A stretch of 64,000 nt of DNA, taken from positions 62,001 through 126,000 of the forward strand of contig NZ_JAEMNV010000009.1 in the NCBI RefSeq assembly GCF_016482825.1, in the 5' to 3' direction. Numbering within the stretch: position 1 is the first letter of the stretch; each line of letters opens with the position of its first letter. The translations under genes and the position numbers were made by a program. Source of the stretch: Antrihabitans stalagmiti (GTDB lineage Bacteria; Actinomycetota; Actinomycetes; Mycobacteriales; Mycobacteriaceae). Shown piece by piece: positions 1-64,000 of the stretch. The notes beneath the pieces were generated by a model. The model had not been told where the DNA came from. It saw only the letters and a program-made list of their open reading frames with translations, and ran no database searches.

Positions 1-1162
1 AGTCGCGGGAGCGCAGCCGCACCGTCCCGCGCGATCGGCCCTGAGTCACGTTGGGCGTCAAGCAGAATCCGTTGTCGGTGGTCGGATAGCCCCAACGCAG
101 CGTGTTCATGTCGAACGGCACGCTGCCGTAGTGCATCATCAGATCGGGTTGGTCGAGACCGTCGACGGTTGTCGCGAAAAGACCGATCTCCCACCACTGC
201 GTCGATGTCGTCACCATCGGCCGTGAAGCCTCGTAGAACACAAGCCCTTCCACGTGGTCGTCGAGATTCTCACCGACGCCCGGCGAATCGACTCGAACCG
301 TGATGCCGTGCTCACGCAGGTGCGCGGCTGGACCGATCCCTGACAGCATCAGCAACTTCGGGGTGTCGATCGCACCGGCGGTCACGACGACCTCCCGACG
401 GGCGCTCACCGTGTCGTAGCCGGTGAGGTCGGGGCGTTGATACCGAACTCCCGTCGCTGCAAGCGACTCGTCGATCAGAATCTCGCTGACCCAATAACCG
501 GTACGCACTTCGAGGTTCGGACGCTGACCGATGATCGGGTGCAGGTAGGCGTGCGACGTCGACATACGTAAGCCGTCTTCACCCGCGTTGATCTGAAACC
601 AGCCTGCACCGTTGAGAACGGTTGTGCCACGGTTGAACTGAACAGTCGGAAGCCCCACCTTCGCCGCGGCATCGATGACAGCCTGACCGCAGGGATCGTT
701 CGGCGGGATGTCTCTGAGCCGAACCGGACCACTGTGACCATGCAGATCGCCTGGTGCATCGTTGTTTTCGAGCCGTGTGACGTACTTCAGCACGTCGCGC
801 GCACCCCAGCCGGTGGCGCCCATTGCCTCCCACTCGTCGAGGCCCTCCGCAGGCGGCCAGAACGCGATGCACGAATTGTGCGACGAACATCCGCCGAGAA
901 CCTTGGCCCTGGCGTGCCGCATGAAGCTGTTGCCCTTCTCCTGCGGTTCGATCGGGTAGTCCCAGTCGTAGCCCGAATCCAGCAGATGCATCCATTCCGA
1001 CAGCACCAGAATGTTGTCGTCGCCGACGTCGGATGGTCCGGCCTCGATGAGACACACCGTCACCGACGGGTCCTCGCTCAACCGTGCAGCAAGCGCACAC
1101 CCTGCGGTACCGCCGCCTGCGATCACATAGTCGAAGGTGTCTTTGGAAGCGACGTCAGACAT
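1..1162 (-). CDS. betA: GMC-family oxidoreductase, choline dehydrogenase-like (C-terminus cut by window edge)
   Basis: Reading the minus strand from the ATG at 1162 gives a long open frame that runs off the window start. It opens with the FAD-binding motif DYVIAGGGTAGCALAARL at about residues 11-28 and has the GMC signature LGGCSSHNS near residue 95. The family oxidises alcohols with FAD; choline dehydrogenase (BetA) is the best-fitting member because the gene is last in an operon with a betaine-aldehyde-type dehydrogenase and a betaine-type Rieske oxygenase. The start overlaps the upstream permease stop by 8 bp, so the two are probably translated together. About 387 residues are present and the C-terminal substrate domain with the catalytic His/Asn pair is incomplete. 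The GMC family is certain; choline as substrate is inferred from context. Confidence 0.85.
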   Translation of the reverse strand, partial: MSDVASKDTFDYVIAGGGTAGCALAARLSEDPSVTVCLIEAGPSDVGDDNILVLSEWMHLLDSGYDWDYPIEPQEKGNSFMRHARAKVLGGCSSHNSCIAFWPPAEGLDEWEAMGATGWGARDVLKYVTRLENNDAPGDLHGHSGPVRLRDIPPNDPCGQAVIDAAAKVGLPTVQFNRGTTVLNGAGWFQINAGEDGLRMSTSHAYLHPIIGQRPNLEVRTGYWVSEILIDESLAATGVRYQRPDLTGYDTVSARREVVVTAGAIDTPKLLMLSGIGPAAHLREHGITVRVDSPGVGENLDDHVEGLVFYEASRPMVTTSTQWWEIGLFATTVDGLDQPDLMMHYGSVPFDMNTLRWGYPTTDNGFCLTPNVTQGRSRGTVRLRSRD

Positions 1163-2708
1163 CGGCCACGTCTTTGCTCTCCGGGGCTACCTTGGCAGGC
1201 GCTGCGTGCGACGCCAGGGTGCCGATGTGGTTGCGGCCCTTCAGTCCGTACCAGAGCAGGCCGAGCCCGAGGATCCCGCCGATGTAGACGAACGCACCCC
1301 ACTGGTTGTACCAAGGCGTGCCGTAGACGGCGGTGCGCGGCCACGCGAGGTTGATCGCCATACCGGCGCCCCACACCACGGCAAGGATGTTCACCGGGAG
1401 GCCCCAGCGGCCCATGGTGAAGTAACCGCCCGCTTTCAGGTCCTTCGGGGGCCAGGTGCCCTGCAAGCGCTTCTTGAGCAGCGGACCTGTGACCATCAGG
1501 TAGGCGAGGTAGATCATGATGATCGCGATCGAGGTGAGAACCGTAAAGATCTGCGGCTGACCGATGTTCACGACGAGGATCAAAATTGCGATAACGCCGA
1601 TCACGATGGCCGGAACAACAGGAGTCTGGGTTTTGGGATGCACGCGGGCCAGCTTCTCGCCGAACGGCAGCGCGTTGTCGCGTGCCATGGCGAACGTGAG
1701 CCGGATCGCCGCCGTATGGACCGCCAGCGAGCAGACTGTGACGGCAACGACGATGCAGCACAGGAAGATCGTGCCGAGCGGGCCCCACATGACTGCTTCG
1801 ACGATGTACTGCAGACTTCCGTCCGGGCTACCGAGCTTCGGGTCTTCGAGGTCCGGCGCAGCCATCACGGCGAAGACGAGAATCGCGCCACCGATGACGA
1901 ACGACGCGAGGATCGCGCGCAGGATCGCCTTCGGCGCCGTGCGTCGCGGCTCGACAGTTTCCTCACCGAGCGAACTGGCTGTGTCGAAGCCGTACATCAC
2001 GTAACCGGAGGCAAGCGAGGCCACGAGGAATGCACTGAGATAGCCGCCGGTCTCGCCAGCACCGTAGCCGTGTGTGGAGAAGAAGACGTCGGGTCCACGA
2101 GTAATGTTGGCTGCCAGCAGGATAGCGATCATAACCGCGGCAATGAGCTCGATGAAAACGCCTGCACTGTTGATCATTGCCATAAGGCGAACGCCGAGGG
2201 CATTGATGGTCGTGGTGAACACGATCATGATCGTGCCGAGCAACACCGCGTTGGCAGCGAAGTCCTTCGAGCCGGTGCCGTCACCGATCAACTGGAATCC
2301 GCTCCACAGCCGCGGCAGGTTGAGCTGCAGCGCCAGCACGACCGCCGCCAGCGTCACGATCGACGCCGTGAGCATCAGCCAGCCCGATACCCAGCCGACG
2401 ATCTTGCTACCGAGGATCTTCGACCAGTTGTAGACGGCGCCCGCAATCGGATACTTGGCAGCCAACTCCATGAAGCACAGTGCGACGGCCATCTGACCGA
2501 TGAACACTGCAGGCCACGACCACAGATACGCGGGGCCTGCGGTGCCGAACCCGAAGTAGAACAGCTGAAACGTCCCGGTCAGAATCGAGATATAGCTGAC
2601 GCCCGCCGCGAAACTGGCGAACTTGCCGATACTTCGGTCGAGGGATTCCTTGTAGCCGAAATCCTCCATCCCGTTGTCGCCCGGCACATTGTCGGTGTTG
2701 ATTGCCAT
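1155..2708 (-). CDS. APC superfamily amino acid/choline permease
   Basis: This 517-residue protein has about 12 hydrophobic segments spread over its length and the APC-type start of the first membrane span, with SFAAGVSYISILTG at about residues 32-45. It resembles the amino acid-choline transporter branch (yeast Hnm1, bacterial GABA and amino acid permeases) more than sodium symporters or BCCT carriers. It lies between betaine aldehyde dehydrogenase and choline dehydrogenase genes, so import of choline, betaine or a related amine is the likely job. The aldehyde dehydrogenase gene ends about 110 bp upstream, a larger gap than elsewhere in the operon, so an internal promoter is possible. Substrate specificity cannot be read from the sequence. 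Confidence 0.85.
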   Translation of the reverse strand: MAINTDNVPGDNGMEDFGYKESLDRSIGKFASFAAGVSYISILTGTFQLFYFGFGTAGPAYLWSWPAVFIGQMAVALCFMELAAKYPIAGAVYNWSKILGSKIVGWVSGWLMLTASIVTLAAVVLALQLNLPRLWSGFQLIGDGTGSKDFAANAVLLGTIMIVFTTTINALGVRLMAMINSAGVFIELIAAVMIAILLAANITRGPDVFFSTHGYGAGETGGYLSAFLVASLASGYVMYGFDTASSLGEETVEPRRTAPKAILRAILASFVIGGAILVFAVMAAPDLEDPKLGSPDGSLQYIVEAVMWGPLGTIFLCCIVVAVTVCSLAVHTAAIRLTFAMARDNALPFGEKLARVHPKTQTPVVPAIVIGVIAILILVVNIGQPQIFTVLTSIAIIMIYLAYLMVTGPLLKKRLQGTWPPKDLKAGGYFTMGRWGLPVNILAVVWGAGMAINLAWPRTAVYGTPWYNQWGAFVYIGGILGLGLLWYGLKGRNHIGTLASHAAPAKVAPESKDVADV

Positions 2709-2820
2709 GGTCTGCCTCTCTTGCGGCGTGCGAGGCCGGGACTGAACGGTTCCGACCGAGAAGATGTTTTCCGATCCTTCTGGAACATTCGTGGAGCGCT
2801 CGTGGTGCGCCGGGAAACGG

Positions 2821-4311
2821 TCAGTCGCCCTTGAACCAGCCCGCTGGCTTCGGTGCGGTGTTGTGCCAGATATGTTTCATCTCTTGGTATTCCGCGAGTC
2901 CCGCCGGTCCGAGCTCGCGCCCGTTGCCCGACTTCTTGAACCCGCCCCACTCTGCGGCCGCCGTGTAGTAGCCGAAGTCGTTCAACCAGACCGTGCCGTG
3001 CCGCAGCGCACGGACTACCCGCTCACCACGCGCGGCGTCCGATGTCCGAACACCTGCTGCAAGACCGTATTCGGTGTCGTTGCCGAGCATGATCGCCTCC
3101 TCTTCCGTCGTGAACCGCTCGACGGTGAGAATGGGTCCGAACGTCTCTTCGGTGACGATGCGCATGGTGCGGTCGCATCGATCGAAGATCGTCGGTGGAT
3201 AGAAACTCCCGGTCGCGAAGGTCGGATCGGTCGGGCGTTCGCCACCGACCACCAGCTTCGCTCCCTCGGAAATACCAAGAGCCACATATGCTTCGACCTT
3301 CTCGCGGTGTTGCTCGGACACCAGTGGTCCGGTCTCGCTCGCGGGGTCGAGGCCGTTGCCGAACTTGATCTTCGCGGCTCGCTTCGCCAGTTCGGCAACG
3401 AAGTCGTCTGCGATGGATTCTTCGACGATCAACCTGGTTCCCGACGAGCACACTTGACCCGAATGCAGGAACACTCCCGTCAACACCTGATCGACCGAAC
3501 TTTCCCACTCGGCGTCGGCGAACACGATGTGCGGATTCTTTCCACCGAGCTCGACGGCAGCCTTGGTCACGCGTCGGGCTGCTATCTCGGCGATCCGACG
3601 TCCCGTCGCGAGGCCTCCGGTGAACGAGATCAGGTCGACGTCGTCGGTATCGGTAAGTGCTGCACCGAGAACCGCGCCACTACCCTGCACGAGATTCAGC
3701 ACACCCGGAGGCACGCCTGCTTCTTCGGCGAGGCGGACGAACGCGATCGTGGACAGCGGCGTGACCTCGCTCGGCTTCGCCACCATCGTGCAACCCGCTG
3801 CCAACGCGGGTGCGATCTTCCAGGAGATCTGCAGCAGTGGATAGTTCCACGGCGCGATGAGAACGCACACGCCGATCGGCTCGCGAACCACCCTGCTGAT
3901 CACCGTTGGGTCGCCGACGTCGACGAGCCGGTCCGACGACACCGCAATCAACTCGGCGTAGTACCTGAACACCGAGACGACGTCGTCGATGTCGATTCGG
4001 CTCTCCACCAACGTCTTGCCGGTGTCGTCGGTTTCGATCCGCGCCAGCAACTCCTTGTCGCGAACGAGTAGATCGGCGATGCGGGTCAGCAGCGCGGCGC
4101 GCTCCGACACAGGTGTTGCGGGCCACGATCCCTCGTCGAACGTGGCTCGAGCAGCTGCGACCGCGCGGGTTGCGTCGTCCGATGTCGCCTCGTCGACAAC
4201 GGCGACGACGCTGCCGTCGGCGGGATTGATCAACTCGCGCTTACCGCCGTCCGACGAGTGCACCCATGCACCGCCGATATACAGATCCGGGAGGTCACCG
4301 CTCACACTCAT
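2821..4311 (-). CDS. betB: NAD(P)-dependent aldehyde dehydrogenase, probable betaine aldehyde dehydrogenase
   Basis: At 496 residues this has the normal length for the aldehyde dehydrogenase superfamily. Visible landmarks are APWNYPL with Asn166, FTGGLATG in place of the usual FTGS cofactor loop, the general-base Glu264 in VELGGKNP and the catalytic Cys298 in GQVCSSGT. The enzyme would oxidise betaine aldehyde to glycine betaine with NAD(P)+, taking the product of the GMC dehydrogenase encoded further along the operon. Its ATG overlaps the Rieske oxygenase stop by 4 bp, indicating translational coupling. The Gly replacing Ser in FTGG is a small departure from most relatives. The superfamily is certain; the substrate rests on operon context. 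Confidence 0.86.
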   Translation of the reverse strand: MSVSGDLPDLYIGGAWVHSSDGGKRELINPADGSVVAVVDEATSDDATRAVAAARATFDEGSWPATPVSERAALLTRIADLLVRDKELLARIETDDTGKTLVESRIDIDDVVSVFRYYAELIAVSSDRLVDVGDPTVISRVVREPIGVCVLIAPWNYPLLQISWKIAPALAAGCTMVAKPSEVTPLSTIAFVRLAEEAGVPPGVLNLVQGSGAVLGAALTDTDDVDLISFTGGLATGRRIAEIAARRVTKAAVELGGKNPHIVFADAEWESSVDQVLTGVFLHSGQVCSSGTRLIVEESIADDFVAELAKRAAKIKFGNGLDPASETGPLVSEQHREKVEAYVALGISEGAKLVVGGERPTDPTFATGSFYPPTIFDRCDRTMRIVTEETFGPILTVERFTTEEEAIMLGNDTEYGLAAGVRTSDAARGERVVRALRHGTVWLNDFGYYTAAAEWGGFKKSGNGRELGPAGLAEYQEMKHIWHNTAPKPAGWFKGD

Positions 4312-5489
4312 TCGCCACCTTCGTTGCCCGAATTGCCCAGCTTGCCGACTATCCAGTTGTGGAACTCGGCGATGTGATGCTCGGCGGGGACGAGCACACC
4401 CCCATGACGGTATGCCCGTGACGACATTGCCGGTTGAGTTCGCTCACATGCGTCGAAATCTTGTTCGTTGACGCGGTGAAAAAGCTCGACGGACCGCGAG
4501 ACGTCGCGTCCTTCGGCAATCACATCCTCGGTGTACAACCAGTCGCATTCGACGATCGTGCGATCGTGCGCCATGGGATACATGCGGTGAAAGATGATGT
4601 GGTCGGGCACGAGGTTCACGAACACCGTCGGCCTTACCGTGATTGCGTAGTACTTACGATCCTGTTCCGGTGCGACGCCGGGCAGCGTCTCGAAGCCCGC
4701 CGAGCCGTCGATCGTGAATCCGGATACGTCGCTACCGAACTCGGCACCGTGGCCGACGAAGTACTGCGCGGCAAGCCCGTCCTTGAATTCCGGCAGCACC
4801 TCGGTCAGTTCGGGGTGGATGGTGGCGCAGTGATAGCACTCCATGAAGTTCTCGACGATGAGCTTCCAGTTCGCAGCGACGTCGTAGACAACCCGCCGGC
4901 CGACCTCCAGCTGGTCGATCCGATAGTTGTCGATCGCTGTCGGGTCGCCGAGCCGCTCGGTGATCGCACCCATCACCTCGGCCTCGAACGACGGCGGGTC
5001 GTCGGCGAGGCACACCCAGGCGTAGCCGAGCCATTCGCGCAGTGCCACAGGAACGAGACCGAATTCGACGCGGTCGATATCGCGTCCGGAAGCATCCTTG
5101 AGGGACGCCATGTTGGGCGCTGCAACAAGTTTGCCGTCGAGGCCGTAGGTCCAGGCGTGGTAGGGACACCGCAGATTTCTCCGCACCTGACCTTCGTCCT
5201 CGGTACACAACATCGCGCCGCGATGCCGACACACGTTGAGGAAAGCCCGTAGCTCGTGATCGCGGCCGCGGACGACGAGCACGCTCTCCCTGCCGACCTG
5301 AATCTTTCTGAATGCACCGGGATGTGCCAGGTCCCCAGCGCGGACCGCGCAGAACCACATCGCCTCGAAGACGTGCTCCTGTTCCGCTTCGAAGATGGCG
5401 GGGCTGGTATAGCTTTCGCCGCCCAACGTCCGGATCAGGGCTGGTCCGGGGGCGGGGTCGACAGTGTCGGGCAGGTCGGTTGTCGTCAT
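4308..5489 (-). CDS. Rieske non-heme iron oxygenase, glycine betaine demethylase-like (GbcA type)
   Basis: The 393-residue protein has a Rieske [2Fe-2S] site (Cys87, His89, Cys108, His111 in CRH and CPYH) and a mononuclear iron site with His220 and His225 in CYHCATIH. The bridging acidic residue is Glu217, where benzene-type dioxygenases have Asp; Glu is typical of the oxygenases acting on choline, carnitine and glycine betaine. The expected reaction is oxidative N-demethylation of glycine betaine to dimethylglycine and formaldehyde. It needs a reductase, and none is fused; the Rieske ferredoxin and ferredoxin reductase at 9028-10554 are candidates. The start ATG has a GGAGGTAA ribosome site that overlaps the upstream stop codon. 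Stachydrine or carnitine remain possible substrates. Confidence 0.85.
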   Translation of the reverse strand: MTTTDLPDTVDPAPGPALIRTLGGESYTSPAIFEAEQEHVFEAMWFCAVRAGDLAHPGAFRKIQVGRESVLVVRGRDHELRAFLNVCRHRGAMLCTEDEGQVRRNLRCPYHAWTYGLDGKLVAAPNMASLKDASGRDIDRVEFGLVPVALREWLGYAWVCLADDPPSFEAEVMGAITERLGDPTAIDNYRIDQLEVGRRVVYDVAANWKLIVENFMECYHCATIHPELTEVLPEFKDGLAAQYFVGHGAEFGSDVSGFTIDGSAGFETLPGVAPEQDRKYYAITVRPTVFVNLVPDHIIFHRMYPMAHDRTIVECDWLYTEDVIAEGRDVSRSVELFHRVNEQDFDACERTQPAMSSRAYRHGGVLVPAEHHIAEFHNWIVGKLGNSGNEGGE

Positions 5490-5495
5490 TGCCCG

Positions 5496-7949
5496 TTACC
5501 TCCGAATCCTGGTCATGTCGGGGTCGACGACGGGTTCGGTGTGTACGACCGCGGCCCGAGTGGTCCCCAGGTACTCGACAGTCACCACATCGCCGGGTTC
5601 CACTGTCGCGGGCAGCCAGGCGTAGGCGATGCAGCGCCCGATGGTCGCCGAGTATGCGGCGCTCGTGACATAGCCGACCGGGGCACCGTCGATCAGCACC
5701 GGTTCCTTGCCGAGCACGATTGCGGCTGGATCGTCGAAGACGATGCTGCGCAACATCGTCCGTGGTTCGTCGGCGGACTCGAGCGCCGCTTTTCCGATGA
5801 ACTCACCTTTCGCCGGGCGCACCGCAAAATCGACACCGGCCGCTTTCGGTGTGTGCTCGGCGGTCATGTCGGCGCCCCACGAGCGATAACCCTTTTCGAT
5901 TCGCAGACTGTTGAACGCGATCCGGCCTGCTGCTATGACGCCATGATCGCGGCCGGCCTGCCACAGCAGATCCCACAGTGCGGCACCGTGTTCGGCGGTC
6001 GTGTAGATCTCCCAACCGAGCTCTCCGACGTAGGAGACGCGCATCATCGTGACCGGGATCGCTCCGAGGTAGGTCTGCAAGGAACGGAAGTACTTCAAGC
6101 CCGGATGAGAAATATCGTCGGGACACAGGGGCTGCACCAGATCACGTGCTGCCGGACCCCAGACGCCGATACAACACGTGCCGCCGGTGATGTCGCGCAG
6201 TGTCACCGAGCCGTCGTCGGGTAGCTGCCGGGTGATCCAGTCGAAATCGAGTGGCCCGTTCGCGCCTACTTGAAAGCTCGTCGGGCTCAGCCGCGCAACG
6301 GTCAGATCGCTGCGGATGCCGCCGGTCTCGTCGAGCATCAGCGTGTAGGTCACCGACCCGACCGACTTGTCGAGATTGTTCGTCGTCAGACGTTGCAGCA
6401 ACTCGAGCGCCCCTGGCCCCGCGACCTCGTAGCGGGTCAGCGGTGTCATGTCGTACATCGCGACGTGCTCGCGGGTCCACACCGATTCCGCGATCGAGAT
6501 CGGCGAGTAGAACTTCGCCGACCATGGTTCGCGTTCCGGGATATGCGTACCCCGATCTCGAAGCTGCTGCAGCAGTGGTGCATTGGACTCGTACCAGGCC
6601 GGTCGCTCCCAACACCCGCCCTCGAAGAAGAAGGCGCCGAGTTCCTGCTCGCGGGTGTAGAACGGGCTCGTCCGCAGCCCGCGCAACTTCTCCCGGAACT
6701 GATGGGGGTGGACGATGTCGTAGACCTCGACGAAGGCCTGCGAACTGGTTTCGAGAATGAAATCTGCACTGAGCGCAGGCTTTTCAAACCTGTACAGATC
6801 GCATTCGTGGACATCGGTGCGTGGTGCACCCTCGATGATCCACTCCGCCATAGCTTTTGCGACGCCGGCCGAATGTGTCACCCACACTGCCTCGGCAACC
6901 CAGAAGCCGGACAGGTCGCGATGCTCCCCCATGATCGACATACCGTCGGGGGTGAAGGAGAAGATCCCGTTGAAACCCTCCTCGATCTTCGAATCACCCA
7001 GTGTGGGCAGCAATTGCAGACTTTCCCGCCAGGCAGGCGCGAAGTCGTCGTCGGTGAACGGCAGCATCGACGGCATCTGCTCGCCGGCGGTATCGGTCAG
7101 CAGCGTTGCCATGTCGACTGGCATCGGTTTGTGTCCGTAGTACCCGATGCCGATGCGATCGCCATGCTCGCGGTAATACAGATCCTGATCCTGATGACGA
7201 AGGATCGGCAGACCGGCTTCGGCAATGTCGCTGTTGCGGCCGACCAGTTCGGCCACCTGCCCCGTCTTGACGTATTGATGCGCCATCGGGACGAGCGGAA
7301 TCGTCAGTCCGACGGTCTTGCCGAGCTGGGCACCCCAGAAACCGGCGGCACACACGACGACGTCCGCGTCGACGACGCCGTCGGCTGTCCGGACACCTGT
7401 CACTCGGCCACCGGTGCTCAGCACTTCGACCACATCCTGATGTGGTCGAAACTGTGCTCCCCGTGCGATCGCGCGGTTGGCTTGCGCCTCCGCGGCGCGC
7501 AGTGACTTGGCCAGACCGTCTGCGGGGGTGTGGAATCCGCCGAGTATCCGGTCGGCATCGAGAAGCGGGTGCAGTGTCGCGCATTCGGCGGCGTCGAGCA
7601 GGCGACCTTGGATGCCCCAGGATTGCGCCCAACCCGACTTGCGGTGCAACTCGGTCAGTCGCTGCGGAGTCGTCGCGACCTCGAGCCCACCGACCGGATT
7701 GAAGCACCACCCGCCGGGATGCTCGAGGGACCCGAACTTGGTCGCGGTGTAGCGCGCGAACTCGCTCATCGTCTTCGACGGATTGGTCTGAAAAACCAAT
7801 CCTGGCGCGTGCGAGGTCGACCCGCCGGTCGCGAACAGTGGGCCGCGATCGAGGACGGTTACGTCCGTCCAACCGCGAGCGGTGATCTCGTCGGCCAACG
7901 ACGTGCCGACGATCCCGGCCCCGATGATGACGACTTTCGGCTGAGCCAC
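5496..7949 (-). CDS. FAD-dependent dimethylglycine/sarcosine dehydrogenase-like protein with GcvT domain
   Basis: The 817-residue protein combines an N-terminal D-amino-acid-oxidase-type FAD domain (GAGIVGTS near residue 10) with a folate-binding GcvT/aminomethyltransferase domain in the C-terminal half. The motif GGSTSHAPGL near residue 45 contains the His that carries covalent FAD in dimethylglycine and sarcosine dehydrogenases. It should convert dimethylglycine to sarcosine and pass the methyl group to tetrahydrofolate, following the Rieske enzyme encoded 6 bp downstream. I chose the GTG at 7949 because GGAGG sits just upstream and the protein then begins directly before the FAD motif; an in-frame extension to 8030 would run through the operator palindromes. 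This is the first gene of the operon. Confidence 0.87.
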   Translation of the reverse strand: MAQPKVVIIGAGIVGTSLADEITARGWTDVTVLDRGPLFATGGSTSHAPGLVFQTNPSKTMSEFARYTATKFGSLEHPGGWCFNPVGGLEVATTPQRLTELHRKSGWAQSWGIQGRLLDAAECATLHPLLDADRILGGFHTPADGLAKSLRAAEAQANRAIARGAQFRPHQDVVEVLSTGGRVTGVRTADGVVDADVVVCAAGFWGAQLGKTVGLTIPLVPMAHQYVKTGQVAELVGRNSDIAEAGLPILRHQDQDLYYREHGDRIGIGYYGHKPMPVDMATLLTDTAGEQMPSMLPFTDDDFAPAWRESLQLLPTLGDSKIEEGFNGIFSFTPDGMSIMGEHRDLSGFWVAEAVWVTHSAGVAKAMAEWIIEGAPRTDVHECDLYRFEKPALSADFILETSSQAFVEVYDIVHPHQFREKLRGLRTSPFYTREQELGAFFFEGGCWERPAWYESNAPLLQQLRDRGTHIPEREPWSAKFYSPISIAESVWTREHVAMYDMTPLTRYEVAGPGALELLQRLTTNNLDKSVGSVTYTLMLDETGGIRSDLTVARLSPTSFQVGANGPLDFDWITRQLPDDGSVTLRDITGGTCCIGVWGPAARDLVQPLCPDDISHPGLKYFRSLQTYLGAIPVTMMRVSYVGELGWEIYTTAEHGAALWDLLWQAGRDHGVIAAGRIAFNSLRIEKGYRSWGADMTAEHTPKAAGVDFAVRPAKGEFIGKAALESADEPRTMLRSIVFDDPAAIVLGKEPVLIDGAPVGYVTSAAYSATIGRCIAYAWLPATVEPGDVVTVEYLGTTRAAVVHTEPVVDPDMTRIRR

Positions 7950-7963
7950 AAGAGCCTCCAGTT

Positions 7964-7999
7964 GTTGCGCAGCACGCAACATGGTGTGCAGTACGCAAC
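7964..7999. promoter_or_regulatory. Candidate IclR operator pair upstream of the betaine operon
   Basis: Positions 7964-7980 form a perfect 17-bp palindrome with GTTGCG and CGCAAC arms around a 5-bp centre. A second, imperfect copy with one clear CGCAAC arm lies at 7983-7999, 19 bp away centre to centre. The same kind of 17-mer lies in front of the ferredoxin gene (8996-9012). The pair sits directly upstream of the GTG start of the dimethylglycine dehydrogenase-like gene and downstream of the iclR gene. Binding by that regulator is inferred. Confidence 0.6.
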
Positions 8000-8087
8000 A
8001 AAGCGTGAACCTCGAAAAGCCCCTTGTCAACCAGTGTGAGCAGACGAAATCAGCCCGACACAGATTGGTTACTCGGGCGGCGGAATG

Positions 8088-8903
8088 TCAGCGACGAGAC
8101 AGGCGGGGTAGGTACCCGAGGCGCGCACTGATTTCAGCTCCGACGTCGACTGCCCGTGCCGCGAGATCGTCGAATCGGGCTGCGGGCATCCGATAGGCCG
8201 GACCCGAAATTGTCAGCGCACCAACAATTTTCGAGGTGTGATCGCGAACGGGAGCCGCCAGCGCGTGCAGTCCCGTCTCCAGTTCCTCCACTGCGACGAT
8301 CCAGCCTTGCTCGCGCGCCTGAGCCAAATTACGTTCGAGTGCCGGATATGTCGTGATCGTGTTGTCCGTATATTTTTCGAGCTTCGCACCGAGGCGTTCG
8401 CGCAACTCCTGTGCAGACAGTTCACTGATCAACATCTTGCCGCTCGACGTCGCGTGCGCCGGACTCGCCTGGCCGACCCAGGTTCGCAGCGAGACGCCTG
8501 CCGCACCTGCGGCCTCGACGATGTTGATCGCCCGATCGCCCTCGAGGATCGCGAGGTTGACGGTCTCGCCCACCTCCTCAGCAAGGGCGTCGCAGCGCGC
8601 TTGCGATGCCTTCGAAAGATCCTGACCCGCAACCGTGGCACCCGCGAGTCGCACGACCGTGAACCCGAGGCGGTACTTGCCCCGATCGCTCAGCTGCTCC
8701 ACGAACCCACGCTTTTCGAGGACACCGACGAGACGCGAGACCGTGGACTTGTGTACACCCAGCTCATCGGCGATTTCGGTGATGCCTGCCGAACCTTGCG
8801 CGGCAAGTATTTCCAGGACGAGCAACGCACGATCGACCGACTGCACGGCAGCGCCCGAACGCCGGTCCGCGTCGTTGCCGTCGATCTGTTCGCGATCGCT
8901 CAT
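8088..8903 (-). CDS. IclR-family transcriptional regulator
   Basis: From the ATG at 8903 the protein has 271 residues, a normal IclR length. An N-terminal winged helix (about residues 20-75, with ITEIADELGVHKSTVSRLVG as recognition region) is followed by the IclR effector domain, including the SGKMLISEL stretch. A longer frame reaching 9011 would run through the operator region, so the shorter start is preferred. The gene lies between the betaine operon, which it points towards, and the divergent ferredoxin gene. Both promoters carry related 17-bp palindromes. It probably controls both in response to a betaine-pathway compound; sign and ligand are unknown. Confidence 0.88.
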   Translation of the reverse strand: MSDREQIDGNDADRRSGAAVQSVDRALLVLEILAAQGSAGITEIADELGVHKSTVSRLVGVLEKRGFVEQLSDRGKYRLGFTVVRLAGATVAGQDLSKASQARCDALAEEVGETVNLAILEGDRAINIVEAAGAAGVSLRTWVGQASPAHATSSGKMLISELSAQELRERLGAKLEKYTDNTITTYPALERNLAQAREQGWIVAVEELETGLHALAAPVRDHTSKIVGALTISGPAYRMPAARFDDLAARAVDVGAEISARLGYLPRLSRR

Positions 8904-8977
8904 GTGGCCAACGTTAGTCCGACCGGCGTTCGATGTCCGATTCTCGTCTTGACGGGCGGGGCGAAACAAGGCACCCT

Positions 8978-9012
8978 GTTGCATATAGCGCGCCTGTTGC
9001 GTTATAAGCAAC
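8978..9012. promoter_or_regulatory. Candidate IclR operator pair between iclR and the ferredoxin gene
   Basis: Positions 8996-9012 hold a 17-bp inverted repeat with GTTGC and GCAAC arms, and 8978-8994 an imperfect tandem copy starting GTTGC, 18 bp away. The arms and the 17-bp length match the palindrome at 7964-7980. The better copy ends 15 bp before the ferredoxin ATG, and both lie upstream of the divergent iclR gene, so autoregulation is plausible. Confidence 0.6.
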
Positions 9013-9027
9013 TCGCTAAGGATTCAG

Positions 9028-9375
9028 ATGACTGGTACAGCGACTTCCGTCACCGCCTCGACCGTCCGCGTCTGCCGCCTCGACGAACTACCCGTCGGAG
9101 AGGTCCACACAGCCAAGATTCCCGGCCGTGCAGCGATCTCGATCTTTCACACGGACGAGGGCCTGTTTGCGATCGACGACACGTGCACCCATCAGGATGC
9201 GTCGCTTGCCGACGGCTGGGTCGAAGACTGCACCGTCGAATGTCCTTTGCACGAATCATGTTTCGATTTGCGCACCGGCCTGGTTTCGGGCCCACCCGCG
9301 AAGGTTGCAGTGCAGACCTACGGCGTCGCTGTCAGCGACGGCGACGTGTACCTGGAACTTCCGACAACGCCATGA
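9028..9375 (+). CDS. Rieske-type [2Fe-2S] ferredoxin
   Basis: This 115-residue protein is a single Rieske domain with the ligand set Cys53, His55, Cys72 and His75 (CTH and CPLH motifs). Small Rieske ferredoxins of this kind pass electrons from an FAD reductase to Rieske oxygenases. The next gene, overlapping by 4 bp, is such a reductase, and the only Rieske oxygenase in the window is the betaine-type enzyme at 4308-5489. The pair is therefore the likely electron supply for betaine demethylation. Family assignment is secure; partner choice is inferred from location and from the shared palindromes. Confidence 0.9.
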   Translation: MTGTATSVTASTVRVCRLDELPVGEVHTAKIPGRAAISIFHTDEGLFAIDDTCTHQDASLADGWVEDCTVECPLHESCFDLRTGLVSGPPAKVAVQTYGVAVSDGDVYLELPTTP

Positions 9376-10554
9376 ATCCGCCGGATTCCGTTGCCGTAGT
9401 CGGCGCATCGCTCGCTGGTCTGTCCGCGGTGTGCATTGCGCGCCGAGGGCTACAGCGGGGCGATCACTGTTGTCGGCGACGAGGTGCACCTGCCCTACGA
9501 CCGCCCACCCCTTTCGAAGGAATTTCTGCACGGCAACGACCACAACGTGCCGCTGGTCGAACCCGGCAGCGACGATGCTGACCAACTCGACGTCACTTGG
9601 CTGCTCGGCCGCAGGGCGATCGGCCTCACAGCACGGCCGGACTCCCGCCACGAACTTCTTCTCGCCGACGGTTCGGCCGTCACTGCCGATCAGGTTGTCA
9701 TCGCAACGGGCGCGCGTGCCCGGACCCTTCCGAACCTGGCCGAACTCGATGGGGTGCACACGCTACGCACACTCGACGACGCCAGAGCACTGCGGGATTC
9801 GCTTGCATCGTCGCTGCGTCTCGTTGTGATCGGCGCAGGGTTCATCGGTGCCGAGGTCGCGTCGTCGGCCGCTGCACTCGGCCTCGATGTGACGATCGTC
9901 GAAGCCTCACCAACTCCCCTTGCCGGCATTCTCGGCGCAGAACTCGGCGCACTGTGCGTCGCCAAGCACAGCGCCAACGGAGTCCGGCTGCGCACGGGCG
10001 TCACAGTCGAGCGACTGCTCGGAGACAAGCGCATCTCCGGCGTCGAACTGAGCGACGGCTCCGTACTGCGGTGCGAAGCGCTCGTCGTTGGCATCGGGGC
10101 TGTGCCCAACGTCGAGTGGGCAGCGATGTCGGAGATCGACGTCGACAACGGCTTCCTGACCGATTCCCAGTGCAGGACTTCGATTTCGGGCATCTACGCG
10201 ATCGGCGATTGCGCGCGCACCTACGTCGACGAACTCGGTACCCATCACCGAAGCGAGCACTGGACGAACGCGACCGCGCAGGCGCGCACCGTCGCTCGCA
10301 CGATCATGGGAAGTACCGAAGCAACAGCGACCGCACCGTATTTCTGGTCCGATCAGTACGGCGCTCGTCTGCAGTTCGCTGGTCGCCGCCGGCCGGACGA
10401 CGACGTGAAATTCGTCGACGGCAACGCGGATGCCGCGTCGTTCACGGTCGTCTACGAACGCTCGGGCGAGGTTGTCGCAGTGTTCGCACTCGACAATCCC
10501 CGCCTGTTCACTCGCTACCGCAAGCAGATCGAACGGGCTCGCTCACGCGTGTGA
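9372..10554 (+). pseudogene. FAD/NAD(P)-dependent ferredoxin reductase, frameshifted
   Basis: The gene should begin at the ATG at 9372, overlapping the ferredoxin stop by 4 bp. That frame encodes the FAD motif VAVVGASLAGLSAV, but then runs out of the family sequence near 9430. The remaining protein (LRAEGYSG, LPYDRPPLSKEF, the NAD-binding VVIGAGFIGAEVASS and the C-terminal domain) continues in another frame from about 9433 to 10554. Two bases appear to be missing near 9430. Translation from the in-frame TTG at 9436 would lack the FAD dinucleotide motif and is unlikely to be functional. It resembles BphA4/rubredoxin-reductase-type enzymes of about 390-410 residues. Either the gene is broken or the sequence has an error; its 3' end overlaps the convergent gcvH-like gene by 12 bp. 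Confidence 0.8.
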
Positions 10555-10863
10555 CGGCAGCACCGCGAACAGCCAGCCCGCACCACCCGGATCCGACGTC
10601 GTCAACTCGGGATGGCGGCCGACCTCGTCGTTGACAATGGTGACTCGCCCGCTGACGGGTGAGAACAGCCCCGTTGTATTCGCAGCGGACGTCGCAGCAC
10701 CACACTGCATTCCCGCTTCGACGAACGTCCCGACAGTTGGCAACTCGAGTGCCGTCACAGCACCGACCGACTTTGCGGCATCCGGCGACAGGCTGACCCG
10801 CACCGGCGATTCGAAGAAGTTTCTGCTGGTAGCAATCGTCAACCAGTCGTGTTCTACAGACAT
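10543..10863 (-). CDS. Glycine cleavage H-protein-like protein lacking the lipoyl lysine
   Basis: The 106-residue protein aligns along most of a GcvH H-protein: EHDWL at the N-terminus, ELPTVGTFVEAG, FSPVSGRV and VNDEV followed by PEL and GWLF near the end. In true H-proteins the segment before SPVSG is ESVKAASD, whose Lys is lipoylated. Here it is TSAANTTG, so Ala61 stands in the Lys position; the only Lys in the protein is Lys31, far from the loop. It cannot carry lipoate in the normal way. It is the last gene of the sarcosine oxidase operon, 31 bp after purU. It could be a structural or folate/one-carbon accessory protein. Homology is clear; function unknown. Confidence 0.8.
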   Translation of the reverse strand: MSVEHDWLTIATSRNFFESPVRVSLSPDAAKSVGAVTALELPTVGTFVEAGMQCGAATSAANTTGLFSPVSGRVTIVNDEVGRHPELTTSDPGGAGWLFAVLPSHA

Positions 10864-10894
10864 GGGCCGTGCCTCTCTTCGATCGATTCGGTTC

Positions 10895-11743
10895 TCAACG
10901 AAATACGACGGTGCTCGTGTCGTTCAGCAGTACTCGATGCTGGCAATGCCAGCGCACGGCTCGCGACAGCGCGATCGCTTCCGCGTCACTGCCGACCGTT
11001 GCGAGGCGCCCCGGATCGAAGGTGTGATCGATCCGAATCACCTCCTGCTCGATGATCGGACCCTCGTCCAGGTCGGGGGTCACGTAATGCGCTGTGGCGC
11101 CGACATACTTGACGCCGCGGTCGAACGCCTGGTGGTAGGGCTTCGCACCTTTGAACCCCGGCAGGAAGGAATGGTGAATGTTGATCGCGCGTCCGTGCAG
11201 CGCGCGGCACAGGTCGTCGGACAGCACCTGCATGTAGCGCGCAAGGACGACCAGGTCGACTTCGTACTCCGAGACGAGTTCCAGTAGCCGAACTTCGGCG
11301 TCGGCTTTGGTGTCCGGTGTCACCGGCACATGGATGTACGGCAGCCCGACCGCTTCTGCCATCGCCCGCAGGTCCTCGTGATTGGACACGACGGCGACGA
11401 TTTCCGCGCCCAATGTGCCCGAGCGCCAACGGAAGATGAGGTCGTTGAGGCAGTGTCCGAGCTTGGACACCATCACGAGTATCCGCTGCGGTCGGTCGTC
11501 GGCGATCTCGAAGGAGGTACCGAGTTCGTTGGCAATCTCGTCGAATTGGGCGGCGAGGGTTTCGGTGTTCGATTCCTCTGCGGACACGAATGCCGTTCGC
11601 ATGAAGAACGATCCGCGCCGGACGTCGTCGAACTGCTGATGCTCGACGATGTCGCAACCGTGCTGGAAGAGGAACGAACTGATCGAACCGACGATCCCCG
11701 GACGTTCCTTGCAGGTCAGTGTCAACGTGAAGTTGGTTGTCAT
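10895..11743 (-). CDS. purU: Formyltetrahydrofolate deformylase
   Basis: The 282-residue protein has an N-terminal ACT domain (about residues 5-85) and a C-terminal formyltransferase-fold hydrolase domain. The catalytic INIHHSFLPGF (Asn188, His190) and DLDEGPI (Asp226) motifs are present. It hydrolyses 10-formyl-THF to formate and THF. In this operon it would recycle the folate loaded with one-carbon units by sarcosine oxidase and the dimethylglycine dehydrogenase-like enzyme. The ATG at 11743 overlaps the soxG stop by 4 bp; a longer frame upstream only reads soxG out of frame. Cytoplasmic. Confidence 0.93.
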   Translation of the reverse strand: MTTNFTLTLTCKERPGIVGSISSFLFQHGCDIVEHQQFDDVRRGSFFMRTAFVSAEESNTETLAAQFDEIANELGTSFEIADDRPQRILVMVSKLGHCLNDLIFRWRSGTLGAEIVAVVSNHEDLRAMAEAVGLPYIHVPVTPDTKADAEVRLLELVSEYEVDLVVLARYMQVLSDDLCRALHGRAINIHHSFLPGFKGAKPYHQAFDRGVKYVGATAHYVTPDLDEGPIIEQEVIRIDHTFDPGRLATVGSDAEAIALSRAVRWHCQHRVLLNDTSTVVFR

Positions 11744-12333
11744 CGTGATCCTTCGATGTCGATGAATTCTGTTGCGGCGTCGAGGATCCACGCCGCGAAA
11801 TAGTGCGCGAACGACGATCGGACCAGGATTCGGTAGTTGGTTCCGGTGCCGTCCACTGCCATCAGCACGACACCCGCCTGACCGACCATGGTTTGCGCTG
11901 CGGTACCGGGAACGAACACACGTGGGTGTAGGTCGAGCGAGCAACCCTGCTCTAGCAGGTCGCGGGCGTTGGCACCCCGAAGCAACAGCGAGGTGCGTTG
12001 CGCCGAAACGTCCGTCGCGGTTCCGCCGAACGGGCCGACCAACTCGCGCAGTTCGGTTTCGAAGGTGACGCCGGCGTCGACCGTGCTGGTGATCAGCCAT
12101 TCGTCGGGACCGAGCCAGATCGCCGCGATGTCACCACCGACCGTGTATGTGGATGCCGCAGTGGGCAATTGGAACCCGATACGAGCGGCCACCGCATCGG
12201 CACCCGCGGCGTCCGAACGCAGATCGATCATCGTCACACACGGTTCCTCGGTCACCTGCAGCGTCGCGGGCAACACAGCGAACCGCGGTGCCCAGCTCGC
12301 CAACGGACTTGTACGCACCAAGGTTTCAGCCAT
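11740..12333 (-). CDS. soxG: Sarcosine oxidase gamma subunit
   Basis: This 197-residue protein matches the small gamma subunit of heterotetrameric sarcosine oxidase, with the GcvT-like fold features WLGPDEWLI and VSAQRTSLLLRGANARDLL. The gamma subunit binds the GcvT-like half of the alpha subunit and has no cofactor of its own. It overlaps soxA by 8 bp at its start and purU by 4 bp at its end, keeping the soxB-D-A-G order found in other bacteria. Identification rests on sequence character together with this order. Confidence 0.92.
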   Translation of the reverse strand: MAETLVRTSPLASWAPRFAVLPATLQVTEEPCVTMIDLRSDAAGADAVAARIGFQLPTAASTYTVGGDIAAIWLGPDEWLITSTVDAGVTFETELRELVGPFGGTATDVSAQRTSLLLRGANARDLLEQGCSLDLHPRVFVPGTAAQTMVGQAGVVLMAVDGTGTNYRILVRSSFAHYFAAWILDAATEFIDIEGSR

Positions 12334-15151
12334 CGCGACGGGCCCCTTCCGGGTCTACGAGTACGGAGCCGGTTACTTCGACACGAACCAAGGTCGAGCC
12401 GATCGGCACGTGCAGAGTCTCACCGATTCGGGACCGCCCTGCCTGGACGAGAGCGAGGGCGAAGGACCGGCCGAGCTCGGCCGAACGGTAACTGGAGGTC
12501 ACGTACCCGACCATGGGAACCGGTGGCGGCGGCAGAGTCTCGTCGTTGCGGAACTCGATGATCTGCGATCCTTCGGGAAGGACGACATCGCGATCGGTCG
12601 GCAGCAGCCCGACCAGCTGGCGGCGCAACGGATTCTGATTCTCGGTGCGTGCGAACGATCGCTTGCCGATGAAATCGAGCTTCTTCTTCGACACCGCCCA
12701 ACCCATCCCGAGATCCTGCGGGGTGACTGTCCCGTCCGTGTCCTGACCGACGATCGGGTAACCCTTCTCGGCGCGCAGAACGTGCATGGTCTCGGTGCCG
12801 TACGGGGTGATCCCGTAGGGCTCCCCTGCCTCGATCAGGCGTTCCCACAACGGTTGTGCGTACCAGGAATTGACGTTGACCTCGTAGGCAAGCTCGCCGG
12901 AGAAGCTGATGCGTGCCACCCGGACGGGTACCTCTCCGATGCTGGTGTCGCGCCACGTCATAAACGGGAACGATTCGTTCGCGACGTCGAGATCAGGGAA
13001 CACAGCGGCGACCACGTCGCGCGAGCGCGGACCGACAACGGGGAACGTCGACCAGTGTTCGGTGACCGAGGCGAGGCGAACCCGAAGGTCGGGCCATTCG
13101 GTCTGGACCCACTCCTCCATCCACTCCAAAATCTTCGCGGCACCACCGGTTGTGGTGAACACGATGAAGCGGTTCGCCTCCAGGCGCATGACGGTGCCGT
13201 CGTCGATGACCATCCCGTCGACGCCACACATCACGCCGTAGCGGACGCTGCCGACCTTCAGGTTGCTCATCATGTTGGTGTAGATCCGGTCGAGTAGTTC
13301 GCCCGCGTCCTCGCCCTGCACGTCGATCTTGCCGAGCGTCGAGCCGTCCAGAATGCCGACGGACGTTCTGACGGCGGCACATTCGCGCAGCACCGCGGCG
13401 TCCATGTCCTCGTTCGGTCGCGGGTAGTGCCGAGGTCGCTTCCACTGCCCGACGTCCTCGAAGACCGCGCCATGCTCCACGTGCCAATCATGCAGCGCCG
13501 TCGTGCGTTCCGGATCGAAGAGCGTGCCTCGGCCGCGCCCGGCGAGTGCTGCGAAGGCAACCGGTGTGTACGGCGGGCGGAAGGTGGTGGTGCCGAGGTC
13601 GGCGATCGGCACCCCGAGCAGGTCGGCCGTGATACCCGACGCGATGACACCCGACGTCTTGCCTTGATCGTGCGCGGTGCCGATTGTTGTGTAGCGCTTG
13701 ATGTGTTCCATCGATCGCATCCCGGCACCGACGGCCCTGCGCAGGTCTGCGACGGTGGCATCACGTTGCAGATCGACGAACGAGGTGGCACCCGTGCTAC
13801 CCGCTGCGGTATCGGCAACGTGCCACAGGACCAGCGGTTCGGCCTCGACCTGCGCGCCGGACGCTTCGGGGAGGGAGGCGTCGTCGCCCATTCCGGCGTC
13901 CGTCGCCGCACGCTTACCGTCGCGCAGGCAGCCTGCGAGGTCGAGCACACCGTTCGCGGACCCGGCTACCTGAACGCCGTCGAGACTCTCACCGGGAACG
14001 AACGCGCCCAGGCCGTCGTCGTAGCGCAGCTCTCCGCGAACCTGGCTGAACAGGTGCACAGCGGGATTCCAGCCGCCGCTGACCAGCAGGAGGTCGCACG
14101 GGATCGACTCGTCTCCGACCAGTGCGTGACTGATTCGGTCGGTCCCGGACGTTCCGCTGACCACGGCCCCGGAATGCACGGCAATACCGCGCCTGGCACA
14201 TTCCTGTTGCAGCGCAGCGGGTCCGTCGGCGCGGGCGTCGACCACGGCGTTGATCGTGACGCCGGCGTCGGCGAGGTCGAACGCAGCGACGTACGCACTG
14301 TCGTTGGTCGTGAAGACGACAGCCTCGTTACCCGCACGCACTCCGTAGCGATGCAAGAACGTGCAGGCACCGTCGGCGAGCATGATGCCGGGGCGGTCGT
14401 TGTCTCCGAACACGATCGGACGCTCGTGCGCGCCGGACGCGATCACGGTGTGGCGCGCCCGAATTCGCCATACTCGTTGGCGCGAAACATTTTTCGGTGC
14501 ATCGAAGCCGAGATGGTCGGTGCGACGTTCGAGTGCGAGGACGAAGCCGTCGTCATAATTGCCGAAAGCTGTTGTGCGCTGCAGGTGCCGCACCTCGGGG
14601 AAGGTCGCCAACTCCGCGACCACGTCGCGCACCCAGGCTGTGGCAGGTGCACCGTCGATCGAGTCGGCGCTACCGAGCAGAGACCCGCCCGCTTCGGATT
14701 GCTCGTCGATCAGGACAACCCGGGCGCCACTTCGAGCAGCCGTCAGTGCAGCGATCAAGCCGGCGGGTCCCGCCCCGACCACAAGCACATCGGTATGCAG
14801 ATGTCGTGCATCGTAACGACTTTCATCGGCCGAGTCGGCCAACCTGCCGCGACCGGGAATACCGTTGGCGACCAATCCGTCGTAGAGCTCGACGGTGCTG
14901 GCAAGCAACATCGCCTCGGGAAAGGGCGCCTCGATCTGCACGAGGCCGCCGGTGTCTTCTGCCCACGCCGCGGTGATGCCGCGCGGGCGCCCGAATTTGA
15001 TGCTGGTGGTGATCTTTCCGATGCCGTGTGCAAGCAATGCAGAAGCAAGGGTGTCACCCCGGTAGCCGGTCAGCGGCTGGCCGTCGAAGATGAAGCTGTA
15101 CGGGGTGTTTCGGTCGATTCGTCCGCCGCTAGTGCGAAAGGGCTCTGTCAT
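12326..15151 (-). CDS. soxA: Sarcosine oxidase alpha subunit
   Basis: With the ATG at 15151 the protein has 941 residues, the usual size for the large subunit. The N-terminal part has a 2Fe-2S-ferredoxin-like ubiquitin-fold segment (SFIFDGQPLTGYRGDTLASALLAHG split over residues 15-45), then an FAD/NAD-binding region (DVLVVGAGPAGLIAAL near residue 118). The C-terminal third is a GcvT folate-binding domain. Heterotetrameric sarcosine oxidase converts sarcosine to glycine and forms 5,10-methylene-THF when THF is available. The start overlaps soxD by 4 bp; an upstream extension of 59 codons reads through soxD out of frame and was rejected. Confidence 0.94.
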   Translation of the reverse strand: MTEPFRTSGGRIDRNTPYSFIFDGQPLTGYRGDTLASALLAHGIGKITTSIKFGRPRGITAAWAEDTGGLVQIEAPFPEAMLLASTVELYDGLVANGIPGRGRLADSADESRYDARHLHTDVLVVGAGPAGLIAALTAARSGARVVLIDEQSEAGGSLLGSADSIDGAPATAWVRDVVAELATFPEVRHLQRTTAFGNYDDGFVLALERRTDHLGFDAPKNVSRQRVWRIRARHTVIASGAHERPIVFGDNDRPGIMLADGACTFLHRYGVRAGNEAVVFTTNDSAYVAAFDLADAGVTINAVVDARADGPAALQQECARRGIAVHSGAVVSGTSGTDRISHALVGDESIPCDLLLVSGGWNPAVHLFSQVRGELRYDDGLGAFVPGESLDGVQVAGSANGVLDLAGCLRDGKRAATDAGMGDDASLPEASGAQVEAEPLVLWHVADTAAGSTGATSFVDLQRDATVADLRRAVGAGMRSMEHIKRYTTIGTAHDQGKTSGVIASGITADLLGVPIADLGTTTFRPPYTPVAFAALAGRGRGTLFDPERTTALHDWHVEHGAVFEDVGQWKRPRHYPRPNEDMDAAVLRECAAVRTSVGILDGSTLGKIDVQGEDAGELLDRIYTNMMSNLKVGSVRYGVMCGVDGMVIDDGTVMRLEANRFIVFTTTGGAAKILEWMEEWVQTEWPDLRVRLASVTEHWSTFPVVGPRSRDVVAAVFPDLDVANESFPFMTWRDTSIGEVPVRVARISFSGELAYEVNVNSWYAQPLWERLIEAGEPYGITPYGTETMHVLRAEKGYPIVGQDTDGTVTPQDLGMGWAVSKKKLDFIGKRSFARTENQNPLRRQLVGLLPTDRDVVLPEGSQIIEFRNDETLPPPPVPMVGYVTSSYRSAELGRSFALALVQAGRSRIGETLHVPIGSTLVRVEVTGSVLVDPEGARRDG

Positions 15152-15441
15152 GACAATGTCGGCTTCTGCTCGGTCGGCTTCGGATCGGAGGGGCGGTAGA
15201 CACTCTGGAAGCGATACGTCGCAGTGTCGCGTACCGCGTTGAACCAGCGGCGGCATCCGGCTGCGTGGTACCACCGCTCCGCGAAGGCGCCCTTCGGATT
15301 CGAACGGAAGAACACGTAGTGGGCCCACTGCTCGTCGGTCAGCGCAGCAGGGTCACTCGGGTATGCGACGTGCGCTTGGCCGCCGTAGTGATACTCGGTT
15401 TCTTCACGCGAGCCGCACCAGGGGCATTCGATGAGTTGCAT
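15148..15441 (-). CDS. soxD: Sarcosine oxidase delta subunit
   Basis: The 97-residue protein shows all four zinc ligands of the delta subunit at their canonical positions: Cys6 and Cys9 in CPWCG, His59 and Cys63 in YHAAGC. It caps the alpha subunit in the heterotetramer. The ATG at 15441 lies 11 bp after the soxB stop, and the gene overlaps soxA by 4 bp. A much longer frame reading up through soxB is a shadow. Confidence 0.95.
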   Translation of the reverse strand: MQLIECPWCGSREETEYHYGGQAHVAYPSDPAALTDEQWAHYVFFRSNPKGAFAERWYHAAGCRRWFNAVRDTATYRFQSVYRPSDPKPTEQKPTLS

Positions 15442-15452
15442 GTTGTGCCCTT

Positions 15453-16694
15453 CTAGTGCGCGACGGCTGCGGCGCCGTGTTCGTCGACCAACGCGCCAGT
15501 GACGAACCGATCCAGACTGAAGGGCGCGATGTACGGATGGGGTTCGTCGTAGGCGAGGGTCTGAGCAAGGCACCAGCCGAGACCGGGCGTTGCCTTGAAA
15601 CCGCCTGTCCCCCAGCCACAGTTGAGGAACACGTTGTCGTAGGGCGTGCGGCCGACGATCGGCGATGCGTCCGGGCACACGTCCACGATGCCGCCCCAAC
15701 TTCGGAGCAGGTGCGCGCGCGCGAAGATCGGAAACAGCTCGACCGCCGCTGCCATCTGCCGCTCGATGATGTGGAATGCGCCGCGCTGACCGAAGCCGTT
15801 GTAGGAGTCGATACCCGCCCCCATCACCAACTCTCCCTTGTGCGCCTGGGAGACGTAGACGTGCACGGCATTCGACATGACGACGGTCGGGTGCACAGGC
15901 TCGAGTAGCTCGGAGACCAATGCCTGCAGTGGATGGCTTTGCACGGGAACGGCTATGCCGAGCATGTCGGTCAGCACCGACGTGTGCCCGGCCGCGCACA
16001 GCGCGACTTTGCCTGCGCCGATCGTGCCGCGATTGGTCCGGACACCCGTCACGCGGTTTCCGTCGGTCTCGAACCCGACAACCTCGCAACCCTGGATGAT
16101 GTCGATGCCGGCAGCGTCGGCTCGGCGTGCGAAACCCCATGCGACGTAGTCGTGTTTCGCGATGCCCGCGCGCGGTTGGTAGGTCGCTCCCAGGACCGGA
16201 TAGCGGATGTCGTCGGAGACGTTGACGATCGGGCACAGCTCCTTGACGCCGTCGGGCCCGACCCACTCCGCGTCGATGCCGTTGAGCCTGTTGGCTTCTA
16301 CACGTCGCACACTGTCGCGCACGTCCTGCAGGCTGTGCGCGAGGTTCAGCACGCCTCGCTGACTGAACAGGATCGGATACCCGAGATCTTCTTCGAGCCC
16401 CTCCCAGAGTTTGAGCGAGTGTTCGTAGATCGCCGAACTCTCGTCCCACAGATAGTTCGATCGAATAACCGTCGTGTTGCGGGCCATGTTGCCGCCCGCG
16501 AGCCAACCCTTCTCCAGCACAGCAACATTGGTGATGCCGTGGTTCTGGGCAAGGTAGTGGGCCGTTGCAAGTCCGTGCCCGCCGCCGCCGATGATCACGA
16601 CGTCGTAGGTCCGCCGCGGTTCGGGGTTGCGCCACAGAAAGTCAGGGTGTTCCAGCTGTTCGGCGCCAGGACCCATCTGGTCGGTTCGGTACAT
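15453..16694 (-). CDS. soxB: Sarcosine oxidase beta subunit
   Basis: From the ATG at 16694, which has GGAG eight bases upstream, the protein is 413 residues, matching the family. It has an N-terminal FAD motif ([19 protein letters not shown], residues 31-49) and the DAO fold. His181 in IAKHDYVAW is the likely site of covalent FMN, judged by position relative to known SoxB proteins. This subunit oxidises sarcosine. It is the first gene of the operon soxBDAG-purU-gcvH-like. The upstream region, shared with the divergent GntR gene, holds a 14-bp palindrome at 16726-16739 that may control it. A longer in-frame extension into the GntR gene was rejected. Confidence 0.94.
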
Positions 16695-16725
16695 CCAACC
16701 GTCTCCTGTCGAACAGTCATCGCGA

Positions 16726-16739
16726 ACTGATATATCAGT
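16726..16739. promoter_or_regulatory. Perfect 14-bp palindrome ACTGATATATCAGT, candidate GntR operator
   Basis: The palindrome lies 32 bp upstream of soxB and 82 bp upstream of the GntR GTG start, in the only intergenic space between the divergent genes. Its A/T-rich core stands out from the surrounding G+C-rich DNA and could also overlap a -10 region. Short A/T-centred palindromes are common operators of FCD-type GntR regulators. Confidence 0.6.
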
Positions 16740-16820
16740 GTGTGTCGTTAGAGTAGAGTGCGTGTAGGTCGTGGTCAACAGGTCGTAGAAATATTCGTCG
16801 GAACACTCACAGGAGGCACC

Positions 16821-17483
16821 GTGAGCCTTGCACCGCTGCTCACCGAGAGCGCGCCGACCGATGCGGATCGCGCCTACGAACTCATCCGCGAGCGCCTCGT
16901 CCTGCTCGACATCCGCCCGAACGAGCCGATCAACGACGATGTCGTCGCGCGGTCGCTCGGGTTCGGCCGCACGCCGGTCCGCGAAGCGCTGAAACGACTC
17001 GAGCGCGATCGCCTCGTCGTCGCCTTCCCGCGGCGCGGCACCTTCGCAACGACGGTCGACATCACCGACCTCGCGCACATCTCGGAGATCCGCAAACAAT
17101 TGGAGCCGCTCGCCGCCGCGCGGGCAGCGAGCAGTGCGGGCGCGGCGACAAAGCTCCGCCTGACCGATCTCGCCGAGGAGATTTCCCAGATCGCCCCTAC
17201 CGACCACGACAATCGCGCACTACTGCAGATCGACGTGCGCGTGCACCGGGAGATCTACCGCGCCTCGGGCAATCCGTACCTGGAGGATGTGCTCGTCTGC
17301 CAGGACGCACACGCGACGCGAATCTGGTGCCTTTTCCTCGACCGCCTACCCGACGTCGCAAGCCATGTTCGCGAACATATTCCGCTGCTGCACGCCATCA
17401 TCGACGGCGACGCGGACAAAGCCGCCGAATTGACGATCGAACACGTCGTCGGTTTCGAGAATGCGATCCGCGCCCTGCTCTGA
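16821..17483 (+). CDS. GntR-family (FadR/FCD subfamily) transcriptional regulator
   Basis: The 220-residue protein has an N-terminal winged helix with the GntR recognition region [14 protein letters not shown] and a C-terminal FCD effector domain with metal-binding-type residues in DVRVHREIY and a later HIPLLHAI segment. I chose the GTG at 16821 because GGAGG lies just upstream; an in-frame extension to 16758 lacks such a site. The gene is divergent from soxB across about 125 bp and followed 45 bp later by aspA, so it may regulate sarcosine use, aspartate use or both. Ligand unknown. Confidence 0.88.
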
Positions 17484-17528
17484 TGCGAGCCGGTTGACAC
17501 TCGCCGTGAGTGCGACCACACTTGAGGC

Positions 17529-19001
17529 ATGAACCTGTCAGACAGCCGGACAGCTGCGCCCCAGCCGATGACGGCTGTCCCCCAGTTCCGCATCGAACAC
17601 GACCTCCTCGGCGACCGTGAGGTCCCCGCCGACGCGTACTGGGGTATCCACACCCTGCGCGCACGAGAGAACTTCCCGATCACCGGACGAACGATAGGTT
17701 CCAACCCTCACCTCATCGCCGGACTTGCCGCAGTCAAATGGGCTGCGGCAGCGGCGAACTGCGAACTCGGACTCCTCGACGAGGTCCGCGGCGACGCCAT
17801 CCGTAAGGCCTGCAGGGAAATACTCGACGGCGCCTGGCACGACCAGTTCATCGTCGACGTAATCCAAGGCGGTGCCGGTACGTCGACGAACATGAACGCC
17901 AACGAGGTCATCGCCAATCGCGCGCTCGAACTCCTCGGCCGGCCACGGGGCGACTACAACTATCTCCATCCGAACGAACACGTCAACCTCAGCCAGTCGA
18001 CGAACGACGTCTATCCGACCGCCGTCAACGTGTCGACGGTGTTCGCGATTCGCGAGCTGCTCGACGCGATGCGGGTGCTTCGCGAAGCGTTCGTCGCCAA
18101 GGCAACAGAGTTCCGGACCGTCGTGAAGATGGGCCGCACCCAACTGCAGGATGCGGTCCCGATGACGCTCGGGCAGGAATTCGGAACCTACGCCGTCACG
18201 ATGACCGAAGACAGCGCACGGCTCGAAGAAGCGTCTCTGCTGGTCCACGAAATCAATTTGGGCGCAACAGCAATCGGCACCGGCCTCAACGCCGATCCGC
18301 GCTACTCGGCCCTTGCCTGTCGCTACCTGCGGGAGATCACAGGCCTACCACTCGTCACCGCAACGGATTTGGTCGAGGCAACACAGGACGTCGGCCAGTT
18401 CGTCCATCTGTCCGGCGTGCTCAAGCGCGTCGCCGTCAAACTCTCGAAAATCTGCAACGATCTTCGGCTGCTCTCCTCCGGCCCCCGCGCAGGCTTCGGC
18501 GAGATCAATCTTCCTGCAGTGCAGGCAGGTTCGTCGATCATGCCTGGCAAGGTGAACCCCGTCATCCCCGAGGTCGTCAACCAGGTCGCCTACGAGGTGA
18601 TCGGCAACGACGTAACCATCACCATGGCGGCGGAAGCCGGGCAATTGCAGCTCAACGCCTTCGAGCCGATCATCGTCACGTCGTTGACGGACAGCATGAC
18701 TCACCTCGGTGCCGCCTGCCGTACGTTGGCCGAACGCTGCGTCGTCGGGATCACCGCAAACGCCGACCACCTCCGCGAGTCGGTCTCCAACTCGATCGGC
18801 TTGGTCACCGCCCTCAACCCATACATCGGCTACCCGGCCGCGACCCTGATCGCCCAGGAAGCACTGCTGACCGGACGCAACGTCGCAGAGCTCGTGCTGG
18901 AGAAGGGCCTGCTCGATCCCGCCGAACTCGATCGGATACTGCAGCCCGAACACCTTGCGAATCTCGACACCTCCGCGCACCTGCCTCCTAAATCCACATA
19001 G
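17529..19001 (+). CDS. aspA: Aspartate ammonia-lyase
   Basis: The 490-residue protein has the fumarase/aspartase signature GSSIMPGKVNP and the N-terminal aspartase pattern EHDLLGDREVPADAYWGI. It releases ammonia from aspartate to give fumarate. The asparaginase gene begins 9 bp downstream, so the pair would degrade asparagine to fumarate and two ammonia. Fumarases of class II look similar, but the N-terminal pattern and the asparaginase neighbour favour aspartase. It probably shares a transcript with the upstream GntR gene. Confidence 0.92.
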   Translation: MNLSDSRTAAPQPMTAVPQFRIEHDLLGDREVPADAYWGIHTLRARENFPITGRTIGSNPHLIAGLAAVKWAAAAANCELGLLDEVRGDAIRKACREILDGAWHDQFIVDVIQGGAGTSTNMNANEVIANRALELLGRPRGDYNYLHPNEHVNLSQSTNDVYPTAVNVSTVFAIRELLDAMRVLREAFVAKATEFRTVVKMGRTQLQDAVPMTLGQEFGTYAVTMTEDSARLEEASLLVHEINLGATAIGTGLNADPRYSALACRYLREITGLPLVTATDLVEATQDVGQFVHLSGVLKRVAVKLSKICNDLRLLSSGPRAGFGEINLPAVQAGSSIMPGKVNPVIPEVVNQVAYEVIGNDVTITMAAEAGQLQLNAFEPIIVTSLTDSMTHLGAACRTLAERCVVGITANADHLRESVSNSIGLVTALNPYIGYPAATLIAQEALLTGRNVAELVLEKGLLDPAELDRILQPEHLANLDTSAHLPPKST

Positions 19002-19010
19002 GGTTTCGAC

Positions 19011-19946
19011 ATGCGCGACGTAGCAACCAAAACCATCGTGGTGGTCACGACCGGCGGCACCATCGCAGGCACGGCCAGCCCGGACGGGGCCATCCATCCG
19101 ACTGTGGACGGCAGCGCATTCATCGCCAACGCCAAGGCCCCCGCCGACGTCGACCTGCGACTGCACGACCTGATGTCCACCGACAGCGCCCGTATGTCGT
19201 TCGTCGAGATGGATTCGATTGCAGCAGCGGTTGCAACGGCGATGGCGGAGGAGTCGACCGACGGTGTTGTCATCCTGCACGGCACCGACACGATGCAGGA
19301 AACGGCGATGCTCGTCGACCTGCAGCACGACGACCCACGTCCTGTCGTCTTCACCGGCGCGCAACGCCCGGCCGATCACAACGAACCCGACGGTCCTGGC
19401 AATCTCACCGCGGCAATAGCATTGGCAGCCGATGTCGACTCCCGCGGACGCGGAGTGCTGATCAGCTTCGGCGACGAGGTCGTACCCGCGCGCGGCGCCC
19501 GCAAGGTGCACACAACCGACCTCCGCGGCTTCGAGGGCGCCGCGGCTGCCCGAAAGGTGCTGGGCAGGTGCTCGATTGCCGGCACTCGCGTCGACATAGT
19601 CACGCTGTACCCGGGTGTCGACGCGACAGCAATCGACGCCTACGTCGCTGCGGGTGCTTCCGGCTTGGTCCTGGAAGCAATGGGCAGCGGCAACGCGAAC
19701 CCGACGGTCGTCGACGCTGTACGTCGGAGCGTCGCCGCGGGAGTGACCGTCGTTGTGACCTCACGTGTACACGAAGGTCCGGTAGCAGCGACATACGGAG
19801 GTGGCGGCGGCGGTGTCGATCTCGTTGCCGCCGGCGCACTGGTATCGACGAACCTGCGCGCGAGTCAGTCCCGAATCCTGTTGGCGGCGCTGCTCGCCCA
19901 CAAGACACCCCAGGCCGATATAGCCGATTGGTTTTCGGCGCGCTGA
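19011..19946 (+). CDS. L-asparaginase
   Basis: The 311-residue protein carries both asparaginase signatures: TTGGTIAG with the nucleophilic Thr17 and HGTDT with Thr92 and Asp93. No signal peptide is seen, which suggests a cytoplasmic enzyme. It hydrolyses asparagine to aspartate, the substrate of the aspartase encoded 9 bp upstream. A glycine-rich stretch near residue 264 (YGGGGGGVD) is a mild peculiarity. Glutaminase side activity cannot be excluded. Confidence 0.92.
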   Translation: MRDVATKTIVVVTTGGTIAGTASPDGAIHPTVDGSAFIANAKAPADVDLRLHDLMSTDSARMSFVEMDSIAAAVATAMAEESTDGVVILHGTDTMQETAMLVDLQHDDPRPVVFTGAQRPADHNEPDGPGNLTAAIALAADVDSRGRGVLISFGDEVVPARGARKVHTTDLRGFEGAAAARKVLGRCSIAGTRVDIVTLYPGVDATAIDAYVAAGASGLVLEAMGSGNANPTVVDAVRRSVAAGVTVVVTSRVHEGPVAATYGGGGGGVDLVAAGALVSTNLRASQSRILLAALLAHKTPQADIADWFSAR

Positions 19947-19999
19947 ACCATCGCCACGTTCGGGTCGTCACCCTGACCGGCTGGTAGTAGACAGTTCCT

Positions 20000-21223
20000 A
20001 TGCCTGATCGCACACCACGCCATCTCCCCCGCTGGTCCGAACTGCAACCACTGCTCGGCGCCCGCAAACCGATAGGCAATCCCGTCGACAGGCGACTTGC
20101 CCGGGCGCACACGATCGCGGATCTCCGCGACATCGCCCGTCGTCGTTCGCCCCGTTCGGTTTTCGACTATGTCGACGGCGCGGCGGAAAGCGAGGTCGGG
20201 ATCGGCCGCGCTCGGGACGCGTATCGCCGCATCGAGTTCAACCCAAGGGTGCTGCGGGACGTGACGACTGTCGATACGTCGCGAACCATCCTGGGTAAGC
20301 GCGCCGCACTACCGTTGATCCTCGCGCCGACCGGATTCACCAAGATGATGCAACACGAAGCCGAACCTGCTGTGTTTCGAGCGGCCGCCGATGCCGATGT
20401 CCCCTATGCCCTCTCGACGATGGGCACCACCGGCATCGAGGAACTCGCCGCCGTGGCGCCGAACGGTCGACGGTGGTTTCAGCTGTACCTCTGGAAAGAC
20501 CGTGCAGCGAGTATGGAACTCGTCGACCGGGCGCGCGACAGCGGCTACGACACGCTGCTGGTGACAGTCGACACCCCTGTCGCCGGAGCGCGTCTGCGCG
20601 ACGTCCGCAATGGTCTGACCATCCCTCCGCAACTGACGTTCTCGACGTTGGCCGACATGTCTCGGCATCCGTCATGGTGGTTCAACCTGCTCACCACCGG
20701 ACCGCTGGAGTTCGCGTCGTTCAACTCCTTCGACGGAACCGTCGCCGAGTTGATTGCCAAGATGTTCGATCCGTCTGCGACGCTGGACGATCTTGCTTCC
20801 ATCCGCGCGGCGTGGCCACACAGGTTGGTGGTCAAGGGAATTCAGAACACCGACGACGCAAAGGCCGTAGTCGACCATGGTGCCGACGCGGTTGTCGTCT
20901 CCAATCACGGCGGACGCCAACTCGATCGAGCGCCGACGCCTCTCGAGCTGCTACCGAGCGTCGTCGAGGCGGTCGACGCTCGCGCGGAGGTGTTCGTCGA
21001 CACCGGCATCATGCACGGCGGTGACTTGGTTGCTGCGGTCGGACTCGGTGCAACCGCCGGCATGGTCGGTCGCGCGTATCTGTACGGCCTGATGGCAGGC
21101 GGCGAGCGCGGCGTCGCCCGCGCACTCGAAATCCTGCACACCGAGACGACTCGGACGCTGCAGCTCCTTGGTGTAACCAGCATCGACGACGTCGGCCCCG
21201 AGCACGTCCGCCTGCGAACCTAG
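20000..21223 (+). CDS. FMN-dependent alpha-hydroxy acid dehydrogenase, L-lactate dehydrogenase-like
   Basis: The 407-residue protein belongs to the glycolate oxidase/L-lactate dehydrogenase (LldD) family. FDYVDGAAESE near residue 54 and the active-site block SNHGGRQLDRAPTPLELL with catalytic His near residue 300 are present, as are the FMN-binding ILAPTG and VDTPVAG stretches. The family oxidises L-lactate or related 2-hydroxy acids to 2-keto acids using FMN and a membrane or oxygen acceptor. It starts 53 bp after the asparaginase gene. The substrate is uncertain: lactate, glycolate or mandelate-type acids are possible. Confidence 0.88.
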   Translation: MPDRTPRHLPRWSELQPLLGARKPIGNPVDRRLARAHTIADLRDIARRRSPRSVFDYVDGAAESEVGIGRARDAYRRIEFNPRVLRDVTTVDTSRTILGKRAALPLILAPTGFTKMMQHEAEPAVFRAAADADVPYALSTMGTTGIEELAAVAPNGRRWFQLYLWKDRAASMELVDRARDSGYDTLLVTVDTPVAGARLRDVRNGLTIPPQLTFSTLADMSRHPSWWFNLLTTGPLEFASFNSFDGTVAELIAKMFDPSATLDDLASIRAAWPHRLVVKGIQNTDDAKAVVDHGADAVVVSNHGGRQLDRAPTPLELLPSVVEAVDARAEVFVDTGIMHGGDLVAAVGLGATAGMVGRAYLYGLMAGGERGVARALEILHTETTRTLQLLGVTSIDDVGPEHVRLRT

Positions 21224-21290
21224 GCGGCGCTTGTGTCCCGGGGACTAGCGTTGACACCGACCGACCGATTCACCGCTCCCGGAGGCACAC

Positions 21291-22100
21291 TTGCGCACCG
21301 TTGCACGCATCCTGCTACTCGTCCTCGCCGTTGCGTGCGGCACGATGCCGATGCTGCCCCTCGCCTCAGCCGCACCGTCGGCTGCGACGATCGACGACGC
21401 GACCTCCAGCAGGATCGACGAACTGCTCGCAGTCCGAAACGGCGCCGGCGCAGTGTCCAAAGGTGAGCTGACGGAGCTGCTGTCACGACAATTTCTCGGT
21501 ACGCCCTATGTCGCCGATGTGCTGGTCGGTTCGGCAACGCAACCCGAACAGCTGGTCGTCGACTTCAACCGCCTCGATTGCTTCACCTATCTCGACTACG
21601 TCGAAGCTCTCAGCAGATCCGCTGACCGAGATCAGTTCGCGGCCAACCTGATCGCCACACGCTACGTCGACAGTCGCGTCGACTTCACCCAACGCAAACA
21701 CTTCTTCAGCGACTGGTCGCATTCTCCCCGCATTGCAGCCACCGATATCACCGCTGCACTGACCGCTGCGGCCGTCACCGTCGACAAGCAACTCAACGCC
21801 AAAGGCGATGGCGGGAACTACCTTCCGGGAATTCCTGTCGTCGATCGCGCCATCACCTACATTCCGAGCGGGTCCGTAAACGACGACGTCGTGGGCCAAC
21901 TGCGGACCGGCGACTACATCGGCGCCTACGCCGACCTGCCAGGCCTCGACGTCACCCACGTCGGCATCTTCGTCGCGACCCCCAGCGGTCCGGTGTTTCG
22001 CAACGCGTCGTCCATCCCGGGCGTCGACAAGGTCGTCGACTCCCCCTTTGCCGAATACGTCCGATCGACGCCGGGCATCGTCGTGCTTCGGGCTCAGTGA
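21291..22100 (+). CDS. Secreted DUF1460 (N-acetylmuramoyl-L-alanine amidase-like) protein
   Basis: The TTG start at 21291 has a strong GGAGG site. The first 28 residues form a signal peptide (basic start, hydrophobic core, LASAAPSA cleavage region). The mature part resembles the DUF1460 fold, an NlpC/P60-like cysteine peptidase group: the motif NRLDCFTYLDYVEAL supplies the likely catalytic Cys, and DVTHVGIF the His. These enzymes cut cell-wall peptides or act as amidases. Total length is 269 residues. It ends directly at a long hairpin terminator shared with the convergent transporter operon. Confidence 0.8.
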   Translation: MRTVARILLLVLAVACGTMPMLPLASAAPSAATIDDATSSRIDELLAVRNGAGAVSKGELTELLSRQFLGTPYVADVLVGSATQPEQLVVDFNRLDCFTYLDYVEALSRSADRDQFAANLIATRYVDSRVDFTQRKHFFSDWSHSPRIAATDITAALTAAAVTVDKQLNAKGDGGNYLPGIPVVDRAITYIPSGSVNDDVVGQLRTGDYIGAYADLPGLDVTHVGIFVATPSGPVFRNASSIPGVDKVVDSPFAEYVRSTPGIVVLRAQ

Positions 22101-22170
22101 GGCGCTCCGCGCTCGTGAGTCCTTTCGGAGGGCAGAACCTCCAAAAGGACTCACGAGCGGCGGAGCCGCC
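22101..22170. terminator. Long hairpin, bidirectional terminator between convergent genes
   Basis: Arms at 22101-22131 and 22138-22170 pair almost perfectly over about 31 bp around a 6-nt loop (GCAGAA). The inner stem is CTCGTGAGTCCTTT against AAAGGACTCACGAG. It begins immediately after the TGA of the DUF1460 gene and ends immediately before the stop of the convergent substrate-binding protein gene, so it can stop transcription from both sides. Confidence 0.85.
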
Positions 22171-23142
22171 TTACTGGATCAGCGACTCCTTCTTCAGCCA
22201 GTCGTAGGCGACGTCTGCTGGGTCTTCGCCGTCGATGTCGACCTTGCCGTTCAGTTCCTGCATCAGGTCATCGGTGAGACGCTCGGACACCTTGGCGATG
22301 AGATCGCCGATCTCCGGGTACTCCTCGATAATCTCGGCGCGCACAACGGCAGAGCCGCTGTAGGGCAGGAAGAACTTGCGATCGTCCTCGAGGACCGTGA
22401 GGTTCAGATTCTTCACGCGACCGTCGGTGGTGTAGACCATGCCGAAGTTGCATGGCGCGCTTCTGGCGGTCGAGGTGTAGACGACACCCGCATCCATCCT
22501 GGTGACGTTGTTCGACGGCACACCGCCCGGCGCGTTGAGCGCGATACCGTACGTCTCGAGCATCGGTACGAATCCGTCTGCACGGCTGAAGAATTCGTCG
22601 TCGACGCAGAAGGTACGGTCGGACTCCGGCAACTTCGCAACGTCCGAGAGTGTCTTCACACCGAGCCGTTCGGCCGTCCCTGCCGATGCGGCGAACGCGT
22701 ACGTGTCGTTGAAGTTCGCCGGCGGCAACCACTCCAGATTGTGGTCCCGCTTCTCGACCTCGTAGACGCGCTTCCAGAGTTCGTCGGGATCGGAGATCAC
22801 CTCGGTCTCACCGTGATAGTTCACCCAGCCGGTGCCCGTGTACTCCCACAGAATGTCGGCGTCGCCGTTGAGTTGCGCCTGCCGCGACGACGCGGACCCA
22901 GGTGCACCGGTCAGGTCGGTGACCTTTGCGCCGGCCGCGGCCAGGTACGTCGCGGTGATCTTTCCGAGGAGCACACCTTCGGTGAAGCTCTTCGAGGTGA
23001 CGACGATCGGCGCACCGTCCAACGGCTTTTCTCCGCCGGGCAGCGACGCGTCGTGGAAGGTGCCCGACGAGCTGACCAACCCGCAGCCCGCTGCCGCAAC
23101 AGCAGCGAGAGTCACTGCAGCCAAACGCAACCGGCGGATCAT
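22171..23142 (-). CDS. Glycine betaine/choline-type ABC transporter substrate-binding lipoprotein
   Basis: The 323-residue protein starts with a lipoprotein signal (AAAGC, lipidated Cys20). The mature part has SKSFTEGVLLGKI and ILWEYTGTGW, typical of OpuAC/ProX-like quaternary ammonium receptors. It would bind betaine, choline or carnitine outside the membrane and hand it to the two permeases encoded upstream. Its ATG overlaps the permease stop by 4 bp. It is the last gene of the four-gene operon and ends at the long hairpin. An extended frame upstream reads through the permease genes and was rejected. Confidence 0.9.
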   Translation of the reverse strand: MIRRLRLAAVTLAAVAAAGCGLVSSSGTFHDASLPGGEKPLDGAPIVVTSKSFTEGVLLGKITATYLAAAGAKVTDLTGAPGSASSRQAQLNGDADILWEYTGTGWVNYHGETEVISDPDELWKRVYEVEKRDHNLEWLPPANFNDTYAFAASAGTAERLGVKTLSDVAKLPESDRTFCVDDEFFSRADGFVPMLETYGIALNAPGGVPSNNVTRMDAGVVYTSTARSAPCNFGMVYTTDGRVKNLNLTVLEDDRKFFLPYSGSAVVRAEIIEEYPEIGDLIAKVSERLTDDLMQELNGKVDIDGEDPADVAYDWLKKESLIQ

Positions 23143-23876
23143 GCCACTCCTCGTGGGGTTGCGACCAACTCGACCAACCGGCCGAGCCAATCGATCGTCA
23201 ACGCGAGCAGCCCGACCAGAATGGCACCGGAGATGAGCAGTTTCGGCAGGAACAGCGTCACGCCCGTTGTGATGAGAGTGCCGAGGCTGGTCGCGCCGAT
23301 GAAGGTGCTGAGCGTTGCGGTGCCGACCAGAATCACCAGTGCGGTCCGGACACCGTTGAGGATGACCGGGACCGCGAGCGGCAACTCGACCTGCACGAGG
23401 GTGCGGACGCCCGAGTAGCCGATGCCCCGCGACGCCTCGATGGTCCGTTTGTCGACCTGATCGATACCGACGATGGTGTTCTGCAGAATCGGCAGGATTG
23501 CGTAGACGACGAGTCCCACTACCGCAGTGCGGAATCCGGTACCGAGCCACATGGTGAGCAGCACGATGAGCCCGACCGCCGGTGCGGCTTGCCCGACGTT
23601 CGCGATGTTCACCGCGATCGGCTTGAAGGACTTCGCCTTCTCTCGCGTGAGCAGGATGCCGAGCGGTATGGCGATCACGACGACTATGAGCGTGGCTGTC
23701 AGGGTCAAGACGATGTGATCGACGATCGTGGACCGGAGGTTGCTCCAGCCGAGTGACGCAGCCTCGGTTGCCGTCAACGTGGTCGAGCGGTACCAGAGGA
23801 TGTATCCGGTTCCGAGGACGACGATGATCAGCGGCTCGAACCACACGTCGATCGGCGTGCGACGAAGTCGATTCAT
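23139..23876 (-). CDS. Osmoprotectant ABC transporter permease (second)
   Basis: The 245-residue protein has five to six membrane spans and the binding-protein-dependent transport loop (EASRGIGYSGVRTLVQVELPL around residues 152-172) that contacts the ATPase. It is the ProW/OpuAB-type permease found next to OpuAC-like receptors. It overlaps the ATPase gene by 4 bp at its start and the receptor gene by 4 bp at its end. Its N-terminus, before the first span, is short and basic. Confidence 0.88.
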   Translation of the reverse strand: MNRLRRTPIDVWFEPLIIVVLGTGYILWYRSTTLTATEAASLGWSNLRSTIVDHIVLTLTATLIVVVIAIPLGILLTREKAKSFKPIAVNIANVGQAAPAVGLIVLLTMWLGTGFRTAVVGLVVYAILPILQNTIVGIDQVDKRTIEASRGIGYSGVRTLVQVELPLAVPVILNGVRTALVILVGTATLSTFIGATSLGTLITTGVTLFLPKLLISGAILVGLLALTIDWLGRLVELVATPRGVA

Positions 23877-25108
23877 GCCGTCTGGCCCTCGGTGTAGGCC
23901 GCATAGGACACCTGGTCGTCGCCTGCGCGCGCGTCGGACAGTTGGCCGCGGATCACCGACATGATCGTCGCGATCGTGAGTGCGCCGGTCACCGCTCCCC
24001 TGCCGTCGGTGACGAGCACGCCACCCTGGCTTGCGGCGAGCATGGAGTCGAGGGCGTCGTTGAGTGTCGACGACGGTGCCACGGTCGGTAGCCGATTGTC
24101 GATGTAGTCGGTGATTCGATCCTTGGTGGCTACTTCCTCCAGCGACGGCCACGAGCGTGCCCGACCGTGTTCGTCGACGACGACGATCCACGTCGCGCCC
24201 TTGGAGCGCGCTCGAGCGATAACTTCCTGCGACGAGTCCCCGACTCGCGCGGTCACAACCGAATCGTGCGCGACGTCTTTGACTCGCGACAGGGTCAGGT
24301 GCGCGAGCGTCGCGCCCGAACCGATGAACTCTTCGACGAAGGGGGTGGCCGGTTTCGCGAGGATCTCTTCCGGGGTTGCGTACTGCTCGATATGGCCGCC
24401 CTCGGACAGGATCAGCACCTTGTCGCCGAGCTTTGTGGCCTCTTCGAAATCGTGTGTGACGATCACGATCGTCTTGCCGAGCTCGTGCTGGATCGCGATC
24501 AGCTTGTCCTGCAGACGAACTCGGGTGATCGGGTCGACAGCACCGAACGGCTCGTCCATCAGAAGCACCGGTGGATCAGCGGCGAGTGCGCGCGCAACGC
24601 CGACTCTCTGCTGCTGTCCGCCCGACATGTCCTTCGGGAGCCGGTCCCGGAAGTCGTTCGCGTCGAGACCGACGAGATCGAGCAGGTACTCGGTGCGATC
24701 GGCGATGCGCTTGGCGTCCCACCCGAGAACCCGCGGAATGGCGCCGATGTTCTTGGCGACCGACCAGTGCGGGAACAGGCCACCGGACTGGATGACGTAG
24801 CCGATCGACTGCCGCAGTTTGTCCGGGTCTTCGCCGGTGACGTCGCGGTCGCCGATGAAGATGCGACCCTCGCTCGGCTCGATCAACCGATTGATCATCT
24901 TGAGCGTCGTCGTCTTACCGCAACCGGACGGTCCGACGAAAGCGACGATGTCACCTGCTTCGATCTCGAGGTCGATCTTCTGCACGGCGGGCTTCTTCTG
25001 TCCGCGGTACTGCTTGACCACTCCGTCGAGCCGAATGGCGGCACCGGTGACAGTTCGCTCTGCCTTCGAAGCACTCTCGGCCGCGGCTCCGATCGATTCG
25101 TCGGTCAT
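23873..25108 (-). CDS. Osmoprotectant ABC transporter ATP-binding protein with CBS domains
   Basis: The 411-residue protein has Walker A GPSGCGKTT, the ABC signature MSGGQQQR and Walker B VLLMDEPFGAVD. After the ATPase domain, residues from about 270 onwards form two CBS-like segments (TWIVVVDEHG and GGVLVTDGRGAVTG). CBS domains on OpuA/ProV ATPases sense ionic strength or nucleotides and gate betaine uptake. The gene overlaps both flanking permease genes by 4 bp. It is likely to power uptake of the substrate degraded by the island at 1-16.7 kb, or to serve osmoprotection. Confidence 0.9.
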   Translation of the reverse strand: MTDESIGAAAESASKAERTVTGAAIRLDGVVKQYRGQKKPAVQKIDLEIEAGDIVAFVGPSGCGKTTTLKMINRLIEPSEGRIFIGDRDVTGEDPDKLRQSIGYVIQSGGLFPHWSVAKNIGAIPRVLGWDAKRIADRTEYLLDLVGLDANDFRDRLPKDMSGGQQQRVGVARALAADPPVLLMDEPFGAVDPITRVRLQDKLIAIQHELGKTIVIVTHDFEEATKLGDKVLILSEGGHIEQYATPEEILAKPATPFVEEFIGSGATLAHLTLSRVKDVAHDSVVTARVGDSSQEVIARARSKGATWIVVVDEHGRARSWPSLEEVATKDRITDYIDNRLPTVAPSSTLNDALDSMLAASQGGVLVTDGRGAVTGALTIATIMSVIRGQLSDARAGDDQVSYAAYTEGQTA

Positions 25109-25749
25109 GACAATCCCTTCGCGATGGTGAGGCGCCCGAGGAGGACGAGCAGGGCGTCGAACACCAAAGCGATGACGACGATGAGGACAGTTCCGGTGAC
25201 GGCCATCTCGACGGAATTGGTACCGCCCAGTCGGGACAGGCCGTTGAAAATCAGTGAGCCGAGACCGGGTCCGAGGACGTAGGCGACGATCGCTGCGACA
25301 CCGACGACCATCTGCGTCGAGACCCGAATTCCGGTGAGGATGACCGGCCAAGCCATGGGCAGAGACACCGAGAACAAGATGCGGCGGCGCGAAAGCCCGA
25401 TTCCTTTGGCGGATTCGATGACGGAATCCGGCACCGACCGCAAACCGACAATCGCGTTTCCGATCACCGGCATCGCCGCGAAGAAGGCCAGCATGATGAA
25501 CGACGGAACTACGCCGAGACCGAACGGAACGATCAGCAATGCCAGCAATGCAAGCGACGGAATGGTCAACGCCACGCGGCTGGTCGTGAGGGTCAACGCA
25601 GAGAACAACGGGAAACGATATACCGCTATTGCGATGACGATCGCGACGAGCGTTCCGACGAGCACGGTCTGGAAAGCAAGCGACGCATGCTGATACGTCA
25701 GAAACGCAAGAAATTCCCCCCGTCCGTCGAGGTAATTCCAGATACTCAC
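25105..25749 (-). CDS. Osmoprotectant ABC transporter permease (first)
   Basis: The 214-residue protein has about five membrane spans and the EAA-type loop ESAKGIGLSRRRILFSVSLPM. It is the first gene of the importer operon. I chose the GTG at 25749, which has GGGAGGA seven bases upstream; the in-frame GTG at 25770 has no such site. The 219-bp gap up to the convergently ending... neighbour at 25969 must hold the operon promoter; no confident -10/-35 pair was identified there. Confidence 0.86.
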   Translation of the reverse strand: MSIWNYLDGRGEFLAFLTYQHASLAFQTVLVGTLVAIVIAIAVYRFPLFSALTLTTSRVALTIPSLALLALLIVPFGLGVVPSFIMLAFFAAMPVIGNAIVGLRSVPDSVIESAKGIGLSRRRILFSVSLPMAWPVILTGIRVSTQMVVGVAAIVAYVLGPGLGSLIFNGLSRLGGTNSVEMAVTGTVLIVVIALVFDALLVLLGRLTIAKGLS

Positions 25750-25968
25750 GAAACGTCCTCCCGCGGCCACCTTGTTCGTGGTGCACCGGTTTCCGGTACA
25801 TCGGACGGCGACGTTACCGCTGGACTGCGAATCGCGTCGGCGTTTCGGTAGCTCGATCGGCTCTCGTAAAACGGTCGGCTACATCGATACCTGGTACAAC
25901 AAAGCAACCCTGGACGGGTAAACCTTTGGAATCAGGGCGATTTTAAGTGCGCGGATTTGGACGGCCGC

Positions 25969-27426
25969 TCAGGAGACCGGTCCGGAGAACTCCAAGACAT
26001 CGTCGTGAATACTGCCGCTGCGCAAGTTGACTCGGTCGACGAAGAAATTCATCTTCAGCTTCCAAGGCGCCTCGGAACCTTGCTTCGGGAACTTGTCGAC
26101 GGTCCGCAGAACATAATTCGCAGCGAAGTCCAGGAACGGTTCTTCCCCAACATTCGGATCGCGACGCGGCACCATTACCGTCTTGCCGTTCTTCTTCATG
26201 TGCTTCAGCAATCGAACGGTGTACTCGCACACCAGATCAGCCTTCAGCGTCCACGACGCGTTGGTGTATCCGATGACGAAGACGAAGTTGGGAATGCCGC
26301 TGAGCATCATGCCCTTGTATGCCATCGTCGATGGGAGATCGATATCCTTGCCGTCGACAGCGAGTTGCACTCCACCGAACACGTGGAGGTTGAGACCCGT
26401 TGCCGTGACGACGATGTCGGCGTCGATCTCCTTGCCGGACTGCAGCCGGATCCCGGTCTCGGTGAAGGTGTCGATGTGGTCGGTCACGATGTCGACCGTG
26501 TGTTTGCGGAGCGCTTTGAACAGATCCCCGCTCGGCACGAGACAGAGCCGCTGGTCCCACGGGTCGTATTTCGGCTTGAAGTGAGTGTCGAAATCGACGT
26601 CGTCGGGAAGTTGGCGTTCGAGCAACTTGCGCAGCAGCAACCGTGCCTCGTTCGGGCGACGTCGGCAGAATTCGTAGAACCCGATGCTGATGGCCAGGTA
26701 GCGACCCCGCACGGCCTTCGACGCGTACCGCGACGGGAGTCGCTTGATCAGCTGCTCGGCGATGGGGTCCGTCGTCGGCTGGCTGATGATGTAGGTCGGC
26801 GACCGCTGCAACATCGTCACGTGCGCGGCTTCCTTCGCGAGATTAGGAATGAGCGTCACCGCGGTCGCGCCCGACCCGATCACAACGGCACGCTTACCCG
26901 CGAAGTCGAGATCTTCCGGCCAATGCTGCGGATGAACGATCTGTCCCTTGAAGTCGCTCAGCCCGGCAAAGTCCGGCGTGAAACCCTCGTCGTAGCGGTA
27001 ATAGCCCGATGTCGACATCAGGAAACTGCACGTGAGCTGCGACGTCTCGCCGGTATCGGTGTGCTCGATGTTGACCGTCCACCGTTCGTCGACGCTCGAC
27101 CACTCGGCGCGCACAACCTTGCTGTTGTAGCGGATGTGGTCGAGGACCCCGTTTTCCGTTGCCGCTTCCTCTATGTAGGCGCGGATATCGGCGCCGTCGG
27201 CGATCGCCTTCCGTCCGGTCCACGGCTTGAACCGGTAACCGAGGGTGTACATGTCCGAATCGGATCGAACCCCCGGGTAGCGGAAGAGGTCCCACGTTCC
27301 ACCGAGCGTGTGACGTGATTCGAGCACAACATACGACCGTTCGGGGAAGCCCTTACCGAGATGAACAGCGGCGCCGATGCCCGACAGTCCAGCTCCGACG
27401 ATGATGTGATCGAAATGCTCGGTCAA
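25969..27426 (-). CDS. Baeyer-Villiger flavin monooxygenase, EthA-like
   Basis: The 485-residue protein has an N-terminal FAD motif (IIVGAGLSGIGAA), the Baeyer-Villiger fingerprint FKGQIVHPQHW (FxGxxxHxxxW) and a second nucleotide motif VVIGSGATAVTL. Its length and sequence character, including RYPGVRSDSDMYTLGY, are close to mycobacterial EthA, which oxidises ketones and activates thioamide prodrugs. It needs NADPH and oxygen. It stands alone on the minus strand and is divergent from the DszC-like gene; no adjacent TetR-type EthR repressor is present. The physiological ketone is unknown. Confidence 0.9.
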   Translation of the reverse strand: MTEHFDHIIVGAGLSGIGAAVHLGKGFPERSYVVLESRHTLGGTWDLFRYPGVRSDSDMYTLGYRFKPWTGRKAIADGADIRAYIEEAATENGVLDHIRYNSKVVRAEWSSVDERWTVNIEHTDTGETSQLTCSFLMSTSGYYRYDEGFTPDFAGLSDFKGQIVHPQHWPEDLDFAGKRAVVIGSGATAVTLIPNLAKEAAHVTMLQRSPTYIISQPTTDPIAEQLIKRLPSRYASKAVRGRYLAISIGFYEFCRRRPNEARLLLRKLLERQLPDDVDFDTHFKPKYDPWDQRLCLVPSGDLFKALRKHTVDIVTDHIDTFTETGIRLQSGKEIDADIVVTATGLNLHVFGGVQLAVDGKDIDLPSTMAYKGMMLSGIPNFVFVIGYTNASWTLKADLVCEYTVRLLKHMKKNGKTVMVPRRDPNVGEEPFLDFAANYVLRTVDKFPKQGSEAPWKLKMNFFVDRVNLRSGSIHDDVLEFSGPVS

Positions 27427-27479
27427 CTTCGACTCCTGAGGGTTGGGTGCGCCACGATGCGCGTTCAGTGAGTCTATTC

Positions 27480-27499
27480 ATTGCCGTTTATTGCCGTAA
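27480..27499. repeat. 10-bp tandem direct repeat (ATTGCCGTTT / ATTGCCGTAA) in a divergent promoter region
   Basis: Two copies of ATTGCCGT with A/T-rich tails follow one another with a 10-bp period, one helical turn. They lie about 55 bp upstream of the EthA-like gene and about 185 bp upstream of the DszC-like gene. The remaining leader to 27683 contains an 8-bp inverted repeat (CGAGGTGG at 27571-27578, CCACCTCG at 27593-27600), which could form an RNA hairpin. A regulator site is a reasonable reading. Confidence 0.45.
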
Positions 27500-27683
27500 C
27501 AGATACGCCCGAACACTGACGGTTGACCGCTGGATCATCGTGGACACGCTCAGATCACCGGCTGTCGAATCGAGGTGGCGCATGTTGCTCGTCCACCTCG
27601 GGTCGCCGGGGGCGGCGCAACACTTTCATTCCTGCTGCGCGCAACTCGTTGGCGACGCCGCCTTCTGGACGACGATCTCGTCT

Positions 27684-28919
27684 ATGACATCTATTGCTCC
27701 GAAGACTGCCGCGAGCGGGACTGCCGATTCCGAGTTGGACGCGATTTTCGCACCGATCTTCGATCGGATTGCCGTCGGCGCCGTGACGCGCGAGGTCGAC
27801 CGCCAGTTGCCGTACGACGAGGTCGGCTGGCTGAAGGAGGCCAAGTTCGGCGCACTACGCGTGCCGGTCGAGCACGGCGGCTACGGCGTCACCGTTCGGC
27901 AGTTGTTCCGCCTTCTCATCGACCTGGCTGCAGCCGAATCCAATCTTCCACAGGCGCTGCGCGTCCATTTCGTCTTCGTCGAGGATCAGTTGCTGGCCGA
28001 GCAGGGAACCGCGCGTGACGGCTGGTTGCGCGCCGTCAGCGCCGGCACGCTTGTAGGTAACGCGATCACAGAGCCCGGCGTCGGCGCGGTCGACCGCTAC
28101 CGGACGACTCTGACTCCTGCGGGCGACGCGTGGGTGCTCAACGGCGTGAAGTCCTACAGCACCGGCTCGCTGTACGCCGACCACATCCTGGTCGCCGCCG
28201 ACCGCGACGGTGAACGTCTCGGCGTCCTGGTCGATGCGAACGCCGAGGGCGTCCGTCAGCACGACGACTGGGACGGCTTCGGTCAGCGGCTGACAGCTAG
28301 TGGCACAACCGAATTCACGAACGTTGCCGTCGCCGACGACCGGATCCTCGGACCCGGCTACGGCGGTGCCGGACCGACCTATTCGACGTCGTACCTGCAA
28401 CTGTTCCAGCTCGCGGTGCTTGCCGGCATCGCGCAGCGAGCCGAACGCGATGTTCGCGAGTGGGTTTCGGCCCGCACCCGCACCTTCACCCACGCATCCG
28501 CTGATCTGCCGCGCGAAGATCCCCTCGTGCAGCAGGTGATCGGACGGTTGTCGGCGGCATCGTTCGCTGCCCGTGCCAGCGTCCTCGCGGTCGCAGACGT
28601 GTTGGACGGCGTCCTCGACAGTGGCGCGACCGACGAAAAGGGTCTCGTCGCAGCAGAACTCGCAGCAGGCCAAGCTCAGCTAGGCGTGATCGACACGGTC
28701 CTCGCCGCCACCAGCCAGATCTTCGAACTCGGTGGTGCATCGATCGTTTCGGAACGCCTTCGGTTCGACCGGCATTGGCGCAACGCTCGCACCATCTCGG
28801 TGCACAATCCCGCGATCTTCAAAGCGCGGTCGATCGGCGACCACCTGCTCAACGGTACGGACCTGCCTTTTGCGTGGAGCGCAGGCGAGCGCAAGACACC
28901 ACAGGAAGCCACCCGATGA
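27684..28919 (+). CDS. DszC/SfnB-like flavin-dependent monooxygenase (acyl-CoA dehydrogenase fold)
   Basis: The 411-residue protein has the acyl-CoA dehydrogenase fold: an N-terminal helical domain, a central beta domain (AITEPGVGAVDRY, WVLNGVKSYSTG) and a C-terminal helical domain ending RFDRHWRNARTISVHNP. The C-terminal HWRNART block is typical of DszC/SfnB-type oxygenases that use reduced flavin, not of fatty-acid dehydrogenases. The stop overlaps the ATG of a DszA/NtaA-type monooxygenase gene by 4 bp. The two probably oxidise an organosulfur or related compound in sequence. The ATG at 27684 was chosen from family length; its ribosome site is weak. Confidence 0.82.
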   Translation: MTSIAPKTAASGTADSELDAIFAPIFDRIAVGAVTREVDRQLPYDEVGWLKEAKFGALRVPVEHGGYGVTVRQLFRLLIDLAAAESNLPQALRVHFVFVEDQLLAEQGTARDGWLRAVSAGTLVGNAITEPGVGAVDRYRTTLTPAGDAWVLNGVKSYSTGSLYADHILVAADRDGERLGVLVDANAEGVRQHDDWDGFGQRLTASGTTEFTNVAVADDRILGPGYGGAGPTYSTSYLQLFQLAVLAGIAQRAERDVREWVSARTRTFTHASADLPREDPLVQQVIGRLSAASFAARASVLAVADVLDGVLDSGATDEKGLVAAELAAGQAQLGVIDTVLAATSQIFELGGASIVSERLRFDRHWRNARTISVHNPAIFKARSIGDHLLNGTDLPFAWSAGERKTPQEATR

Positions 28920-30340
28920 GTCGCCGAATCAGGTTCAACGCCTTCGACATGAACTGCGTTGCACACCAGTCACCGGGGCTATGGCGTCACCCCGATGACC
29001 AGTCGCATCGGTACAAGGATCTCGACTACTGGATCGAACTGGCAAAGCTGTTGGAGCAGGGCCGATTCGACGGCATCTTCATCGCCGACGTACTCGGCAC
29101 CTACGACGTCTACGGCGGCGACGACACCGAGGCGATCCGGCAGGGTGCACAGATTCCCGTCTCCGACCCGTTGCTGCTCGTTTCGGCGATGGCGGCAGCG
29201 ACACGCCATCTCGGGTTCGGAATCACGACCGGCACCGGATTCGAGCATCCGTATCCGTTCGCCAGACGACTCTCGACCTTGGATCACCTCACCAAAGGCA
29301 GGCTCGGCTGGAACGTCGTCACCGGCTATCTGCCATCGGCCGCAAGGAATTTCGGCGCCGCCGACCAACTCGACCACGACGCTCGCTACGACCACGCGGA
29401 CGAGTACCTCGAGGTGCTCTACAAGCTGTGGGAAGGTTCGTGGGAAGACGACGCGGTCGTTCGCGATTCGGCGAGCGGCGTCTTCGTCGACCCCGCCAAG
29501 GTCCACCACATCGGACACAAGGGAACACATTTCACCGTTCCCGGCGTCCATCTGGCCGAGCCCTCACCGCAGCGCACCCCGGTTATCTATCAAGCAGGTG
29601 CATCACCTCGTGGCGTCCGATTCGCGGCAGAGAATGCCGAGGCGATCTTCGTCGCGGGGCCGTCCAAGCGTGTTCTGGCACAGACCGTGTCGCGAATTCG
29701 CGACGCGTTGGAAGCTGCCGGCCGCGACCGTTACGCGGCCAGAATCTACGCCCTGGCAACCATCGTCACCGACGCGACCGACGACGCGGCACAACGCAAA
29801 CACGAGGAGTATCTGTCCTACGCGAGCGTCGAAGGCGGGCTCGTGTTCATGTCGGGTTGGATGGGAATCGACCTGTCCACCTACGATCTCGACGATCCCA
29901 TCGGGCAGGTCGAGAGCAACGCGATCCAGTCGGCAGTCGCGGCGTTCCAAGAATTCGACGACGACGGCCGCGAGTGGACCGTGCGCGACATCGGACGCTG
30001 GGCGGGTATCGGCGGCATGGGTCCGGTGTTCGTCGGATCCGGTGAGACCGTCGCGGACGAGTTGCAAGATTGGGTCGAAGAGACCGATCTCGACGGCTTC
30101 AACCTGGCGTACGCGATTACGCCGGGATCGTTCGAAGACATTGTCACCCACGTCGTTCCGGTCCTGACCGAACGTGGTGTCTACGCATCGGAGTACGAGG
30201 CGGGCACGCTGCGCAACAAGTTGCTCGGCGCTGGTGACCGAGTGCCCGACAATCACCGCGGCGCGAACTACCGCATCGGGGCGCCCGGTTCGACCGCACT
30301 GCCGGACTCGGAAGTTCGGGCGACTGCGTTGACTATTTAG
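28916..30340 (+). CDS. FMN-dependent luciferase-like monooxygenase, NtaA/SnaA/DszA family
   Basis: The 474-residue protein begins with RIRFNAFDMNCVAHQSPG and contains GWNVVTGYLPSAARNFG, both characteristic of the DszA/NtaA branch of bacterial luciferase-like enzymes. Members use FMNH2 and oxygen to cleave C-S or C-N bonds in sulfones, sulfonates or aminopolycarboxylates. It is translationally coupled to the DszC-like gene. No flavin reductase gene lies nearby, so reduced flavin must come from elsewhere. The stop codon overlaps that of the convergent methionine sulfoxide reductase gene. Confidence 0.88.
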   Translation: MSRRIRFNAFDMNCVAHQSPGLWRHPDDQSHRYKDLDYWIELAKLLEQGRFDGIFIADVLGTYDVYGGDDTEAIRQGAQIPVSDPLLLVSAMAAATRHLGFGITTGTGFEHPYPFARRLSTLDHLTKGRLGWNVVTGYLPSAARNFGAADQLDHDARYDHADEYLEVLYKLWEGSWEDDAVVRDSASGVFVDPAKVHHIGHKGTHFTVPGVHLAEPSPQRTPVIYQAGASPRGVRFAAENAEAIFVAGPSKRVLAQTVSRIRDALEAAGRDRYAARIYALATIVTDATDDAAQRKHEEYLSYASVEGGLVFMSGWMGIDLSTYDLDDPIGQVESNAIQSAVAAFQEFDDDGREWTVRDIGRWAGIGGMGPVFVGSGETVADELQDWVEETDLDGFNLAYAITPGSFEDIVTHVVPVLTERGVYASEYEAGTLRNKLLGAGDRVPDNHRGANYRIGAPGSTALPDSEVRATALTI

Positions 30341-30834
30341 GTCGGGCGAGCGCCGAGGGATTCCAAGAAGACCTCGGCGATCGCTTCGAGCCCGATCCGG
30401 TCGGCATCGTCGAAACGGTTGGGCAGTGGGCTGTCCAGGTCCAACACACCGATTAGTGCGCCCGCCCGCACCAGCGGAACGACGATCTCGGACCTGGTGT
30501 CTGCGTCGCAGGCGATGTGCCCGGCGAAGGCGTGCACGTCCGGGACCACCTGGGTCTGCCGTGTCGTTGCCGCGGTTCCACACACTCCGACGCCCAGGGC
30601 GATTCGGATGCAGGCAGGTTTGCCCTGGAACGGGCCGACGACCAGTTCGTGGCCGTCGAAGAGATAGAAGCCAACCCAGTTCACATCCAAGAGTGTGTGA
30701 AATAGCAGGGCAGACACATTCGCCGCGTTGGCGATTCGGTCGTGCTCCCCCGCTGTCAGCGCCTCTGCCTGCGCAGCCAGCTGCACGTATTGTTCGGCGC
30801 TGTCTCCGACAAGTTCGGCGACTGTGAAAGACAT
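30337..30834 (-). CDS. msrC: Free methionine-(R)-sulfoxide reductase (GAF domain)
   Basis: The 165-residue GAF-domain protein carries the three cysteines of the fRMsr family at the proper spacing: Cys75 (KPACIRI), Cys85 (GVGVCG) and Cys109 (GHIACD). The family reduces free methionine-R-sulfoxide using thioredoxin. The block VPDVHAFAGHIACD is diagnostic. It is convergent with the DszA-like gene, sharing stop-codon bases, and divergent from the StyA-like gene across about 96 bp. Cytoplasmic antioxidant role. Confidence 0.93.
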   Translation of the reverse strand: MSFTVAELVGDSAEQYVQLAAQAEALTAGEHDRIANAANVSALLFHTLLDVNWVGFYLFDGHELVVGPFQGKPACIRIALGVGVCGTAATTRQTQVVPDVHAFAGHIACDADTRSEIVVPLVRAGALIGVLDLDSPLPNRFDDADRIGLEAIAEVFLESLGARPT

Positions 30835-30930
30835 TGCGCAATGATAGTCAGTCGCACATGCTGTGCACGCCATCCATTCGCCGTGATCGCAACTGTGCCG
30901 AACCACGCACGGCGACGGAACAATTCGAGC

Positions 30931-32310
30931 ATGACCAACCAAAACCCCAATTCCTCCTCCGCCCGTAAGGCCGCCGTGATCGGCGCAGGCCAGACCGGAG
31001 TGACCGCTGCACTCGGTTTGCTCGACGCCGGCTTCGCCGTCACCCTCTACAGCGACCGAGACCAGCGCTCGTTGCGCAACGACGTACCTGCCGCAGGCAC
31101 CGCGCTGGAGTTCGGTGAGACGCAGCAGGCCGAGATCGCGCTCGGACTGGACCCCTACACTTCCCGCGCCCCAAGGCATTCCGGCTTGAGTGTGCGTATC
31201 GCCGGGGAGCAGAACGCCGAATTGATCGCATTCGACGGCAACTTCGACGGGTACGTCGGCGTCGCTGTCGACACCCGACTCAAGGCAGACGAGCGCCTCA
31301 CCACGTTCCAGGAGCGTGGCGGCCGCTTCGTCGTCGAGCCGGTCACGCCCGAGACGCTCGACGCAATTGCCGGCGCGAACGACCTCACGCTCGTTGCAAC
31401 CGGACGCGGCGGCCTGTCCAATCTCTTCGCCGTCGATCCCGTCCGCTCCGTTTACGATGCGCCGCAACGCAAATTGCTCACCGTCACGGTTACCGGGCTC
31501 GGCTTCGACGAGGGCGTCTTCGCGCATCGCAGCCCGGCCGGTGGCGGACACAGCGGCTTCTCTATCTTCGCCGAACAGGGCGAGGGCTGGTGGGGTCCGT
31601 ACCTGCACAAGGACGCCGGCCCGAGCTGGGCGTTCCTCGGCTGGGCACGCCCAGGCAGCGACTGGGAAACCCGTTTCGCCGCTGCCGATTCCGCGGAGTC
31701 GGCGTTGGCAATCGTCAAGAACCTCTACCGCGACTACATCGACTGGGATCTGCCCGAGGTGCTCGCAACCGAGAACATCATCGAGGATCCGCATTCCTGG
31801 TTGAAGGGTGCGGTTACGCCGGTCGTCCGCGAGGGCGTCGGCCGCACCGCGAGTGGCCACGTCGTCGCCGCGCTCGGTGACACCGCCGTCGCGTACGACC
31901 CCATCGCCGGCCAGGGCGCGCAGGGTGGACTGATCCAGGCGCAACGCCTCGTTGCCGCCGCGACCATTCACGACGGGGCATTCGACGAAGCGTGGCTGGC
32001 AGGTCAGTATGCGGACTTCCTCGCCGCTCGTTCCGACGCTGCGAACAAGGTCACGCGCCTGTTCCTCAGCGATCCGGAATTCGCTGACATCGGCGGTCAG
32101 TTCTTCGCAACCGCAGCGGTCGATCCGCGGTTCGCGTCCGCGTTGGTCGCTCTGCTGCATCGTCCGCAGCCGTTCCTCGCCATCGACTCCGTCGAAGCAG
32201 CAGGTGCCTACATCCAGCAGGTCACCGGCGAGGATCCGGCTGAACTGCTGGCTCGCTTCGCACCCGCAGGCAGGTTCGCGAGGTCCACCTTCGCTCCTGC
32301 ACTCGTCTAG
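30931..32310 (+). CDS. Styrene/indole monooxygenase-like FAD monooxygenase (StyA type)
   Basis: The 459-residue protein has an N-terminal FAD motif (AAVIGAGQTGVTAALGLLDAGF) and a C-terminal GDTAVAYDPIAGQGAQGG flavin-binding block, as in the StyA branch of group E flavoprotein monooxygenases. Members epoxidise styrene or oxidise indole with FADH2 supplied by a partner reductase StyB. No StyB-like gene lies next to it, and no reductase domain is fused. A hairpin terminator follows 18 bp after the stop. Substrate unknown. Confidence 0.82.
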   Translation: MTNQNPNSSSARKAAVIGAGQTGVTAALGLLDAGFAVTLYSDRDQRSLRNDVPAAGTALEFGETQQAEIALGLDPYTSRAPRHSGLSVRIAGEQNAELIAFDGNFDGYVGVAVDTRLKADERLTTFQERGGRFVVEPVTPETLDAIAGANDLTLVATGRGGLSNLFAVDPVRSVYDAPQRKLLTVTVTGLGFDEGVFAHRSPAGGGHSGFSIFAEQGEGWWGPYLHKDAGPSWAFLGWARPGSDWETRFAAADSAESALAIVKNLYRDYIDWDLPEVLATENIIEDPHSWLKGAVTPVVREGVGRTASGHVVAALGDTAVAYDPIAGQGAQGGLIQAQRLVAAATIHDGAFDEAWLAGQYADFLAARSDAANKVTRLFLSDPEFADIGGQFFATAAVDPRFASALVALLHRPQPFLAIDSVEAAGAYIQQVTGEDPAELLARFAPAGRFARSTFAPALV

Positions 32311-32327
32311 CTCACGGCGCTACCAAC

Positions 32328-32364
32328 GGGATCGACCTGCACGCCTTCGGTGCAGGTCGGTCCC
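32328..32364 (+). terminator. Hairpin terminator after the StyA-like gene
   Basis: A 15-bp stem (32328-32342 with 32350-32364, one G-T/A mismatch, GACCTGCAC in the middle) closes a GCCTTCG loop and is followed by a short GTTTC tail. It lies 18 bp after the StyA-like stop. Confidence 0.75.
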
Positions 32365-32383
32365 GTTTCAGCGCGCCGCATTC

Positions 32384-32536
32384 GGAGTGAGTGCGCCCCT
32401 CACCCCATCCAGCGACGTCAATGTGACCCTCATACCGCGTCCGCACGCCAAAACACCGGAGCCAATGTCACAGTCGTACCTCTATGCGGGACGAATGCCA
32501 CATCCGCTCCACCAAACGTGGAGTGACCCTCACCCC
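32384..32536. repeat. Intergenic block with degenerate repeats of a GTGACCCTCA motif
   Basis: Related words recur at 32384-32406, 32418-32436, 32462-32480 and 32520-32536, with cores GTGACCCTCA, GTCACAGTCG and GCCCCTCACCCC. The block fills the space between the StyA-like terminator and the HNH gene, and its last copy overlaps the HNH stop. No gene or terminator hairpin was recognised in it. It may be a member of a dispersed intergenic repeat family; that cannot be tested within this window. Confidence 0.4.
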
Positions 32537-32892
32537 ACCATCGGCGCGAACTTCTCGGCCAGTGCGGCCTTGATCTCGATGTGGCGCAACAGAAAAGCGC
32601 GCTCATCGAGCCGCTTGCGACGTAGCCATGCCGTCACTTCGTCGTTGCATTTGCTCGCGTTGCAGGAACCACACGCGGGTGCGATGTTGTCGAGCGTGTA
32701 CCGACCGCCGCGCGAAATCGCTTGCACGCAATCACGCTGCAGCGGCTTGTCGACCGCTCCGCAGTAGGCGCAGCCACCCCACGCTTCTTTGAGCGCCGCC
32801 CATTGCGCGTCGCTCAAATCATGCTCGACCAAGCCCATACGACGTTTACGCCTGCGAGCGATGCGTGCCTTGCGAGTCCGGTTCACCACCAC
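32530..32892 (-). CDS. HNH endonuclease family protein
   Basis: This 120-residue protein has a zinc-ribbon HNH domain: CAYCG and CGSCN supply the four cysteines, and DCVQAISRGGRYTLDNIAPAC carries the catalytic region. A basic N-terminus (RTRKARIARRRKRR) suits DNA binding. Such small HNH proteins occur alone, in phages, or with restriction or intron elements; no partner is present. The GTG start at 32892 is one of three consecutive GTG codons, so the exact start is uncertain. The downstream intergenic repeats overlap its stop. Confidence 0.82.
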   Translation of the reverse strand: MVVNRTRKARIARRRKRRMGLVEHDLSDAQWAALKEAWGGCAYCGAVDKPLQRDCVQAISRGGRYTLDNIAPACGSCNASKCNDEVTAWLRRKRLDERAFLLRHIEIKAALAEKFAPMVG

Positions 32893-32938
32893 GGACTGAG
32901 CGTAAGCAGATCGGCTCGCTTATTCTTCGCGACTCGCC

Positions 32939-33796
32939 TCAGCGACTCTGCAACTCCACGCTTTCGATGTAGGCACGCCGCTTCTCGATGTCAGCCTTGG
33001 CCACGGTGTCGTGCCCGCCCAGAAGTCGCGAGATCCGGTTCCGCAGATCTTCAGGAAGCGGGAACAGCAATTTCGCCGCGAGCCCTGTGCTGGTCGGCAC
33101 TATCCGCTGCCCACCTCGGCCGCTGGCGACAGCGTCGAGGATCGAGTCGGCAACATCGCCCGGCTCGATGAAGCCGATGCGTCGAGCCAGCCAGTTCGGT
33201 GAAAGTCCATCGATCAGTTCGGTATTGACGAAGGACGGGCAGATCGTCGACACCGCTACGCCTAGCGGTTCGAGTTCCTGATGCAGTGCCTCGCCGAGCC
33301 CGACGACCGCATGCTTGGTCGCGCAGTACGTCGCTGCTCCCGGCGGACTGAGCAGTCCGAGGATCGACGCGACGTTGACGATGTGTCCGTTACCGCGTTC
33401 GGCGAAACGTCGTCCCGCGAGCTTGGACCCGATGATCACGCCACGGGTGTTGATGGCGAGCTGCCTGTCTGCCAACTCGATCGACTCGTCGAGGAAGCTG
33501 CCTGTCGGCATGATGCCCGCGTTGTTCACGAGTGCATCGAGTTCACCGAACTCCTCCGAGGAGGTGTCCAAGAAGGCCTCGAACGAGGCGACGTCGGTGA
33601 CGTCGAGCGCCAAGCCGAGCACCTGCGCGCCGGATGTCTCGGCGATCGCCGCTGCCGTCTTCTCTACCTGCACGGCATCGATGTCACCGATCACGACCGA
33701 TGCACCTGCGGCCGCGAAGGCTTCGGCGGTCGAGCGGCCGATCCCGCGCGCACCGCCGGTGATCGCAATCCGTTTGCCTGCCAATGTTTTACGCAT
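32939..33796 (-). CDS. Short-chain dehydrogenase/reductase
   Basis: The 285-residue protein is a classical SDR with the cofactor motif TGGARGIG (residues 13-20), NNAG, the catalytic Ser in NVASILG and YxxxK in YCATK. A C-terminal extension of about 40 residues follows the core. Its ATG overlaps the upstream Baeyer-Villiger monooxygenase stop by 8 bp, so it probably oxidises an alcohol to the ketone used by that enzyme, or reduces a product. The substrate is not evident. Confidence 0.9.
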   Translation of the reverse strand: MRKTLAGKRIAITGGARGIGRSTAEAFAAAGASVVIGDIDAVQVEKTAAAIAETSGAQVLGLALDVTDVASFEAFLDTSSEEFGELDALVNNAGIMPTGSFLDESIELADRQLAINTRGVIIGSKLAGRRFAERGNGHIVNVASILGLLSPPGAATYCATKHAVVGLGEALHQELEPLGVAVSTICPSFVNTELIDGLSPNWLARRIGFIEPGDVADSILDAVASGRGGQRIVPTSTGLAAKLLFPLPEDLRNRISRLLGGHDTVAKADIEKRRAYIESVELQSR

Positions 33797-35264
33797 CTGC
33801 GGACACACTGCCGATCTCGTACGCGTCGAAGTCGACCTTGCTGGTCGCACGAGCGTAGGCAATGTGCGAACCAGGCCAGACGGCGACGACTTTGCCGTCC
33901 TCGGTGTGATACCAGCCGGGGCATCCGCTCGTGAAGACCGTGCCGGACAACTTGCGTTGAATCTCCTCGTTGAACGCGTCCTGGACGTCCTGACGAACGT
34001 CGATCCAACCCCCGTCCTTGGCAATCCGCTGAATTGCCTCACGTGCGTAACGGGCCTGCTTCTCCAACAGGAAGATGATCGTGTTCGTCAGCGAACCCGT
34101 GTTCGGGCCGTAGATCATAAACAGATTCGGGTAGCCGGAGACCGTGATCCCGAGGTAGGCCTCCGGACCGTTCTTCCACTCGGTGTGCAGTTTTCGGCCG
34201 TCGCGACCGGTGATGTCGATCGGCGCGAGGTACTCGGTGGCGGTGAATCCGGTGCACCAGATGATCACGTCCGCATCGACTTCCGTGCCGTCGTCGAGAA
34301 CAAGCCCAGCAGGCGTCACCCGAGCGACGGCCTTAGCATGCAAGGTGGTCTGGTCACGATCGAGCGCCGGATACCACTCGTTCGACAGCAGGACCCTGTT
34401 GCAGCCGACCTTGTAGTTCGGGGTCACTGCCTTGCGCAGATCCGGATCCTTGATCTCACGACGGATCTTGTACTTCAGCCACTCGTGCAGTCCGCCGCGC
34501 AGCGGGTCGAACTGATCGAAGATGATCGGCACGCGCGCTTCGTACCAAGCCCATTCCACGTTGTGCTGCAGCCGCGACAAACCGGGAACGTTGCGCATCA
34601 GCCACTTGACGCGGCGGTTCGAGCGGTGATTCCACTTGTTGCCGACCCAGTTCGGCGACCGTTGGATCACGTGGAGCTCGGAAACCTGGTCGACGATTGC
34701 CGGGACCAATTGCACTGCGCTGGCACCGCTTCCGACGACTGCCACCTTCTTTCCGGTCAGGTCGACACTGTGATCCCAACGCGCAGAGTGGAAGTGATCG
34801 CCCTCGAAGGTGCCCATACCGTCGAGGTCCGGAATCTTGGGCCGCGACAGCTGGCCGGTCGCGCAGATCAATGCGTCGAACCACACCTTCTCGCCACCTT
34901 CGATTTCGAGTTCCCACCGTCCGGTCGACTCGTCGAAACGGGCGGCGACGATCTCGGTGTCGAACCGAGCTTTCTGGAGTACGCCGTACTTCTCGGCGCA
35001 GCGTTCGAGGTAGGCCTTGATCTCAGGCTGCGACCCGAACCTCGCCGACCATTCGGTTTCCAGCTCGTAGGAGTAGGAGTACGTCGGCGACGGCACGTCG
35101 CATGCCGCCCCCGGGTAGGTGTTGTCACGCCAGACGCCGCCGACACCGCTACCGCGGTCGAAGACGGTGTAGTTGTCGATTCCGTTGCGCTCGAGTTCGA
35201 TCGCGGCGCCGAGGCCGCCGAATCCGCATCCGATGATGGCCACCGAGGGTGTCTTGTCAGGCAT
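33789..35264 (-). CDS. Baeyer-Villiger/flavin-containing monooxygenase
   Basis: The 491-residue protein has FAD motif IIGCGFGGLGAA, the Baeyer-Villiger fingerprint FEGDHFHSARW, and NADPH motif VVGSGASAVQL. Later blocks YGPNTGS and GCPGWY are typical of type I BVMOs such as cyclohexanone and phenylacetone oxygenases. It forms a two-gene operon with the SDR and lies divergent from an AraC regulator across 71 bp. It should convert a ketone to an ester or lactone using NADPH and oxygen. I chose the ATG at 35264; an extension to 35351 would overlap the regulator's start. Confidence 0.9.
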   Translation of the reverse strand: MPDKTPSVAIIGCGFGGLGAAIELERNGIDNYTVFDRGSGVGGVWRDNTYPGAACDVPSPTYSYSYELETEWSARFGSQPEIKAYLERCAEKYGVLQKARFDTEIVAARFDESTGRWELEIEGGEKVWFDALICATGQLSRPKIPDLDGMGTFEGDHFHSARWDHSVDLTGKKVAVVGSGASAVQLVPAIVDQVSELHVIQRSPNWVGNKWNHRSNRRVKWLMRNVPGLSRLQHNVEWAWYEARVPIIFDQFDPLRGGLHEWLKYKIRREIKDPDLRKAVTPNYKVGCNRVLLSNEWYPALDRDQTTLHAKAVARVTPAGLVLDDGTEVDADVIIWCTGFTATEYLAPIDITGRDGRKLHTEWKNGPEAYLGITVSGYPNLFMIYGPNTGSLTNTIIFLLEKQARYAREAIQRIAKDGGWIDVRQDVQDAFNEEIQRKLSGTVFTSGCPGWYHTEDGKVVAVWPGSHIAYARATSKVDFDAYEIGSVSADA

Positions 35265-35335
35265 AGCTCGAAAGGTACTGAAGCGACTCGTCCGTTCCCA
35301 TGTCCGCGCCGGGCAGGGTATTGTCATTTTCGGAC

Positions 35336-36382
35336 ATGACGACCATCGCAAGCCGCACCGACGCTCCCGCGTGGGACCACCCTCGCGGGACGGCGGCTGC
35401 CCGCATTCTGGTCGAACTGGGCGTCGACCGCGGCGTCAATCGATCGGACCTGCTTGCGGGTACAGGCTTACTGCCGACCGAACTTGCCGATCCTGCATTC
35501 GAGGTCGAAGCCGGCCAAGAACTCGCCATCGCACGCAATTTGTTACGTGCTCTGGAGCATCCCTCCGGTCTTGGGATCGACGCGGGAATGCGTTACACGA
35601 TCGGACATTTCGGCATCTGGGCGTACGCGATGCTGTCGAGCCCGACGTTGCGTGAGCTCGTCCGGATAGGTGTGCGATACACCGGACTTTCGTTCGCCTT
35701 CATCAGACCGTTCTTCGAAGAGGACCGTAACGAGGGACGAGTCGTGCTCGCCGACAACGAGATTCCCGACGATGTGCGCACGTTCTTCGTCGAACGGGAG
35801 TTGACCAAACTCGCGATCATGATGCCGATCGCGCTCGGAGCGCGCCAGGGTGCCGTGCGCTACGAGACAAGTCTCGATGGAGCAGAGGCCGCCGCGTTGC
35901 GCGACCGCCTGCCCCACATCACGTTGCTCACAGGACGCGACCAGCACATCCTGGCTTTCGATCGCGCGATGCTCGATGCTCCGCTCCCCCAGGCTGATCC
36001 GATCACCGCGCAGATCCTGGAAAAGCAATGTGCCGACCTACTTCAGGCTCGACGCAATCGGCGTGGGGTTGCCGGCCACGTCCGCTCACTTATTCTCGCT
36101 CGCCTCGACCAGTCACCGAGCATGGAACAGATTGCGGGTGAGTTGCATGTCGACCCGCGAACCTTGCGGAGGCAACTGCACGCCGACGGGACCTCGTTCC
36201 GGGAGCTGATCGACGAAGTCCGCGAGACGATCGCCGACGAATTGCTCGGCACCGCCGGACTCACGGTTGGAGACGTCGCGAGCCGCCTCGGCTATCACGA
36301 CGCTGCGGGATTCACACGCGCGTACCGCCGCTGGACGGGTACGACACCTGGCCGCGGCCGCGGCGTCGCGGACGTCGGATAG
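35336..36382 (+). CDS. AraC-family transcriptional regulator
   Basis: The 348-residue protein has the N-terminal AraC arabinose-binding-like (Arabinose_bd) domain seen in OruR/ArgR-type regulators and a C-terminal two-helix DNA-binding domain (MEQIAGELHVDPRTLRRQL and VGDVASRLGYHDAAGFTRAYRRWTG, split across residues 260-345). It is divergent from the BVMO-SDR operon across 71 bp and is the natural candidate to activate it when substrate is present. The ATG at 35336 fits family length better than the upstream in-frame start. Confidence 0.88.
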   Translation: MTTIASRTDAPAWDHPRGTAAARILVELGVDRGVNRSDLLAGTGLLPTELADPAFEVEAGQELAIARNLLRALEHPSGLGIDAGMRYTIGHFGIWAYAMLSSPTLRELVRIGVRYTGLSFAFIRPFFEEDRNEGRVVLADNEIPDDVRTFFVERELTKLAIMMPIALGARQGAVRYETSLDGAEAAALRDRLPHITLLTGRDQHILAFDRAMLDAPLPQADPITAQILEKQCADLLQARRNRRGVAGHVRSLILARLDQSPSMEQIAGELHVDPRTLRRQLHADGTSFRELIDEVRETIADELLGTAGLTVGDVASRLGYHDAAGFTRAYRRWTGTTPGRGRGVADVG

Positions 36383-36388
36383 GTGATC

Positions 36389-36414
36389 CCGATGCGCCAC
36401 CGGGCGCTGATCGG
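36389..36414 (+). terminator. Weak hairpin after the AraC gene
   Basis: CCGATGCGCC (36389-36398) can pair with GGCGCTGATCGG (36403-36414) with a 2-nt bulge, starting 6 bp after the AraC stop. There is no T run. It could be a terminator separating the AraC gene from isocitrate dehydrogenase. Confidence 0.35.
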
Positions 36415-36506
36415 ATATGTTCGCGGATGGCGAGGGCTACAAGCCCCGGCGGCATTCGAACCGCTCTAGAACCAACGAACCTTCTGACGTCGGGAGAACG
36501 AAAAAA

Positions 36507-38735
36507 ATGACTGCCAAGCAGCCGACCATCATCTACACGCTTACCGACGAGGCGCCGCGACTCGCGACCTACGCCTTCCTGCCGATCATTCGTGCATTCA
36601 CCGACCCGGCAGGCATCGAAATCGAAACAAGCGACATTTCCGTCGCTGCACGCATTCTGGCCGAGTTCCCCGACTACCTCACCGAAGAGCAGCGGATTCC
36701 GGACAACCTGGCCGCGCTCGGCGCACTGACGCAGTTGCCCGAGACCAACATCATCAAGCTGCCGAACATCAGCGCCTCGGTGCCCCAGCTTGTAAACGCG
36801 ATCAAAGAGTTGCAGGACAAGGGCTACGCGCTGCCCGACTATCCGCAGAATCCGAAGACCGACGAAGACAAAGAACTTCGCACTCGCTACGGGAAGCTCC
36901 TCGGCAGTGCCGTCAATCCGGTTCTCCGCGAAGGCAACTCGGACCGTCGGGCGCCGAAGGCGGTCAAGGAGTACGTACGCAAGCATCCGCACAGCATGGG
37001 CGAATGGTCCATGGCCTCGCGCACCCATGTCGCGCATATGAAGCACGGCGACTTCTACCACGGCGAGAAGTCGATGACTCTGGACCGTGCGCGCAATCTG
37101 AAGATGGAACTGAACACCGACAGTGGCGAAACGATCGTGCTCAAGCCCGAAGTTCCGATGGGCGAGGGCGACGTCATCGACAGCATGTTCATGAGCCGCA
37201 AAGCTCTGCTCGAGTTCTACGAGGAGCAGATGGAAGACGCCCGCAAGAGCGGCGTCATGTTCTCGCTCCACGTGAAGGCGACGATGATGAAGGTCTCGCA
37301 CCCCATCGTCTTCGGCCACGCTGTCCGCGTCTTCTACAAGGACGCGTTCGCGAAGCATCAGGCCCTGTTCGACGAGTTGGGCATCAACGTCAACAACGGA
37401 CTCGGCGACCTCTACGACAAGATCGAGTCGCTGCCCAGCTCGCAACGGGACGAGATCAGCAAAGATCTGCACGACTGCCACGAACATCGCCCCGAGTTGG
37501 CGATGGTCGATTCGGCACGCGGCATCACGAACTTCCATTCGCCGAGCGATGTGATCGTGGACGCCTCGATGCCCGCGATGATCCGTTCCGGCGGCAAGAT
37601 GTACGGCGCCGACGGACGCACCAAGGACACCAAGGCCGTGATGCCGGAGTCCACGTTCGCGCGCATCTACCAGGAGATCATCAACTTCTGTAAGACCAAC
37701 GGCGCCTTCGATCCCGCGACGATGGGGACTGTGCCGAACGTCGGCCTCATGGCGCAGAAGGCCGAGGAGTACGGCAGCCACGACAAGACCTTCGAGATTC
37801 CCGCGGACGGCGACGCCAACATCGTCGACCTCGACACCGGTGAAGTGCTGCTGACCCAACACGTCGAAGCAGGCGACATCTGGCGTATGTGCACCGTCAA
37901 GGACGCGCCGATCCGCGACTGGGTCAAACTGGCCGTCACGCGTGCTCGCGACTCCGGCACTCCCGTGCTGTTCTGGCTGGACCCGTACCGTCCGCACGAG
38001 AACGAGCTGATCAAGAAGGTGCGCCTGTACCTGAAGGATCACGACACCGAGGGCCTCGACATCCAGATCATGTCGCAGGTGCGGTCCATGCGATACACGC
38101 TGGAGCGGGCGATGCGTGGTCTCGACACCATCGCCGCGACCGGCAACATCCTCCGCGACTACCTGACCGACCTGTTCCCGATCCTGGAACTCGGCACGAG
38201 CGCCAAGATGCTCTCCGTCGTGCCTTTGATGGCCGGTGGCGGATTGTACGAAACGGGAGCAGGCGGTTCGGCGCCCAAACACGTCACGCAGTTGGTCGAA
38301 GAAGACCATCTGCGCTGGGATTCACTCGGCGAATTCCTCGCTCTCGCGGTAAGTCTCGAAGACCTCGGCCGCAAGACCGACAACAAGCGCGCGACCATCT
38401 TGGCGACGACGCTGGACGCTGCGACCGGCAAGCTGCTGGAAAACAACAAGAACCCGTCGCGCAAGACAGGCGAGATCGACAACCGCGGAAGCCAGTTCTA
38501 TCTCGCGCTGTATTGGGCCGAAGAACTCGCCGCGCAGACCGACGACCCTGAGTTGGCCGAGAAGTTCGCGACGCTCGCCAAGACTCTGAGCGAAAACGAG
38601 CAGAAGATCATCGACGAACTCGCCGAGGTGCAGGGCAACCCGGTCGACATCGGCGGGTACTACCTTCCCGACGACGACAAGACCGTCAAGGTGATGCGGC
38701 CGAGCGAAACGTTCAACGCCGCATTGTCGGGGTAG
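36507..38735 (+). CDS. icd: NADP-dependent isocitrate dehydrogenase, monomeric type
   Basis: The 742-residue protein matches the monomeric IDH family in length and sequence throughout, beginning [20 protein letters not shown] and including [19 protein letters not shown] and [15 protein letters not shown]. It converts isocitrate to 2-oxoglutarate in the TCA cycle, making NADPH. The ATG at 36507 is preceded by GGGAG and an A-rich stretch (GAACGAAAAAAATG). A longer in-frame extension into the leader lacks homology. It is flanked by its own hairpin terminator and appears monocistronic. Confidence 0.96.
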
Positions 38736-38758
38736 CAGTCGGTTAGCGGAACAGTGTG

Positions 38759-38788
38759 GCGATGCTCTCGGATACCGAGAGCAATCGC
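38759..38788 (+). terminator. Hairpin terminator after isocitrate dehydrogenase
   Basis: GCGATGCTCTCGG (38759-38771) pairs with CCGAGAGCAATCGC (38775-38788) around a 3-nt loop with one bulged A. It begins 23 bp after the icd stop. Confidence 0.65.
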
Positions 38789-38893
38789 GCACTTTCCGGC
38801 GATCAACATTGACGCTCGCTTGACGGTGGCGGCACGCCCGACGTCGCACTCTGGTCCGATACAGATCCCGAAGTATCCGGACAGGAGCGTCCC

Positions 38894-39964
38894 ATGACTA
38901 CTACCGCACCACAGGCTTCCCAAGCTGACGTCGAGGCATTCCTCGGCCGATTCGTCGTCGACTTCGGCGCAGCGCTGGCGTCCGCCGGGGTCATTCTCGG
39001 CGACCGACTCGGTCTCTATCGGGCTCTCGCCGAGCTCGGGTCCGCCACTGCCGATGAACTCGCGGAGCGAACCGACACCGACCCCCGCTATGTTCGGGAA
39101 TGGTTGTCGGGCCAGGCCGCAGGCGGCTACGTCGACTTCGACGGCGAAAGCAACTTCTCGCTGACACCCGCCCAGATCGTGTGTCTCGCAGACTCGCACA
39201 GCCCAACATTTCTACCGGGCGCGTTCGAAATTGCGGCGTCGGTATACAAGGACGCCGACACGATCATCGAGGCCTTTCGAACCGGTCGTGGCGTCGGCTG
39301 GCACGAGCACCACCACGAACTGTTCGCAGGTACGGAACGATTCTTCCGTCCGGGCTACGCCGCCAACCTCATCGACAATTGGATTCCGGCGCTGCGGGGT
39401 GTCGAGGCGAAACTGCTGAGCGGTGCGAGGGTTGCCGACGTCGGATGCGGGCACGGTGCGTCGACGATCATCATGGCCCAAGGCTTTCCGCGGTCGACAT
39501 TCGTCGGCTACGACTATCACGAAGCGTCCATCGTCCAAGCACGCACGGCAGCGGACGTTGCCGGCGTATCCGACAGAGTGCGGTTCGAGGTCGCAGGAGC
39601 CGCTGACTACGCAGGAACCGATTTCGACCTTGTCACGATGTTCGACTGCCTGCACGATATGGGCGATCCGGTCGGTGCCGCTCGTCACGTCCGGGAGTCG
39701 CTCAATTCCGACGGCACACTGTTGTTGGTCGAACCGATGGCAGGGAACTCGTTGGCAGAGAACCTGAATCCTGTTGGTCGAGTGTTCTATTCGGCGTCGA
39801 CGTTCATCTGCACGCCCGCCTCACGGGCGCAGGACGTCGGCGCTTGCCTCGGCGCGCAAGCAGGAGAGAAGCGGCTCGAAGAGGTCGCGAGGGAGGCCGG
39901 TTTCACCCAATTTCGACGCGCAGCAGAGACACCGTTCAACATGGTTCTCGAAGCCAAACCGTAG
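38894..39964 (+). CDS. SAM-dependent methyltransferase with N-terminal winged helix (Rv2258c-like)
   Basis: The 356-residue protein has an N-terminal winged-helix-like dimerisation segment (LGLYRALAELGSATADELAERT, split across residues 37-58) followed by a class I Rossmann methyltransferase domain with the SAM motif ADVGCGHGAS near residue 180 and the acidic motif VTMFDCLHDMGDP. This layout occurs in small-molecule O- and N-methyltransferases of actinobacteria. The substrate is not identifiable. It stands alone, ending 11 bp from the convergent SRPBCC gene. Confidence 0.82.
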   Translation: MTTTAPQASQADVEAFLGRFVVDFGAALASAGVILGDRLGLYRALAELGSATADELAERTDTDPRYVREWLSGQAAGGYVDFDGESNFSLTPAQIVCLADSHSPTFLPGAFEIAASVYKDADTIIEAFRTGRGVGWHEHHHELFAGTERFFRPGYAANLIDNWIPALRGVEAKLLSGARVADVGCGHGASTIIMAQGFPRSTFVGYDYHEASIVQARTAADVAGVSDRVRFEVAGAADYAGTDFDLVTMFDCLHDMGDPVGAARHVRESLNSDGTLLLVEPMAGNSLAENLNPVGRVFYSASTFICTPASRAQDVGACLGAQAGEKRLEEVAREAGFTQFRRAAETPFNMVLEAKP

Positions 39965-39975
39965 TTCGGACAACA

Positions 39976-40377
39976 CTATCCGTGTGAGGCGACCTCGGCG
40001 AGTCGCCGTAGCGAGGACGAGATCACACCTTGCTGGGTCGCAAGGCGATGTGCTTCGGCCTCGGGTATTTCGACGTGGACCGAGATGCGGGTCCCTGTTT
40101 CCACGGGTTCGAGTCGCCAGTCGAAGGCAAGGTCGGACACCGTGCAGGTCACCGTCACGCGCAGGTCGTCGCTGCGCGACTGCACGAGTTGTGGCATCGG
40201 GAAATCCGGGTAGCCATCGGGGTAGATGGTGATGTCCGCGGTCCCTCCCAGTTCGTCGCCCGAGACTGCGGACTCGATCCCGGTCCACCATTCCGGAAAC
40301 CGCAGCGGGTCGTAGAGAGTCAGCCACACATCCTCCGGAGAGGCTGCACATTCTGTCGAGTCATCGAAGGTCGGCAT
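39976..40377 (-). CDS. SRPBCC/polyketide cyclase-like small-molecule-binding protein
   Basis: The 133-residue protein has the START/SRPBCC pattern: an N-terminal strand (TECAASPEDVWLTLYDPLRFPEWW, split over residues 7-32), alternating strands, and a C-terminal helix. These proteins bind hydrophobic ligands, or act as cyclases or stress proteins. The gene start overlaps the 3' end of the SARP-type regulator gene by 17 bp on the same strand, so they are probably co-transcribed. No catalytic residues can be assigned. Confidence 0.8.
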   Translation of the reverse strand: MPTFDDSTECAASPEDVWLTLYDPLRFPEWWTGIESAVSGDELGGTADITIYPDGYPDFPMPQLVQSRSDDLRVTVTCTVSDLAFDWRLEPVETGTRISVHVEIPEAEAHRLATQQGVISSSLRRLAEVASHG

Positions 40378-43300
40378 TGTTCGCTCCTTGCTTGTTGTCG
40401 TGATCGAGGGCAGCGTGATCGAGCGTGGCGATGTCGGCAAGAACCGAACGCAATTCCTCAGCGGGAGAAACCAATCCGATCACCGGTCGGCCGAGGTCGG
40501 CGATCGTGGCGACGAGACGGTCGCCGAGGTCGACCGCACCTGTCCTTCTACGCCAACCTGTTTCAGCGCGTCCGAACTCGATTCGCGCTCTTTCGACGTC
40601 GCCGCGTCCGGCCGCAATCAACCCGCGGATCGACGACATGCGGGCAACCAACATGTCCGGCCAGTCCCCCGCGTGCACCGGTTCGAGCGCAGTCGCTCGC
40701 AACTCGACTGCTGCGTCGTCGTGGCGCCCCAACCGTGCCAGGGCTTCTGCTCGTTGCAAGCGCGCGAGTGGTCGACAGATCGAGGCAGACGCCACGTCGA
40801 GCGCCCGCTGCAGCCGCGACTCGGCGTCCTCGTACGCGCCAGCGCGCAGCAGGGCACGTCCGATCTCGGCGTCGGCTCTCGCGCACAATTCCTTGGTGCC
40901 CAAGGTGTCTGCGAGGCGCCGTGCCGCCAAGGTGTCGCGGAGCGCATCGTCGTGTCGCTCGAGCCTGGACAGTACCCATGCGCGCGACATCAGCATCTCG
41001 GCGGCGATAGCTATCGAGGATTCTTGTTCCTCGGCTTCGAGAGCCTCGTCGAGTACGCCGAGCGCAGCATCGTGATAGCCCCCCGCCGCGAGTCCAGCGG
41101 AGGCATTGAGAAGTGCGAGGTACACCAGATCGGTTCGCCCGATCGACCGGGCAATCGCAGCGCCGTGCCGAGCAGGCTCGGCTGCTTCGGTGAATCGTCC
41201 GCGTCGCAGGAGGACCAGCGATCGGGCGTTGCCGATTCTGACAGCCAACAAAGGGTCTGCCAGCGAACCGACCTGTCCGCCCGAAGCTTGCGCGATCAAC
41301 TCGTCGCAGGTGTCGGGGTCACCGGCCACGGCCTCGCACCACGCAAGTGACGCCAACAGGTGAACGCGCAGTTCGTGTGGTGACTCCGCTGCGCGGTCGA
41401 GTACCTCCAGTGCGGTTCGCAACGATCGCAAAGCCAATCGCGGCCGGCACAGCGGACCGGTGTTCCACTCTGCGCGCAGGATGTGCGCCCTGGCTACCGC
41501 TACCCGGTCACCCCTGGCCTCGGTCGTTCGCACCGCCGTCTCGAAATGCCGGTCGCATTCTTGGCGGCGCCCACGGTACGCGGACACCTCGGCCAACGCC
41601 ATCGGCACGTCGGGATCGTTGGGCAGCAGGTCCGCAGCTTCGACGAGTAATTCGTGGGCGCGTTCGAAGGCACCGAGCGATCGAGCGTGTCCAGCGGCCT
41701 GGATCAGCAATCGGCCCGCACCGCCGCGATCCCCCGCCCGCCGACTGTGTCGCGCCGCCTCGCCCGCGCGCTCCAGACCACCGGTCTCGGCAAGATCGAG
41801 CGCAGCCGACGCATGTATCCGGGCTCGCTCGAGTTCCGGCAACTCGGCATAAAACGCATCGCGTAACAGCGCGTGGCAGAAGTCGAGACGCCCGCCGGTC
41901 ACGCCGACCAGACCCGCGTCTTCGGCAAGCCGGACTGCGTCGTCCAACCGGGCATCGGGTGCCAACTCGGGCAACCTGCGCCGCACTTCGTCGACCGTCA
42001 GAAATCTTCCGGCCACTGCGAGCGTCGCGCACAGGTCTCGGGCGTTCCCGGGAAGATTCGCGGTCCTGGCCCGAATCGTGCCGCGCAGGCCCTCCGGCAG
42101 GGATCGGTCGCCGATCAGAACGGTCCGCGTCGACTCCACCGCGAGCAGGGCGTTACCGTCGCTCGCTGACACGACGCACTGGAGATCGTCGTCGGACAGC
42201 CGACCGATCGTGCTGGCAAGTTCTGCGATCGATCGCGGATCGAGCCGGCCGACGGCCACCTCGGTCATCGGAATCTGCAGGTGTCGGTTCTGGTGCTCCG
42301 CATCGGCAAGTGCCGGCCTGATGGGTCGATCACGCCGCGTCCAGACGATCAGCACCGGCATTCCGCACAACCTACGACCGGCGCGGGCAAGCACGGCAGC
42401 GCTCGAATCGTCACAGTCGTGCATGTCCTCCAGGACCGCAAGCAGGGGTCCTCGTGACGCGGCGTACTCGACGAGAGCCAGTAGTCCCTCGGTCAGTCGC
42501 GCCGCTTCGAGTTCCGGCGGTCCGGGAGTGGCCTGCGCGATCATCGTCGGCAGTAGCGGGGCAAGCGCCGTGGTGAACAGTTCTCCGGTTGGCACACCAC
42601 CGATGCCGTGCAGTATCGCTCGGGCAAGATCGGCCCACGGTGCGAACGGCGCACCGAGATTCGTTGCCGTACCGATCGCTGTCAACGACCCCTCGGTGGC
42701 AGCGGTCTCGACGAGGTCGGCGACGAGTCGGGTCTTCCCGATGCCTGCTTCGCCGTGAACTACGGCAAGTCCGCCTCGACCTGCCTTCGCCGAATGCCAT
42801 GCCCCCAGCAAATGTTGCCGCTCGCCGGCACGGCCGACCATCGGTCCCTGTGACATAGGACGAAGCTGCCGTTTCGGTGCCGAGGGTGCCTGCGGTGCCA
42901 GCCGGATGTTTCTGATTCTCTCTGCGAGCCGCCAGGTCTCTTCCGACGGCGCGATCCGCAATTCACGCCTGAGCCGGTCGACGAGTTTCGAGTAGACCGC
43001 AAGCGCGACGGGCCGGTCGCCCGATTCCTCGTAGCGGCACATAAGTACACGCGCGCACGATTCCGACAGCGGGTTCAGTGCGGCCGCCTGTCTTGCTCGC
43101 TCGAGTGCGGTGACCGTATCGCCGTCCGTCGCGGCCTGCTTCGAGCGCGCGGTCAACAGGTGAATCACTTTGTCTCTGTATGTATCCCGCGCAACGAGAG
43201 CCCACTCCTCGTCAAGTCCGACCAGTATTTCGCCTGCAGCGACGGCAAGTGCTTCGTCAGGTAGGTCCCGATCGACGAGATCCTCGAAGCGCCACAGATC

Positions 43301-43612
43301 CACGTCGACGTTGCACAGCGTGATCCGATCGCGGGAGGTGTCCAGAACTGTGTCGGCGTGCACGCCGAGCGCGCGCCGCAACGACCAGAGCGCGCTCCGA
43401 ACACTCTGCCTAGCGCTGGCGTCTGGAACATCCGGCCACAGCGCCGCCGCAACCTCACGACGCGGATGCGGACCGGGATTGATTGCCAGCCAACCGAGCA
43501 GTGCACGTGATCGCAGGCTGTCGGGAAGGGCGACAGGAACACCGCCGACGTGGAGCGCAAGATCGCCGAACACGCGCACGGAAATCACCCCGTCGCGCGT
43601 CTTCGCCGACAT
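40361..43612 (-). CDS. SARP/BTAD-type regulator with AAA ATPase and repeat domains
   Basis: The 1083-residue protein has an N-terminal OmpR-like winged helix (VRVFGDLALHVGGVPVALP, residues 12-30), a bacterial transcriptional activator domain to about residue 245, a STAND/AAA ATPase with Walker A GEAGIGKT (287-294), and a long helical C-terminal region with TPR-like repeats (from about residue 600). Such regulators couple ATP binding to activation of nearby pathways. It is divergent from the ABC importer at 43802 across 189 bp and overlaps the SRPBCC gene. The likely target is one of these; ligand unknown. Confidence 0.88.
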   Translation of the reverse strand: MSAKTRDGVISVRVFGDLALHVGGVPVALPDSLRSRALLGWLAINPGPHPRREVAAALWPDVPDASARQSVRSALWSLRRALGVHADTVLDTSRDRITLCNVDVDLWRFEDLVDRDLPDEALAVAAGEILVGLDEEWALVARDTYRDKVIHLLTARSKQAATDGDTVTALERARQAAALNPLSESCARVLMCRYEESGDRPVALAVYSKLVDRLRRELRIAPSEETWRLAERIRNIRLAPQAPSAPKRQLRPMSQGPMVGRAGERQHLLGAWHSAKAGRGGLAVVHGEAGIGKTRLVADLVETAATEGSLTAIGTATNLGAPFAPWADLARAILHGIGGVPTGELFTTALAPLLPTMIAQATPGPPELEAARLTEGLLALVEYAASRGPLLAVLEDMHDCDDSSAAVLARAGRRLCGMPVLIVWTRRDRPIRPALADAEHQNRHLQIPMTEVAVGRLDPRSIAELASTIGRLSDDDLQCVVSASDGNALLAVESTRTVLIGDRSLPEGLRGTIRARTANLPGNARDLCATLAVAGRFLTVDEVRRRLPELAPDARLDDAVRLAEDAGLVGVTGGRLDFCHALLRDAFYAELPELERARIHASAALDLAETGGLERAGEAARHSRRAGDRGGAGRLLIQAAGHARSLGAFERAHELLVEAADLLPNDPDVPMALAEVSAYRGRRQECDRHFETAVRTTEARGDRVAVARAHILRAEWNTGPLCRPRLALRSLRTALEVLDRAAESPHELRVHLLASLAWCEAVAGDPDTCDELIAQASGGQVGSLADPLLAVRIGNARSLVLLRRGRFTEAAEPARHGAAIARSIGRTDLVYLALLNASAGLAAGGYHDAALGVLDEALEAEEQESSIAIAAEMLMSRAWVLSRLERHDDALRDTLAARRLADTLGTKELCARADAEIGRALLRAGAYEDAESRLQRALDVASASICRPLARLQRAEALARLGRHDDAAVELRATALEPVHAGDWPDMLVARMSSIRGLIAAGRGDVERARIEFGRAETGWRRRTGAVDLGDRLVATIADLGRPVIGLVSPAEELRSVLADIATLDHAALDHDNKQGANNADLR

Positions 43613-43801
43613 AGCGTCTCCATCGCAGAAATGGCCGAAGCCAGACTCAGATTACGCCAGGTCAAAGCCCTCGTACGTGACGATTTTGTAGCCGAGGCAT
43701 TTCGATAACCCCTAGTTGGCCTCCCGTACACCTACGCGGGGCTTACTAGCTGGCGACTTGTCCAGCCAAGGTGGACGCCAGCCGAACGACGAGGAGACGT
43801 C

Positions 43802-44956
43802 GTGTTCGTATCTCGAACTCGCTTCGCAACACTCACAACAACGGTTGCAGTCGCGTGCGCCGTTCTCACCGCGTGCGGTTCCGCGCCCGACAGCTCCAGT
43901 TCTTCGGCAGACGGCACCGACGCTCGCACCGCTACCTCCGTTGCCGATTTCGGCGGGATGGACAAGCTTGTGGAGGCTGCCAAGAAAGAAGGCACGCTCC
44001 ACACGATCACACTGCCGCCGGACTGGGCGAACTACGGCGAAATCATGAAGACGTTCGAAACGAAGTACGGCATCAAGATCGAGAACGAGAACCCCGACGG
44101 CTCCAGTTCCGACGAGATCAACGCCGTGAAGACACGCAAGGGGCAGGATCGGGCACCGGATGTCCTCGACCTCGGGCAATCCTTCGCCAACAGCGGCGCC
44201 CAAGAAGGTCTGTTCGCGCCGTACAAGGTCGCGACCTGGGACAGCATTCCCGCAGGGCAGAAGGACCCGGAAGGCAAGTGGGTCAACGACTACGGCGGCT
44301 ACGTCTCGATCGGTTGTGACGCCGCGAAGATCGCGGTGTGCCCCCAGACCTTCGCTGATCTGCTCAAGCCCGAATACAAGGGCAAGGTCGCGCTGAACGG
44401 AAACCCGACCAAGTCCGGTTCCGCCTACGCTGGTGTGTTCGCAGCGGCGCTCGCGAACGGCGGGTCGTTCGACGACATCGGACCTGGCATCGAATTCTTC
44501 GGAAAGCTCAAGGCCGCAGGCAATTTCAATCCGGTCGAATCGACTCCCGCGACGATCGAAAAGGGCGAGACCCCGATCAGTATCGACTGGGATTACCTGA
44601 ACGTCGGATACGCCGATAAGTACGCAGGCAAGGGAGTCGACTGGAAGGTCGCCGTCCCGACCGACGGAATCTTCGCGCAGTTCTACTCCCAGGCCATCAA
44701 CAAGGACGCCCCGCACCCAGCCGCAGCGCGACTGTGGCAGGAGTTCCTCTTCAGCACCGAGGGCCAGAACCTGTGGCTGAAGGGCTACGCGCGACCGGTG
44801 ACGCTGGCCGCAATCACCGAAAATGGCAGCGTCGACGGTGCCGCCGTCGCCAAGCTGCCGAAGGTCGACGGCACCCCGACGTTCCCCGACGAGGCGCAGG
44901 CCGCCAAAGCCAAGGAGGCCCTTGCCAACGGCTGGGCCACCGCCATGGCCGGCTGA
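43802..44956 (+). CDS. ABC transporter substrate-binding lipoprotein (PotD/AfuA-like)
   Basis: The GTG start at 43802 follows GAGGAGAC. The first residues form a lipoprotein signal with LTAC and lipidated Cys25, followed by a Ser-rich linker. The mature protein is a family 1/PotD-like extracellular binding protein, with ending SPLIT features such as ISIDWDYLNVGY and LWQEFLFSTEGQNLWLKG that recur in polyamine, phosphonate and ferric-iron receptors. Length is 384 residues. It is the first gene of a four-gene importer operon; the next gene starts 8 bp later. The ligand cannot be deduced. Confidence 0.88.
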   Translation: MFVSRTRFATLTTTVAVACAVLTACGSAPDSSSSSADGTDARTATSVADFGGMDKLVEAAKKEGTLHTITLPPDWANYGEIMKTFETKYGIKIENENPDGSSSDEINAVKTRKGQDRAPDVLDLGQSFANSGAQEGLFAPYKVATWDSIPAGQKDPEGKWVNDYGGYVSIGCDAAKIAVCPQTFADLLKPEYKGKVALNGNPTKSGSAYAGVFAAALANGGSFDDIGPGIEFFGKLKAAGNFNPVESTPATIEKGETPISIDWDYLNVGYADKYAGKGVDWKVAVPTDGIFAQFYSQAINKDAPHPAAARLWQEFLFSTEGQNLWLKGYARPVTLAAITENGSVDGAAVAKLPKVDGTPTFPDEAQAAKAKEALANGWATAMAG

Positions 44957-44964
44957 TTCAACCC

Positions 44965-45876
44965 ATGACGACCGCTATACCAACGCTTGCGCCCGGTCCG
45001 GCATCCACCTCCGGACCGGCGCGCAAGAAATCGGCACAGACATCCCGCTCGTGGCTTGCCGCACTGCCACTGCTGACCTTTCTGGCATTGGCATTCGGCA
45101 TCCCCGCGATAGCAGTGCTGGTTTCGGCATTCACCGTCGAGGATCCCACATCGGGTACGTCGTACCTCGGCATCGACAACATGACCGAAAGCCTGCAGGG
45201 CGCGTACCGCACCGCGCTCTGGTCCAGTGTGAAACTGGCCGCGTTGGTTGCAGTCGTCGGCGCGATACTCGGCACCATCCTTGCCCAGGCTGTCGTGACC
45301 TCACGCGGTACCTTTTTGCGCGAGGCCGTTCTCACCGCGTCCGGCGTCCTTGCCAACTTCGGTGGTGTCCCGCTCGCCTTCGCCTGGATCGCGACACTCG
45401 GCAACGCCGGACTTCTGACCACCATGTTCGGTCTGGGCGACAAGGGCTGGAGTCTGTATACGTTCTCCGGCCTTGCGATTGTCTACCTGTATTTCTCGAT
45501 CCCACTGATGGTGCTGGTGATCACCCCTGCCCTCGACGGTCTCCGGCCGCATTGGCGCGAAGCAGCTCTCAACAACGGTGCGACGACGTGGCAGTACTGG
45601 CGCCACGTGGGCGTGCCGGTGCTTTTACCGTCCCTGATCGGCGGCATGGTGCTGCTGTTCGGTGGAGCGTTCGCCGCCTATGCGACCGCCGCCGCAATGG
45701 TCGGTGCGACCGTGCCCCTCGTCACCCTGCAGATCGCCGACGCGCTTTCAGGGAATGTGCTTGTCGGAAAAGAGAATCTGGCACTTGCGCTGAGTCTCGA
45801 CATGGTTATCGTCGCTGCCCTTGTCATGGCCGTCTATCTGCCGCTGCGGAAGAGGAGTTCGCGATGGCTGGACTGA
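44965..45876 (+). CDS. ABC transporter permease (PotB-like)
   Basis: The 303-residue protein has about six membrane spans after a polar N-terminus of 30 residues. The ATPase-contact loop ALNNGATTWQYWRHVGVPVLL lies near residues 204-224. It pairs with the second permease, whose gene it overlaps by 13 bp, as in PotB/PotC importers. The ATG at 44965 was selected because longer frames read through the receptor gene in another phase. Confidence 0.9.
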   Translation: MTTAIPTLAPGPASTSGPARKKSAQTSRSWLAALPLLTFLALAFGIPAIAVLVSAFTVEDPTSGTSYLGIDNMTESLQGAYRTALWSSVKLAALVAVVGAILGTILAQAVVTSRGTFLREAVLTASGVLANFGGVPLAFAWIATLGNAGLLTTMFGLGDKGWSLYTFSGLAIVYLYFSIPLMVLVITPALDGLRPHWREAALNNGATTWQYWRHVGVPVLLPSLIGGMVLLFGGAFAAYATAAAMVGATVPLVTLQIADALSGNVLVGKENLALALSLDMVIVAALVMAVYLPLRKRSSRWLD

Positions 45877-46679
45877 CGAAGATCGAGCGGCCACGCCTCG
45901 GGCGGACCGCGGTACTCGCGATTGCCGCGCTGTATTTCCTACTCCCCCTTGCTGCGTCGTTCTGGTTCACCATCTATACCGACGCCGAGGGTTTCTCGTT
46001 CGCAACCTACGGCAACATCCTCTCCGCTGAGGGATTCACCAAATCACTCTTTATGTCGTTGGGATTGGGCGTCGTCACCATCGTGGTGGTACTCGCCCTG
46101 ATGTTGCCCGCGATGCTCGCCGTTCGGCTCGGCGCACCGAAGCTCGGCCAGGTGCTCGAAGTGGTCTGCACGCTACCGCTCGTCGTGCCGCCGATCACCT
46201 TCGTCGCCGGTATCAGCACCGTATTACGTTGGGGTCCTGAGCATCTGGCAAACACCCCGTTCTGGCAAACGCTGATCGCAATCCAGAAGCCCAACTTCCC
46301 CATCGTGCTCGTACTCGCCTACGTCGTGCTGGCAACGCCCTATGTCTACCGCTCACTCGACGCGGGTCTGCGCGCCATCGACGTTCGCACCCTCGTCGAA
46401 GCCTCACGCAATCTCGGCGCGGGCTGGCTCACGGTAATGTTCCGGACCATTTTGCCCAACCTGCGCACATCAATCGCGAGCGCTGCATTCCTCACGCTTG
46501 CACTGGTTCTCGGTGAATACACGATCGCGGTCCTGCTCGGATTCCAGCCCTTCGCGGTCTGGATCGTGACGATCTCCGGCGCGAATGCCCAACTCTCCGT
46601 CGCTGTCTCGTTGCTCAGCCTGATCGTCACCTGGGCGCTGCTACTCGTCGTATCCGGCGTTGGAAGGAAACGAAAATGA
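45864..46679 (+). CDS. ABC transporter permease (PotC-like)
   Basis: The 271-residue protein has six predicted membrane spans and the loop EASRNLGAGWLTVMFRTILP for ATPase contact. An AGGAG site precedes the ATG at 45864, within the end of the first permease gene. Its stop overlaps the ATPase ATG by 4 bp. Together with the first permease it forms the membrane channel of the importer. Confidence 0.9.
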   Translation: MAGLTKIERPRLGRTAVLAIAALYFLLPLAASFWFTIYTDAEGFSFATYGNILSAEGFTKSLFMSLGLGVVTIVVVLALMLPAMLAVRLGAPKLGQVLEVVCTLPLVVPPITFVAGISTVLRWGPEHLANTPFWQTLIAIQKPNFPIVLVLAYVVLATPYVYRSLDAGLRAIDVRTLVEASRNLGAGWLTVMFRTILPNLRTSIASAAFLTLALVLGEYTIAVLLGFQPFAVWIVTISGANAQLSVAVSLLSLIVTWALLLVVSGVGRKRK

Positions 46680-47752
46680 CCTCACGGGTGGAGTTACGAA
46701 ACCTCCGTCGCACCTTCGGCTCGACCGTCGCGCTCGACGATCTCGATCTCACGATCGAATCGGGCGAGCTGGTCGCTCTGCTCGGCCCGTCCGGCTGCGG
46801 CAAGACCACCGCGCTGCGCTGCGTCGCCGGTTTCGAACGACCGGACAGCGGAGCCGTGATCGTCAACGGTGAGGACATCACCAAGGTTCCCGCCAACCGG
46901 CGCGACGCAGGCATGGTGTTCCAGTCCTACAGCCTCTTCCCGCACCTGAGCGCCCGAGACAACGTCAGTTTCGGCATGCGAATCCGCAAAGTGGCAGCAG
47001 CCAAACGACATTCACGCGCGGAAGAACTGCTCGAGCTTGTCGGCCTCCCCAGCGTCGGCGACCGCTACCCACACCAACTTTCCGGTGGACAGCAACAACG
47101 TGTCGCACTTGCACGCGCGCTCGCAATGGAACCAAGTGTGCTCCTGCTCGACGAACCGTTGTCGGCGCTCGACGCGAAAGTACGTGTCAGCCTTCGCGAA
47201 GAGATCCGCCGACTCCAGATCGACCTCGGCGTCACGACACTGTTCGTCACGCACGATCAGGAAGAGGCTCTGTCGATGGCAGACCGCGTCGCCGTCCTAC
47301 GCGGCGGAAGGCTCGAACAGGTCGGCACCCCGGACCGAATCTACGAACACCCTGCGACGGCGTTCGTCGCCGAGTTCATAGGCTCGATGAACCACATTCC
47401 GGGTGTGATCGACGGCGACCGCGTTGCGGTCCTCGGACAATTCCTACCGATCGACGGTGAGGTTCCCGGAGATCCGGAGGTGGACGTTCTCGTTCGCCCC
47501 GAAGCAATTCGCCTGCAAGCCGCCACCGACGGCGCCGGCCTGGTTACCAGGTCGTCGTTCCGAGGTGCGACAGCGCGTCTCCATGTCGACCTCGCTGGTC
47601 TCGAACTACAAGCCGACGTGCCAGGTCACGACGCGGCTGTCCTCGCGCCAGGCGCGCGTGTCGCGGTGTCGCTTGTCCAACGCCCAGCCCTCGTCACCGA
47701 ACGTACGGCGTCGTTCCAACCCGACGTTCGTGCGGCCGAGTCCGTCGGTTGA
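46676..47752 (+). CDS. ABC transporter ATP-binding protein (PotA/FbpC-like)
   Basis: The 358-residue protein has Walker A GPSGCGKTT, signature LSGGQQQR, Walker B VLLLDEPLSALD and the H-loop VTHDQEEA. The C-terminal 110 residues form an OB-fold TOBE domain (VRPEAIRL). This arrangement is typical of polyamine, iron and 2-aminoethylphosphonate importers. It closes the four-gene operon started at 43802. Confidence 0.92.
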   Translation: MTSRVELRNLRRTFGSTVALDDLDLTIESGELVALLGPSGCGKTTALRCVAGFERPDSGAVIVNGEDITKVPANRRDAGMVFQSYSLFPHLSARDNVSFGMRIRKVAAAKRHSRAEELLELVGLPSVGDRYPHQLSGGQQQRVALARALAMEPSVLLLDEPLSALDAKVRVSLREEIRRLQIDLGVTTLFVTHDQEEALSMADRVAVLRGGRLEQVGTPDRIYEHPATAFVAEFIGSMNHIPGVIDGDRVAVLGQFLPIDGEVPGDPEVDVLVRPEAIRLQAATDGAGLVTRSSFRGATARLHVDLAGLELQADVPGHDAAVLAPGARVAVSLVQRPALVTERTASFQPDVRAAESVG

Positions 47753-47820
47753 CGATTCGACCGAAGTTCAGGGTTGTCCCTGATGTGGCCGTCCGCTACA
47801 GCCGCCTACTGTCCACACCT

Positions 47821-48795
47821 ATGAGAGCGATCGTTCAAACCCATTACGGTCCACCGGATTCCCTCACGATGCAGGAGGTCGAGCGGCCGGTTCCGGGCGA
47901 GGACGAGGTGTTGGTGCGAGTGCATGCCGCGTCGATCAATGCGCGCGACTGGCACGTGATGCGAGGAGACCCGCGCATCGCACGCTGGATGGATACAAAG
48001 ATCTTCGGGCGGCGAGGTCCCAAGCAACCGATTCACGGCGTCGACTTCGCCGGAACGGTCGAGGCGGTCGGTTCGGGTGTCCGCGATCTGCTGCCAGGTG
48101 AGGCTGTCTACGGCGAAGCGGCCGCAGGCGCCTTCGCGGACTACGTGTGCGCGCCACGGGCCAACCTCGACCGAAAGCCCGAGAATCTGACTTTCGAGCA
48201 AGCGGCGGCCGTACCGCTCGCCGCAGTCACGGCGATAACGCTCTTGCGTCACGTAACCGCAGGCGACCGGGTGCTGATCAACGGCGCTTCTGGCGGCGTA
48301 GGCACATTTGCCGTGCAGATCGCAGCTGCCAAAGGCGCCGAGGTTACCGCGGTGTGCAGCACAAGGAATGTAGACCTGGTTCGTTCGATCGGCGCGAAGC
48401 ACGTCGTCGATTACACCCGCGACGACGTCGTCGGCCGCTTCGATACCGTGCTCGACCTCGTCGGAAACCGACGCCTGAAAGACCTGCGGGGCCTGCTCGA
48501 ACCGAAGGGAACCCTCATACTGTCCGGCGGTGGAACGTACGAAGGCGGCAGCTTCCTCGGTCCGCTCTCGCTTATCGTCGGCGGCCAAATCCGCGGCCTG
48601 TTCGTCAAGCAGTCCATTCGGGCACCTACCGCCAAACCGAGCAGCGAGACGTTGGTCGAACTGCGAGATCTCATCGAGTCCGGCAAGGTAACACCAATCA
48701 TCGACCGGACGTACCCACTCGCCGAGACGCCAGCGGCACTCGAATACCTGGAGAGCGAGCACGCGCGGGCGAAGGTCGTGATTTCTGTCGTCTAG
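47821..48795 (+). CDS. Zinc-free MDR-family NAD(P) oxidoreductase (quinone oxidoreductase-like)
   Basis: The 324-residue protein has the MDR N-terminal fold (VHAASINARDWHVMRGD) and the nucleotide motif INGASGGVGTFAVQIA. The catalytic zinc cysteines of alcohol dehydrogenases are absent, placing it with quinone oxidoreductases and enoyl reductases that act on activated double bonds using NADPH. It starts 68 bp after the ABC operon and ends 9 bp from the convergent butanediol dehydrogenase-like gene. Substrate unknown. Confidence 0.87.
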   Translation: MRAIVQTHYGPPDSLTMQEVERPVPGEDEVLVRVHAASINARDWHVMRGDPRIARWMDTKIFGRRGPKQPIHGVDFAGTVEAVGSGVRDLLPGEAVYGEAAAGAFADYVCAPRANLDRKPENLTFEQAAAVPLAAVTAITLLRHVTAGDRVLINGASGGVGTFAVQIAAAKGAEVTAVCSTRNVDLVRSIGAKHVVDYTRDDVVGRFDTVLDLVGNRRLKDLRGLLEPKGTLILSGGGTYEGGSFLGPLSLIVGGQIRGLFVKQSIRAPTAKPSSETLVELRDLIESGKVTPIIDRTYPLAETPAALEYLESEHARAKVVISVV

Positions 48796-48804
48796 ACGCG
48801 AAAG

Positions 48805-49860
48805 TCACGGCTTGACAAGAATTTTGACGTTCTCCTCCTTGTTCGAGATCAGCTCCTCGAAACCGCTCTTCACGATGTCGTCGAGAGCGATCCTGCCGGT
48901 GATGAATTGGTACGGATCGACCCGACCGCTCGCGACCATCTCGATCGTCGCCGGATGATCGTTCGCGTAGGCGAGGCTGCCGAGCACGTTGATTTCGCGG
49001 AACACCAAGTCGTTCATCGCAACTCGTGCTTCGTGACCCCAGATCGCAACGTTCACGCAGGTGCCGCCCGCTCTGGTGGAACGGATTGCGGACGAGAGCA
49101 CGGCGTCGATCCCTGCGCACTCGAACGAGACGTCCGCTCCCCTGCCGTCCGTGAGGTCGAGGAGTTGCTCGACTACATCACCAGCGGTGGGGTCGAGAAC
49201 ATGTGCTGCGCCCGCGATTTCAGCTTTCGCCTTTCGTACAGCTGCACGCTCGACGACGATCACCTGCTCGATATCGGCCGCTCGCAGAGACGCCGTCGTC
49301 ACGAGTCCGATTGGGCCTGCACCGAATACAACAGCGCTGTGCGACGGCTTCGCGCCCGATAGGCGCACCGCGTGGTAAGCGACAGCGAGCGGTTCGATGA
49401 GCGCGCCGACGTCTGTCGCCAATTCGCCGAGCGGGTGAATCCAGCGTCGCTCCGCGACGACGAACTGCGAGAAGCCGCCACCGTAGCCGGACAACCCCAC
49501 GAAGCCGAGCGATTGGCAGACGTTGTAGCGGCCGTTCCTACACGCATCGCAGCGTCCGCAGATAATGTACGGCTCGACCACGACTCGGTCTCCGATTCGT
49601 ACGTCGTCGACACCGTCGCCGACCTCGGCAACAACACCTGCGAATTCGTGGCCGAGTGTGATCGGAACCGTCTCACCAGTCAGCGGATGCGGCGCGTCTG
49701 CCGGTGGAGCGAAGATCGGTCCGTCGAGATATTCGTGAAGGTCGGTGCCGCAGATGCCACACCACTCCACCTCGACTTTGACAGTCCCCGGTCGGGTGGC
49801 CGGCTCCGGAATGTCGTCGATCCTGATGTCGTTTCGACCGTAGAACCTGGCTGCCTTCAT
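48805..49860 (-). CDS. Zinc-dependent 2,3-butanediol dehydrogenase-like MDR enzyme
   Basis: The 351-residue protein has the catalytic-zinc motif CGICGTDLHEY, GHEFAGVV and the structural-zinc cysteines in CGRCDACRNGRYNVC. The nucleotide motif VVFGAGPIGLV follows. The insertion GPIFAPPADAPHPLTGE after the first zinc motif is typical of (R,R)-butanediol/acetoin dehydrogenases. It interconverts butanediol and acetoin or a similar diol using NAD(H). The ATG at 49860 has GAGGAA upstream; a further upstream start lacks homology. An inverted repeat lies 28 bp before the start. Confidence 0.88.
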   Translation of the reverse strand: MKAARFYGRNDIRIDDIPEPATRPGTVKVEVEWCGICGTDLHEYLDGPIFAPPADAPHPLTGETVPITLGHEFAGVVAEVGDGVDDVRIGDRVVVEPYIICGRCDACRNGRYNVCQSLGFVGLSGYGGGFSQFVVAERRWIHPLGELATDVGALIEPLAVAYHAVRLSGAKPSHSAVVFGAGPIGLVTTASLRAADIEQVIVVERAAVRKAKAEIAGAAHVLDPTAGDVVEQLLDLTDGRGADVSFECAGIDAVLSSAIRSTRAGGTCVNVAIWGHEARVAMNDLVFREINVLGSLAYANDHPATIEMVASGRVDPYQFITGRIALDDIVKSGFEELISNKEENVKILVKP

Positions 49861-49887
49861 GGTGTGTTCCTCGCGTCGCGTTGGGTG

Positions 49888-49910
49888 GTTGTCACCACAC
49901 GTGGTGCAAC
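49888..49910. promoter_or_regulatory. Inverted repeat upstream of the butanediol dehydrogenase-like gene
   Basis: GTTGTCACCAC and GTGGTGCAAC face one another around a 2-bp centre, with one unpaired T in the left arm. The site lies 28-50 bp upstream of the ATG at 49860 and could be an operator of that gene. Confidence 0.5.
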
Positions 49911-49981
49911 TCAGCACACTCCGATACAACCGGCGCCGACAGGGTTGCATCGCATTGCACAGTAGATGCCCACCTCTACGG

Positions 49982-51139
49982 TTACCGACGGAACAACTTC
50001 AGGCACATGAGCGACTTCATCAGACCGTCCAGACTGCGCGGATCCCAGCCGGTCAACTGCGCCCAGCGGTCGAGTCGGTAAGCGAGCGAGTTCGCGTGCA
50101 GGTGAATTTCCCTGGCCGCGGCGCTGATCGAAAATCCGGATCGAGCAAACGCAAGTACAGCCTCCGCGAGATGAGGGTGCTCGGCTGCGATAGCTGTCCC
50201 TGCCTCCAAAAGCGCCGCGAGCTCGTCCCGGTGGGCAGCAAGGGTCGCCGCGAACCAGTCGTCGGCGAATCTGACAACTGCACCCGACGCGGCCGCAAGT
50301 GCAAGTGCCCGCTCGGCATCCGTAATGCTGTTGGCGGCGCCGACAAGTCCGACTCGCGACATTCCGACGCCAATCGACACTTCACTATGGTCGCGCACGG
50401 TGGCGCCGATGACGTCATCGATGAACCCTCGCTGGCACAAGACGATCACGTGGGAGCCATGCCGACTGCATTGGGCGGCGATAGGTGTGGCATCGAGGTC
50501 GCGCTGCAGCCGCTCTACCTCGGGTTCGGACCATTCGTCCGCGGCGACGCACAGGGCCTGGAAAGAATGTTGGGGATCGAAGCCGAGCGACTGCGCCAGG
50601 CCACGCATCTCGAGGTTCTCGACATCTGTTGCGATGCATAGTCTTTCGAAGAATCGGTAGCGAACGCCCGCGCGGATGGCCTGCGCACTTCGCGTCGCTT
50701 CGGTGTGACCGACCGCGACCGCGCTCGTCGCTGCGTGCACGAGGTCCCACAGTTTGCCGCCAGCGTGCAGCAGCTCGCGAGTCGGCTCATGCGACCGGTC
50801 GACCATCGTGTTCCATAATTCGCGCGAAGCAATGTGATAGGTCTCTATGACGTCCGAGAGCGGCAATCCTTGCATCGCTCGCCGGCGACCAAGGTCTCGG
50901 GAACGTTCTGCGTCGTCTTCCGGGAGCGGCTCGTTTTCGGCTACGGCCCGCAGCATTACGGACAGTTGCTTCTGGATGTAGGCCCGCTGCTCGTCGATCG
51001 GCACCACGGTGTAGGCCGGTAGCTCGCTGCGTATCTGCTGTACAGCTCGATCGGTCAGCTGCTCGATCTCGCGGGCGACCACGCGCCACAGCTCGCGGAT
51101 CGCGTTCTCATCGGAGCCATCGGACACGTGCACCAGCAT
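49982..51139 (-). CDS. PucR/CdaR-type transcriptional regulator
   Basis: The 385-residue protein has a variable N-terminal sensor region and the conserved C-terminal helix-turn-helix of the PucR/CdaR family (AEAVLAFARSGFSISAAAREIHLHANSLAYRLDRW region, residues 330-365, ending KSLMCLKLFRR). These regulators activate catabolic genes for purines, sugar acids or amino acids. I chose the ATG at 51139 with AAGGGA upstream. It is divergent from the DUF3311-symporter-amidohydrolase operon across 181 bp, which it probably controls. Confidence 0.85.
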   Translation of the reverse strand: MLVHVSDGSDENAIRELWRVVAREIEQLTDRAVQQIRSELPAYTVVPIDEQRAYIQKQLSVMLRAVAENEPLPEDDAERSRDLGRRRAMQGLPLSDVIETYHIASRELWNTMVDRSHEPTRELLHAGGKLWDLVHAATSAVAVGHTEATRSAQAIRAGVRYRFFERLCIATDVENLEMRGLAQSLGFDPQHSFQALCVAADEWSEPEVERLQRDLDATPIAAQCSRHGSHVIVLCQRGFIDDVIGATVRDHSEVSIGVGMSRVGLVGAANSITDAERALALAAASGAVVRFADDWFAATLAAHRDELAALLEAGTAIAAEHPHLAEAVLAFARSGFSISAAAREIHLHANSLAYRLDRWAQLTGWDPRSLDGLMKSLMCLKLFRR

Positions 51140-51320
51140 TCCCTTATCGAAGCCCCCAGATTCCCGATTCCCGTGAAATTCACGAACGACCGTTGCGACT
51201 TCCGGGATTCGCACGTGGCGGCGACGCAGTGACCGGGACCACACTGAGTCCACGTCGCAGATGAAAGAACCCCGAATGCCGCAACGGCACCACGAAAATC
51301 TACGTAGGAGAACACCAGTC

Positions 51321-51572
51321 ATGTCCAACGAGGCAAAAAGCGCGATGCTTGCGATCGGTGTGCCGTTCGTCGGTGTGCTCGCCGGCATCGTCCTTCTCTC
51401 CGGTTCCGGGGCCACGGTCTTCGGATTCCCCATCGTGTTCGCCTGGCTGTTCTTGTGGATGCCGTTGACATCGCTGTGTCTCCATTTCGCGTGGACACTT
51501 TTCGACAGAGAAGAATTCGAAGCAGCTGAACGTGCGGACCTCGCCAACAGCGCGAGCGGAGACCGCAAATGA
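51321..51572 (+). CDS. DUF3311 small membrane protein
   Basis: The 83-residue protein has two membrane spans (about residues 8-28 and 36-60) and the DUF3311 character LFLWMPLTSLCL. Such proteins regularly precede sodium:solute symporters, as in the YhdT-PanF pair, and appear to be accessory subunits. It is coupled to the symporter gene by a 4-bp overlap. GGAG lies 11 bp upstream of the ATG. Confidence 0.85.
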   Translation: MSNEAKSAMLAIGVPFVGVLAGIVLLSGSGATVFGFPIVFAWLFLWMPLTSLCLHFAWTLFDREEFEAAERADLANSASGDRK

Positions 51573-53065
51573 TCGCCCTCACGTTCACCCTCGTCCTGCT
51601 CCTCGCACTCGGCGCCGGCATCCTTTCCCGACGCGGAAGCAAGAAGGAGATCTCCGACTACCTGGTCGGTGGGCGGTCCTTCGGTCCGGTGTTGGTGTTC
51701 ATTCTTGGGGCGGGTGAGGCATACAGCATCGGCACCCTCATCGGCTTTCCCGGCGGCGTGTACGCGCACGGGGCGAGCTACGGGGTGTGGTTCATCGGCT
51801 ACATCCTGTTGGCCTACCCGATCGGATACTTCTTCGCGCCGTACTTGTGGCGCGCCGGCAAGCGGTACAACGCCATGACCCTTCCCGACGTTGCCGGGCG
51901 GCACTTCCGCTCGCGCGGCCTGGAGTTGACGATCGCGGTCGCCTCGGTGGTTTTCCTGATTCCATGGGGTCAACTCCAACTCGCCGGGCTGCAAGTCGCG
52001 CTCAGTGGTCTCGGGATAACCATCAACCCGACCGTCGCGGTATTCGCCGGCGCCGCACTGGCATTGCTGTTCCTGCTGCTCTCGGGGGTGCGGGCGCCTG
52101 CGTTCGTGTCCTACGTCAAAGATGCTGCTCTGCTTCTCGGCGCGATCCTCATCGGTCTCGCCGCGACAGCGAAGTCGGGTGGACTCACCGCACTGTTCGC
52201 CGACGCGGCATCCCATGGCGCCGAGCAGTCGTCGCATTCCACCTTTTCAGGGGCATCGCTGACCTTCGTCATGACGACGATCGTGTTCCAGTCGCTCGGC
52301 TTCTTCGTCTTCCCTTTCATCGTGCAGGCTGTGCTCGCGGCGAAGTCGGAGGCAACGCTCAAGCGCGTCGCTCGCTTCAACCCGCTGTACATGCTTATGT
52401 ATCCGTTCCTCGTCGCCGCGGCCTTCGGCGCGATCTCGTTGCTGCCCAACAAGTTGGAGGGAGCGGAGTCCAACGAGGTCCTTCTGCAGCTTTCCCGACT
52501 TGTGCTGCCCGATTGGCTGACCGGAGTTGTTGCAGGCGGTGCCGCTCTGTGTGCGATCGTCGTGCTGTGCGGATCGGCGTTGGGGATCGGCTCGATCGTC
52601 TCGCGCAACATCGTTCCCGGGATACCTGAGACGAGCCAACGACTTTGGGTGCGCGGAGTCATCGTCGCCTACCTCGGCATCTCGCTGCTCCTGACGCTCG
52701 CGGCACCGCAACTGCTGCTGACCTTGGTGAATACGGCCTACTACGGAGTCACCCAGGCAGTGGTGGTATTCGCGACGATGATCTTCGGCTGGAAGCTGCG
52801 TCCTGCGGCACTTGCGATGGGCGTCGTGATCGGCGACCTCGTGGTGCTGTGGTTGTACGTCGACAAGCATGGCGCCGTCTCTTCGTGGTTGTCCGAGCAC
52901 GGCATCAACATCGGCGCCGCCGCTCTCGTGCTCAACGTGCTGTTCGTGCTGGGCACCCGATTGCTATGGCCCGCAGACAATCCGGTGCGCGGCTTACGAA
53001 CAGAAGGTCGATCGGCGACGGCCGGCAGCACTTCCGATACAACCGAGAAGGCCGGTGCCCGATGA
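51569..53065 (+). CDS. Sodium:solute symporter family transporter
   Basis: The 498-residue protein has about 13 membrane spans and the SSS-family pattern near the N-terminus (YLVGGRSFGPV, then GFPGGVYAHGASY). Members import amino acids, vitamins, sugars or carboxylates with sodium. Here it lies between its DUF3311 partner and an amidohydrolase (each 4-bp overlap), so the cargo is probably the hydrolase substrate, such as an amide or cyclic amide. Cargo unproven. Confidence 0.9.
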   Translation: MIALTFTLVLLLALGAGILSRRGSKKEISDYLVGGRSFGPVLVFILGAGEAYSIGTLIGFPGGVYAHGASYGVWFIGYILLAYPIGYFFAPYLWRAGKRYNAMTLPDVAGRHFRSRGLELTIAVASVVFLIPWGQLQLAGLQVALSGLGITINPTVAVFAGAALALLFLLLSGVRAPAFVSYVKDAALLLGAILIGLAATAKSGGLTALFADAASHGAEQSSHSTFSGASLTFVMTTIVFQSLGFFVFPFIVQAVLAAKSEATLKRVARFNPLYMLMYPFLVAAAFGAISLLPNKLEGAESNEVLLQLSRLVLPDWLTGVVAGGAALCAIVVLCGSALGIGSIVSRNIVPGIPETSQRLWVRGVIVAYLGISLLLTLAAPQLLLTLVNTAYYGVTQAVVVFATMIFGWKLRPAALAMGVVIGDLVVLWLYVDKHGAVSSWLSEHGINIGAAALVLNVLFVLGTRLLWPADNPVRGLRTEGRSATAGSTSDTTEKAGAR

Positions 53066-54660
53066 GAAGGACATTGCTCACCGCAGATCGCATCTTCACG
53101 CAAGACACGACGAATTCGATCGTCGAGGCGCTTGTCATCGACGGCGACCGGGTGCTTGCGGGCGGCACCCGCAAAGACATGGCAGACCGTGCCGGGCCGG
53201 GTATCCGACATCTCGATTTGCCTGGCGCAACAGTGATTCCGGGCCTGATCGAGTCTCATATCCATCCCACGTACGCCGGACTGACCGACGGATGGGCCGA
53301 TTGCCGGACGCCCCCGTGCTCGTCGATCGTCGACATTCAACGCGCCCTCCGCGGCGTTGCCCCCAGCGCTGGCTGGATCCGCGGGTGGGGGTACGACGAC
53401 ACCCAGGTTCGGGAGTGCCGACATCTGACACGAGACGACCTCGACGCGGTGAGCACAGTGCGGCCGGTAATCGTTCTCCACATCTCCGGACATTTCGCGG
53501 TCGCGAACACCGTCGCGCTCGCAACAGCAGGCATCGACGAAAGCACCGTGGACCCGGGTGACCCGCAGTTTCCGCGTACGGCGGACGGACGCCTCACCGG
53601 GATGGCGTGGGAGATCGACGCGGTGGCACGACTGAGCGCCGCGATTCCGAACATCACGGACGCGGAGGTTCGTGCCGCACTGCTACGCAGTTTGGAGTTG
53701 GCGCGGTCTCGGGGCATCACCACCGTGCACGACCTGGGCGTCGGCCTGTCGGCCGGCATGCAGGAGTTGGCCGCTTATCGCGCACTCGACAACAATCGTG
53801 AATTGCCTGTGCACACCGTTGGATTTCTGCGCGGTGACCTCACGACCGATGCGCTGGACAACGGCGGGATCGGCTTCGCAGCAACAGCATCCCCCGGTTC
53901 GCGATTTCGATTGGCCGGCGCGAAGTTCTGGGCCGACGGATCTATTCAGGGCCTGTCCGCAGCGCTTCGAGCGCCGTACACCTGCAGCCCCGACCATCAC
54001 GGCGACCTGCTGTATCCGCAAGAGCAACTCGATGCGATGGTTCTCCGAGTCCACCGCGCGGGTGGTCAGGTTGCGGTGCACGCCAACGGCGACGCGGCTG
54101 TCGGCGCCGCCATCTCTGCCCTGCGGAGCGCACAGGCCAGCGACGGTCGTCGGGCCCGTCATCGCATCGAGCATTGCCAGGTGACCGACTCGACGGACCT
54201 CGCGGCCATTCGCAAAGCCGAACTCGGCGTGAGCTTCTTCGTCAATCACGTTCTGCACTGGGGAGATCGACACCGCGATCGTTTTCTCGGACCGGAGCGG
54301 GCCGCCGACCTCGACCCTCTGGCCTGTGCCGCAGCCCTCGGCTTGCGATTCGGTCTGCACTCGGACTGCCCCATCACCCCGATGGATCCGCTACAGACCA
54401 TCAGGACCGCGGTAACCCGGCTGACCAAAGGTGGTTCGGTGCTCGGCGCCGACCAACGGATCGGAGTGCACAGGGCAATCCAGGCAATGACGACCGACAG
54501 TGCCTACCTGGTCCATGACGAGCATCAGGCAGGCACCTTGGCACCGGGGCAGCGCGCGGATCTTGTTGCGTTGGACGGCGATCTGACGGCCCTCGCCGAT
54601 GGTGCGGCGGAGATCCCCCGCCCCGCACTCGTCATGATCGATGGGCGCTGGGCGGCGTAA
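53062..54660 (+). CDS. YtcJ-like metal-dependent amidohydrolase
   Basis: The 532-residue protein is an amidohydrolase_3 family member. The metal-binding HxH is in IPGLIESHIHP, further His and Asp residues are in VAVHANGDAAV and FGLHSDCPITP, and the ending APGQRADLVALDGD is the typical beta-sandwich return. The family hydrolyses amides, imides and formylated substrates (YtcJ, NfdA). Transport context suggests it acts on an imported compound. The ATG overlaps the symporter stop by 4 bp. Confidence 0.88.
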   Translation: MRRTLLTADRIFTQDTTNSIVEALVIDGDRVLAGGTRKDMADRAGPGIRHLDLPGATVIPGLIESHIHPTYAGLTDGWADCRTPPCSSIVDIQRALRGVAPSAGWIRGWGYDDTQVRECRHLTRDDLDAVSTVRPVIVLHISGHFAVANTVALATAGIDESTVDPGDPQFPRTADGRLTGMAWEIDAVARLSAAIPNITDAEVRAALLRSLELARSRGITTVHDLGVGLSAGMQELAAYRALDNNRELPVHTVGFLRGDLTTDALDNGGIGFAATASPGSRFRLAGAKFWADGSIQGLSAALRAPYTCSPDHHGDLLYPQEQLDAMVLRVHRAGGQVAVHANGDAAVGAAISALRSAQASDGRRARHRIEHCQVTDSTDLAAIRKAELGVSFFVNHVLHWGDRHRDRFLGPERAADLDPLACAAALGLRFGLHSDCPITPMDPLQTIRTAVTRLTKGGSVLGADQRIGVHRAIQAMTTDSAYLVHDEHQAGTLAPGQRADLVALDGDLTALADGAAEIPRPALVMIDGRWAA

Positions 54661-54667
54661 GACCCTC

Positions 54668-55477
54668 TCACCCGACCGATTGTGCCGCGACGCTGATGGT
54701 GTCGGCAACGACGCCAGGCTGCGAGACGAGCGAGGCATGGGAAGCGTCGATCTCGGTTACACGGCCGGGCGCCGCTCGGGCCGCCATAAATCGTTGTGCG
54801 GCAGGCGGTATCACGCGGTCCCGCTTGGATACCAAGTACCAACTGGGTGTGCTCGCCCACGTCGGTGGACCGCTGGGTTCCAGGTTCGCCAACAGTGATA
54901 CAGAGTGCTGATGGGCGTACATCGTCGCGGCAGTCCGAACGCTGACGTCCGCGGCGAACAGATTGTGGAAATACGGTTCGGCGATATAGCCGTCGAGTCC
55001 GGTGCCCACCACTTTCAGTTGCAACGCCGGTGGGAGTAATCCGCTGCCTGGGAATCGAATTGGGTCGAGCAGCAGCTGAACGAACTCACCCTGTGCTGGC
55101 GCGAATGCCGCGATGTAGACGTTCGCCTTGACCTTCGGGTCACGAGTGTTGGTGATCACGGCGCCGCCATAGGAATGGCCCACGAGGACGGCAGACCCGT
55201 CGATCGTGTCCAACACGCGTTGCACGGCTCGGGCGTCGTTGGTCGGGCCGCGGAGCGGGTTGTCAACGGTTACAACGTTATATCCGCGAGAGCGAAGTTC
55301 GGCGGCGACGCCGTCCCAGCTGGTGGCATCGGCAAACGCACCGTGGACGAGAACGATCGTCGGCATATTCGGCGCTGCAGTCGCAGTGGCGGGCAGCAGC
55401 GGTACAGAGATCGCGAACACGGTGATGGCGACTGCGAGCAGATATCGCAGCCGGACTATGAAGCGGCGTTTTTGCAT
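54668..55477 (-). CDS. Secreted alpha/beta hydrolase
   Basis: The 269-residue protein begins with a signal peptide (RRFIVRLRYLLAVAITVFA, cleavage near residue 35). The core has IVLVHGAFADATSW (oxyanion region), nucleophile elbow GHSYGG with Ser102, SKRDRVIP with the acid Asp and EIDASHASLVSQPG with the His. It resembles salicylate-esterase/EstX-type small hydrolases. It lies 7 bp from the convergent amidohydrolase gene and 24 bp after a second hydrolase gene on the same strand. Substrate unknown. Confidence 0.87.
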   Translation of the reverse strand: MQKRRFIVRLRYLLAVAITVFAISVPLLPATATAAPNMPTIVLVHGAFADATSWDGVAAELRSRGYNVVTVDNPLRGPTNDARAVQRVLDTIDGSAVLVGHSYGGAVITNTRDPKVKANVYIAAFAPAQGEFVQLLLDPIRFPGSGLLPPALQLKVVGTGLDGYIAEPYFHNLFAADVSVRTAATMYAHQHSVSLLANLEPSGPPTWASTPSWYLVSKRDRVIPPAAQRFMAARAAPGRVTEIDASHASLVSQPGVVADTISVAAQSVG

Positions 55478-55501
55478 TGGAGCAAACCTTTCCGATTGGC
55501 G

Positions 55502-56347
55502 TCAGGACTGCCGCGACGGCGACGTCGTGGCATGCTGCAACGCCCAGCCGAGGGCGTAGTCGGCAATCTCTTCCCAGCCCTGCTGGCTGACGAGGCGATG
55601 GGTGCGGTCCGCGAACTCGACACGCTCCACGAGTGCGGTGCCCTTGGCGTATTTGCTCAGTGCGGCTTTCTGGATGGCGGGCGGCGCAACGTGATCCTTC
55701 GCACCGGAGATGAGAAGCAGCGGCGCCCGGTCGGGTTTGAGGTAGTCGACTTTCGTCGTTCCGGTCTTCGTCTTCGGCAGCGACAGAACACCTTCGAAGA
55801 ACACGCGGTTGTAGGAATTGATCGCGCTGGCCTCCCATTCACGATCGGAGTCGGCGCGGCTGAGATCGTTGCCGAACGTGTAGTGGAAATGACCTTTCGA
55901 GAATTTGCTTGCGCTACGAGAACCGAACGGATTCGACAGAATCGGGAACCCGGTCCGCAACGTCGAGAACGGCAGGGTAAGCACACCCGCAGGCTGACCC
56001 GGGGCAACGCCGACGCCGGCTACTCCGAGGCCGCGATCGAGCAGCATCTGGGTGAAAATGCCGCCGAACGAATGCCCCATGATGATCGGCTGTTCGCGCA
56101 TAGGACGGATTACGTCGTCGTAGGAGTCGACAATCTCCGTGATGCCAACACCTTTGAGTGCGCTCGGATCGGCGCGGACTTCGGCAGGTGTCCGATCGCC
56201 GATACCCGGCCAGCCCGGTGCGATGACCTCGTGACCGAGTTCGCGGAATCGCCCAGCCCAGGTGTCCCAACTGGACGGGGTCATCCACAGACCATGCACC
56301 AGAACGATCGGCGGCTTACCACCCGATTTGTTGTTCGTCATTGTCAT
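55502..56347 (-). CDS. Alpha/beta hydrolase (Ser nucleophile)
   Basis: The 281-residue protein has VLVHGLWMTPSSW, nucleophile GHSFGG with Ser93, SGAKDHVAP with the acid and RTHRLVSQQGW with the His. It is closely similar in layout to its neighbour at 56374-57222 (both have IAPGWPG), suggesting tandem duplication. ATG codons at 56347 and 56341 are both possible; GGAGAG lies just before them. No signal peptide is present, so it is probably cytoplasmic. Confidence 0.86.
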   Translation of the reverse strand: MTMTNNKSGGKPPIVLVHGLWMTPSSWDTWAGRFRELGHEVIAPGWPGIGDRTPAEVRADPSALKGVGITEIVDSYDDVIRPMREQPIIMGHSFGGIFTQMLLDRGLGVAGVGVAPGQPAGVLTLPFSTLRTGFPILSNPFGSRSASKFSKGHFHYTFGNDLSRADSDREWEASAINSYNRVFFEGVLSLPKTKTGTTKVDYLKPDRAPLLLISGAKDHVAPPAIQKAALSKYAKGTALVERVEFADRTHRLVSQQGWEEIADYALGWALQHATTSPSRQS

Positions 56348-56373
56348 TCTCTCCGTTATCTTTCGGTGGACGG

Positions 56374-57222
56374 TCAGGCGACCCGTTCGAGGTTGTTGGC
56401 AGTCAGGAACTCCAGGACGCGATCGGCTATCTCTACCCAACCGCTGTCGATCGACATGGAGTGGCCGCGGTCGTCGTAGACAACCAATTCGGTGACAGCG
56501 GAGTTTCGGGACTGGCGTCGGTAGGCAGCCCGAACGACGACCTCTGGTGCGGTCCGATCGTGTCGACCACCCACGATCAGCAACGGTCCGCGCGCAGCGC
56601 GCGTATCTACGGCAGCAGCACCGCCGACGGTCAGATTCGCGAACCCGACTTCGAGCAATGGACGTAGTGCGGCAGGGACGGCGTAGTCGTTGTAAATGCG
56701 GTCCGCGTCGACGCGATCGACCGTCGTTGCGACCTGGTGGTGAAACTGCTCCGGCGTCGGCATCCACGTGCGCTGCCACCATGACGGGTGACTCAATACG
56801 GTTCCAGCGGTACGCAATTGATCTCGTGACAGCTGCCAGATACCCCGGAACGGTGCCGGCGCGATTGCGATGGCGGCCCGCGCGAACCCGCGGGCGAGCA
56901 AACGCTGCGCAACGAGACCGCCGAAACAATGCCCCACGACAACCGGGGTGGCCGGTAGGTCGGCGATGATCGCCTCGTAGTGATCGGTGATCGCAGCCAG
57001 GCCGATCTTGTTCAGGTCGTCGGCATTGCTTCGCGTCAATGACGCGGTATCCGCCTCGCCGGGCCAACCCGGTGCAATCGTCGCGTAACCGCGCTGCTCG
57101 AACAATCGTCGCCACGGTTCCCAGACCGCTGCGTGCAACCACATTCCGTGCACGAACACGACAGGCATCGCAGGCGGGTCAGCACGCCTGGCGAATCGCT
57201 CGTTTCTCGCTGGCTCGAACAT
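56374..57222 (-). CDS. Alpha/beta hydrolase with Cys nucleophile
   Basis: The 282-residue protein has the alpha/beta hydrolase layout VVFVHGMWLHAAVW, IAPGWPGEADT, VGGRHDRTAP (acid) and DDRGHSMS (His). The nucleophile elbow reads GHCFGG, with Cys99 where the downstream paralogue has Ser93. A Cys nucleophile is known in dienelactone hydrolase, where the elbow is similar. The ATG at 57222 was chosen because the preceding 24 codons have no family character. It is divergent from an AraC-family gene across 147 bp. Confidence 0.86.
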   Translation of the reverse strand: MFEPARNERFARRADPPAMPVVFVHGMWLHAAVWEPWRRLFEQRGYATIAPGWPGEADTASLTRSNADDLNKIGLAAITDHYEAIIADLPATPVVVGHCFGGLVAQRLLARGFARAAIAIAPAPFRGIWQLSRDQLRTAGTVLSHPSWWQRTWMPTPEQFHHQVATTVDRVDADRIYNDYAVPAALRPLLEVGFANLTVGGAAAVDTRAARGPLLIVGGRHDRTAPEVVVRAAYRRQSRNSAVTELVVYDDRGHSMSIDSGWVEIADRVLEFLTANNLERVA

Positions 57223-57369
57223 CGCGTCCCAACCTAGGCGGGCGACGATGGGTCGAATTGTCTGTTTCTGCAGAGTTGTTGCCTGACAGTGCACAGTCCT
57301 GACAGCCGCACTGGTCGGCCAGCTCGGATGGGTCGAAATTTTGTGTCACCGGCGGTAGCGTCGCGAGTC

Positions 57370-58346
57370 ATGGCGGTAGCGTTCGACACCGACGCGCTCG
57401 ATCTGCGCGAGCGGATGGACGCTGTCGTGTCGGTCTTCCAGGACGTGTCCGCACCTGCGCACGTCGCCCGGGAGCAACGCGACGTCGATCCTCGCGTCCG
57501 CATGGATCTCTGGGATCTCGGCGATGTCGAGCTTTTCCGGGGCGAGATGGGCGGAATCCGTTTGCGCCGCACGATGACCCAGATTGCACGCGCGCCCGCT
57601 GGCGTGCTCGCCATCGCACTGCAAGAAGCGGGCACTGGGCGTCACGAGCAGCGCGACATTCAGCGGGTTCTCAATCGGGGCGATCTACTGATCACTCACC
57701 TCGACAGCCCGTACGACCACCTCTTCACAGGACACGGCGCCTGCCAAGTTCTGCACATCGGGGTCGAGCAACTCGATCTGCCCTTCGAACTCGTCTATCG
57801 GGTTGCGGTCGACCCTCGAATCAGTCCCCTCGCCCGCACGATGGCCCAGCACATCACCGACACCGCCGCAGCGTCAACCGGATCAGCCCGTTCGCCGCAG
57901 CCCAACTCGGCACTGCCACAGTCGAACTCGCTCGTGCGCTGTTTCTCACCGCGTCCAGCGACGAACGCGCCAGTCGCGACGCGCTCGCGACAATTCTGCC
58001 AACTCGCATCCATACCTATATCAAGCAACATTTGACCGACACCGAACTCAGCGCGGAGACGATCGCCGCAGCGCACAACATCTCGGTGCGCTACCTGTAC
58101 AAGATCACTGCAAACGCCGAATTCACTCTCGCGCAATGGATCACCAATCAGCGCCTGCTCGCCGCACGCGCCGAACTAGCGAATCCGACCAGCGCATACC
58201 GATCGGTCGCGATGATCGCTCGCACGTGGGGCTTCACCAATCCAGCCCATTTCAGCAGACGCTTCCGCGACGCCTTCGGCAGCACACCACGCGAATGGCG
58301 GACGCTTGCGCTTGGCGACAGAGCATCGGACACGAACGATTTGTGA
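57370..58346 (+). pseudogene. AraC-family regulator split by a frameshift
   Basis: The ATG at 57370 opens a frame with an AraC_binding_2-type domain (LRERMDAVVSVFQDVSAPAHV, ending near FELVYRVAV). It reads sensibly to about 57870 (AQHITDTAAA) and then continues as low-complexity noise to 58035. The missing part is in another frame: LGTATVELARALFLTASSDE, IHTYIKQHLTDTELS and a complete helix-turn-helix ending FGSTPREW, up to 58346. One base appears to be missing near 57871. Joined, the protein would be about 325 residues, normal for the family. It faces the three hydrolase genes. Either a recent mutation or a sequencing error. Confidence 0.82.
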
Positions 58347-58359
58347 CGTCACCAATGTC

Positions 58360-58376
58360 CACCTGTCACACAGGTG
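58360..58376. terminator. Short hairpin between the AraC and ectB 3' ends
   Basis: CACCTGT and ACAGGTG pair around a 3-nt loop. It overlaps the ectB stop codon and lies 14 bp after the convergent AraC stop. Confidence 0.4.
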
Positions 58377-59643
58377 CATCCTTCGCTCGGCAGACCGACG
58401 CGACGGCGTCGGCAAGAATTCCGAGGCCGAGTTCCAGTTCGTCGTCGGCAATCGTCAGTGGCGGTAGCAATTTCACCACCTGATCCGACGGCCCCGAGGT
58501 CTCTACGAGCAGCCCGTTGTCGTACGCAATCTGACTGACCTTCCCCGCTTGCGACGCGTCGGCGAAGGCAAGGCCCTGGACGAGGCCGCGCCCCCGCGTG
58601 CTCAGACCGTCGAATTGTTCTGTCAGTCCGACGAACCTCGTATGAATTCGGTCGCCCAACTCGAGCGTCGAGGTTTCGAGTCGATCGTCGGACCAATAGT
58701 GTTCGAGCGCGACCTGCGCAGTCACGAAAGCGGGATTGTTTCCCCTGAAGGTGCCGTTGTGTTCCCCCGGCGCCCAGATATCGAATTCGGGTTTGAACAA
58801 GGTCAACGCCAGCGGCAAACCGTACCCACCAATCGATTTCGACAAAGTGACGATATCCGGTTCGATACCCGCGACTTCGAAGGAAAAGAACGGTCCAGTC
58901 CTGCCGCAGCCCATCTGAACGTCGTCGACGATCAACAGGATCTCGCGCCGAGCACACAGATCGGCAAGTGCGCGCAACCACTCCGGTCGTGCGACGTTCA
59001 CGCCGCCTTCGCCCTGAACAGTCTCGACGATCACTGCGGCGGGTCGATTGATCCCGGAACCGGAATCGTCGAGAGCCCGTGCGAACCACTGAAAATCTGC
59101 GGTTCCTCCGTCGAAATAGTTGTCGAACGGCATCGGTGTCGCATGCACAAGCGGAATTCCTGCGCCCGCTCGCTTCATCGAATTGCCGGTCACCGAAAGC
59201 GAACCGAGGGTCATGCCGTGAAAAGCGTTGGTAAAACTGATGATCGACTGCCGACCTGTGACCTTGCGAGCAAGCTTCAAAGCTGCTTCGACCGCATTGG
59301 TGCCGGTCGGACCCGGAAACTGCACCTTGTAGGTCAGGTTTCTCGGCCCAAGAATTCGATCCCTGAAGGTCTCGAGCAAGCGGCGTTTCGCAACGGTCGC
59401 CATGTCGAGACCATGGGTGATCCCATTGCCGACGATGTAGTCGATCAGCGCCCGCTTGAGTACCGGATTGTTGTGTCCGTAGTTGAGTGCCCCGGCACCT
59501 GCGAAGAAGTCGAGGTACTCCTTGCCGTTTTCGTCCCGAAGCCACGCTCCCTTGGCAGTGTCGAAAACGGTCGGCCACATCCTGCTGTAACTCCGAACGT
59601 CCGACTCGAGCTGCTCGAAAACTGTGGTCGTAGTGGCGGTCAT
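58366..59643 (-). CDS. ectB: Diaminobutyrate-2-oxoglutarate aminotransferase (EctB-like)
   Basis: The 425-residue protein matches EctB throughout: FEQLESDVRSYSRMWP at the start, EYLDFFAGAGALNYGHNNP, VQFPGPTGTNAVEAALKLAR and the PLP lysine Lys269 in TLSKSIGGYGLP. EctB converts aspartate semialdehyde and glutamate to L-2,4-diaminobutyrate, the first step of ectoine synthesis. The ectA, ectC and ectD genes that normally accompany it are absent on both sides here, so diaminobutyrate may feed a siderophore or another product, or the other genes lie elsewhere. The ATG at 59643 fits the family start. A 21-bp repeat box lies 44 bp upstream. Confidence 0.9.
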   Translation of the reverse strand: MTATTTTVFEQLESDVRSYSRMWPTVFDTAKGAWLRDENGKEYLDFFAGAGALNYGHNNPVLKRALIDYIVGNGITHGLDMATVAKRRLLETFRDRILGPRNLTYKVQFPGPTGTNAVEAALKLARKVTGRQSIISFTNAFHGMTLGSLSVTGNSMKRAGAGIPLVHATPMPFDNYFDGGTADFQWFARALDDSGSGINRPAAVIVETVQGEGGVNVARPEWLRALADLCARREILLIVDDVQMGCGRTGPFFSFEVAGIEPDIVTLSKSIGGYGLPLALTLFKPEFDIWAPGEHNGTFRGNNPAFVTAQVALEHYWSDDRLETSTLELGDRIHTRFVGLTEQFDGLSTRGRGLVQGLAFADASQAGKVSQIAYDNGLLVETSGPSDQVVKLLPPLTIADDELELGLGILADAVASVCRAKDAPV

Positions 59644-59686
59644 ACCTTTCAGGCTTGTGCGCGCATATTGAGCTGACCGCGTCGAC

Positions 59687-59707
59687 TTCTTTGCGGTTCT
59701 GTTACGA
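59687..59707. repeat. 21-bp box, copy 1 (TTCTTTGCGGTT core), upstream of ectB
   Basis: This copy reads TTCTTTGCGGTT followed by CTGTTACGA. Two other copies at 61596-61616 and 62207-62227 share the 12-base core exactly and end TGACGA. It lies 44-64 bp upstream of the ectB start. The remaining space up to 59913 holds no recognised gene. Confidence 0.6.
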
Positions 59708-59913
59708 ACGCCACGATCGCTCGAATCGTCCCGATCCCGAAACGCGTGCTCCGCCACTCACTCGTCCGCGCACTGTCACGCAATCGCAATGTAGCTGACC
59801 CAGCCTTCTCAACAAGTGTGCGAAAACATCGAAACCGAGGCCGAACCGCGCCGGCAGAGCTTTGCCCGAACGAACGCGGTCGGTAGTACCGATTTCGCGC
59901 CCCTGGATGGTGA

Positions 59914-60753
59914 ATGAGTTCGTCGAACGAGTTTCACAAGATCGTCGATGCTGTGCGCCGAGACGTCGACCGAATTGCGATCACAGCCGCGATCGCGACC
60001 CTGTCGGCGCCATGCTTCCGTGGCGCGGCCGAGGAGTGCGCCTCACGCGAGTACGTCAGAATCGTTCGCGAAAAGACACCGCTGAGGTTGCTCCACCTGA
60101 ACGTGCCCGGACGAACTGTTCCGAGCGTGGCTGCCCAGCTCGCCGACCTCGATCCCACGGTGTCAGCCGTTTTGGTGACGGGCTCGATCGTGCCCGAAGA
60201 CACGACGGCGCTGCGGGCCGAAGTCGCTGCGTTGAACGGTCCGACGGTGTTGTTCGAGTTGGACCTGCTCACTGCAACACTCACCGCGGCCGCAATCGGA
60301 GTGCTGCGCTCGCGTGATGTGCCGCCTCGAGCCGGAAGGATCGTGATTGCCGGCGCGGAGCGTGCGCCGCTTCTCACGCCGGCACTGACTGCGTCGCGCT
60401 GCGCCACCGTCGTACATTGGGGCGTCGACGACCGATCGGTGGAGTCCCTGCAGAATCTGATGCGCACCAACGATGTTCTGATCGCGCTGGACGATCGAGT
60501 ACCTCGCGATCTTGCTCCCGCGCAGACGGTCCGACCGCCGACCGATCCGACCGCGCAGTGCTCACTCGTCCTTCCCGGTCTGCTCAGCGCGATGTGCGGA
60601 TTCGGTGGCGCCACAGTCACGCCTCAATTGCTCATGGCGAGCGGGGTTGCGCTTACAGTGCTTTCAGGACATGACGAACTACTTCCCGATTCCGATGATC
60701 CGCTTCTTGTGGCCGCGGTTGCCCGTTTCGCGACCCGAGCACTCTTCGAATGA
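59914..60753 (+). CDS. Hypothetical protein, possibly with a Rossmann-like C-terminal half
   Basis: The 279-residue protein is not recognised with confidence. It is soluble, without signal peptide or membrane span. Residues about 135-175 (PRAGRIVIAGAERAP, then CATVVHWGVDD) look like a strand-helix-strand nucleotide-binding unit, and the ending LVLPGLLSAMCGFGGATVT recalls the C-terminal part of malic-enzyme or dehydrogenase domains, but a GxGxxG motif is missing. It overlaps the downstream lipoprotein gene by 4 bp, so the two are co-translated. The ATG at 59914 has a GGATGGTGA leader. Confidence 0.7.
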   Translation: MSSSNEFHKIVDAVRRDVDRIAITAAIATLSAPCFRGAAEECASREYVRIVREKTPLRLLHLNVPGRTVPSVAAQLADLDPTVSAVLVTGSIVPEDTTALRAEVAALNGPTVLFELDLLTATLTAAAIGVLRSRDVPPRAGRIVIAGAERAPLLTPALTASRCATVVHWGVDDRSVESLQNLMRTNDVLIALDDRVPRDLAPAQTVRPPTDPTAQCSLVLPGLLSAMCGFGGATVTPQLLMASGVALTVLSGHDELLPDSDDPLLVAAVARFATRALFE

Positions 60754-61283
60754 GGGCCGGCGCGGTACCCCGAACGACCGGGATCCTTGCGGCATGCGCC
60801 GCGCTCGGCGCGACTGCTGGATGTTTCGGTCCGAGCAAGCCCACCGATTTCGGCATCGGTGCCGAACTCTGCTCGATCGTGGCCACGACTGAATTCGACA
60901 GCTCGTTGGAGATCACCGAACCAGGTGAGCCCCAACGTATCTGGGGAATCGATTCGGGCGTGTGTCGATGGCGAAGCCCTGATTTCGAGAACACCGTAAC
61001 GCTGACCGTCAGCACCGAGCCGCGGGGAGTCGAGGCGGCGCAGGCCTCCAGGCGCCCAGGCCGGCCAGCTCCGTCCGTCGGACCCGATGCCGTGATCGAC
61101 GAAGGCGTCAACCGGCTCGGCTGGACAGTCCGAGTGTCGGGGTGGATCGGAGGCGCAAACACCTTCGAACTCGACATGAAGACCGACACGCGCCTGGCAC
61201 TCGACTCTGTGGAGCGCCTTGCCGCGCAGATCGCGGACCGGCTACGCGCCAATCCTGTCGTCGCCGCGGCGGACGGAGAATGA
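60750..61283 (+). CDS. DUF3558-like lipoprotein
   Basis: The 177-residue protein starts with a lipoprotein signal (ATAGC, lipidated Cys25). The mature domain has one Cys pair (Cys41 and Cys72) and the pattern CSIV...GIDSGVCRW, like DUF3558 lipoproteins found in mycobacteria and rhodococci. Function of the family is unknown. It is coupled to the upstream hypothetical gene by a 4-bp overlap, and its 3' end overlaps the convergent small gene by about 40 bp. Confidence 0.75.
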   Translation: MRAGAVPRTTGILAACAALGATAGCFGPSKPTDFGIGAELCSIVATTEFDSSLEITEPGEPQRIWGIDSGVCRWRSPDFENTVTLTVSTEPRGVEAAQASRRPGRPAPSVGPDAVIDEGVNRLGWTVRVSGWIGGANTFELDMKTDTRLALDSVERLAAQIADRLRANPVVAAADGE

Positions 61284-61529
61284 TTCCTCGCGCGCAGTGC
61301 GGAGACTGAGACACAGGGCGCTGCCCACAGACGTGATCACAATGTCGCCGTGCGAATAACGTTGCAGCGCTTCGGTGATGCGGCAGAAGTCGCGTTTCGC
61401 ATATGGAATGACCGCCAGCGATGCGCTGTCGATGACCTGGATGGCCGCAACGTCCGAGATGCGGGTACAGGAAGCCAATTCGACAGCAAGGTTGTAGATC
61501 TCGTTCTCCAGCCGGGTTACAGCACTCAT
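61242..61529 (-). CDS. Small hypothetical protein
   Basis: The 95-residue frame has a strong AAGGAG ribosome site seven bases before the ATG at 61529, which supports it as a real gene. The protein is soluble, with an N-terminal helix (RLENEIYNLAVELASC) and mixed strands. No family was recognised. It lies downstream of the SPW-type membrane protein on the same strand, 23 bp after its stop, and overlaps the convergent lipoprotein gene by about 40 bp. Confidence 0.6.
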   Translation of the reverse strand: MSAVTRLENEIYNLAVELASCTRISDVAAIQVIDSASLAVIPYAKRDFCRITEALQRYSHGDIVITSVGSALCLSLRTAREESFSVRRGDDRIGA

Positions 61530-61552
61530 GTCGCTTCTCCTTGCTCGGTCCA

Positions 61553-62137
61553 CTATTCGAGGATGGCTCGACCTTGTTGAGGATGAGTCGCCAGGTTCTT
61601 TGCGGTTGTGTGACGATCGGCGTCGCAGTTCGCAACCGATTCACGACGCCCGGCATCGATGTACCCCGCGATTGCGAGAGCTGAAATCAACACGCCTACC
61701 ACCACGTCGTTGCCGACTGCGAACGTAGAGCCGGAAGTCAGTCCGTAGTCGACTCCGAGCGGCGCAACGACAAGAGCCATGCCCGACACGCAGCCGAATA
61801 CGGTCGCGTGCACGACGCTGACTCGCCGAATCAACCGAAGCAGGCCGAGCACAACGACTCCCGACCCGATGGCCATGTCGAACAGCGGATCTTGCAGCGA
61901 CGGAACCGACCATGTTCTACGCAGCAGAATTGGGCCGACTACAAGCCAAATGCCAAGTACGAGAGTGCATGTGCTGATCATGCCCGGAACTTGCGGACCC
62001 GGAACTCGCCGGTGCCACCGCTCGCGTCGGTTCGGGAACGACGCGGCACCGTCATCGGGGCCTGAGACAGCACGAATGCCGCCTGTGACGTCGAGACCCG
62101 ACGGGTGTGCCGTCTGTGCTCGATCCTGTGAGCTCAC
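61553..62137 (-). CDS. SPW-repeat-like membrane protein
   Basis: From the GTG at 62137 (GAGGGG site upstream) the protein has 194 residues: a polar N-terminus of about 45 residues, then four membrane spans. The spans include LVLGIWLVVGPILL and IGSGVVVLGLLRL, of the SPW-repeat type found in actinobacterial four-helix membrane proteins of unknown role. A 21-bp box lies 70 bp upstream and a further copy lies inside the 3' end of this gene. A longer frame to 62323 would enter the response regulator leader and was rejected. Confidence 0.72.
   Translation of the reverse strand: MSSQDRAQTAHPSGLDVTGGIRAVSGPDDGAASFPNRRERWHRRVPGPQVPGMISTCTLVLGIWLVVGPILLRRTWSVPSLQDPLFDMAIGSGVVVLGLLRLIRRVSVVHATVFGCVSGMALVVAPLGVDYGLTSGSTFAVGNDVVVGVLISALAIAGYIDAGRRESVANCDADRHTTAKNLATHPQQGRAILE
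61596..61616. repeat. 21-bp box, copy 2, inside the SPW gene and upstream of the small gene
   Basis: It reads TTCTTTGCGGTT then GTGTGACGA. It lies 67-87 bp upstream of the small gene start at 61529, within the last codons of the SPW-type gene. It differs from copy 3 at two positions. Confidence 0.6.
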
Positions 62138-62206
62138 ACGATCGCCCCTCAGTGCGGAATGGTGACTACCACCTTGGTCGCTACACGTTGAGGACACTCG
62201 TTCGGT

Positions 62207-62227
62207 TTCTTTGCGGTTGCATGACGA
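62207..62227. repeat. 21-bp box, copy 3, in the divergent promoter of the SPW gene and response regulator
   Basis: It reads TTCTTTGCGGTT then GCATGACGA. It lies 50-70 bp upstream of the response regulator ATG and 70-90 bp upstream of the SPW-type GTG, a natural place for autoregulation. Confidence 0.65.
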
Positions 62228-62276
62228 CACCGCTGCCGCGGCCACCGTTGCACTCCTCCGGTGGAAGGATGGACGG

Positions 62277-62987
62277 ATGGCCGCCAGGCTCCTCATCGTC
62301 GAAGACGACGACCGCGTACGCATGGCGCTTCGCCTTGCCCTCGAGGACGAAGGTTACGACGTCGACGAGGCCGCCGACGCCGAGACGGCACTGAGCGATC
62401 TGCGTCGACACGGCGCGCCCGACGTCATCATCGTCGATTTGATGTTGGGAGAGATGGACGGCTTCACCTGCATTCGGGAGATTCGCCGACACCTCGACGT
62501 ACCGATCGTTGTCGTCAGCGCCCGTGACGACACCCACGATGTCGTCGCGGCACTCGAAGCCGGTGCCGACGACTATGTGAAGAAGCCTTTCGAGATCAAG
62601 GAGATCACCGCACGCATCCGTGCGCTGCGTCGACGCGCGAGCGGACCCGCCATACGTGACGCGACGAGCGACATCGTTCTCGACGCGGACCGGAATGCCC
62701 CACTCATCCTGTCCCCTGGAAGCGGAACGGTGCGACGCGCGCGCGACGAGCTGCATCTGACACTCACCGAGTTTCGATTGCTGTGCGAACTCGCCGAGGT
62801 GCCGGGGCGCGTGCTCAGCCGCAGCTCACTGCTCGAACGAGTATGGGACCGTGGCTACTTCGGCGACGAGCGAATAGTCGACGTACACGTCCGGCGCCTG
62901 CGAACGAAGATCGAACTCGATCCATCCGATCCCCGCATCGTCGTCACGGTTCGCGGACTTGGATACCGACTCGATGTCAACCGCTGA
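62277..62987 (+). CDS. OmpR-family response regulator
   Basis: The 236-residue protein has a receiver domain with acidic triad at residues 10-12, phosphoacceptor Asp54 (IIVDLMLGE) and Lys103 region (DYVKKPFE), then an OmpR-type winged helix (LTEFRLLCEL, ERIVDVHVRRLRTKIE, VRGLGYRL). It starts at 62277 after GGAAGGATGGACGG. The kinase gene overlaps its end by 14 bp. A copy of the 21-bp box lies 50-70 bp upstream, so it may bind there. Its regulon is unknown. Confidence 0.93.
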   Translation: MAARLLIVEDDDRVRMALRLALEDEGYDVDEAADAETALSDLRRHGAPDVIIVDLMLGEMDGFTCIREIRRHLDVPIVVVSARDDTHDVVAALEAGADDYVKKPFEIKEITARIRALRRRASGPAIRDATSDIVLDADRNAPLILSPGSGTVRRARDELHLTLTEFRLLCELAEVPGRVLSRSSLLERVWDRGYFGDERIVDVHVRRLRTKIELDPSDPRIVVTVRGLGYRLDVNR

Positions 62988-64000
62988 GAAAGCGCAGCGA
63001 AGAACGCTCGGGTTGCGCCCGCGTGTCATTCTCTTCTTCGCCGTCGGGGCCGGTTTGGTGTCGCTTGCGCTGGCGGTGTCCGTGTTTGCCATCAGCCGTG
63101 GGTACATGGTCGAACAACGCGAACGGTCTGCGGAACGTCAGGCAAGCAGCCACGTCGACCTGGTCCGAAACTCGCTCGCCATTCCGGGCACTGCACCGCG
63201 GGCCGTTCTCGATTCGCTCGATCCCCCTGTCGATACGGTGCTGCTGCTCCGCTGGGACGGCGAGTGGTACAGCTCGACACCGGACCTAGGTCCGCAGTCG
63301 CTTCCAGACGGGTTGCTCGAACAAGTCAGGGAGTCGACGCACGCAGTCGAGACAACGTTTCGAGACGGACCGGTACTGGCTGTCGGCATCGAACTCAACG
63401 ACAGCGGCGACGCGCTGTTCGAATTCGCTCCCCTCACCGAGTTGCGATCCACACTGACCGTATTGCGAACGGTGTTGACCGCGTGCGCGATCTGCGCCAC
63501 GATCGCAGGCGCGGTGGTCGGCTGGTGGGCGAGCCGCCGGGTCCTCACTCCGCTCCATCAAGTCGCGGCGGCAGCAGCACAAATTTCCGGCGGCGAGATA
63601 GATACCCGACTGCCCGATACGCGGGACCACGACTTGGCCACCATCGTCACGTCCTTCAACACGATGGTCGACTCGTTGCAAAAGCGGATCGAACGAGAAC
63701 GCCAGTTCTTCGGCGACGTAAGTCACGAACTTCGGACCCCGCTGACGACGCTGGTGACAAGCGTCGGCGTATTGGTTCGCCACCAAGCTGAACTGCCGCC
63801 GCGATCGCGCCTTGCACTCGATCTGATCTCCGCCGAACTCGACCATCTGCGCCGGTTGCTCGACGATCTTCTTGCGTTGGCTCGAACCGAAGCAGGCCTG
63901 CATCAGGATGCGTTGGAGCCCATGCTGCTCTCCGACCTCCTCACCCACACACTCGCCGACTCCAAACGCCCTCCCGAACTTCTCGACGTCGCCGACGACA
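62974..64000 (+). CDS. Sensor histidine kinase (3' end beyond window)
   Basis: The visible 342 residues contain an N-terminal membrane span (VILFFAVGAGLVSLALAVSVF), an extracellular sensor loop of about 110 residues, a second span (AICATIAGAVVGWW), a HAMP domain and the H-box FFGDVSHELRTPLTTL with phosphorylated His251. The ATP-binding domain lies mostly beyond the window. It overlaps the response regulator gene by 14 bp, making a standard two-component operon. Confidence 0.92.
   Translation, partial: MSTAEKAQRRTLGLRPRVILFFAVGAGLVSLALAVSVFAISRGYMVEQRERSAERQASSHVDLVRNSLAIPGTAPRAVLDSLDPPVDTVLLLRWDGEWYSSTPDLGPQSLPDGLLEQVRESTHAVETTFRDGPVLAVGIELNDSGDALFEFAPLTELRSTLTVLRTVLTACAICATIAGAVVGWWASRRVLTPLHQVAAAAAQISGGEIDTRLPDTRDHDLATIVTSFNTMVDSLQKRIERERQFFGDVSHELRTPLTTLVTSVGVLVRHQAELPPRSRLALDLISAELDHLRRLLDDLLALARTEAGLHQDALEPMLLSDLLTHTLADSKRPPELLDVADD

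Follow-up and report, generated by a model that had tools for sequence, protein, structure and literature searches.

A conserved class of GcvH paralogues without the lipoyl lysine in sarcosine oxidase clusters of one actinobacterial family

We analysed a 64,000-nucleotide stretch of Antrihabitans stalagmiti DNA, hereafter the window, in which sarcosine oxidase genes are followed by a gene for a protein resembling the H-protein GcvH of glycine cleavage (H-like). The genes stand in the order soxB-soxD-soxA-soxG-purU-H, flanked as follows.

5496..8030, minus strand: dimethylglycine dehydrogenase-like protein, DAO plus GCV_T (PF01266, PF01571, PF08669), substrate inferred
9436..10554, plus strand: ferredoxin reductase, convergent to the H-like gene (PF07992, PF14759)
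10543..10863, minus strand: lysine-less GcvH-like protein, 106 aa (ORF, GCV_H match, alignment)
10895..11740, minus strand: purU, formyltetrahydrofolate deformylase (TIGR00655, 329.9 bits, cut-off 285.95)
11740..12333, minus strand: soxG, sarcosine oxidase gamma subunit (PF04268, 71.5 bits)
12326..15154, start approximate, minus strand: soxA, sarcosine oxidase alpha subunit, with a C-terminal GcvT-like part (TIGR01372, 1195.6 bits, cut-off 1164)
15148..15441, minus strand: soxD, sarcosine oxidase delta subunit (PF04267 match at window 15193-15435, contig C44:77193-77435)
15453..16694, 5' end from the preliminary description, minus strand: soxB, sarcosine oxidase beta subunit (ORF, positional identity)
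16758..17483, plus strand: GntR/FCD regulator, divergent (PF00392, PF07729, synteny)

The preliminary description had proposed this gene order, and it was borne out by NCBIfam models for SoxA and PurU, by Pfam models for SoxG and SoxD, and by position and identity for SoxB. SoxB was identified solely as an ORF with identity to the gene at the same place in other sox clusters (81-96%, and only 44% for the SoxB match in stretch L115 of genome G184). The locus thus has soxB, soxD, soxA and soxG in order together with folate genes, purU among them, and no match to glyA was found in window positions 1-22000. It shares its core genes and pathway with the glyA-soxBDAG-purU operon of Corynebacterium and Colwellia but differs in its H-like gene, since gcvH goes unmentioned in the accessible text of that paper (PMC3691474). 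The dimethylglycine dehydrogenase-like gene is part of the same catabolic cluster as soxBDAG, and the GntR/FCD regulator adjoins many of the sox clusters.

H-protein is a textbook carrier protein, whose known chemistry in glycine cleavage runs through its lipoyl lysine. The H-like gene of the window starts with ATG 31 nt downstream of purU, and its 3' end runs 12 nt into the convergent ferredoxin-reductase gene. Residues 21-103 of its product matched Pfam GCV_H with 52.8 bits (cut-off 22.2), so that the kinship with GcvH claimed earlier was confirmed by profile search. The protein nevertheless fell below the equivalog cut-offs of three NCBIfam models, namely gcvH (TIGR00527; 58.4 bits, half of the required 115.85), not_gcvH (TIGR03077; 35.1 versus 144.05) and GcvH-related protein (NF045810; 17.9 versus 150). 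In agreement with the preliminary reading, the alignment showed a loop TSAANTTG that places A61 where E. coli H has its lipoyl lysine (Lys-64), the sole lysine of the protein being K31. Relatives outside the genus are longer by about 11 aa at the N-terminus and by 8-22 aa at the C-terminus. An AlphaFold model, built from 2 sequences only, had a mean pLDDT of 36.7, too low for the model to be of use.

We then read the lysine position across the family. A lysine-less relative was found in 20 of 301 family genomes, belonging to 5 genera and including that of the window. The lipoyl lysine was absent from all 20 proteins of this class, where A, R, H, G, T or W stands instead, and present in 51/51 other GcvH sequences read. 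These 71 rows leave out duplicates, rows contained in other rows and matches shorter than 80 aa; the broken H-like frames of genome G298 also lie outside them. There was no score gap between lysine-less and lysine-bearing proteins (145.4 versus 143.1 bits), and the class was therefore assigned by residue; as only some of the lower-scoring matches were read for the lysine, further lysine-less copies are possible. Since the lysine is likewise missing from the relatives in 19 other genomes, a local mutation of the H-like gene was ruled out.

The class goes with sarcosine oxidation, as had been suggested for the window. A soxD match occurs in 40/301 family genomes, that is, in 20/20 genomes with a lysine-less H and in 20 of the other 281 (Fisher p 1.7e-20, the genomes not being independent); in G277 the match is fragmentary and scores below the cut-off. 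The gene of the lysine-less H lies within the sox cluster in 19/20 genomes. A scan for related loci returned one match, distant and lysine-bearing. Among the best 40 of 115 matches in plasmid records, identity reached 42.5% at best, and all were labelled glycine cleavage H-protein or carried no label. In the literature, covered as titles and abstract openings and mostly without subscription papers, we found no lysine-less H-protein in a sarcosine cluster.

The loss extends beyond the lysine to the whole lipoyl-arm site (E. coli E14, E61, K64, S67 and D68). Glu-14, Glu-61, Ser-67 and the acidic residue at position 68 are absent from 20/20 lysine-less proteins and present in 51/51 lysine-bearing ones. 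In H-protein the residues that touch the aminomethyl arm include Glu-14, Ser-67 and Asp-68 (PMC7733448), and at these positions the window protein has D, T and G. A new residue is conserved in the class, Thr at E. coli position 68 (18/20). Thus, there is a conserved class of GcvH paralogues, devoid of the lipoyl lysine and arm residues, in the sox clusters of one actinobacterial family.

With ordinary GcvH the class shares its profile family and the W, LP, P, N, DP and GW positions, and among PDB entries 3tzu comes closest to the class profile (E 1.2e-34); it differs in the lost residues and in residing within a sox cluster. The nearest lysine-bearing group in the tree is a second GcvH encoded near gcvP. 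Eight of the lysine-less genomes contain it as well, in 9 places, each of them with a P-protein match no more than 5 kb away. The class and this second GcvH share the sdaA neighbour where it was read, but the second GcvH keeps ESTK and the arm contacts. The best tree has a single loss of the lysine, a topology weakened by long branches. Another GcvH-like protein recruited to an oxidation cluster outside glycine cleavage is LbpA of the Hdr-like sulfur-oxidation pathway. LbpA has a strictly conserved lysine, known to be needed for lipoate attachment, in 95 aligned sequences (PMC6067878), unlike the window protein.

What the class does may be sought in its neighbourhood. Because sdaA (18/20), glyA (17/20) and folP (14/20) accompany H in other genera, it belongs to a sarcosine-glycine-serine-pyruvate version of the sox cluster. 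The special link to formate release put forward initially was not upheld: the window and G003 are the only cases in which purU is the direct neighbour of H, and in 18/20 clusters H directly precedes sdaA. Eight of these 18 pairs overlap by ATGA/GTGA and 8 more are spaced by 3-4 nt. Such coupling would be expected if H worked together with the iron-sulfur L-serine dehydratase SdaA, as a subunit, stabiliser or assembly helper. Consistent with this, a lysine-bearing sister H in G065 also adjoins a serine dehydratase gene, and of the 20 genomes that have soxD but no intact H, G298, whose H-like copy is broken, is the only one with sdaA on the sox strand of the stretch. However, the window genome keeps its H and has no PF03313 iron-sulfur serine dehydratase, a protein present in G002, G003, G065 and 9/14 controls, which weakens the case for an obligate partner. 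Moreover, purU separates H from sdaA in G003, a second sox cluster of G289 (L116) has sdaA in its stretch without H, and co-variation of H and sdaA on the SoxB tree came from 3 independent changes and was not significant (p 0.25). One row of that tree is wrong (L111, in which a stray frame fills 16% of the columns), and the tree serves here only for the co-variation and for comparing G289's two SoxB proteins by identity. L095 and L108 are extra stretches of G298, L117 (G002) was left out, and L101 and L106 are cut by a contig end, so that gene absence there means little. Overall, we consider an SdaA partner unlikely.

A decoy that would bind P- or T-protein in place of real H, and so slow glycine cleavage at times when methylene-THF already comes from sarcosine or betaine oxidation, appears a little less probable still. 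A target for it exists, as all 20 lysine-less genomes have a P-protein gene and the window genome encodes an ordinary, lysine-bearing GcvH on another contig; the regulatory logic would suit a pathway with excess methylene-THF. Yet over residues 4-99 the window protein and the ordinary GcvH of its host are only 31% identical, and Glu-14 and Glu-61, as seen above, are gone.

H could also be a functionless relic, captured with glyA-sdaA and persisting by translational coupling to sdaA. Its evolution is fast, the window copy having a dN/dS of 0.30 against 0.03-0.18 for neighbour genes; the residue at the lysine position varies, the ends are shorter in the window's genus, and the G298 copy is broken. 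Against this, dN/dS was well under 1 across genera (0.09-0.47, hence below 0.5, in all pairs with pN <0.25), 23 columns are invariant across 14 lysine-less sequences, the invariant residues of the class include R22, C54, T75 and GWLFA, Thr is newly conserved at position 68, and the window genome has retained H although its serine dehydratase is gone. A relic is thus improbable. Outside the lost residues, purifying selection has maintained the H-protein sequence pattern; together with the lysine-less relatives, these ratios rule out decay of the gene, as the preliminary description had argued.

Finally, there is next to no chance that lipoate is attached elsewhere and the carrier function kept: 9/14 copies do have one to three lysines (at positions 2, 5, 31, 107, 121, 133, 134 or 136, none common to all nine), but an alternative lipoylated lysine was rejected because 5/14 have none at all, and the nearest relative of the window protein, in G003, is lysine-free throughout.

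An H family without its lipoyl lysine, not decaying and linked to sarcosine, should have a role other than aminomethyl transfer, as was first proposed, and probably serves one-carbon metabolism in a new way that is not catalytic. The GcvT folate domain is where ordinary H-proteins dock. Our best guess is that the lysine-less H, working cofactor-free, would dock on GcvT-like folate domains or regulate them. Candidate docking sites would be the GcvT-like domains in the cluster, in SoxA and the dimethylglycine dehydrogenase-like protein; H might sit on either of these or on GcvT itself, and once docked could tune or shield the step that forms methylene-tetrahydrofolate. Glycine and methylene-THF would then pass to serine (GlyA) and on to pyruvate (SdaA), or to formate (PurU). 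Taken as a whole, this docking mechanism is put forward tentatively. Both enzymes also exist without H: in the 20 genomes with soxD but no intact H, SoxA turned up in 18 stretches and the dehydrogenase-like protein in 12. H tracks sdaA more than any SoxA feature examined, and this, like the faster evolution of the window copy relative to its neighbours, speaks against docking.

A somewhat more doubtful extension of the docking role is that the cofactor-free class is a switch, clamping the GcvT-type folate domains of sarcosine oxidase, dimethylglycine dehydrogenase or the glycine cleavage system and deciding whether the methyl carbon exits as methylene-THF. In a bolder version, the one cysteine conserved in 20/20 lysine-less proteins, and also in 40/51 lysine-bearing relatives, may take over from lipoate as the thiol carrying the one-carbon unit.

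Annotated with nothing but the Pfam model, these genes would misleadingly be named glycine cleavage H-protein. A conserved group has dropped the lysine and yet remains under selection, which points to a use for the H-protein scaffold without its cofactor, and the fixed place of the class in sarcosine clusters indicates where its role should be sought. This opens the question of a protein regulator for the GcvT-like domains of sarcosine and dimethylglycine oxidases.

The H-like gene ends a run of genes in the order soxB-soxD-soxA-soxG-purU-H, and encodes a GcvH homologue that lacks the lipoyl lysine.

10543-10863, minus strand: open reading frame of the H-like protein, 106 aa, 31 nt downstream of purU

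Profile search upheld the relationship to GcvH proposed in the preliminary description, with 52.8 bits against Pfam GCV_H (cut-off 22.2). The score against the NCBIfam gcvH equivalog, 58.4 bits, was about half of its cut-off (115.85). As first read from the sequence, Ala61 occupies the lipoyl-lysine position and K31 is the sole lysine. GCV_H alone was matched in the two class members scanned in Pfam, and no NCBIfam model exceeded its cut-off in the three scanned there (from the window and from loci L042 and L041). The window genome also has an ordinary lysine-bearing GcvH (contig C1, 126.7 bits), with a P-protein match ~3 kb away.

We searched the family sample of 301 genomes with the window protein, and then with an aligned set of 14 lysine-less relatives. 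Among the 71 distinct H sequences read, 51 were lysine-bearing and 20 lysine-less, a count to which lower-scoring matches could add. The preliminary description had asked whether homologues lack the lysine too; these 20, including that of the window, come from 20 genomes of five genera (g1, g6, g19, g23, g24), which ruled out a local mutation. The position is held by R in 10, A in 3, H, G and T in 2 each and W in 1. They were the top 20 scores in the alignment search, without a gap to the next lysine-bearing sequence (145.4 versus 143.1 bits); the class is therefore defined by residue and not by score. A copy in G298, broken over several frames, was left out of the 20. In its locus (L094, ~2800-15000), no SoxA was found and the H-like, sdaA and oxygenase genes appear split between frames, reflecting either decay or poor assembly. 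Outside the family, the best scores among the matches listed were 129.2 bits (397 genomes of the order) and 107.0 bits (246 genomes of the phylum); the best order-level protein has the lysine.

The change is not confined to one residue. When E. coli numbering was placed on the alignment of the 20 lysine-less and 51 lysine-bearing sequences, Glu-14, Glu-61 and Ser-67 were found in 51/51 lysine-bearing and 0/20 lysine-less proteins; Glu-61, three residues before the lipoyl lysine, is presumably important for lipoylation. At position 68, all 51 lysine-bearing sequences have D or E, and all 20 lysine-less ones T or G. Among the latter, Glu-12 is retained in 4/20 and position Tyr-70 is Y or F in 16/20. 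In E. coli, according to one study, Glu-12, Glu-14, Ser-67, Asp-68 and Tyr-70 hold and release the aminomethyl-lipoyl arm (PMC7733448). As judged from the alignment, the lipoyl-arm site is absent from the lysine-less H-like protein. Five of the 14 aligned relatives have no lysine at all, including the nearest (G003, of the same genus, 58-59% identical to the window protein). That alignment has 23 invariant columns. Cys54, conserved in 20/20 lysine-less sequences, is not class-specific, since 40/51 lysine-bearing sequences have it as well.

In a tree built without the lysine loop, the 20 formed one clade (bootstrap 99, SH-aLRT 75, not starred), nested in a larger group (100/99, starred) to which 14 lysine-bearing H-proteins also belong. 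Lysine loss took one change of state; two losses are possible, however, because the lysine-less branches (window plus G003, and the other 18) are both long and, as the program warned, may be falsely joined. Eight of the 20 genomes also carry a lysine-bearing H of the larger group, in nine places, each with a P-protein match within 5 kb; at one (L049) the neighbours were read by eye as glyA and sdaA. The lysine-bearing sequence nearest the class (G065) adjoins a serine dehydratase gene, and no SoxD match was found in that genome. The likely path would lead from a gcvH-glyA-sdaA set, through its joining to soxBDAG, to the loss of lipoate.

SoxD (PF04267) was matched in 40 of the 301 genomes, 39 over cut-off, the G277 match being a short fragment under it. 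All 20 lysine-less genomes are among these 40 (Fisher p 1.7e-20, the genomes not being independent), and in 19/20 the H-like gene lies inside the sox stretch. The exception is G021, whose copy is carried by a 7.2-kb contig that has no sox, and whose SoxD match is an incomplete gene at the end of a contig. Thus, the constant companion of the H-like protein in every genome seen is sox, but equally many genomes have soxBDAG without it. H-bearing stretches include glyA in 17/20 and folP in 14/20.

Genes for making folate, dihydropteroate synthase (folP) among them, are found in or next to sarcosine clusters, suggesting a folate supply of the pathway's own. Another of these genes, at L044:1473-3602 (minus strand), encodes a GATase plus chorismate-binding enzyme that probably serves p-aminobenzoate. 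At 11 loci of g19 and g23, sdaA is followed by a ~245-aa protein, possibly an unnamed family tied to sarcosine clusters, without a match in Pfam (L042 copy) or NCBIfam (L044 copy).

L042:7417-8145, minus strand: ~245-aa protein
L044:5644-6381, plus strand: ~245-aa protein
L050, L054, L057, L109-L114: ~245-aa protein in the same place

The low-coordinate side of the H-like gene looks catabolic.

1155-9011: permease, aldehyde dehydrogenase, Rieske oxygenase, dimethylglycine dehydrogenase-like protein (DAO and GCV_T domains in Pfam), IclR regulator

Next, on the opposite strand, come a Rieske ferredoxin and a ferredoxin reductase, the latter gene overlapping the H-like gene tail-to-tail by 12 nt. 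The oxygenase resembles betaine monooxygenase and, beside the sarcosine operon, the whole looks like a cluster that breaks down choline or betaine as far as glycine. Both substrate names, betaine and dimethylglycine, are read from gene order.

H-proteins contact the P-, T- and L-proteins and the lipoyl-attaching enzymes. GcvT-type domains occur in the cluster: in the dimethylglycine dehydrogenase-like protein, by Pfam, and in the C-terminal part of SoxA, which reached 197 bits with NCBIfam GcvT models, under their cut-offs. Given these domains, the known contacts and the missing arm site, we tentatively favour a putative cofactor-free protein that would dock on, or regulate, a GcvT-like domain.

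Ranked second, and rather unlikely, is a partnership with SdaA. The H-like gene lies directly before sdaA in 18/20 genomes, with a four-base overlap (ATGA or GTGA) in 8/18 and a spacing of 3-4 nt in 8 more. Of the soxD genomes, 20 have no intact H-like copy; in these, sdaA was seen on the same strand as sox in G298 alone, and on the opposite strand in G030 and G293. On the SoxB tree, H/sdaA co-variation amounted to three independent changes (p 0.25, not significant). The second sox cluster of G289 (C3:5663600-5683400), its SoxB identical to that of the first, has no H-like gene in its stretch, though sdaA is present there. The window's genus departs from the usual arrangement, with soxG-sdaA-purU-H in G003. 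Against such a partnership, a profile search of the window genome, which is 99.99% complete, found no PF03313 serine dehydratase, whereas G002, G003 and G065 have one. The H-like protein can therefore be retained where SdaA is missing. Within the genus, the whole genomes G000 (the window's) and G001 are without PF03313, and the other two species searched have it.

A decoy for the glycine cleavage system would be slightly less probable still. Decay had been argued against, and the gene is indeed constrained, with pairwise dN/dS of 0.09-0.47 among lysine-less genes (pairs with pN < 0.25), both values above 0.4 stemming from pairs with very few changes. Between the window and G003, dN/dS was 0.30 for the H-like gene, as compared with 0.03 for soxB, 0.08 for soxD, 0.09 for purU, 0.12 for the ordinary GcvH and 0.18 for both soxG and ferredoxin reductase, indicating constraint, but less than on its neighbours. 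A weakly constrained relic, last of the four readings, is improbable.

Our literature searches found nothing on a lysine-less H-protein of this kind. LbpA of the Hdr-like pathway, as described in its source, keeps the lysine that the present class lacks (PMC6067878). We regard the lysine-less H-like protein as a new form within the known GcvH family.
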